Virus record (IMG/VR): IMGVR_UViG_3300023170_002300
Span: 1-27,349 of that record
DNA: 27,349 nucleotides
Reading direction: 5' to 3' (one strand)
Source: a virus
Shown here: piece after piece, positions 1 through 27,349 of the stretch
Layout of the letters: every line of letters starts with the position of its first letter
Position numbering within the stretch: the stretch's first letter is position 1
Translations under genes and position numbers: made by a program
The notes under the pieces: generated by a model
The model's database searches: none
Seen by the model: only the letters and a program-made list of their open reading frames with translations
What the model was told of the DNA's origin: nothing

Positions 1-1052
1 GATGAAGACAAAATGACTTCCATTGTGTTTACTTTATTTAAATAATTGTTATATATATTATACATGGATTTCAGTTGCCCGTCCCCTATTTGCATTTTAG
101 AAGCATGAAAACAACAAGGATATACGGCACCATCTGCATTTAAAAATATTTCATAAAAATTTTCTGTTTCTGATACACTGGCACAGTTTATATCTATATT
201 TAGATTATTATCCACTAGGTATTTTTCTATAAGTTCTAAATCGTATGGTCCTCCTCTAACATATTTGTAGTTTTCATCTATGTGTGGTTTATGGTTGTCA
301 TTCAATTTAGTATCGTCAATATCAAATGGTTTTATACTATATAATTTTTTATATAAATTATTCTCGTCTGGTATTCGGTCATATACAGGCATAGTATATG
401 TTTCATTTGTTTCTATGTTTTTGTTAAAACCAAATGCTTCTTTGCATCTAAATTCAAGATTAAAAGATTCGCATATTTTTTTAATCTCTGAAATCTGATG
501 CTTGTTGTGATCAAATAACAAAAACTCCCATGCACCTTTTGAACCTGCAGGATTATCTTCCATTACAGAAAAATATGATTGAAAATTTTTCCATAAATTT
601 GACCATCTTACATTTTTTCTATAGATATGATTTGTGTCTTCTAATCCATCTATGCTCCAAATGACTCCACCATTTTTTTCAAAAGTTTTGTTTTTGAATT
701 GCTTTCCTAATTTTTTCCAAAATTTTGTATTTCTTGCGCCACCATTTGTTCTTATGTCTATTTTTGTATCTGGATTACATGTAAATAAAAATTCAACTAT
801 TTCTACTAGTTCTTGTGCATTGCTGGGATCTCCCAGATTTCCACAAAAATTCCAATGTTTAATTTGACTACAAAATTTTTTTCCTATAAAATCTGTAAAA
901 TGTTTAATGCCAAGTTCTTTATTTTTTATAAAACTTTTTACTGGTCCTCCCATGGCAGATCTTGCACATGCAGGACATTCAGAATTACATCTATCTGTGA
1001 CTTCTACATGAACAGCATTTATGGGTTTATTATACATACATATACTTATCAT
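1..1052 (-). CDS. Radical SAM enzyme with SPASM-like C-terminal region (3' end beyond window)
   Basis: Reading the minus strand from the ATG at 1052-1050 gives an open frame of 350 codons that leaves the window without a stop, so the 3' end is missing. The N-terminus carries the radical SAM CX3CX2C motif (residues 22-29, Cys22/Cys26/Cys29, in VTDRCNSECPACAR), which binds the 4Fe-4S cluster that cleaves S-adenosylmethionine. Further in are NFCGNLGDP and DIRTNGG, typical TIM-barrel strand segments. Near the end, Cys290 and GAVYPCCF (Cys313, Cys314) resemble the auxiliary-cluster SPASM/Twitch region of peptide- or sugar-modifying radical SAM enzymes. It is divergent from the PLP-enzyme gene with a 39-nt gap, and it is the only clear minus-strand gene. 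The substrate cannot be read from sequence. The enzyme class is confident; the pathway is inferred from the neighbouring island. Confidence 0.9.
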   Translation of the reverse strand, partial: MISICMYNKPINAVHVEVTDRCNSECPACARSAMGGPVKSFIKNKELGIKHFTDFIGKKFCSQIKHWNFCGNLGDPSNAQELVEIVEFLFTCNPDTKIDIRTNGGARNTKFWKKLGKQFKNKTFEKNGGVIWSIDGLEDTNHIYRKNVRWSNLWKNFQSYFSVMEDNPAGSKGAWEFLLFDHNKHQISEIKKICESFNLEFRCKEAFGFNKNIETNETYTMPVYDRIPDENNLYKKLYSIKPFDIDDTKLNDNHKPHIDENYKYVRGGPYDLELIEKYLVDNNLNIDINCASVSETENFYEIFLNADGAVYPCCFHASKMQIGDGQLKSMYNIYNNYLNKVNTMEVILSS

Positions 1053-1078
1053 AAAAAAATTAAAGCATAATTTAACTC

Positions 1079-1086
1079 GATAAATA
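1079..1086 (+). promoter_or_regulatory. Late promoter octamer GATAAATA, leaderless geometry
   Basis: Matches the T4-type late promoter octamer (TATAAATA) at seven of eight positions. It is followed by exactly 5 nt and then the ATG at 1092. In T4 late promoters transcription starts about six bases after the last A, so the mRNA is predicted to begin at the start codon. No Shine-Dalgarno sequence is present. Confidence 0.7.
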
Positions 1087-1091
1087 CTGGC

Positions 1092-1964
1092 ATGCCGGCA
1101 GTAAGAGGTGCAAGACCCATAAGAAATAGTGAAGTATTAAATTTTCATAATAATTTAAACATCACACAGACTCCCAGTTTGGATGAATATTCCAATATCT
1201 GGAGAGAATGGCTTAATTTTAGCGAACACAATTCTTTAAAAGGACTTGATAATTTTGAATTTGCAGACTATACTCAGGGCACTAGCCAAACATTTGATAA
1301 TTTTATTTTAAAACATTGCCATAACAGACAAATATTAGTTTTAGAAGGTGACTTCCAGTATCATGCCTGTTTGGGCAAACATGTAGATTTTAAATATGTT
1401 ACATACCCTTTTCACCTAGAAGCAGATATTCAAGGACGTGATTTACATGCATTATTAATAAGTGCACCATTTAGTGACTATGGCAGTATGTTACCTGATT
1501 TTGAATACTTAATGAATGTTTGCGAAGAATATGAAATACCTGTATGTTTGGATTTGGCTTATTGGGGTATATCAAAACATATACATATAGATTTAGAACA
1601 ATTTCCGGCTATAAAAGAAGTCACATGCAGTTTAAGTAAACCCTTTTTTACATTGGAAAATCACAGAGTAGGTGTAAGATTTACAAGAGAATATGTTGAT
1701 GATGGTGTCAGTATGCTAAATGAAGTAAAAATGGCAAACAATTACAGCATGGCACTGGGTATAGAATATATGAAAAACTTTTCACCAGACTATAATTGGC
1801 AAAAATATAGATTTCAGTATGAGGAAATATGCCATGAACAGGATTTAGTTTGGACTGATTCTGTGATATTTGGATTGGGTGACGAAGAACGACATAAAGA
1901 TTTTAATAGAGGAATAACAAACAATTACAGAGTCTGTATAAGTGAATGGCTAGGCGATTGTTAA
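1092..1964 (+). CDS. Fold-type-I PLP-dependent aminotransferase-like protein (short form)
   Basis: The 290-aa product resembles the class I/II (aspartate aminotransferase) superfamily. It has the strand-loop VCLDLAYWG with Asp154 and Tyr157, which in this fold contact the PLP ring nitrogen and hydroxyl. It then has CSLSKPFF with Lys183 as the expected Schiff-base lysine, followed by ENHRVGVRF, like the usual R.G element. Family members are usually about 400 aa; this protein lacks much of the N-terminal domain and probably part of the C-terminal one. It could therefore be a minimal aminotransferase, a decarboxylase/lyase variant or a PLP-binding relic. It starts the rightward metabolic run, directly at a late-promoter octamer with no ribosome binding site, and is followed by the amidinotransferase. 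That order suggests it supplies or processes the amine acceptor, which is an inference. Confidence 0.72.
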   Translation: MPAVRGARPIRNSEVLNFHNNLNITQTPSLDEYSNIWREWLNFSEHNSLKGLDNFEFADYTQGTSQTFDNFILKHCHNRQILVLEGDFQYHACLGKHVDFKYVTYPFHLEADIQGRDLHALLISAPFSDYGSMLPDFEYLMNVCEEYEIPVCLDLAYWGISKHIHIDLEQFPAIKEVTCSLSKPFFTLENHRVGVRFTREYVDDGVSMLNEVKMANNYSMALGIEYMKNFSPDYNWQKYRFQYEEICHEQDLVWTDSVIFGLGDEERHKDFNRGITNNYRVCISEWLGDC

Positions 1965-1971
1965 ATAAATA
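1964..1971 (+). promoter_or_regulatory. Late promoter-like octamer AATAAATA before the amidinotransferase
   Basis: AATAAATA overlaps the last base of the preceding TAA stop. The predicted start near 1977 would give a short leader containing the AAAGGAG ribosome binding site (about 1977-1982) before the ATG at 1992. The match is good but the leading base is variable. Confidence 0.5.
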
Positions 1972-1991
1972 CAATAAAGGAGACACACAAA

Positions 1992-3053
1992 ATGATAGTA
2001 AACTCACACAATGATTGGGATCCATTAGAAGAAATAATAGTAGGACATGCCCATCATAGTCGTATAGCAACTGATATTTCAGCAAGAAGTTTCAGTTACG
2101 CACCTTACCCTGAAGAACAGATCAAACCATTAGAAGGAGTTTATCCTCAATGGGTTATAGATGAAGCAAACGAAGATGCAGACGGTTTAGCAGACACACT
2201 TACAAAAATGGGCGTAAAAGTTCACAGACCTAAAATTGTGGATTGGGAAAATCTAAATTATGATATTGGTAAAGGCTGGAACACAAAAGGCTGGTACAGT
2301 TGGTGTCCACGTGATTTAATACTACCTTTGGGTGATATGCTAATTGAAACACCTACTCCTGTAAGAGCAAGATATTTTGAAACAAAACATTTATATGAAG
2401 ACATAATGTACGAAGCATTTGAAGATGGTGCATTATGGTTACAAGCACCTAAACCAAACTTACATGATGACATGTATCAGTTTGACAATTTAGACATTGC
2501 CACCCTATTAGATCATGAGATATGTTTTGATGCTCCTAATATTGTGAGAGTAGGAAAAGATTTATTATATCAAGTTAGTAATAGTGGTAACATGAAAGGC
2601 TTCAAATGGTTAAAACGATTATTAGAGCCAATGGGTTACAAAATGCATTATAGCGAACTTTATAGTTTTGCACATTTTGACAGCACTATTGTTCCACTAA
2701 GACCTGGATTAGTGTTATTAAACAGCTCAAGAGTAACACCAGACAACTGTCCTGAAATGTTTAAAAAATGGGATAAAATTTGGTTTGATGATTGTGTAGT
2801 ACAGGGAAGTAAATTAGCAGACGAAGGCTACATTGCTCCATGTTCTCCATACATTGGCATGAATATACTGAGTGTGGATGAGAATACTATTATCTGTGAT
2901 TCAGCACAAGAGCCACTGATGCGTGAATTAGACAAGTGGGGCATTAACAGTGTACCTGTACAGTTTAGGCACTCTATGACGCTCTCTGGCGGTATACACT
3001 GTGCTACTTTAGACTTAAGACGTAGAGGAACTTTAGAGAGTTATTGTGATTAG
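1992..3053 (+). CDS. Glycine amidinotransferase-like enzyme
   Basis: The 353-aa protein aligns along its length with arginine:glycine amidinotransferase (AGAT/GATM) and related StrB1-type amidinotransferases, which move an amidino group from arginine to an amine. The N-terminus has the family start (DPLEEIIVGHA). The catalytic residues are all visible: Asp180 (EICFDAPNIVRVGKD), His228 and Asp230 (SFAHFDSTI) and the nucleophile Cys337 in GGIHCATLDLRRRGTLESY, which closely matches the C-terminal signature of animal GATM. Length fits a bacterial member of the family. A clear AAAGGAG ribosome binding site sets the start, and the end overlaps the next gene by 8 nt, so they are co-translated. The acceptor could be glycine or another amine, or a sugar-linked amine as in guanidino-sugar pathways; sequence alone does not decide. 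Confidence 0.92.
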   Translation: MIVNSHNDWDPLEEIIVGHAHHSRIATDISARSFSYAPYPEEQIKPLEGVYPQWVIDEANEDADGLADTLTKMGVKVHRPKIVDWENLNYDIGKGWNTKGWYSWCPRDLILPLGDMLIETPTPVRARYFETKHLYEDIMYEAFEDGALWLQAPKPNLHDDMYQFDNLDIATLLDHEICFDAPNIVRVGKDLLYQVSNSGNMKGFKWLKRLLEPMGYKMHYSELYSFAHFDSTIVPLRPGLVLLNSSRVTPDNCPEMFKKWDKIWFDDCVVQGSKLADEGYIAPCSPYIGMNILSVDENTIICDSAQEPLMRELDKWGINSVPVQFRHSMTLSGGIHCATLDLRRRGTLESYCD

Positions 3054-3534
3054 TTACGGACATATAGACATTGACGTATCGTTAGACATGTTGGATGCTA
3101 TAGAATATACTGAATATTTTCAGTGTTATCAACAATATGAAGCATTGGAAAAATATTACACTAAACATAACAGTAGTATATGGCAGATGTTTGAAGAGTC
3201 ACCTCAATGGGTACATGATTTAGCAAATAAAATCCCGCAGGGTTTTGATCATCATGTTGTTAGCACAATAAAAATACCTCCAGGACAGACTATTCCTCAT
3301 CATGTTGATAAACATTTTAAATTAAAACAAGAACATGGAGAGGGAGAGGGATATCGTTATTTGATATTTTTAGATGATTGGAAACGAGGACACTATTATG
3401 AAATACATGATAAACCTTACACACAATGGCGTAAAGGTGACTATGTGAAATTTGGTAGTGATGATTGGCATATTGCAGGTAATATGGGAGATGAGCCTTT
3501 TTATTCTGCACAAGTTACGGTGTTGTATAAGTGA
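3046..3534 (+). CDS. 2-oxoglutarate/Fe(II) oxygenase-like protein, first tandem copy
   Basis: The 162-aa protein starts with GTG inside the last codons of the amidinotransferase gene. It has the double-stranded beta-helix pattern of aspartyl/asparaginyl hydroxylase-like dioxygenases: an HXD motif (His86, Asp88 in PHHVDKH) and a distal His142 in DDWHIAGN after KGDYVKF. Together these form the expected Fe(II)-binding facial triad. The arginine that normally binds 2-oxoglutarate near the C-terminus is not visible (PFYSAQVTV is found instead of an R-containing strand). The cosubstrate may therefore be bound differently, or the reaction may not use 2-oxoglutarate. It is clearly paralogous to the next gene, and the stop overlaps the next GTG by 4 nt (GTGA). 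Confidence 0.75.
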   Translation: MISYGHIDIDVSLDMLDAIEYTEYFQCYQQYEALEKYYTKHNSSIWQMFEESPQWVHDLANKIPQGFDHHVVSTIKIPPGQTIPHHVDKHFKLKQEHGEGEGYRYLIFLDDWKRGHYYEIHDKPYTQWRKGDYVKFGSDDWHIAGNMGDEPFYSAQVTVLYK

Positions 3535-4070
3535 TTAAAGGGCACGTAGATTTATCCTGGTTAGATGAAAGAGAATTATATCTAACTAAATTTGTAGAAG
3601 AAACTAATAGTATTTGGTCAGGTGGTTATTGGAAAGACAACAATTTGCCAGTACCAGATTATCCCCAAGATGGACCTATTGTTTTACAAACATATGATGA
3701 CTATGCTCCAGCATGGGCTCATAAAATAAAAGAACAATTTAGTTTTATTGAACATGCTATGGTTACAGTGAATTGTATTAAACCAGGCAGATTTATAGGA
3801 CCACACACAGATAAGTTTTTTAGGTTATTTGATTTAGCCAAATTAAATAAATGGGATATAGAAAATAAAACTCCGGTAAGAGTGAATGTTTTCCTGCAGG
3901 ATAAAATTATGGGACATTTTTTAGAAATAGAGAAACAATCATTTCCAGAATATATCAAAGGTGATTACGCCTATATTTTAAAAGATCAAGTACATTGTGT
4001 TAGTAATATAAGCAACACAAACAGATATACTTTGCAAGTTACAGGATTTGCAAAAACAGAGGAATTATAA
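3531..4070 (+). CDS. 2-oxoglutarate/Fe(II) oxygenase-like protein, second tandem copy
   Basis: The 179-aa protein uses a GTG start overlapping the previous stop. It shares the whole layout of the previous gene: GHVDLSW near the start, PAWAHKIKE against PQWVHDLAN, an HXD iron motif (His92, Asp94 in GPHTDKFFRL), KGDYAYIL, distal His155 (DQVHCVSN) and a final beta strand. Unlike its partner it keeps an arginine at the expected 2-oxoglutarate position (Arg165 in NTNRYTLQV). It is therefore the better candidate for a true hydroxylase, acting on a small molecule or on a protein side chain. The 3' end overlaps the epimerase start by one base (TAATG). Function beyond the fold class is unknown. Confidence 0.78.
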   Translation: MIKGHVDLSWLDERELYLTKFVEETNSIWSGGYWKDNNLPVPDYPQDGPIVLQTYDDYAPAWAHKIKEQFSFIEHAMVTVNCIKPGRFIGPHTDKFFRLFDLAKLNKWDIENKTPVRVNVFLQDKIMGHFLEIEKQSFPEYIKGDYAYILKDQVHCVSNISNTNRYTLQVTGFAKTEEL

Positions 4071-5026
4071 TGAAAATATTTTTAACAGGTGCAGATGGAT
4101 TTATAGGCCAACACATGGTGGAAAGGCTCAAAGATAAACATGAGTTAGAATTTTTGAAAGAAGATTTAAGAGATCATGAAGCAGTAAGTAAACAGGTTTT
4201 GGATTTTGATCCTGAAATTATTGTACATTTGGCGGCAAGAACAGAAGTACAAGACAGTTTTTATGAGCAAATACCTTTTAGTGAAATTAACTATGTGGGT
4301 ACAGTAAACTTGATTGAAACTGCGGCACAACTTAAAAATTTTAAAAACTTTGTGTTTGCCAGTACTATGGAAGTATATGGTTGGCAACCTATAAGCGATA
4401 TTATTAAAGATGGTAAAGAGGAAGGTGTTATTGCATTTAATGAAACAACTCCTCCAAACCCAAATGCTCCTTACGCCGTTGCAAAATATGGCTGTGAAAA
4501 ATATTTAGAATATGCCCATAGAAGTTATGGATTACCTTTTACTGCTATAAGACAAACAAATGCATATGGTAGAAAAGACAACAATTTTTTTGTAACAGAA
4601 CAAATCATTTATCAAATGCTCACCAACGAAAAAGAAATTAATCTGGGATATGGTGAACCTTATCGTAACTTCATCTATATTGACGATTTACTAGATGCTT
4701 GGGAAACAGTTATTGTAAATCCAGATAAATGTGCTGGAGAAATATTTTGTATAGGTCCTGATAATGCAATTAAAATTAAAGACTATGTAAAAGTAATAGC
4801 AAATAAAATAGGCTGGGATGGTAAAGTTAATTGGGACACAAAACCTCCAAGACCAGGCGAAATATATTTGTTGAATAGTACAAATCACAAAATTACTAGT
4901 AGACTAGGCTGGTTCCCTAAAGTGGAACTAAGTGATGGTTTAGACAGAACAATAGCAATATGGAAAAATATTGTTGACAATAACTTACCCTTTAATCTAG
5001 ATAGAAAGTTCAGTAAAGGTAAGTAG
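4070..5026 (+). CDS. NAD-dependent epimerase/dehydratase (extended SDR)
   Basis: The 318-aa protein is a full-length extended short-chain dehydrogenase of the nucleotide-sugar epimerase/dehydratase type. It has the GXXGXXG dinucleotide-binding loop (Gly7, Gly10, Gly13 in TGADGFIGQH), an LAARTEV segment after beta-4, the active-site region FASTMEVYG and the catalytic YXXXK (Tyr135, Lys139 in PYAVAKYG). The downstream RQTNAYGRKD and RNFIYIDDLLDAW segments are typical of sugar-nucleotide members. It likely acts on a UDP-, GDP- or dTDP-sugar, but the exact reaction (4-epimerase, 4,6-dehydratase or other) is not resolved. The start overlaps the previous stop by one base and it lies 5 nt before the B12-radical SAM gene. 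This ties the amidinotransferase and oxygenases to possible sugar chemistry. Confidence 0.9.
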   Translation: MKIFLTGADGFIGQHMVERLKDKHELEFLKEDLRDHEAVSKQVLDFDPEIIVHLAARTEVQDSFYEQIPFSEINYVGTVNLIETAAQLKNFKNFVFASTMEVYGWQPISDIIKDGKEEGVIAFNETTPPNPNAPYAVAKYGCEKYLEYAHRSYGLPFTAIRQTNAYGRKDNNFFVTEQIIYQMLTNEKEINLGYGEPYRNFIYIDDLLDAWETVIVNPDKCAGEIFCIGPDNAIKIKDYVKVIANKIGWDGKVNWDTKPPRPGEIYLLNSTNHKITSRLGWFPKVELSDGLDRTIAIWKNIVDNNLPFNLDRKFSKGK

Positions 5027-5031
5027 TATGT

Positions 5032-6888
5032 ATGTACTCAGTATCTTTAATACAGCCTAATTTTCAAACAGGCCCGCATCATTTAAATAGTTACTATTTG
5101 CCTTATAGTGTAGGTTCGTTATGGTCTTACATAATACAGAACAGTGATATAAAACAAAACTTTTCTATCAGTAATATCATCTTTAGAAGAGACACAATAG
5201 ATGAATTAATAAAATCACACAAAGATACTGATATTGTTTTAATTAGTTTATATATTTGGAATAGAAATTATTGTTTTAAACTCGCACAAAGATTAAAAGA
5301 GTCATATCCTAACATAAAAATTATAATGGGAGGTCCAGAACTTCCTTGGAGACAGGAAAACTTTTTTGAACAATATCCATTTGTTGATAGCATAGTAATA
5401 GGCGAGGGCGAAAAAGCAGTAGAACATCTTTTGTTACAATTTTTACAAAATAAAAAATTAGATAAAATAAATCAATTTGAAAGAATGAAAGAACTTGATT
5501 TACCGAGTCCATACCTAAATGGAATGTTTGATAATTTATTAAAAAAACATCCTGATATAGAATGGGTACCAACCATAGAAACAGATAGAGGTTGTCCATA
5601 TAGTTGTACATTTTGTGATTGGGGTAGTGCAACGGCAAGTAAAATGTATAAGTTTTATTTTGAAAGAATAAATGCTGAACTAGATTGGATTTCAAAAAAT
5701 AAATTGCCATATCTTTCACTAACATCAAGTAACTTTGGTATTTTTAAAGAACGTGATTTAAAGATTGCAGAAAAGATAGTAGAACAAAATAAATTAACTG
5801 GTTGTCCAAATGGACTTAGTGTAAGTTATGCCAAAAATAGCAATGACACGGTTGTGGAAATAGTTAAGTTATTTACAGACGCACAAATACAAACTGGCGT
5901 AACATTAAGTTTACAAACAACCAGCGATCATGTTTTAGAAAATATTAAACGTAAAAACATGAAAATAAATTCCATAACGGAAGTTACAGAATTAGCAAAT
6001 AAAAATCATTTACCTGTATTAACAGAATTAATTTTAGGTATGCCAGGTGAAACAAGTGAATCCTGGCGGAATACCTTAGAGCAGGTAATTCAAAATAATA
6101 TTTTAAATTTAGATGTTTATTTTTTACAGTTACTAATAAACTCCCCAATGTATGTAAAACAAATTGCGGATTATAATTTAAAAACGTTTGAAGCATTTGA
6201 TTTCTTTTATGGTGTACATACAGGAGATTTCTTAGATGATAAACAAAATGGTATTGCTGAATCTATAGAAGTAATTCAATCCACAAATACATTTGACCGA
6301 GAACAATTAATAGACGAAAGTATATTTACTTGGTTTGTTTTAGGATTTCATATGTATGGAATATCTAATATTATTTCTAAATACTTGTTTGAAGAATTTG
6401 ATTATACTTATATGGAATTTTATAATTCTCTGTATAAAGTTTTATTAAGAGAAGACAAATATTTTCCAAAATGGGTTGATCAAATTAAACAGGGTTTGTA
6501 CAGATGGCAAGACAAAGGCTATATGGATGCTGATATAGGCGGACTCAGTATCCAAGGTTGGCAGTATTTCCATTCCCTTATGCCTATTATTCAAAACAAC
6601 AACTTGGTTGATCATTATGTTGATTTTGTTGCAGAGCAATTTACCAGCAAAATTGACGAAAAAACATTAAATGACTATAAAAACCTATCGAAAAATCAGA
6701 TAAAACAGTTTAATAGATATATAACTACTGAAAAAGTACTAGAATTAGAGTCTGGTAATTTTGGTGAAACTGTTTTAGTAGAGGATAGGTTTAATCATTA
6801 TCCTAAAAACTTAACAGAACATTTGGAATTTTTATTCTTTGGCAGGCGTAGAAGTTGGCATATGAATAAAATAGTTGACAAAAGATAA
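5032..6888 (+). CDS. B12-binding domain radical SAM enzyme
   Basis: The 618-aa protein has two recognisable parts. Residues about 1-135 resemble a cobalamin-binding Rossmann domain (LYIWNRNY, IKIIMGGPE, VDSIVIGEGE). A radical SAM barrel follows with CX3CX2C at Cys188/Cys192/Cys195 (DRGCPYSCTFCDWG) and a later LILGMPGETSESW segment. The roughly 200-residue C-terminal extension is unassigned and contains an aromatic-rich stretch. Family relatives carry out methylations, ring contractions or rearrangements on unactivated carbons during natural-product, lipid and cofactor synthesis. The gene ends the metabolic run; 32 non-coding bases follow. No ribosome binding site is obvious, and the start is an ATG 5 nt after the previous stop. 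The substrate is unknown. Confidence 0.88.
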   Translation: MYSVSLIQPNFQTGPHHLNSYYLPYSVGSLWSYIIQNSDIKQNFSISNIIFRRDTIDELIKSHKDTDIVLISLYIWNRNYCFKLAQRLKESYPNIKIIMGGPELPWRQENFFEQYPFVDSIVIGEGEKAVEHLLLQFLQNKKLDKINQFERMKELDLPSPYLNGMFDNLLKKHPDIEWVPTIETDRGCPYSCTFCDWGSATASKMYKFYFERINAELDWISKNKLPYLSLTSSNFGIFKERDLKIAEKIVEQNKLTGCPNGLSVSYAKNSNDTVVEIVKLFTDAQIQTGVTLSLQTTSDHVLENIKRKNMKINSITEVTELANKNHLPVLTELILGMPGETSESWRNTLEQVIQNNILNLDVYFLQLLINSPMYVKQIADYNLKTFEAFDFFYGVHTGDFLDDKQNGIAESIEVIQSTNTFDREQLIDESIFTWFVLGFHMYGISNIISKYLFEEFDYTYMEFYNSLYKVLLREDKYFPKWVDQIKQGLYRWQDKGYMDADIGGLSIQGWQYFHSLMPIIQNNNLVDHYVDFVAEQFTSKIDEKTLNDYKNLSKNQIKQFNRYITTEKVLELESGNFGETVLVEDRFNHYPKNLTEHLEFLFFGRRRSWHMNKIVDKR

Positions 6889-6920
6889 TTTTTTGTTAGA
6901 ATAAAATTTTTAGGAATCAT

Positions 6921-7145
6921 ATGGAAATTTATTTAATAGCATTCATTTTTATTCTAGCAAACACATATTTTTCTTTTAAAGCAGGTGAGCAGTCAGGTAG
7001 ATTTGAGGGTATGTTAAGTATTACTCAGTTTTACAAAGACAAAAATGTTTTAAAAGATAAAAAGAAAATATTAGGGTTTAAAAACTGGCCCTTACCAATT
7101 CAAGTTTTGTATGGTAATCCAGATCCTAAACTTTTCAAGGACTAG
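6921..7145 (+). CDS. Small single-pass membrane protein, unknown function
   Basis: The 74-aa protein begins with a hydrophobic segment (about residues 3-18, IYLIAFIFILANTYFSF) that fits one membrane helix. A GEQSGRFEG stretch and a basic cytoplasm-like tail follow. An AGGA ribosome binding site lies 5 nt before the ATG. It ends one base before the next start codon. I recognise the general type (short membrane ORFs between modules of marine T4-like phages) but no function. Confidence 0.6.
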   Translation: MEIYLIAFIFILANTYFSFKAGEQSGRFEGMLSITQFYKDKNVLKDKKKILGFKNWPLPIQVLYGNPDPKLFKD

Positions 7146-7146
7146 A

Positions 7147-8283
7147 ATGGCGAGAAGAAAAACAAAAGCAAGTTCATATTTAATCAAAGAACCTAACTGG
7201 AAAGAGTTGGCATTGCTAACTTCTGAACAGGATAGAGAAAAAGCATATCAAGAATGTCATTATTTTGTTCATCAAGAAATACAGAGCAAAAATTTACAAA
7301 AACATATGAAAGATTGGATTAAACTCTCCAGTGGATGGGATAAAAAAGATATTAAAAATATTTTATCCATTCCAGATGCTTATTTTAGTACGTCAGGAAA
7401 GTATGCCTTTATTTATAAAAAATTAGGCTGGATGCCTGAAGGCATTTTAACATATATTAATGAAACTAAAAAATCGGAATGGTTAGATCGTGCTAAAAAA
7501 GTTATAGAAGTTAAAGAAGAAAAACAAGCCAATAAAAGAGTAATCAGTATTCAGGACAGAATGAGGGAACAGGTATCCTCATTGTGCGGTGAATGGGAAA
7601 ATAAATTGGATACATTTATTGATGCAGAAGAATTCAACATCAAACAATTTGATCCCTATAATGATATGAGAGCTCATAGCCCACTTGTTAAACCAGCACA
7701 TGCTAAAATTATAAAGGACATGTTTGCTGATGAATATGCAGAAGCACAAGAACTAGTCGCATGGGACGATCCTGATTTAAAAGAAGCATACAGCCATTTT
7801 GATATCAAAATGCGTAAAGGTTTCCTAGCATTTTTTGAAAAAATAAATTCAGCATGTGATACACTAATAGAAACAGGTAAAGCACAACGCAAACCCAGAA
7901 AGCCAAAAGCCATAAGCAGAGAAAAATTAGTATCCAAATTAAAATACAAAATCAACGACAGTGATTTAGGCATAGGCAGTATAAATCCTGTGGAAATTAT
8001 AGATGCCAGTGAAGTTTGGGTATTTAATACTAAGAATAGAAAACTGGGCGTATATAAAAAAGCAACTACATCTTTAGGCTTAACAGTAAAAGGCACCAGC
8101 ATAAAGGATTTCAGTGATACAGTAAGTTGGCAAAAAACACTTAGAAAACCTGCAGAACAATTAAAAGCATTTAAGGGCAATGCAAAAACAAAATTTCAAT
8201 CAGAGTTCGATAATATTAAGGCTACAGAAGTAAAACTTAACGGTAGAATGAATGAGCATATACTAATTCTAAAGGCTTTTTAA
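7147..8283 (+). CDS. Conserved phage protein of unknown function, 378 aa
   Basis: The start is placed at the ATG at 7147, one base after the preceding stop. An in-frame ATG at 7111 would overlap the membrane-protein gene by 35 nt and encode an unlikely extension. The N-terminus is basic (MARRKTKAS). The middle is charged and mostly helical, with a lysine-rich RKPRKPKAISREK linker, and the C-terminal third has a beta-rich look (EVWVFNTKNRKLGVYKK, GLTVKGTSI, KLNGRMNEHILILK). The pattern resembles a protein family seen in marine T4-like phages, but I cannot name a role. Nucleic-acid binding through the basic linker is possible. It precedes the neck gene, so a virion-assembly role is plausible, though unproven. 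Confidence 0.7.
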   Translation: MARRKTKASSYLIKEPNWKELALLTSEQDREKAYQECHYFVHQEIQSKNLQKHMKDWIKLSSGWDKKDIKNILSIPDAYFSTSGKYAFIYKKLGWMPEGILTYINETKKSEWLDRAKKVIEVKEEKQANKRVISIQDRMREQVSSLCGEWENKLDTFIDAEEFNIKQFDPYNDMRAHSPLVKPAHAKIIKDMFADEYAEAQELVAWDDPDLKEAYSHFDIKMRKGFLAFFEKINSACDTLIETGKAQRKPRKPKAISREKLVSKLKYKINDSDLGIGSINPVEIIDASEVWVFNTKNRKLGVYKKATTSLGLTVKGTSIKDFSDTVSWQKTLRKPAEQLKAFKGNAKTKFQSEFDNIKATEVKLNGRMNEHILILKAF

Positions 8284-8293
8284 AACAAATTTA

Positions 8294-8301
8294 GATAAAT
8301 A
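8294..8301 (+). promoter_or_regulatory. Late promoter octamer GATAAATA, leaderless geometry
   Basis: GATAAATA, then GTAGT, then the ATG at 8307. The spacing equals that at four other genes in this window and puts the predicted transcription start on the A of ATG. No Shine-Dalgarno sequence is present. Confidence 0.75.
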
Positions 8302-8306
8302 GTAGT

Positions 8307-9068
8307 ATGCCACAAGATCAAATAGGATATAAAAGCAGAGAAGACCTTATCAAAGAGTTGCAATTACGTCTGGCTGACGGAATAGTTGATGTTGAATTAG
8401 ACAGAGAACACTATGATGTTGCTATAGATAAAGCAATAGCAATATATCGTCAGTTAAGTTCAGGTAGTGTAGAAGAAAGTATTATATTCTTTACCACGCA
8501 AGATGGTGTAACAGAATACACTTTACCTGACGAAGTAATGGAAGTACGCAGACTATATAGAAGAGGTATCGGCACAAACAGTGGTGGTGGTACAAACTTT
8601 GATCCTTTTGATGTTGCATTTAACAATATGTATATGCTACAAGCAGGACAGATAGGTGGACTTGCAGTATTTGATGCATTTGCACAATATAAAGAAACTA
8701 TCGGTCGTGTGTTTGGTAGTGAATATAATTTCCTTTGGAACAGAAATACTAAGAAATTAAAAATTTTAAGAAACGTCAGACACGAAGAAGAAGTTGCAGT
8801 GGGTGTATATAATTTTATACCTGAAAGTATTTTATTAAAAGATGTTTATGCAGGAAATTGGTTAGGTACTTATGCTCTAGCACAAAGTAAAATGATGTTA
8901 GGTGAAGCAAGAAGTAAATATACCAGTGGACTTCCTGGTGCAGGTGGTGCCATTCAGTTAAATGGCCAAGATTTGAAAAACGAAGCAGTAACTATGATAG
9001 ATAGTCTTAAAGAAAGTATTCACAATATGGAAGAAGGAAATCAACCACTTGGTTTTGTAATTGGCTAA
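8307..9068 (+). CDS. 13: gp13-like neck (head-completion) protein
   Basis: The 253-aa protein has the layout of T4-type gp13 neck proteins. An N-terminal helical part reads SREDLIKELQLRLADG...DVELDREHYDVAIDKAIAIYRQL. A beta strand region follows, with FTTQDGVTEYTLPDEVMEVRRLYRRG, and the C-terminal half is helical (YALAQSKMMLGEARSKY). In T4, gp13 joins gp14 in the connector that seals the filled head and accepts the tail. No gp14 is seen nearby, so the partner gene is elsewhere or too divergent. It sits between an unknown protein and the dNMP kinase, is leaderless by promoter geometry, and its stop abuts the next ATG. Assignment rests on remembered family patterns, so a related neck/adaptor protein is the main alternative. 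Confidence 0.68.
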   Translation: MPQDQIGYKSREDLIKELQLRLADGIVDVELDREHYDVAIDKAIAIYRQLSSGSVEESIIFFTTQDGVTEYTLPDEVMEVRRLYRRGIGTNSGGGTNFDPFDVAFNNMYMLQAGQIGGLAVFDAFAQYKETIGRVFGSEYNFLWNRNTKKLKILRNVRHEEEVAVGVYNFIPESILLKDVYAGNWLGTYALAQSKMMLGEARSKYTSGLPGAGGAIQLNGQDLKNEAVTMIDSLKESIHNMEEGNQPLGFVIG

Positions 9069-9722
9069 ATGATAATTGGAATTTGCGGATTTATAGGTTC
9101 AGGAAAAGACACAGTAGCAAAAGAGTTTGTTAAACTTGGCTGTGTGCAAGATTCATTTGCGGCTCCCTTAAAAGATATGACAGCAACCATTTTTGGTTGG
9201 AATAGAGAATTACTTGAAGGCGACACAGTGGAAAGCAGAGACTTTCGTGAAACACCTGATATGTTTTGGACTAAAAAATTAGGTGTACCCAACTTTACTC
9301 CAAGATTAGCATTACAACTTTTAGGCACAGATATAATGAGAGAACATTTCAGTGAAGATATCTGGCTTGACAGTTTGGAATATAGACTTCGTTGTAAAAA
9401 TAATAATGCTACATGTGTTGTTGTAAGCGATGCACGTTTTAGAAATGAATTACATCTTATAAATGAAATGGGCGGAAAAGTAATTTGGGTTCAACGTGGA
9501 GAGCTTCCTGAATGGTTTAATGTTGCTAAAGAAGCCTATCATAATGCTGTAAACAGAAAAATCATGGAAACCAGATATGCTGATGTACATGAAAGTGAAT
9601 GGAATTGGGCTGGTTATCCTGCAGATTACATAATTAAAAATGACGGCTCTATAGAAGAATTACAGATTAAAATAAAAGAAATACAATCTAAATTATTTGT
9701 AAATCCACTTAAATTAGTTTAA
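9069..9722 (+). CDS. 1: Deoxynucleoside monophosphate kinase (T4 gp1-like)
   Basis: The 217-aa protein starts with a P-loop (GFIGSGKDT, residues 7-15; Lys13) and continues with the features of the T4 gp1 dNMP kinase family: DSFAAPLKDM, GWNRELLEGDTVESRDFRE, LQLLGTDIMREHF, and VVSDARFRNELHLI with a lid-like arginine segment. In T4 this enzyme phosphorylates dTMP, dGMP and hydroxymethyl-dCMP to the diphosphates for phage DNA synthesis. The length is slightly below T4 gp1 (about 240 aa). It directly follows the neck gene with no gap, so it is likely on the same late transcript. That is unusual for a nucleotide-metabolism gene, although it may also be read from upstream early. Confidence 0.87.
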   Translation: MIIGICGFIGSGKDTVAKEFVKLGCVQDSFAAPLKDMTATIFGWNRELLEGDTVESRDFRETPDMFWTKKLGVPNFTPRLALQLLGTDIMREHFSEDIWLDSLEYRLRCKNNNATCVVVSDARFRNELHLINEMGGKVIWVQRGELPEWFNVAKEAYHNAVNRKIMETRYADVHESEWNWAGYPADYIIKNDGSIEELQIKIKEIQSKLFVNPLKLV

Positions 9723-9772
9723 TACCATATAATACCGCATAATTTCTAAAATACTGAAAAATCCCTAATATT

Positions 9773-9780
9773 GATAAATA
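9773..9780 (+). promoter_or_regulatory. Late promoter octamer GATAAATA before tail sheath
   Basis: Lies in the 99-nt gap before gp18. The predicted start is near 9786, giving a leader of about 35 nt with an AGGAG ribosome binding site at 9811-9815. Confidence 0.72.
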
Positions 9781-9785
9781 AGTGC

Positions 9786-9812
9786 ATACGAGTAACGTAT
9801 CTAATATATTAG
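9786..9812 (+). promoter_or_regulatory. 5' leader hairpin and palindrome of gp18 mRNA
   Basis: ATACG-AGTAA-CGTAT (9786-9800) can form a 5-bp stem-loop right at the predicted mRNA 5' end. It is followed by the 12-bp perfect palindrome CTAATATATTAG (9801-9812), whose last two bases are part of the AGGAG ribosome binding site. It could stabilise the transcript or modulate initiation. Confidence 0.4.
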
Positions 9813-9821
9813 GAGAACAAT

Positions 9822-12620
9822 ATGGCAACATTAGTTAGCCCTGGCGTTAGTATAAGTGTAACAGACGAAAGTTTTTATGCTCCGGCTGGTACAGGTACAG
9901 TACCGTTGATTGTTATCGCTACAGCACAGGACAAAAGCAGTCCTGATGGTAGTGGCACAGCGGCGTACACATCATCAGCAAACGCAGGGAAATTATTTAG
10001 AATTTCAAGCCAAAGAGAACTTCTTCAAAACTATGGTAACCCATCATTCAGATCAAGTGGTGGAACACAACTACACGGTGACGAAAGAAACGAATACGGT
10101 TTATTAGCCGCTTACAGTTTCTTAGGCGTAGCCAATAGTGCATACGTTTTGAGAGCAAATGTTGATTTAGATGCATTGGCACCAAGTGCTACAGCACCTA
10201 CAACAGCACCAGCAGACGGTTCTTATTGGTTAGACACATCTAGTACTGTTATAGGTATTAAATTACACGATGGTACTAATTGGGTCAACAAAACAGCAAA
10301 AGTTCCAGCAAGTACAGATTTAGATTCTTCAGATAAACCTAAAAGCTCATACGGTAAAAAAGATGAGTTTGCAGTAGTTTATTTTGATAACTCAGGTAGT
10401 ACTTTAGCAACTTTTAAATTATATCAAAAAACATCAACTAGTGATTGGGATTTAGTCGGTTCTAATGACTGGGTAACAAACACATCTTCAGCATTCCACA
10501 GCATTGGGTATCATTATCAATTACCTCAAACAAGAAGTGGTGGCGGAGCATTACAATCAGGTGATGTATTTGTTGGTATTAATTCACCAAATAGTGGTTC
10601 ATCATATAGTGTAAAACTTTATAATGCATCTACATCTCAATTTACTGAACAAACTGTATTTGCTGTCAAAACAGTAGCAGAAGGGTTTGCAGTATTGAGA
10701 CATGGTAACTCACCAAGTGCAGGTGATTTAATTGTTGATTTATCCGGTGATGGCACAAATGCTATAGACGGAACAGCAACTTTTGAATTAAAAAGACACA
10801 ATGGTGGTTCAAGTTTAAAAGCAGAAAGTTCTGCAAACGTAAGTGTTGTTGATTTAACATCACATACTGGTAGTACAGTAAGTTTTTACATGAGAGTAAA
10901 TGATGGCGCCAACGTTGCTGTTCAATTAAGAACAGACGGTGATTCAGATGGTAACGCAAGTGTTGATGACATAGTACAAGACATTAACAGTGCTATTAGT
11001 AGTGCTAATGCTAGTCTTTCATTTACAGCAAATGTTTTAGCATCAAATGCCAATGGTAAAGTCAATATTACAAATGCTGACGGTAAAGATATTTTGTTAT
11101 GGGAAGGTAATGTAGCAGGTTTTGGTCCAGCAAACATTAATTTAACAGCAGATTCACCATACAGTAATTTTGAAGCATTAAGTTTCACAGCAAAAAGTTC
11201 TGCTCTTACAGGAACTCTTGCAGATGGAACTCTCTGGTATGATTCAGTTGTAAGCACAGACAATGTTGACATTTTAGTTAACGATAGTGCTAATGGTTGG
11301 GTATCATACAGCAATGATGTACAAGTAAAAGGCAGTGAGCCAACAAAACAAAGCGATGGATCAAGCAGTTTAGTAGCAAATGATTTATGGATTGATGGTA
11401 GTGATTTAGAAAACTATCCTAAAATTTATAAATGGTCAGGTACTGCATGGGCCATAGTTGATAATAGCGATCAAGATACACCAGACGGTATTTTATTTGG
11501 TGAATTTAGAAGCTCTTCATCAGGTTCATTATATAGTTTTGCTCCTAATTCAAGCAGATATCCTGCAGGAATGTTAGCATGGAATAAATGTGCTAGTGGC
11601 GGTAACGTTAAAAAATGGGACGCAACTAATTCTTACTGGGCAGATGAAAGCGGTAACAAATCCGATGGCTCACCTTACATGTTAAGAAAAGCTCAAAGAC
11701 AGGTTATTGTAAAGGCTTTACAATCATCATTAGCAAGTAATCAAGATATCAGAAACGAAACTAATAGATTTAATGTATTAGCGGTTCCTGGTTATCCTGA
11801 ACTTGTAGATGAAATGATTGCTCTAGGTGTTGACAGAAAGAACACTGTATTTAGTGTTATAGATGCACCATTTAGATTGGCTTCAGATGCAACCAGCACA
11901 AGTAATTGGGCAAACAACAATAACAACGCAGGTGAAAACGGCGAAGATGGTTTACTATCAAGTGATCCATATGCGGCTGTTTACTACCCACATGGTTTAG
12001 CAACTAACTTAGACGGTTCAAATGTATTTGTTCCAGCGTCACACATGGCATTGAGAACGATTGCATTTAACGACCAGGTTGCTTTCCCTTGGTTTGCACC
12101 AGCAGGTTTCCAAAGAGGACTTGTAAACAATGCTACATCAACTGGATATTTAGATTCAGCAAGTGGAGAATTCCAACCAGTAGCATTAAGTGAAGGTCAA
12201 AGAGATAGCCTATACAGTAATAAGATTAACCCAATCGGTAACTTCCCAGGAAGAGGCCTTGCTGTATTTGGACAAAAAACTCTTAACCCAAATTCAAGTG
12301 CATTGGATAGAGTTAACGTTGCAAGACTAGTAGTTTACTTACGTGAGCAATTAGACGACGCAGTAAAACCATTCTTGTTTGAACCAAACGATGAAGTAAC
12401 TAGAGCAAATGCTAAAGTGGTTGTTGATAGACTACTTGGTGAGCTAGTTGCTCAGAGAGGTTTATTTGACTTTATCACAGTTTGTGATACAACAAATAAC
12501 ACTCCAGCAAGAATTGATAGAAATGAACTACACATTGACGTTGCAATACAACCAGTCAAAGCGGTAGAATTTATTTACATTCCTATCAGAATCCAAAATA
12601 CTTTGGGCTCAACAGGCTAA
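9822..12620 (+). CDS. 18: Tail sheath protein gp18, enlarged
   Basis: The 932-aa protein is the contractile sheath subunit, which polymerises around the tail tube. The N-terminus (ATLVSPGVSISVTDESFYAP) and C-terminal core (GRGLAVFGQKT, SALDRVNVARL, KPFLFEPNDEVTR, RGLFDFITVCD, IDRNELHIDVAIQPVKA) are classic T4-type sheath. T4 gp18 is 659 aa; the extra length is a middle region (about residues 125-620) with repeated short modules of the form G-x-x-W-x-D...K-x-x-x-W-x-x-x-x-W: SYWLDTSS, GTLWYDSV, NDLWIDGS and GMLAWNKC with their partners. These probably protrude from the sheath surface. It has its own late promoter and AGGAG site and is followed by a strong terminator. Confidence 0.95.
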   Translation: MATLVSPGVSISVTDESFYAPAGTGTVPLIVIATAQDKSSPDGSGTAAYTSSANAGKLFRISSQRELLQNYGNPSFRSSGGTQLHGDERNEYGLLAAYSFLGVANSAYVLRANVDLDALAPSATAPTTAPADGSYWLDTSSTVIGIKLHDGTNWVNKTAKVPASTDLDSSDKPKSSYGKKDEFAVVYFDNSGSTLATFKLYQKTSTSDWDLVGSNDWVTNTSSAFHSIGYHYQLPQTRSGGGALQSGDVFVGINSPNSGSSYSVKLYNASTSQFTEQTVFAVKTVAEGFAVLRHGNSPSAGDLIVDLSGDGTNAIDGTATFELKRHNGGSSLKAESSANVSVVDLTSHTGSTVSFYMRVNDGANVAVQLRTDGDSDGNASVDDIVQDINSAISSANASLSFTANVLASNANGKVNITNADGKDILLWEGNVAGFGPANINLTADSPYSNFEALSFTAKSSALTGTLADGTLWYDSVVSTDNVDILVNDSANGWVSYSNDVQVKGSEPTKQSDGSSSLVANDLWIDGSDLENYPKIYKWSGTAWAIVDNSDQDTPDGILFGEFRSSSSGSLYSFAPNSSRYPAGMLAWNKCASGGNVKKWDATNSYWADESGNKSDGSPYMLRKAQRQVIVKALQSSLASNQDIRNETNRFNVLAVPGYPELVDEMIALGVDRKNTVFSVIDAPFRLASDATSTSNWANNNNNAGENGEDGLLSSDPYAAVYYPHGLATNLDGSNVFVPASHMALRTIAFNDQVAFPWFAPAGFQRGLVNNATSTGYLDSASGEFQPVALSEGQRDSLYSNKINPIGNFPGRGLAVFGQKTLNPNSSALDRVNVARLVVYLREQLDDAVKPFLFEPNDEVTRANAKVVVDRLLGELVAQRGLFDFITVCDTTNNTPARIDRNELHIDVAIQPVKAVEFIYIPIRIQNTLGSTG

Positions 12621-12640
12621 GTTTTATAAAAACTTTATTA

Positions 12641-12669
12641 AAAGGGCGGTTTTTCCGCCCTTTTTTTAT
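12641..12669 (+). terminator. Rho-independent terminator after tail sheath
   Basis: AAAGGGCGG (12641-12649), loop TTTTT, CCGCCC (12655-12660) and a run of seven T (12661-12667). The GC-rich 6-bp core extends by A-T pairs. It separates sheath from tube transcription, so the tube gene depends on its own promoter or on readthrough. Confidence 0.93.
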
Positions 12670-12710
12670 GTCATAATTAAAACTAGAGTTAATTATTTGA
12701 ACCCATTATT

Positions 12711-12718
12711 GATAAATA
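12711..12718 (+). promoter_or_regulatory. Late promoter octamer GATAAATA before tail tube
   Basis: Located downstream of the sheath terminator. The predicted start is near 12724, with an AGGAG ribosome binding site at 12741-12745 before the ATG at 12752. A 12-bp perfect palindrome (AAAGAGCTCTTT, 12729-12740) sits directly against that site. Confidence 0.72.
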
Positions 12719-12751
12719 TTGTTATATAAAAGAGCTCTTTAGGAGAAAAAT

Positions 12752-13390
12752 ATGGCAGTATCAAGTGCAACAACAGAAACCAAAAGTAAGTTTGGTGTAC
12801 CTATAACAGGACAAACTGGTTCTGGTATCTTAATGCCTAAATTAAAATATCGTTTTAGGGTTAGCCTATTAAACAACTTTGGCGGAAGTGCTGAAACTAA
12901 AGTTTTAACACAAAACGTTCAAAGTGTGACACGTCCTCAGATTACATATGAAGAAGTGCCAGTTGATAGTTACAACTCAAAGATATTTTTACAAGGTAAG
13001 CATCAATGGGAACAAGTAACCATTACTGTAAGAGACGATATCACTAACCAAGTTGCAAAACTTGTTGGTGCTCAAGTTCAAAGACAGTTAAATCACTTCC
13101 AACAGTCAACACCTGCTTCAGGTAGCGACTACAAATTTGACGCTCAAATAGAAATATTAGATGGTGTTAATGCTGGTGCAAGTGAGGTTTGGTTCTTAGA
13201 AGGTTGTTTTTTAACAAACGTAAACTACAGTGAAAATGATTACACTGCAAATGATCCAGTACAGGTTATTATGCAGGTAAGATACGATAACGCAATCCAC
13301 TTTGAAGGTGATAATGACGTTAACGGTAGAACTGTAAGTGGAAACCCATTCCCAGAAACAGTTGAAACAGGCACAACTACAATAGGTTAA
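12752..13390 (+). CDS. 19: Tail tube protein gp19
   Basis: The 212-aa protein matches the T4 gp19 tube subunit family, which forms the hexameric inner tube through which DNA passes. Visible elements are LKYRFRVSLLNNFG, TQNVQSVTRPQITYEEVPVD, GKHQWEQVTITVRDD, and the C-terminal FLEGCFLTNVNYSENDY followed by VIMQVRYDNA. Length is close to the usual 160-210 aa. It follows the sheath as in T4 but has its own late promoter behind a terminator. The next gene, a larger paralogue, starts 16 nt downstream. Confidence 0.9.
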   Translation: MAVSSATTETKSKFGVPITGQTGSGILMPKLKYRFRVSLLNNFGGSAETKVLTQNVQSVTRPQITYEEVPVDSYNSKIFLQGKHQWEQVTITVRDDITNQVAKLVGAQVQRQLNHFQQSTPASGSDYKFDAQIEILDGVNAGASEVWFLEGCFLTNVNYSENDYTANDPVQVIMQVRYDNAIHFEGDNDVNGRTVSGNPFPETVETGTTTIG

Positions 13391-13406
13391 TCCTGGAGAT
13401 TGACCG

Positions 13407-14693
13407 GTGCGGTTTCTTAATTTTGGCGGCGGACAACGGAAATTCTTTGCAAGGGATTTCCGTAACGCCTATCAGTTTAGACCTGATGTTGCTCCTCCAC
13501 GTCAGAAGTTTCAAGGCTATGTAAACTTTATTCCAAATAGAGATATAACAAGAACAATCACACTTGGTGATAAAGATAGTACTGAATTTAGAACTCGTAT
13601 TAGCTCTTTGGTAAAGACTGCTTTATTACCAGAAGTTCAATTTAAAACTGAAGTCAAAAACAAATACAATAGGAAAAAAATTGTACAGACAGGATTGGAG
13701 TATGGGCCTGTTAGTGTAACAGTACATGACACAATTCAAAACGAATGGTTAACCTTGTTTATGAGATATTATTCTCATCTATATATGAATCCTAGAAATA
13801 AATTTTATGACGATAATAGAGATCCTATAAATTTCTTTAGATCCAATCATGAATACATGCAAGAAAGTAAATTAGGTCAACAGTCATCAAAGTATGTGGC
13901 TTATAATAGTAATGATTTTGGATTCAATCTTTCAGAAACACCTAACTTTTTTGAACGTATAGATTTTATTTTATATCATGGTGATACTGGAGTACAATAC
14001 AGTATAACAAATCCAGTAATGACCAGAATGAGATTTAGTGAAATAGATTATGCAAGTAGTGACACAATGGATTTCCAAATGGACTTTGAATATGAAAACT
14101 TTACTACATCAAACAAATTTAATTTTCCATTAACTGATACAGATTTAGATAGATTTGAACAAATAGACAAACCAGAAAATTTACCAGGATATGTAAACGG
14201 CAAAAAACCTATAGCGGTTACAAGTAGTTCTAATATGGATGTATCAGGCATTTTAGGACGTGCTCAAGATACTGGAAAAGAAGGCAGAAAACGAGCCCAA
14301 CAAGTCTTAGTAGATCAATTTAAAAAAGAAGATCCTATAGGCGATCCTTTTATGAATGCAATAGTTTTAAATGCTAGTAGACCTACCTATGTTACAGCAC
14401 CAGGTAGTGGTGAAGATGGAGGTGGTTCATCAGGCTTCCTAGGAGGAATAGGCGACTTTTTAGAAAATAATCCTTTTGGTAGAATAGTGGACAGAGCATT
14501 AAGTGCCAAAATAAATGGTCAAGATGTAGGCGAAGCGGCTAAAGGCGCCCTTGCTGGAGAGATATCAACTGCTATTAGTACTCCCAAAGAAGGTGATATA
14601 TTTGGTGGACGAGGTGTAACTGCACCTGATCTTATAAACAGATGGACAGGCAAAACAGGCACACAACCAGAAACAGGTGGAGGAGATACATAA
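13407..14693 (+). CDS. Tube-fold baseplate/tail protein, gp48/gp54-like
   Basis: The 428-aa protein starts with GTG 8 nt after a GGAG site. Residues about 45-240 repeat the tail-tube pattern of the upstream gene: TRISSLVKTALLPEVQFKTEV, GLEYGPVSVTVHDT (matching GKHQWEQVTITVRDD), then RMRFSEIDYASSDTMDFQMDFEY (matching the NVNYSENDY strand). In T4, gp48 and gp54 are such tube-like proteins, capping the baseplate and starting tube assembly. The C-terminal 130 residues are a glycine-rich, disordered-looking tail (GSGEDGGGSSGFLGG) ending in a second helical segment, an extension T4 proteins lack. Which of gp48 or gp54 it corresponds to is unclear. The stop overlaps the next ATG by one base. Confidence 0.72.
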   Translation: MRFLNFGGGQRKFFARDFRNAYQFRPDVAPPRQKFQGYVNFIPNRDITRTITLGDKDSTEFRTRISSLVKTALLPEVQFKTEVKNKYNRKKIVQTGLEYGPVSVTVHDTIQNEWLTLFMRYYSHLYMNPRNKFYDDNRDPINFFRSNHEYMQESKLGQQSSKYVAYNSNDFGFNLSETPNFFERIDFILYHGDTGVQYSITNPVMTRMRFSEIDYASSDTMDFQMDFEYENFTTSNKFNFPLTDTDLDRFEQIDKPENLPGYVNGKKPIAVTSSSNMDVSGILGRAQDTGKEGRKRAQQVLVDQFKKEDPIGDPFMNAIVLNASRPTYVTAPGSGEDGGGSSGFLGGIGDFLENNPFGRIVDRALSAKINGQDVGEAAKGALAGEISTAISTPKEGDIFGGRGVTAPDLINRWTGKTGTQPETGGGDT

Positions 14694-15127
14694 TGAGTTC
14701 TTCTCTATATGAAACATTTGGAAATGAATTAAGATACGATGTTTTACAATCAACACTTACAACTTTTTTAGAAAATGCTACCATTAAATTTCCATTACCT
14801 CAAGCAAGTTCAGAAATATTAGGAAATTTAGAAAAAGATTCACTGAGTACAATAAATCCAGAAGTTCTAACACAAATTAAAACTAGACTGGAAAAAATAG
14901 GATTCAAAGAAGCAAACGCAAATGCTTTATCAATTGTGTTAATTAAAGTTGCTGAATCCATGGGAACAAGCCCAATGGAGTTTTTCAGCATTAATGAAAA
15001 CACACTCAAAATTACTAAAGATGCATATGATGCCATAAATGCATTACGACCTAAAGGAAACAGAATAAATTTAGTAGTCCCAAAAAGTAATTCTAAAAGT
15101 AGAGTTGGAAAACTTATAAAGGCTTAA
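14693..15127 (+). CDS. Small phage protein, probably tail/baseplate-associated, unknown
   Basis: The start is taken at the ATG at 14693, which overlaps the preceding TAA (TAATG). An in-frame upstream start at 14642 lies inside the previous gene and is unlikely. The 144-aa product is mostly helical (YDVLQSTLTTFLENA, PEVLTQIKTRLEKIGF, LSIVLIKVAESMG), with a short C-terminal basic tail. I recognise no motif. Coupling to the tube-like gene suggests a tail or baseplate role. Confidence 0.55.
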   Translation: MSSSLYETFGNELRYDVLQSTLTTFLENATIKFPLPQASSEILGNLEKDSLSTINPEVLTQIKTRLEKIGFKEANANALSIVLIKVAESMGTSPMEFFSINENTLKITKDAYDAINALRPKGNRINLVVPKSNSKSRVGKLIKA

Positions 15128-15128
15128 C

Positions 15129-15599
15129 ATGGCAAAATTTGCAAAAGGCAAGTATGAAGTTACAAACTCTCATAAATTTGTAGGAAAATCTTTGCCCACA
15201 TATCGTAGTAGTTGGGAGTTAGCATTTATGAGAATGTGTGATAGTCATCCCAACATATTAAAATGGGCAAGTGAAAGCATCAAGATACCTTATAGAAATC
15301 CAGCGACTGGTAAGTATGCAAATTATGTTCCTGATTTTATGATACAATATGTAGATAAAGATGGTAAGGAACATGTGGAACTTGTGGAAATCAAACCCAG
15401 CACCCAAACTACATTAGAAAATGCTCGTAGCAGAAGTGATGCCTTTCAAACAGCCATAAACGCCGCCAAATGGACTGCGGCACAGGAATGGTGCAAACGT
15501 AAAGGAATACGTTTTAAAGTAATTAATGAAGATCAAATATTCAGAAGTAACAAACCACGTAAGCCAAAGAAACGAATTAGTCGCCCTAGAGTAAAATAA
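15129..15599 (+). CDS. 4: Head-completion protein gp4 (nuclease-like fold)
   Basis: The 156-aa protein matches the T4 gp4 (gp50) head-completion family, which works on the DNA end and connector before tail joining. Typical features in order are NSHKFVGKSLPTYRSSWELAFMRMCD, ILKWASESIKIPYRNPATGK, YVPDFMI and the EIKPSTQT motif. The PDF...EIKP spacing is that of PD-(D/E)XK-like nucleases, which fits the TnsA-like fold attributed to the family. The C-terminus is strongly basic (KPRKPKKRISRPRVK), as expected for a DNA-binding tail. Length is normal for the family. The stop codon lies inside the next gene's late-promoter octamer. Confidence 0.9.
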   Translation: MAKFAKGKYEVTNSHKFVGKSLPTYRSSWELAFMRMCDSHPNILKWASESIKIPYRNPATGKYANYVPDFMIQYVDKDGKEHVELVEIKPSTQTTLENARSRSDAFQTAINAAKWTAAQEWCKRKGIRFKVINEDQIFRSNKPRKPKKRISRPRVK

Positions 15600-15602
15600 A
15601 TA
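15595..15602 (+). promoter_or_regulatory. Late promoter octamer AATAAATA overlapping gp4 stop, leaderless geometry
   Basis: AATAAATA contains the TAA stop of gp4 (15597-15599). It is followed by GTAAT and the ATG at 15608, the same 5-nt spacing as four other genes here. No ribosome binding site is present. Confidence 0.68.
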
Positions 15603-15607
15603 GTAAT

Positions 15608-16084
15608 ATGACAAAGAAACTGGAAGAAGAATTTAATTTGCCACCTATTGAAGAAGTTACTGAAATTGTGCCTTCAAAAGAAGAAAGTGAAGAAGTAATT
15701 GAAGAAACGCAACAAGCATTAAGTGTTAGTGAAAAGATTAATGCGGCCTTTAAGGAAATAAAAGGTTTAGAAGATCACGAAACTGAAATGAGTGACATAG
15801 CCAAAAAGGCTATTGAAAGTTATGAAACACTTATGCAACTTGGTATGAATGTAAGTGATATGGCGGCTGGTAAAGTATTTGCAGAAGCAAGTAATATGCT
15901 TAAAATAGCCTTAGATGCCAGTGATGCCAAAACAAAAGCAAAACTACAACAAATAGATTTAATGCTTAAAAAAGCCAGAATAGATAAATTTAGTGACAAA
16001 GGTACAGGCGGAGAAGAAACAGTACAAGCAACTGTTTTTGACAGAAACGATTTACTAAAAATTATAAAAGGCGGAACAGATTAA
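15608..16084 (+). CDS. 16: Terminase small subunit gp16
   Basis: The 158-aa protein fits the T4 gp16 family, the ring-forming regulator that recognises phage DNA and stimulates the gp17 packaging motor. The N-terminus is acidic and probably disordered (residues 1-45). The central helical oligomerisation core reads ISYETLMQLGM-like (ESYETLMQLGMNVSDMAAGKV), then FAEASNMLKIALDASDAKTK and LQQIDLMLKKARIDK, as in marine T4-like gp16. The C-terminal VFDRNDLLKIIKG is the usual tail. Length matches T4 gp16 (164 aa). It is separated from gp17 by three genes, unlike T4 where the two overlap. Leaderless initiation is predicted. Confidence 0.85.
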   Translation: MTKKLEEEFNLPPIEEVTEIVPSKEESEEVIEETQQALSVSEKINAAFKEIKGLEDHETEMSDIAKKAIESYETLMQLGMNVSDMAAGKVFAEASNMLKIALDASDAKTKAKLQQIDLMLKKARIDKFSDKGTGGEETVQATVFDRNDLLKIIKGGTD

Positions 16085-16089
16085 AAAAT

Positions 16090-16097
16090 GATAAATA
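16090..16097 (+). promoter_or_regulatory. Late promoter octamer GATAAATA before the 231-aa protein
   Basis: Lies 6 nt after the gp16 stop. The predicted start near 16103 gives a short leader with a GGAG site (16110-16113) before the ATG at 16120. Confidence 0.68.
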
Positions 16098-16119
16098 AGT
16101 GTGTTAATTGGAGTTTTTT

Positions 16120-16815
16120 ATGGAATTAAAACAATATATTTCAGAAGCATTTAGTAAAGAATACGGCTTTAGAGTTAAAATTGCCGCAGATTGTGGTAGC
16201 GATCATATGGACATTATAGAAAAATGTCTATCAAAATATAATTTAGTCAGTGCGGCACCATTTAAAAGAACTCCAATAGAAGAAAACCCACAAGAATTTT
16301 TAAGAGCCAAAGGTGCAAAATTTACTAGCGAAGTATGTAGCACAGACATAGTTTTAAAATATCCAGTTAACGACAGAATTTTAGAAGTATGGTTAGCAGT
16401 AAATCTTGGTTTAGATCATGAAAGAGTTTTATGTTATGGTGTTAAAGAACCAAGACGTTTAGAAGCAGACATGGCCGCTGAAAGATTAGAGGCTGATGAA
16501 GACAGATTTGTAAACGAAGAAGATTCAGCACTAGCCAAAGAAGAAATGGAACATTATGCAATAGATGATGAATTTGTAGAAGATGGGCCTCTTTTTGGTG
16601 AAGAGTTTAATAAAAAATTCCTAGACGAACTTAACAAAATTAAAGCAGAAAAAGGTGCTGATTATTTCCGCAACTACCCAAGCAAAGATGAGTTAATGGG
16701 CGATGCTTTAAGACCAACATATGACACAATAGTTGGTACACCTAATATGGGTAGAGGTGCAGAAAGCACAAAACAAGTAGATAATATTGCTCAACACGGT
16801 ACTAGGAGCAGATAA
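16120..16815 (+). CDS. Conserved phage protein of unknown function, 231 aa
   Basis: The start at the ATG at 16120 is supported by a GGAG site 6 nt upstream; an in-frame TTG at 16108 lies upstream of that site. The N-terminal domain (residues about 1-110) looks compact: MELKQYISEAFSKEYGFRVKIAADC, DIIEKCLSKYNLVSAAPFKRTPIEENP, DIVLKYPVNDRILEVWLAVNLG. A long acidic linker follows (about 120-165), then a polar C-terminus ending NIAQHGTRSR. I recognise the N-terminal pattern from marine T4-like phages without a known role. Position between gp16 and gp17 suggests packaging or capsid-related function. The stop overlaps the next start by one base. Confidence 0.65.
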   Translation: MELKQYISEAFSKEYGFRVKIAADCGSDHMDIIEKCLSKYNLVSAAPFKRTPIEENPQEFLRAKGAKFTSEVCSTDIVLKYPVNDRILEVWLAVNLGLDHERVLCYGVKEPRRLEADMAAERLEADEDRFVNEEDSALAKEEMEHYAIDDEFVEDGPLFGEEFNKKFLDELNKIKAEKGADYFRNYPSKDELMGDALRPTYDTIVGTPNMGRGAESTKQVDNIAQHGTRSR

Positions 16816-17504
16816 TGAAATTAGATCAGATGTTTGAAAATCCATCACAAGGAGTTGCAATGGGCTCCAATATGGCTAAAAAAGAAATTGGCGGTAAAGC
16901 ATCTGGACAAATGACTGCAAGAGCATTAGACCAATTACAAAGCGGTAATGTTTTAAGTAGAAATCTAATAGACGCACTTGAACCATATGCAAATATTTTA
17001 TCTGACATTATGGAAGATCCTAAATACAGAAATAGATTTTTAGCATTAGTTAGACAAATGCATCAGGACAAAATGAGCGGTAAGGAAATAGAATCAATAG
17101 AAGAAGCATATTTCCCAAGTCCTGAAGTTATGTCAGGTGCTGTTGAACAAGAAGATGACAAAGAATCCGTATCATACAGCAAAACCAAAAAACAAGGTGA
17201 TGCACAAGTAACTGTCAGTGCAAATGCTGACAGTATGCAAGAATTACATGATATATTAAAACTTGCAGGTATCACATTACCTAAAACAGATAGCCAAGAA
17301 CCTGAACAAGAGGAACCTGAACAAGAGGAACCTGAACAAGAGGAACCAGAAGTTGAAATGGATGACGAATGTGGTTGTGATGATGAACCAGAAAGTGCTC
17401 CTTCAGTTTTAGTAAAACCTCAATTAGATAATCCTTCATATAGCACGGATAAAGAAACTTTAATAAACGTATTAAAGGATAAATTACAAAAATCCCTTTC
17501 TTAA
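16815..17504 (+). CDS. Acidic repeat-containing phage protein, unknown function
   Basis: The 229-aa protein overlaps the previous stop by one base (TAATG). Residues 1-105 are helical and likely folded (MTARALDQLQSGNVLSRNLIDALEP, ILSDIMEDPKYRNRFLALVRQM). A later short segment, SMQELHDILKLAGITLP, resembles a motif recurring in marine T4-like phage structural or head-core proteins. A run of PEQEE repeats encoded by three perfect 15-bp units follows, then a DECGCDDEPE stretch and a C-terminal helix. Acidic, low-complexity content fits a scaffold or internal head protein, but this is inference only. Confidence 0.6.
   Translation: MKLDQMFENPSQGVAMGSNMAKKEIGGKASGQMTARALDQLQSGNVLSRNLIDALEPYANILSDIMEDPKYRNRFLALVRQMHQDKMSGKEIESIEEAYFPSPEVMSGAVEQEDDKESVSYSKTKKQGDAQVTVSANADSMQELHDILKLAGITLPKTDSQEPEQEEPEQEEPEQEEPEVEMDDECGCDDEPESAPSVLVKPQLDNPSYSTDKETLINVLKDKLQKSLS
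17298..17342 (+). repeat. Three perfect tandem 15-bp repeats (GAACCTGAACAAGAG)
   Basis: Units at 17298-17312, 17313-17327 and 17328-17342 are identical, followed by a degenerate fourth unit. They encode EPEQE three times in frame. Identity at synonymous positions points to recent slippage expansion. Confidence 0.97.
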
Positions 17505-17505
17505 A

Positions 17506-18372
17506 ATGATCCAAGACCTTTACGTAGACGGATGTAGTTACGCATCTGGATGGGGCAAGGGTTTAGAAAAAACTTTATTTAGGCCAAAATGGACTAATTC
17601 CTCTTCCTGGGTTGATACATTTACAGAATTTACAAATACAGAAAATTTGTGGAATCATTCTTTAGTAGCGAAGCCATTAGATATGCAGATTATAGATATT
17701 AAAAATTTCTGTGATCAATATTTAAAAAAATATAAAACATATGATAGATTATTTGTTTGCGTAGAATTTTCAAGTACAACTTATAAATCTTTTCAAACTG
17801 TAAAAGTTAGAGACGGCGAATTTAAAAATGAAATAGTTTACCCTGTTATATTAGCAAAAGCACAAGATATAGAAACAGAAAATTATCTTATCCATTATGT
17901 AAGAAAAACAAATGATTATTTAGATGTACAAGAACCAATGTTTGTAAAAATGGATGAAGATACAATAGATCCTGAAGATAGAAAACGTACTGAACAAAGT
18001 GCAAGAACTTGGTTTTTTGGTAGGCATAATGCTTTTGTAGAACATACAGATTATACTTTCAAATGTGTGGCAAAAATTAAAAAGTTTTTATATTTAAGAA
18101 ATATACCTTTTGTAATGTATTCTGCAGGAGTTTCAGATAATCACCCACATAAAGAATTTTTAGATTTTGCTCTAAGACCTTTAAGTAAAGATAATAGACT
18201 TGTGCCTTTAACTGCATTTACAGGGCTTCAACTATCTGCAAAATATTCTTTAGAACAATATGCAAATCATCCTGATGAAAATGGACATTTTGCTATTGGA
18301 AAACATCTTTATGACTGGGTGACTAAACACGATCTTACAAAAAAACCAAACTCCAGCATAATTACAATATAA
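17506..18372 (+). CDS. SGNH/GDSL-hydrolase-like cargo protein
   Basis: The 288-aa protein opens with VDGCSYASGWG, which resembles SGNH block I with Ser11 as potential nucleophile. Near the end it has NHPDENGHFAIGKHLYDWV (His255, His261), like the block V region around the catalytic His of SGNH hydrolases. The Asp three residues before the His in the canonical DXXH is not present (Tyr252), so catalysis is uncertain. Members act as esterases or acetylhydrolases on lipids and polysaccharides. The gene starts one base after the preceding stop with no ribosome binding site, and its own stop lies in the gp17 late promoter. It is thus inserted neatly between packaging genes, more AT-rich than they are, and looks like cargo rather than core. 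A structural or host-surface role is possible. Confidence 0.6.
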   Translation: MIQDLYVDGCSYASGWGKGLEKTLFRPKWTNSSSWVDTFTEFTNTENLWNHSLVAKPLDMQIIDIKNFCDQYLKKYKTYDRLFVCVEFSSTTYKSFQTVKVRDGEFKNEIVYPVILAKAQDIETENYLIHYVRKTNDYLDVQEPMFVKMDEDTIDPEDRKRTEQSARTWFFGRHNAFVEHTDYTFKCVAKIKKFLYLRNIPFVMYSAGVSDNHPHKEFLDFALRPLSKDNRLVPLTAFTGLQLSAKYSLEQYANHPDENGHFAIGKHLYDWVTKHDLTKKPNSSIITI

Positions 18373-18375
18373 ATA
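18368..18375 (+). promoter_or_regulatory. Perfect late promoter TATAAATA before gp17, leaderless geometry
   Basis: Exact T4 late consensus octamer containing the TAA stop of the upstream gene (18370-18372), then GTAAT and the gp17 ATG at 18381. No Shine-Dalgarno sequence is present. Confidence 0.8.
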
Positions 18376-18380
18376 GTAAT

Positions 18381-19961
18381 ATGGCTAGAGGAACAGCAGA
18401 TACCAGTCTGGTTAAACAGGGCTATAGTAAAACAGCATATACACCAGATACCATAGAGGATTTTAAAAATTGTGCCGATCCGGCAACAGGTCCTCTGTAT
18501 TTTATGGAAAATCATGTTAAAATCCAACATCCTACTAAAGGCGGTATTAATTTTGAGCCATTCAGTTATCAGTTAGAACTTATAGAAAATTATAATAATT
18601 ACAGATATAGTATCAACATGCTGGGCAGACAGATGGGTAAAACCACTGTGGCGGCAGGATACTTGCTGTGGTATGCTATGTTTAAACCAGACAGCACAAT
18701 ACTAGTTGCGGCTCATAAACAAGCAGGTGCTCAGGAGATTATGCAACGTATACGTTATGCTTATGAAAGTGTGCCTGATCATATTCGTGCAGGTGTCACT
18801 GAATACAATAAAGGAAGTATAAGTTTTGATAATGGCAGTAGGATAGTTGCAAGTACAACCACAGAAAACACTGGTAGGGGTATGTCACTTACCCTAGTGT
18901 ACTTGGACGAGTTTGCTTTTGTGCCTCCTAGAATTGCCGCTGAGTTTTGGACTTCATTATCACCAACACTGGCAACAGGTGGTAAATGTATTATCACAAG
19001 TACACCCAACAGTGATGAAGATACTTTTGCTATGATTTGGAATCAAGCAAACAAACTGTTTGATGAATATGGGAACGAACAAGATGTTGGTATAAATGGT
19101 TTTAAACCCATGTTAGCAAAATGGGACGAACACCCTGACAGAGATGCCACATGGGCAACAGAAGAACGTGGCAGAATTGGCGAAGAACGTTTTAGACGTG
19201 AACACGAATGTGAATTTATTATATATGATGAAACACTTATTGATCCATTAAAACTTATAGAATTAAATGGGGTAGACCCAACTATCAGAATGGGACAAAC
19301 ACGTTGGTATAAACACCCATCACCTGATTGTATGTATGTTGTGAGTTTGGATCCTAGTACAGGTACAGGCGGTGACAATGCCGCAATACAGGTTTTAGAA
19401 CTTCCAAGTATGACTCAGGTAGCAGAATGGCAACATAACAAAACTCCCATAGAAGGCCAGGTCAAAGTCATGATGGAAATCATGCAATATATCAAAGAAC
19501 AAGGTGCATATCAGATTTATTGGAGTGTGGAAAACAATGCTATAGGTGAAGCCGCATTGGTGGTTATCAGAGATACAGGTGAAGAAAGTTTTCCAGGCGA
19601 AATGCTACATGAACCCAAAAAGATACAGGGCAAAAAAGGCAGACGAGGTTATCATACCACACACAAAAGTAAAATAGAAACCTGTTTGATTTTAAAAAGG
19701 CTTGTTGAACAAGACAAAATAAAATTAAAAAGTAAATCTCTAATAAGCGAATTAAAAAGTTTTGTGTCAACATCTAACACTTTTAAAGCAAAACCGGGAG
19801 GCACAGATGACTTGGTTATGTCCTTGGTACTTGGATTGCGAATGGTTGACTTTATCAGTACATTTGAAGATGATGTTTACAATATAGTTAATAGTGGATT
19901 GGGTTGGGAAGATTTTAATGATGATGGTGACGATTACGATCAACCAATGCCATTAATTTAA
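18381..19961 (+). CDS. 17: Terminase large subunit gp17
   Basis: The 526-aa protein is the packaging ATPase-nuclease that drives DNA into the prohead. Walker A is GRQMGKTT (residues 82-89), Walker B with the catalytic Glu is LVYLDEF (172-178), followed by the ITSTPNS coupling motif (about 206-211). The C-terminal RNase-H-like nuclease shows SLDPSTGTGGD (Asp324), SVENN (Glu384) and GGTDDLVMSL as the late acidic motif. Length is shorter than T4 gp17 (610 aa) mainly at the ends, as in marine relatives. It has an exact-consensus late promoter with predicted leaderless start. Its partner gp16 is about 2.3 kb upstream. Confidence 0.97.
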   Translation: MARGTADTSLVKQGYSKTAYTPDTIEDFKNCADPATGPLYFMENHVKIQHPTKGGINFEPFSYQLELIENYNNYRYSINMLGRQMGKTTVAAGYLLWYAMFKPDSTILVAAHKQAGAQEIMQRIRYAYESVPDHIRAGVTEYNKGSISFDNGSRIVASTTTENTGRGMSLTLVYLDEFAFVPPRIAAEFWTSLSPTLATGGKCIITSTPNSDEDTFAMIWNQANKLFDEYGNEQDVGINGFKPMLAKWDEHPDRDATWATEERGRIGEERFRREHECEFIIYDETLIDPLKLIELNGVDPTIRMGQTRWYKHPSPDCMYVVSLDPSTGTGGDNAAIQVLELPSMTQVAEWQHNKTPIEGQVKVMMEIMQYIKEQGAYQIYWSVENNAIGEAALVVIRDTGEESFPGEMLHEPKKIQGKKGRRGYHTTHKSKIETCLILKRLVEQDKIKLKSKSLISELKSFVSTSNTFKAKPGGTDDLVMSLVLGLRMVDFISTFEDDVYNIVNSGLGWEDFNDDGDDYDQPMPLI

Positions 19962-19962
19962 A

Positions 19963-21192
19963 ATGATTCCTGCAAATATTTTAACTAACAGTTCTTTTAT
20001 AAATTATAAAGATACTAAAATAATTGTTCCTAATGGATTTACTGAAGACATCACCGATACAATAATTAATGAAGGACCCACAACATTTAATAAATGTTTT
20101 GGATTTCAAAGTTATTCTGATGACATTACATTAGAATTAAGAGCCCCCAGTTTTTTTGTGCAAGATGAAAATAAATTAGGTGTGTACCATATAGTTTTTA
20201 ATGAGACAATTTTTAATTTAAATTTCATTCCAGATAATTTTATTTTTAATATTCCTAAACGTGTAATAGAAGATCATAAAGAAGGCAAATGTATTATTGT
20301 TTTTGATATAAGTTCTGATAATGTTATACCTTATGGTAAAATAAAGAATACAATAGAGAACACAATTAAATTTTATAATTTAATAAAAAATAATTGTGTT
20401 TTATTTACATGTTTTGAAAACGAAACAAATTTTTTAGACATAAAAAATATTGGTATTAACGTAGTATTGCCTACATTTAAGATTCCTAACATAAAAGATG
20501 CAATTAATTATTCATTGGCAAACAAAAATAGAAAACATAAAATAAGATGTTTAAATGGTAAACACAGAACACATAGATTTAAATTTTTTGAAAAAATCTT
20601 TAATAATGATCATTTAAAAAATAATGAAATATCATATTGTTTGTTGCCAGATTTTAATAATAGCGATCAATTATATGAAATTAAAAAAATATGTGTTGAT
20701 AACAAAATTTTAGATATTTTGCCATTAAACGGAAAAGACGGGGGTGTTAGAAATTCCTCAGACATTAGAAAAAATTGGCATAAATCTTGTTTAGCAGATT
20801 TTTATGTGGAATTTTCAGTTGAATCTGTTTGTGATGAAAAAAATATATTTCTCACAGAAAAAACAGCAAGACCTATATTAAGTATGGTTCCATTTGTTTT
20901 ATTATCAAGTCCTTTTTCTTTAAAAAATCTACAAAATAAAGGGTTTAAAACATTTAATAAATGGTGGAACGAAAGTTATGATAATGAAATAGATGTTAAT
21001 AAAAGAATAGATAAGGTATTTGATGTATTTGAATACATTAATTCTTTGTCGTTTTCAGACTTAGATCAATTAATTATTGAAGCACATGATACTTTAGTTC
21101 ATAATATAATGTTTTATAATAGGTACCAATCAACTTACAAATGTTTTGATAGTTGTAAAAAATATTTTGAAAAATTAAATTCTGATAAATAG
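19963..21192 (+). CDS. Glycosyltransferase-like cargo protein, paralogue A
   Basis: The 409-aa protein starts one base after the gp17 stop without a ribosome binding site. Two landmarks are shared with the gene at 25357: a central IRCLNGKHRTHRFKFF block (about residue 191) and a C-terminal IFLTEKTARPILSMVPFVLL block (about 297) followed by GFKTFNKWWNESYDNEID. The S/F-x-TEK-x-x-P-I pattern resembles the nucleotide-sugar site of GT-B transferases such as GT10 fucosyltransferases and exostosins. Glycosyl transfer is therefore suggested, not shown. It is much more AT-rich than gp17: one sampled 60-nt line at 20221 has 12 G/C against 23 in a line of gp17. Its stop lies within the next gene's promoter. 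It is probably acquired cargo acting on surface glycans, virion proteins or DNA. Confidence 0.55.
   Translation: MIPANILTNSSFINYKDTKIIVPNGFTEDITDTIINEGPTTFNKCFGFQSYSDDITLELRAPSFFVQDENKLGVYHIVFNETIFNLNFIPDNFIFNIPKRVIEDHKEGKCIIVFDISSDNVIPYGKIKNTIENTIKFYNLIKNNCVLFTCFENETNFLDIKNIGINVVLPTFKIPNIKDAINYSLANKNRKHKIRCLNGKHRTHRFKFFEKIFNNDHLKNNEISYCLLPDFNNSDQLYEIKKICVDNKILDILPLNGKDGGVRNSSDIRKNWHKSCLADFYVEFSVESVCDEKNIFLTEKTARPILSMVPFVLLSSPFSLKNLQNKGFKTFNKWWNESYDNEIDVNKRIDKVFDVFEYINSLSFSDLDQLIIEAHDTLVHNIMFYNRYQSTYKCFDSCKKYFEKLNSDK
21184..21191 (+). promoter_or_regulatory. Late promoter octamer GATAAATA overlapping upstream stop, leaderless geometry
   Basis: The upstream gene ends GAT AAA TAG, so its last two sense codons and most of its stop form the octamer. 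GTTAT and the ATG at 21197 follow, again with 5-nt spacing and no ribosome binding site. Confidence 0.75.
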
Positions 21193-21196
21193 TTAT

Positions 21197-22453
21197 ATGG
21201 CTATAAACATTAATACAGTATCTGAGAAACTTTTTAACATTTTAAAAGGCTTTGGCTACGAAGTAAAAAGTTTTAACAAAGAGGGTAAAATTGTAATCAA
21301 CCCACAAGAAGCAACACGTTTTGCTGTATCAGAACCCAATTTACTAGCAAGATTAGATGTTAATGATAAAACAATTATGTTAGCAACTAGCAGTGAACTA
21401 AGTGAATCTCCAGTAAGAGGTATGATTAAAGACTTAGCACAGGATTACTTGTTAAATTTTGATTACAGAATATTTGATAAAAAAATTAAACCTAAAGGCG
21501 AAAATTTGGACATAGCCAAGAATGCGGAGAAAGATATGGCAGATGTAATGGAGGCAAGTTTAGGCAGAATGACTGGTAGTACAAAAACCAGTTATCAACC
21601 ATTAGACAATGTTAGAGTAGTAGTAAGACATAAAAAACCTGTAGATGAAGAAGTACGTGGTTCCAGAAGTAGAAATATCCACAGCATCTTTATTCAAAGG
21701 GGAGATGAAAGATTTAAAATGGCTGAAAATAATTTATCAGCCGCCAGAGCAATGGCAAGACACCTATACAATGGTGGTGAAATGTATGATAACATTGGTG
21801 AAGCAATAACTACAATGGCACAGGATTACAGACAACTCCGTGAGTTTGTAAGATATGTTAAAGGTGCAAAACTTGTAAATGAAACAAACGAAGAATATGT
21901 TTCACTAGCATTGGAAAACATTGGTGAGATTAAAAACACATTTAAAAGATTAAGTGGAGTCAAAACATACGCAAATGCTATAGAAAGCATTGAGGATTAC
22001 GGCTCAGTCGAAATGTTAGAAGATGATTTAGATTTAGAAAGTAAATTTACTGAAACACATTTTGACGACAAAGTTGCTAATGTAATGAATAATTTAAAAT
22101 CATTGGCAAATAGAAGAAAAAGTTTTGAAAGCAAAATTGTTAAAGCAATTGAATCAGAAACATTTGATGGTGTAAAAGATAGATTACAGGAATCTGATCT
22201 AGTAGATTTTGCAACACCACATGCAAAACTTGGATACCAAGTTAGTCAGTTAGGCTATAGTGCTAAAGACGATGTATTAGCAAACTATTTACAGAGTATT
22301 AGCAGTAAACTAAATGACGGCGGAGAACTAAGTCAATTTGAATATGGTGCTATCAAAAGTTGTTTATTAAGTGCAAATCAAAACGTACAAAAAACTGCTC
22401 CAGTAGATGTAGCAGAAACATACGAAGCATTTTTGGACCAATTTACACAGTAA
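21197..22453 (+). CDS. Conserved marine T4-like phage protein, unknown function, 418 aa
   Basis: The N-terminal domain (residues about 1-105) contains FGYEVKSFNKEGKIVINPQEATRFAV. It is followed by a linker and a block IHSIFIQRGDERFKMAENNLSAARAMARHLYNGGEMYDNIGEAI that I recognise as recurring in marine T4-like phages, without known function. The C-terminal half is largely helical. It starts directly at a late-promoter geometry, so it is expected to be made late and may be a virion or head-core component. It is followed by about 150 bp of non-coding regulatory DNA. No catalytic motif is seen. Confidence 0.65.
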   Translation: MAININTVSEKLFNILKGFGYEVKSFNKEGKIVINPQEATRFAVSEPNLLARLDVNDKTIMLATSSELSESPVRGMIKDLAQDYLLNFDYRIFDKKIKPKGENLDIAKNAEKDMADVMEASLGRMTGSTKTSYQPLDNVRVVVRHKKPVDEEVRGSRSRNIHSIFIQRGDERFKMAENNLSAARAMARHLYNGGEMYDNIGEAITTMAQDYRQLREFVRYVKGAKLVNETNEEYVSLALENIGEIKNTFKRLSGVKTYANAIESIEDYGSVEMLEDDLDLESKFTETHFDDKVANVMNNLKSLANRRKSFESKIVKAIESETFDGVKDRLQESDLVDFATPHAKLGYQVSQLGYSAKDDVLANYLQSISSKLNDGGELSQFEYGAIKSCLLSANQNVQKTAPVDVAETYEAFLDQFTQ

Positions 22454-22467
22454 AAACACACATAACA

Positions 22468-22475
22468 GATAAATA
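22468..22475 (+). promoter_or_regulatory. Late promoter octamer GATAAATA upstream of gp32
   Basis: Lies 15 nt after the preceding stop. Its predicted start (about 22481) coincides with the beginning of a stem-loop. It would give gp32 late expression in addition to the sigma70-type promoter downstream. Confidence 0.6.
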
Positions 22476-22481
22476 AATTTG

Positions 22482-22499
22482 TTAGCCAGAAATGGCTAA
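22482..22499 (+). promoter_or_regulatory. GNRA-type stem-loop at predicted 5' end of late gp32 transcript
   Basis: TTAGCCA (22482-22488), tetraloop GAAA and TGGCTAA (22493-22499) form a perfect 7-bp stem. No T-run follows, so a terminator is unlikely. It could protect the 5' end or take part in autoregulation of gp32, as leader structures do in T4. Confidence 0.55.
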
Positions 22500-22516
22500 T
22501 AGTTGTAAAAAAGTAC

Positions 22517-22545
22517 TTGACATTTTTACATCATGGCAATATAAT
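22517..22545 (+). promoter_or_regulatory. Consensus sigma70 promoter upstream of gp32
   Basis: TTGACA at 22517-22522 and TATAAT at 22540-22545 are separated by exactly 17 nt. This is a perfect host-type vegetative promoter. The predicted transcript starts near 22552, about 50 nt before the gp32 ATG. It would express gp32, uvsX and probably uvsY early, before the late system acts. Confidence 0.9.
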
Positions 22546-22602
22546 TAAGGCACAGTAATATGAATGTATTACGAACATGGCATAAACAAAGGAGAAAACA
22601 TT

Positions 22603-23616
22603 ATGGCCTCATTAGCAGAAATTAGAGCAAAACTACAATCAATGGATACCAAATCCAGTAGTTCCCCAGCTCAAAGCGATAAAGCAATTTACCCTTTTTG
22701 GAACATAGACGAAGGTACTAGTACAGTACTAAGATTCCTTCCTGACAGTGATCCAAACAACACGTTCTTTTGGGTAGAACGACAAATGATAAGACTAACA
22801 TTTCCAGGAGTTGTAGGCGGTGACGCAAAACCAGTTACTGTACAAGTTCCTTGTGTGGAAATGTTTAATGAAACTTGTCCTATTTTAACTGAGGTAAGAC
22901 CTTGGTTTAAAGATCCTTCTTTAGAAGACATGGGAAGAAAGTATTGGAAGAAAAGAAGTTATATTTTCCAAGGCTTTGTAAATGAAAACCCATTAAACGA
23001 AGAAGCACCTGAGAATCCAATTAGAAGATTTGTAATTGGTCCTCAAATTTTTAACATTATTAAATCAGCATTAATGGATCCTGATATGGAAAACCTTCCA
23101 ACAGATTACGTTAATGGTACTGATTTTAGATTAACTAAAACAACAAAAGGTCAATACGCAGACTATTCCACAAGTAAGTGGGCTAGAAAAGAAAGTGCTC
23201 TTACTGAAGAACAACTTGCGGCAATTGACTCAAATGGACTATTTAATTTAAATGACTTCCTCCCTGCTAAACCAACTGCAGAAGGTATTCAAGCAATAGC
23301 AGAAATGTTCCAGGCAAGTGTAGATGGTGAATTATATGACCCTGCAAGGTGGGGTACGTTTTACAAGCCCTATGGACTTGATACAGGAACAAGCACACAA
23401 ACCACAGTGGCACAGGCACAACCTACTCCAGCAGTACAACAAACTGCAACAGAGAGTGTGGCTCCTGTAACTGCTCCTGCACAAGCAGAAGCAACTGTGA
23501 CAGAACCTGTTGCTGAAACAACTCCTTCTCCTGCACCTGCAACAGCAGAAGCAGATACTGGTAAAAAATCAGCAGATGACATTCTGAATATGATCAGAAA
23601 TAGACAAACGTCTTAA
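22603..23616 (+). CDS. 32: Single-stranded DNA-binding protein gp32
   Basis: The start at 22603 is set by a GGAG site (22591-22594); an in-frame ATG at 22564 lies upstream of that site. The 337-aa protein follows the gp32 plan: N-terminal helical cooperative-binding segment (SLAEIRAKLQSM), an OB-fold core (YPFWNIDEGTSTVLRFLPD, YIFQGFVNENPL, RRFVIGPQIFNII, RLTKTTKGQYADYSTSKW) and an alanine/proline-rich linker (about 255-315). It ends KKSADDILNMIRNRQ, typical of marine T4-like gp32. The zinc-ligand set of T4 gp32 (His and three Cys) is reduced to Cys84 and Cys92, so zinc binding appears lost. It coats single-stranded DNA in replication and recombination, working with UvsX and UvsY downstream. 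Confidence 0.93.
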   Translation: MASLAEIRAKLQSMDTKSSSSPAQSDKAIYPFWNIDEGTSTVLRFLPDSDPNNTFFWVERQMIRLTFPGVVGGDAKPVTVQVPCVEMFNETCPILTEVRPWFKDPSLEDMGRKYWKKRSYIFQGFVNENPLNEEAPENPIRRFVIGPQIFNIIKSALMDPDMENLPTDYVNGTDFRLTKTTKGQYADYSTSKWARKESALTEEQLAAIDSNGLFNLNDFLPAKPTAEGIQAIAEMFQASVDGELYDPARWGTFYKPYGLDTGTSTQTTVAQAQPTPAVQQTATESVAPVTAPAQAEATVTEPVAETTPSPAPATAEADTGKKSADDILNMIRNRQTS

Positions 23617-23625
23617 GGAGGAAAC

Positions 23626-24732
23626 ATGCAAAAACCTTTTGACTTAACAAAGTTCAGAACTGGCCTGACGAAGAGTATTTCAGGTATTAGTGCTGGTTTC
23701 TTTGATCCACAGGATTGGATTAGTACAGGAAACTATACACTAAACTATCTTATTAGTGGTGACTTTAACAAAGGTGTTCCACTTGGTAAGGTATCAGTAT
23801 TTGCTGGTGAGTCCGGTTCTGGTAAAAGTTTTATTTGTTCTGGTAACCTAGTTAAATCCGCACAGGATATGGGTTGTCAAGTTGTGTTGTTTGACTCAGA
23901 AAACGCACTTGATGAACAATGGCTACAAGCATTGAATGTAGACACATCACCAGAAAAACTTTTAAGAATTAGTGTTTCAATGATTGATGATGTTGCTAAA
24001 GCAGTATCAGAGTTTATGAAAGACTATAAAGCAAATTATGGCGATCTGCCATATGATGAGCAACCTAAATTAGTTTTTGTAATAGACAGTTTGGGTATGC
24101 TTCTAACTCCGACTGATGTAGATCAGTTTCAGAAAGGAGATATGAAAGGTGATATGGGTAGAAAACCTAAGGCATTAACAGCCTTGGTTAGAAACACAGT
24201 TAACCAGATTGCTCCTTTTCCAATAGCCCTTATAGCCACAAACCACACTTATGCATCGCAAGATATGTTTGATCCAGATGATAAGATCAGTGGTGGCCAA
24301 GGGTTTATATATGCAAGTAGTATTGTTGTTGCTATGAAGAAACTCAAATTAAAAGAGGATGAAGATGGTAACAAAACGTCTACTGTACAAGGTATCAGAG
24401 CGGCCTGTAAAGTGATGAAGTCACGATACAGCAAACCGTTTGAAGGTGTTCAAATCAAAATCCCATACGAGACAGGCATGGATCCATACAGTGGCCTCTT
24501 GGAGATGTTTGAAAAGAAAGAGATTGTGATTAAAACAGGAAACAAACTGGAATACACCTCACCTGTAACTGGAGAAGTTATCAAAGAGTTCAGAAAAGGC
24601 TGGACTGGAGATAAACTTCAGGTAATTATTGATGAATGGGGTCAAAACCCTTTAGCAAAACAAGATATTGTTGAAGATGCTGACCCAGATTCATTTGAAC
24701 CAGAAGCAGAGGAGTATACAGATGAGTCCTGA
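23626..24732 (+). CDS. uvsX: UvsX RecA-like recombinase
   Basis: The 368-aa protein is the phage strand-exchange ATPase. Walker A is GESGSGKS (residues 61-68), followed by VVLFDSENALDEQWL with the catalytic Glu region. Walker B is KLVFVIDSLGML, then a flexible DNA-binding loop QKGDMKGDMGRKPKALTALVR and NHTYASQDMFDPDDKISGGQG. The acidic C-terminus resembles those of RecA and UvsX. Length is close to T4 UvsX (391 aa). A very strong ribosome binding site (AAGGAGG, 23615-23621) overlaps the gp32 stop region, so both are read from the gp32 transcript. The 3' end overlaps the next gene by 11 nt. Confidence 0.96.
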   Translation: MQKPFDLTKFRTGLTKSISGISAGFFDPQDWISTGNYTLNYLISGDFNKGVPLGKVSVFAGESGSGKSFICSGNLVKSAQDMGCQVVLFDSENALDEQWLQALNVDTSPEKLLRISVSMIDDVAKAVSEFMKDYKANYGDLPYDEQPKLVFVIDSLGMLLTPTDVDQFQKGDMKGDMGRKPKALTALVRNTVNQIAPFPIALIATNHTYASQDMFDPDDKISGGQGFIYASSIVVAMKKLKLKEDEDGNKTSTVQGIRAACKVMKSRYSKPFEGVQIKIPYETGMDPYSGLLEMFEKKEIVIKTGNKLEYTSPVTGEVIKEFRKGWTGDKLQVIIDEWGQNPLAKQDIVEDADPDSFEPEAEEYTDES

Positions 24733-24955
24733 AGTAGCACTTCTATATGATACATGGGATAGTATAAAAACATACATACCCAAAAAAGAACGACTACATG
24801 TCGCTGAAGAACTCGTTAGAACCTTCGACGATAACGTGGACATTTCAGAAGCAGAAGATCACATTAATACATTTGATACTGCTATGAAGGCGGCATTGGT
24901 CAGCCACTTTGACATTGGATTCGAAGACGATGAAGATGATGAGGATTGGGGTTAA
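24722..24955 (+). CDS. Small acidic protein between uvsX and uvsY, unknown function
   Basis: The start is chosen at the ATG at 24722, which overlaps the end of uvsX by 11 nt; the longer in-frame ORF begins deep inside uvsX. The 77-aa product reads EVALLYDTWDSIKTYIPKKERLHVAEELVRTF and ends in a highly acidic tail (DDEDDEDWG). Proteins of this pattern sit next to the recombination genes of other marine T4-like phages. The acidic tail suggests a DNA-mimicking or gp32/UvsX-interacting role, but that is speculation. Confidence 0.75.
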   Translation: MSPEVALLYDTWDSIKTYIPKKERLHVAEELVRTFDDNVDISEAEDHINTFDTAMKAALVSHFDIGFEDDEDDEDWG

Positions 24956-24958
24956 AAC

Positions 24959-25420
24959 ATGAGTACTTGGTATAATAAAGTTGTAGGCGATTTAGGCGAC
25001 ATAATACCAGCCATCGAGTATTATGAGAAACAACTTGATGAAGCCAGGTACGAATGCAGGATAAAGGGTAGCCTGGAGAAATCCAGTGCCGCCCTCCCAG
25101 GCTTAACAGAATATCGCTTTAATCAACTGCAAGAGATTGAAGCAATACTAGAACACTTAAATATAGAACTTCGTAAAGAACGTTCCAAAACATTCCGCAA
25201 ATACTTAGAAGCATACAATAGACAACTTTCAAGTAGAGATGCTGAAAAATATGTTGATGGTGAACAAAGTGTTATAGATTTAACTCACCTTGTTAACCAA
25301 TTTAGCCTTTTGCGTAATAAATATCTAGGCATAATGAAGGGCTTAGACACAAAGCAATGGCAGATAGGACACATAACAAGACTGAGAACAGCAGGAATGG
25401 AAGATATAGTTATAGACTAA
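24959..25420 (+). CDS. uvsY: UvsY recombination mediator
   Basis: The 153-aa protein matches T4 UvsY (137 aa), the hexameric factor that loads UvsX onto gp32-coated single-stranded DNA. Diagnostic blocks are LRKERSKTFRKYLEAYNRQLSSRDAEKYVDGE (shown in part: YLEAYNRQLSSRDAEKY), VIDLTHLVNQFSLLRNKYLGIMKGL and the C-terminal QWQIGHITRLRTAGMEDIVID. The N-terminal 50 residues are helical and somewhat longer than in T4. It starts 3 nt after the 77-aa gene. Its last 64 nt are overlapped by the annotated start of the downstream cargo gene, which suggests that the cargo was joined at the 3' end of uvsY. Confidence 0.92.
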   Translation: MSTWYNKVVGDLGDIIPAIEYYEKQLDEARYECRIKGSLEKSSAALPGLTEYRFNQLQEIEAILEHLNIELRKERSKTFRKYLEAYNRQLSSRDAEKYVDGEQSVIDLTHLVNQFSLLRNKYLGIMKGLDTKQWQIGHITRLRTAGMEDIVID

Positions 25421-26427
25421 ATCAAATATCCTTTTTAAAAGATAAAACAATTTATCCTGCTGATATCGAACGATTAACGAATTTTTCTCACTTATTAGAA
25501 GATGATGTAAAATATCTTTACATCAATATGAGTGATTATACAGATCTTCTACATCAAAAAAATCATATTATAGAAACAATAGTTTCTCCTTTTTTAAAAG
25601 ACAATGAAATAGATATAGTCATTTTAGATTGTTCATATGATCCTTTTGACGAATTTGAATCAACAATAGAAACCTGGGATTGGCCTTGTGGATATAAGGT
25701 GTTAGTAAATGATTTTTCATATATTTTCAAAGAATCTAACTCTATAATCTACCATAATCCATTTATATGGCAATATAAGGACTTAAGATATAAAAAATAT
25801 GATAATGAAAAAATATATCCTATTAGTTGCTTAAATGGTGTACCTAGAAAACCCAGAATAGATTTATTCAATCTTCTCAGACATAGTAATAATTTTAATA
25901 AAATATTATTTTCTATGGGTAATTTTAAATTTAGTAAATATATAACAGATATAAATTCTGACACGGATAGAAATACTTACAAAAGATATTTTGCAGAGTT
26001 TGGTGATAAAGGATTTAGTAATTTTACTACTATTGGAGATAATTATGATAGAGGTTCAGACCATAGCATAAAACATATTGCTTTTAGAGAAACTGTTTTA
26101 AATGTTGTTACAGAAACCGCACCTGACGGTGCTAGTATATTTACAGAAAAAACCTGGAAACCCATATATGCAAGACAGTTTTTTATTCAATTTAATAGAC
26201 CGTTTGCCGTAGAACATTTAAGAAAAATAGGGATAGATGTATTTGATGATGTTATAGATCATTCATATGATCAAGTAATAGACTATCAATCTAGATTAAC
26301 AATGATTAGTCAAGAAATATTAAGGTTGTTAGATGATACTGGTAATCTTTTCGATTACCACATTAAGTATAAAGATCGACTGGAAAATAACTTTAATCTT
26401 TTAACAAGTGAGGATTTTTTACAATGA
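25357..26427 (+). CDS. Glycosyltransferase-like cargo protein, paralogue B
   Basis: The 356-aa frame opens with an ATG inside uvsY. The first about 20 residues, up to the uvsY stop, look like translated uvsY antiphase sequence, so real initiation may be at a non-standard codon near 25420 or by coupling. From there the protein shares two blocks with the gene at 19963: ISCLNGVPRKPRIDLFNLL (about residue 154) and ASIFTEKTWKPIYARQFFIQ (about 261) followed by GIDVFDDVIDHSYDQVID. The TEK-x-x-x-P-I block resembles GT-B glycosyltransferase nucleotide-sugar sites (inference). DNA is very AT-rich compared with uvsX/uvsY. The stop overlaps the next ATG (ATGA). Substrate unknown. Confidence 0.55.
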   Translation: MADRTHNKTENSRNGRYSYRLNQISFLKDKTIYPADIERLTNFSHLLEDDVKYLYINMSDYTDLLHQKNHIIETIVSPFLKDNEIDIVILDCSYDPFDEFESTIETWDWPCGYKVLVNDFSYIFKESNSIIYHNPFIWQYKDLRYKKYDNEKIYPISCLNGVPRKPRIDLFNLLRHSNNFNKILFSMGNFKFSKYITDINSDTDRNTYKRYFAEFGDKGFSNFTTIGDNYDRGSDHSIKHIAFRETVLNVVTETAPDGASIFTEKTWKPIYARQFFIQFNRPFAVEHLRKIGIDVFDDVIDHSYDQVIDYQSRLTMISQEILRLLDDTGNLFDYHIKYKDRLENNFNLLTSEDFLQ

Positions 26428-26633
26428 AATTGGATTTACACGGTGTAAGACATCATGAGGTTGACATTTTAGTAGAAAATTTTATACTAATGAATCAGGA
26501 GGAAATTCCTCTTACAATAATATGTGGAAACAGTCAGCGAATGATTGACTTAGTGTATGAAGTAATCAACAGAATAGATTGTGAAACTGTGGTTATGGAT
26601 CAATATGGAGTAATAGTAATAAGAAATGTTTAA
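26424..26633 (+). CDS. Mini Smr-domain-like protein
   Basis: The 69-aa protein starts with KLDLHGVRHHEVDILVENFI, carrying the DLHG motif typical of Smr domains (the C-terminal domain of MutS2 and free-standing Smr proteins). It continues with PLTIICGNSQRMIDLVYEVI, which matches the Smr core where TGxG is usual, here reading CGNS. Smr domains bind or cleave structured nucleic acids and, in some proteins, ribosome-associated RNA. It is slightly shorter than a usual Smr domain (about 80 aa). It overlaps the upstream cargo stop by 4 nt (ATGA). A role in recombination intermediates would fit the nearby uvsX/uvsY, but this is inferred. Confidence 0.6.
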   Translation: MKLDLHGVRHHEVDILVENFILMNQEEIPLTIICGNSQRMIDLVYEVINRIDCETVVMDQYGVIVIRNV

Positions 26634-26733
26634 TGTAATATCAGATTTTTATTCAAAAATTCGTTTAAAATATATTCTATGGAGAGCTGACAAAATTTTA
26701 AAAAAAGTACGGAGAAATAGTGATAGGTTTTGA
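26626..26733 (+). CDS. Possible 35-aa basic peptide
   Basis: An ATG overlapping the end of the mini-Smr gene opens a 35-codon frame rich in Lys and Arg (for example ADKILKKVRRNSDRF). It ends 14 nt inside the next gene. It fills the 86-nt gap and its start and stop overlap both neighbours, as in coupled genes, but no ribosome binding site or family supports it. The C-terminal part covers the GGAG site of the next gene, so it may only be chance. Confidence 0.25.
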   Translation: MFNVISDFYSKIRLKYILWRADKILKKVRRNSDRF

Positions 26734-27349
26734 AAATATTCCTTCAGATATAAATGAAGCACCTATTGTAGATCCTATAGCATATGATCTATTGAATATC
26801 TATACCAATGATATGGGTAGTACATTGTCTCTGGGTATATCCAGTCTAGATTCACAATCTATCAGAAAAAATATAGAATTTTGTGTTAATACATATAGAC
26901 CTAAAACTATGTTGTTATCTAACACTGATGTATATAGAGATAGAGATGTAGGCACAAGTAATGGATTTGAAAAATTATATGAATATATGGGTAATTTGGA
27001 AGTAAATTTTATAATACAAACACTGGGTTATCAGGATAAAAAAATAAAAGATAATATTTGGCAAATTTCATATCCATATATGTTTTCATTGAAACATCAA
27101 GATATTTACACAAATAATGACAGACAATATGGTTTTAGTTATCTTAATAACTATCCTAAATATTTTAGAATTAAATTAGGACATGCGTTGTGGAAAAATA
27201 ATTTATTAGATAATATATATTACACTCAATCGTTTTGGGAAAGAAAAACTTTTAATTTAGAAAGTTATTTAGATATGCCAAAATTTAAAGAATTCTTAAA
27301 GTTGTTGCCTATACAAGAGCATTCAGAAAAAAATAAAAATATGACACAT
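26720..27349 (+). CDS. Glycosyltransferase-like cargo protein, paralogue C (3' end beyond window)
   Basis: A GTG start at 26720, preceded by a GGAG site at 26711-26714, opens a frame of 210 codons that runs off the window without a stop. The region about residues 120-165 reads WQISYPYMFSLKHQDIYTN followed by GFSYLNNYPKYFRIKLGHAL and WKNNLLDNIYY. This aligns with the CLNG...R block and preceding NPFIWQYKDLRY segment of paralogue B and with the CLNGKHRTHR block of paralogue A. The C-terminal TEK block expected for this family would lie outside the window. The DNA is very AT-rich like the other two. Membership is judged by eye on short blocks, so it is moderate. Confidence 0.55.
   Translation, partial: MIGFENIPSDINEAPIVDPIAYDLLNIYTNDMGSTLSLGISSLDSQSIRKNIEFCVNTYRPKTMLLSNTDVYRDRDVGTSNGFEKLYEYMGNLEVNFIIQTLGYQDKKIKDNIWQISYPYMFSLKHQDIYTNNDRQYGFSYLNNYPKYFRIKLGHALWKNNLLDNIYYTQSFWERKTFNLESYLDMPKFKEFLKLLPIQEHSEKNKNMTH

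Follow-up and report, generated by a model that had tools for sequence, protein, structure and literature searches.

Three dispersed genes in a T4-like phage DNA fragment of 27,349 nucleotides (IMG/VR record IMGVR_UViG_3300023170_002300, analysed over this whole length and here called the window) are true homologues by sequence comparison. They belong to a protein family that is undescribed, being unnamed in Pfam, NCBIfam and PHROGs, but widespread in phages, with 172 non-identical members found in viral contigs. Predicted structures of two of the three proteins (P1, P2 and P3, from genes 1, 2 and 3) support GT-B folds of the nucleotide-sugar type, and all three very probably attach sugars to some acceptor. 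A GT-B glycosyltransferase annotation, with a predicted donor site, is now possible for a large protein family of uncultured phages.

Three homologous genes scattered over the window

Gene 1 (19963..21192, plus strand; P1, 409 aa) lies directly after terL, between it and a structural gene, and gene 2 (25357..26427, plus strand; P2, 356 aa) starts 64 nt before uvsY ends, as an earlier note on this DNA had placed them (after gp17 and after uvsY). Both are annotated here as GT-B glycosyltransferase-family proteins. Gene 3 (26720..27349, plus strand) follows a 69-aa ORF and comprises the first 210 aa of P3, its ORF being open at the window end; the complete form, of 335 aa, was found on an IMG/VR contig (L012:3136-4143) that is 99.92% identical to the window across 3765 bp.

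Genes 1 and 2 match each other by BLASTP at E=1e-8 over 177 aa, a region covering both shared sequence blocks described below, and gene 2 matches the complete gene 3 at 7e-9 over 169 aa; the 210-aa window fragment of gene 3 alone gave no significant pairwise BLAST match. Using a leave-out profile, built without P1, P2, P3 and one close relative of gene 2, we obtained E-values of 3.5e-46 for gene 1, 3.3e-41 for gene 2, 4.5e-37 for the complete gene 3 and 3.9e-11 for its stop-to-stop window fragment. None of 300 shuffles and three reversals reached E 10 with this profile. The earlier note had named chance as the alternative to be tested, and these scores against shuffled and reversed controls rule out a chance motif.

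The first block, CLNG...R, had been described as common to all three genes. It is present in gene 1 (C196-R205, 20548..20577, plus strand), where it ends in the predicted donor-site Arg, a column conserved as R/K, and in gene 2 as SCLNG...R (S157-R167, 25825..25857, plus strand), while in gene 3 pairwise comparison and conservation identify a degenerate version, SYLNNYPKYFR (27137..27169, plus strand). The second block was reported from the first two genes, and there it is found: E287...T298-E-K-T301 in gene 1 (20821..20865, plus strand) and E253...T263-E-K-T266 in gene 2 (26113..26154, plus strand). That description was too narrow, since the complete gene 3 also has it (CTEKTFKP, with GLGFHVFDD..EYD). 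Both blocks of gene 2 are defined by BLASTP, profile-profile alignment and conservation.

The three genes are AT-rich, as previously remarked, with GC contents of 0.231, 0.272 and 0.256 for genes 1, 2 and 3, respectively, against 0.33-0.40 in flanking core genes. Across 111 contigs, the family lies a median of 4.5 GC points under its neighbours, and it is lower in 86%. Other accessory genes in the window (those at 17506 and 5032) are likewise AT-rich.

Predicted GT-B fold and GT10-like donor site

The AF2 model of gene 2 has a pLDDT of 84.6 and a pTM of 0.86, and that of gene 1 a pLDDT of 74 and a pTM of 0.79. Both models show two Rossmann-like domains with a C-terminal domain predicted to bind the donor. 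For gene 2, the top Foldseek rows are GT-B enzymes with few exceptions (best 3.5e-4, prob 1.00). Structural alignment with VIA-align gave Z 11.6 against T4 BGT (rmsd 5.1, 256 aligned), Z 11.3 against the H. pylori GT10 enzyme FucT (2nzx; rmsd 4.0, 241 aligned) and Z 10.4 against EXT1-EXT2 (rmsd 5.1, 246 aligned). The gene 1 model returned GT-B rows essentially throughout (Z 9.4-11.0). Over the two models, T4 AGT is also among the best fold matches, at Z 10.9. The earlier note had staked its proposal on the presence of a nucleotide-sugar fold, which the P1 and P2 models thus display in prediction.

We also ran the profile-profile search that had been suggested. The family aligns with GT10 over the E...TEK motif with an hhalign score of 40.6 (P 5e-5), compared with 13.6 for the reversed profile and at most 11.0 for 30 column shuffles. 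The scores for GT4 (14.1), CgeB (15.9) and GT90 (15.0) are far lower, with shuffle maxima of 11.4, 12.8 and 14.5, and none of these three groups shows clear profile-profile similarity to the family. This alignment backs the earlier guess about the TEK block and supports the reading of the shared blocks as a GT10-type donor site made of Arg, Glu and then Glu-Lys. The upstream Arg contacts the donor phosphate in H. pylori FucT; the Arg of the gene 1 block and R167 of gene 2 fall on this GT10 position in a full-length alignment made at a low threshold and in no other. A catalytic base was not located, and the N-terminal domain is too divergent to align with GT10.

The predicted donor residues are strongly conserved across the family (R/K 113/113, E 110/113, EK 110/113), and P1, P2 and P3 keep all of them. 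The three exceptions form one subfamily in which E and EK are lost together; in subfamily L007-L010 they are replaced by C and SS. Because scanning for the pattern TEKTWKPI biases such counts, 56 members without it served as a control; these retain R in 56, the two E in 50 each and K in 51.

The window proteins match no credible family in Pfam, NCBIfam or PHROGs and give no match to PF00852 (GT10), staying below its gathering cut-off; one of 113 family members matched PF00852, weakly (0.0036), with every member under the Pfam cut-off. Neither the window proteins nor the family members match PF03016 (GT47 exostosin) or the Pfam families of T4 glucosyltransferases, and profile searches of PDB sequences with the family gave nothing credible. 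The family thus resembles GT47 exostosins and the phage-encoded T4 alpha- and beta-glucosyltransferases in its predicted GT-B fold and differs from both by Pfam. With the GT10 alpha-1,3/4-fucosyltransferases (PF00852; H. pylori FucT, FUT9) it shares the predicted fold, the E...TEK motif and the profile match, and an upstream Arg aligns at low confidence; FUT10/11 of that group are protein O-fucosyltransferases. However, identity to GT10 is only ~10%, the TEKTxxPI continuation differs, a C-terminal helical block carries an invariant Asn, and the distribution is virus-centred. Our verdict is a new glycosyltransferase family, related to GT10 but not demonstrably within it.

Sugar genes near family members

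Some 15 kb from the family genes, the window carries a gene of the nucleotide-sugar 4,6-dehydratase/epimerase family (4070..5026, plus strand; PF16363 1.5e-41, PF01370 2.1e-40), whose best NCBIfam matches are LegB/dTDP-glucose 4,6-dehydratase at ~1e-38, under the equivalog cut-offs. It possibly supplies the donor. In a 342-kb relative, a family copy adjoins a GDP-mannose 4,6-dehydratase gene (TIGR01472 1.5e-91; a fragment cut by the locus end), a placement that is only suggestive of a GDP-fucose donor, and a formyltransferase gene likewise stands beside a copy. Two uncultured 340-kb phages (G408 and G409) have 8 and 10 matches to the family, with nucleotide-sugar genes adjoining.

Counting related contigs as independent, 24 of the 380 genes lying no more than two genes from a member encode a UDP-sugar dehydrogenase, DegT, epimerase or carbamoyltransferase, against 2 of the 311 at a distance of five or more (P 6e-5). 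By the same counting, SGNH-hydrolase-like genes, detected with an iterated profile, number 48/380 near members and 9/311 far from them (P 2e-6). This count replaces 35 SGNH loci from a single-linkage neighbour cluster, of which stricter clustering kept four. The window's own gene at 17506-18372 is SGNH-like by motif only, and the neighbour SGNH-like profile did not detect it. Family copies sit singly next to terL, uvsY, gp32, tail or neck genes.

Candidate acceptors

With moderate confidence, we propose that P1, P2 and P3 are soluble two-domain GT-B glycosyltransferases that act on the phage's own virion proteins, using a GT10-like site and a phage-modified NDP-deoxysugar. The C-terminal Rossmann domain would hold the nucleotide-sugar site (Arg, Glu, Glu-Lys), and the N-terminal domain, which diverges faster between paralogues (mean identity 13%, against 24% for the C-terminal domain), would pick the acceptor. 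In GT10, GDP-fucose is bound by the C-terminal domain and the acceptor is recognised by other motifs (PMC11949838). The donor may be GDP-linked, and each paralogue, presumably catalytic and most likely working in the infected cell, would handle a different sugar or a different acceptor.

That the acceptors are most likely virion proteins is our best guess by analogy, because the family genes are physically tied to no single virion gene. Mycobacteriophages encode glycosyltransferases that add sugars to their capsid and tail-tube proteins (PMC12363180). Like the present family, the glycosyltransferase sets of mycobacteriophages, pelagimyophages and moraphages comprise several phage-encoded enzymes per genome (PMC12363180, PMC7029224, PMC12619734); they are tied to virion or host surface modification and are assigned there to GT8 or to orthologous groups left unclassified. 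Modification of the host envelope fits the same gene context.

The same enzymes could instead alter host surface polysaccharide or lipopolysaccharide during infection and so block superinfection, a possible if somewhat doubtful alternative. For pelagimyophages, which are T4-like and marine, such a target of the glycosyltransferases has been put forward, and their LPS-type genes are likewise dispersed, in groups of two or three (PMC7029224). The nucleotide-sugar genes near family copies would suit a host-surface target. However, the commonest pelagimyophage family is GT8 rather than that of P1-P3 (PMC7029224), and the copies stand singly at structural and replication genes, not in one surface-sugar operon. 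A virion target would bear on adsorption, hiding and persistence of marine jumbo phages, and a host-surface target on competition between phages. Glycosylation of phage DNA bases, as by the T4 alpha- and beta-glucosyltransferases, seems unlikely, even though both T4 enzymes are among the best fold matches, the replication genes gp32, uvsX and uvsY adjoin copies, and work cited in PMC12619734 reportedly describes DNA-hypermodifying glycosyltransferases of phages. The profile similarity is to GT10, a family not known to act on DNA. The T4 dCMP hydroxymethylase belongs to the thymidylate-synthase family, and PF00303 has no match in G408 or G409, genomes of uncertified completeness, against three in the T4 positive control; the lack of a T4-type hydroxymethylase gene in either 340-kb relative counts against DNA glucosylation. 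A Tet_JBP search, lacking a working positive control, gave no match anywhere.

We consider it quite improbable that P1-P3 act on host proteins or small molecules, whether as effectors of infection or to tailor a phage-made metabolite: radical SAM enzymes, tryptophan halogenases and 2OG oxygenases do occur among the neighbours, yet radical SAM genes are about equally common far from and near members (10 vs 14 of 135) and no biosynthetic core gene was found. Still more remote is the idea that the proteins are non-catalytic sugar binders retaining a GT-B fold. The subfamily with C and SS at the donor positions would suit it, but every donor residue is intact in the window proteins and in almost all other members.

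Distribution and history of the family

P1, P2 and P3 lie in separate tree branches and are united in 0% of bootstrap trees, which excludes a recent triplication within the genome. Gene 1 is absent at the same junction in the close relative L095, and gene 2 has a syntenic ortholog in L131 (47%). The separate branches and the absence of gene 1 in a close relative indicate that the three copies are not a recent duplication. The earlier suggestion of repeated gain or duplication holds up as separate lineages, not as recent duplication.

As many as ten diverged copies scattered over a single genome suggest that such phages invest heavily in sugar chemistry. Tentatively, the family may be phage-specific, have split from the GT10 lineage and have grown by repeated gain to at most ten dispersed enzymes in uncultured jumbo T4-like phages, where it would build a virus-specific virion-protein glycan from phage-made GDP-deoxysugars supplied through dehydratase, aminotransferase and formyltransferase genes. 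If so, bacterial viruses would possess a counterpart to the glycosylation machinery known from giant viruses of algae and amoebae.

No member turned up in a profile search of eight cultured phage genomes, nor in HTVC008M in particular, and tblastn with six divergent members gave no match in 50,697 phage records. Among bacterial and archaeal assemblies, four of seven pattern matches are real members, all in metagenome-assembled genomes, on contigs that may be viral or cellular.

Three homologous genes

Open reading frames are present at 19963–21192 (gene 1), at 25357–26427 (gene 2) and from 26720 to the window end (gene 3), where an earlier note had placed three dispersed, AT-rich, glycosyltransferase-like paralogues. 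The sequence blocks it had seen in genes 1 and 2 (CLNG...R and TEKT-x-x-P-I) reflect homology: BLASTP aligned the two proteins at 1e-8 with both blocks inside the aligned region. The 210-residue piece of gene 3 by itself gave no significant match, because the window stops 5' of its second block. The IMG/VR contig L012, which shares 3765 bp with the window at 99.92% identity, completes the gene; the 335-residue protein bears CTEKTFKP and GLGFHVFDD..EYD, and matches gene 2 at 7e-9 over 169 residues. A profile excluding the three window proteins and one close relative detected genes 1, 2 and complete gene 3 with E-values of 3.5e-46, 3.3e-41 and 4.5e-37, establishing three-way homology, while none of 300 shuffled and 3 reversed copies scored below E 10. 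The AT-richness is also real, with a GC content of 0.23–0.27 in genes 1–3 vs. 0.33–0.40 in flanking core genes, and extends family-wide (a median of 4.5 GC points under neighbors in 111 contigs).

Predicted fold and donor site

Using a 113-sequence alignment, AlphaFold2 models were generated for gene 2 (pLDDT 84.6, pTM 0.86) and gene 1 (pLDDT 74.2, pTM 0.79), and both match GT-B enzymes, the fold anticipated earlier. In a Foldseek search of the PDB with the gene 2 model, most matches were GT-B glycosyltransferases, led by 2jjm (3.5e-4, probability 1.00). With VIA-align, where rows up to Z 1 apart were counted as ties, its top matches were T4 BGT (Z 11.6, rmsd 5.1, 256 aligned), the H. pylori GT10 fucosyltransferase (Z 11.3, rmsd 4.0, 241 aligned) and EXT1-EXT2 (Z 10.4). 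For gene 1, GT-B enzymes, T4 AGT among them, filled nearly all structural rows. The structural lists also hold a few unrelated receptor-fusion entries of similar score.

The TEK block had been likened to the nucleotide-sugar site of GT10 and exostosin enzymes. In profile-profile comparisons with bacterial proteins, the family scored 40.6 against GT10 (P 5e-5) vs. 14–16 against CgeB-like, GT4 and GT90 proteins; reversed or shuffled family profiles reached at most 13.6 against GT10. What aligns is the GT10 donor-domain motif E...TEK; the conserved CLNG-block arginine coincides with an arginine of GT10 in a permissive alignment only. Among 113 members the Arg column is R/K in 113, and E and EK are each kept in 110; conservation is the same in 56 members that lack the searched pattern. 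The profile match and motif conservation therefore support the GT10 part of the proposed likeness, exostosin having been compared by fold only. The family is thus GT10-related, yet it lies under the Pfam GT10 threshold and is not classed as GT10. Taken together, genes 1–3 are very probably glycosyltransferases.

The three exceptions, which lack both E and EK, form a single subfamily (L007:6051-7400, L008:6951-8327, L010:7059-8333) in which MCAFP and HSST replace the donor Glu and Glu-Lys; these proteins may use another donor or be inactive.

Distribution and evolution of the family

Viral-contig searches and an iterated profile yielded at least 172 non-identical members, unnamed in all general libraries scanned (Pfam, NCBIfam, PHROGs). 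In BFVD, about 20 uncharacterized proteins from uncultured Caudovirales phages and one Mimivirus LCMiAC02 protein strongly match the gene 2 model. Six divergent members had no match in 50,697 phage records, nor did profile searches of PA5oct, Phosso, Atu_ph07, HTVC008M, P-SSM2, S-SSM7, S-SM2 and T4 find the family. Two ~340-kb uncultured contigs hold 8 and 10 matches and a 243-kb uncultured contig 5. Cultured phages have terminases no more than 60% identical to that of the window, the PA5oct group of jumbo phages being nearest. The fold and donor motif are already known, but the libraries and literature examined record neither the family nor how large it is in uncultured phages, nor its layout as many dispersed copies. 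Eight copies on short contigs (C1, C25, C46, C53) of a Pacearchaeota metagenome-assembled genome, G007, are possibly mis-binned virus.

In a maximum-likelihood tree, genes 1–3 need three separate placements and are united in no bootstrap tree, although the bootstrap is not fully settled and gene 1 is a long branch. Genes 2 and 3 each group (support at least 100/99) with an ortholog at the same location in the relative L131, 47% identical, while uvsX and gp32 there are 86–87% identical. In another relative, L095, whose terL is 70% identical, the junction between terL and the next gene lacks gene 1. Local tandem duplicates are present in other contigs.

Genomic context and the acceptor

Neighbors were counted at 112 non-redundant loci. 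At no more than two positions from a family member, genes for UDP-sugar dehydrogenase, DegT, epimerase and carbamoyltransferase are enriched (24/380 vs. 2/311, P 6e-5), as are SGNH-hydrolase-like genes (48/380 vs. 9/311, P 2e-6). The window itself encodes a nucleotide-sugar 4,6-dehydratase/epimerase, assigned at family level (PF16363, 1.5e-41). In a 342-kb relative, a family copy located between gp32 and uvsX is preceded by a formyltransferase gene, uvsY is followed by a GDP-mannose 4,6-dehydratase gene (TIGR01472, 1.5e-91, for the part of the gene read), and a DegT aminotransferase lies close to two more copies; all three are candidate steps of a GDP-aminodeoxysugar pathway.

As acceptor we rank virion proteins first, at roughly even odds; mycobacteriophages provide a precedent for glycosylated virion proteins (PMC12363180), and the GT10 enzymes FUT10/11 act directly on proteins (PMC11949838). 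Modification of the host surface, as proposed for pelagimyophages (PMC7029224), appears a good deal less probable. Phage DNA is disfavored as acceptor because a thymidylate-synthase-family gene (the family including T4 hydroxymethylase) was found in neither 340-kb relative, their completeness being uncertified; a T4 control gave three matches. Mean identity between members is 13% in the N-terminal domain vs. 24% in the C-terminal domain, a gap to which alignment error adds; greater variation in the acceptor than in donor chemistry would be expected to produce such a difference. Uncultured moraphages are reported to have four core putative glycosyltransferase groups (PMC12619734).

Additional gene associations

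A second recurrent site lies in the structural module, where the family adjoins homologs of window genes 8307 and 9069 (dNMP kinase), with 11 adjacent cases each (L061, L146, L063, L154 and comparable loci). An AT-rich 288-residue ORF (17506–18372, GC 0.295), flanked by the gp16-like gene and terL, starts YVDGCSYASGWG, ends NHPDENGH and resembles SGNH-hydrolase blocks at motif level only; neither Pfam nor a neighbor-derived profile detected it. At L009:6339-8465 an N-terminal SGNH/GDSL hydrolase (DUF6071, 4e-13) is fused to a family domain of the subfamily with HSST instead of TEKT. Single open frames at L070:766-2715 and L142:3775-5718 join a PD-(D/E)XK nuclease domain to a C-terminal family domain, and chains of 687–907 residues carry two family domains (L074:2229-4289, L116:607-2667, L070:6672-9392). 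In the 342-kb uncultured phage, two tryptophan-halogenase-type genes adjoin a tandem family pair and an amidinotransferase-like gene (L289:6239-9796). Window 1–6888 holds an accessory cluster that resembles a set for tailoring sugars or small molecules: a minus-strand radical SAM protein, a B12-binding radical SAM protein (KedN5-like C-methyltransferase, 7e-67), an amidinotransferase-like protein and a sugar dehydratase.
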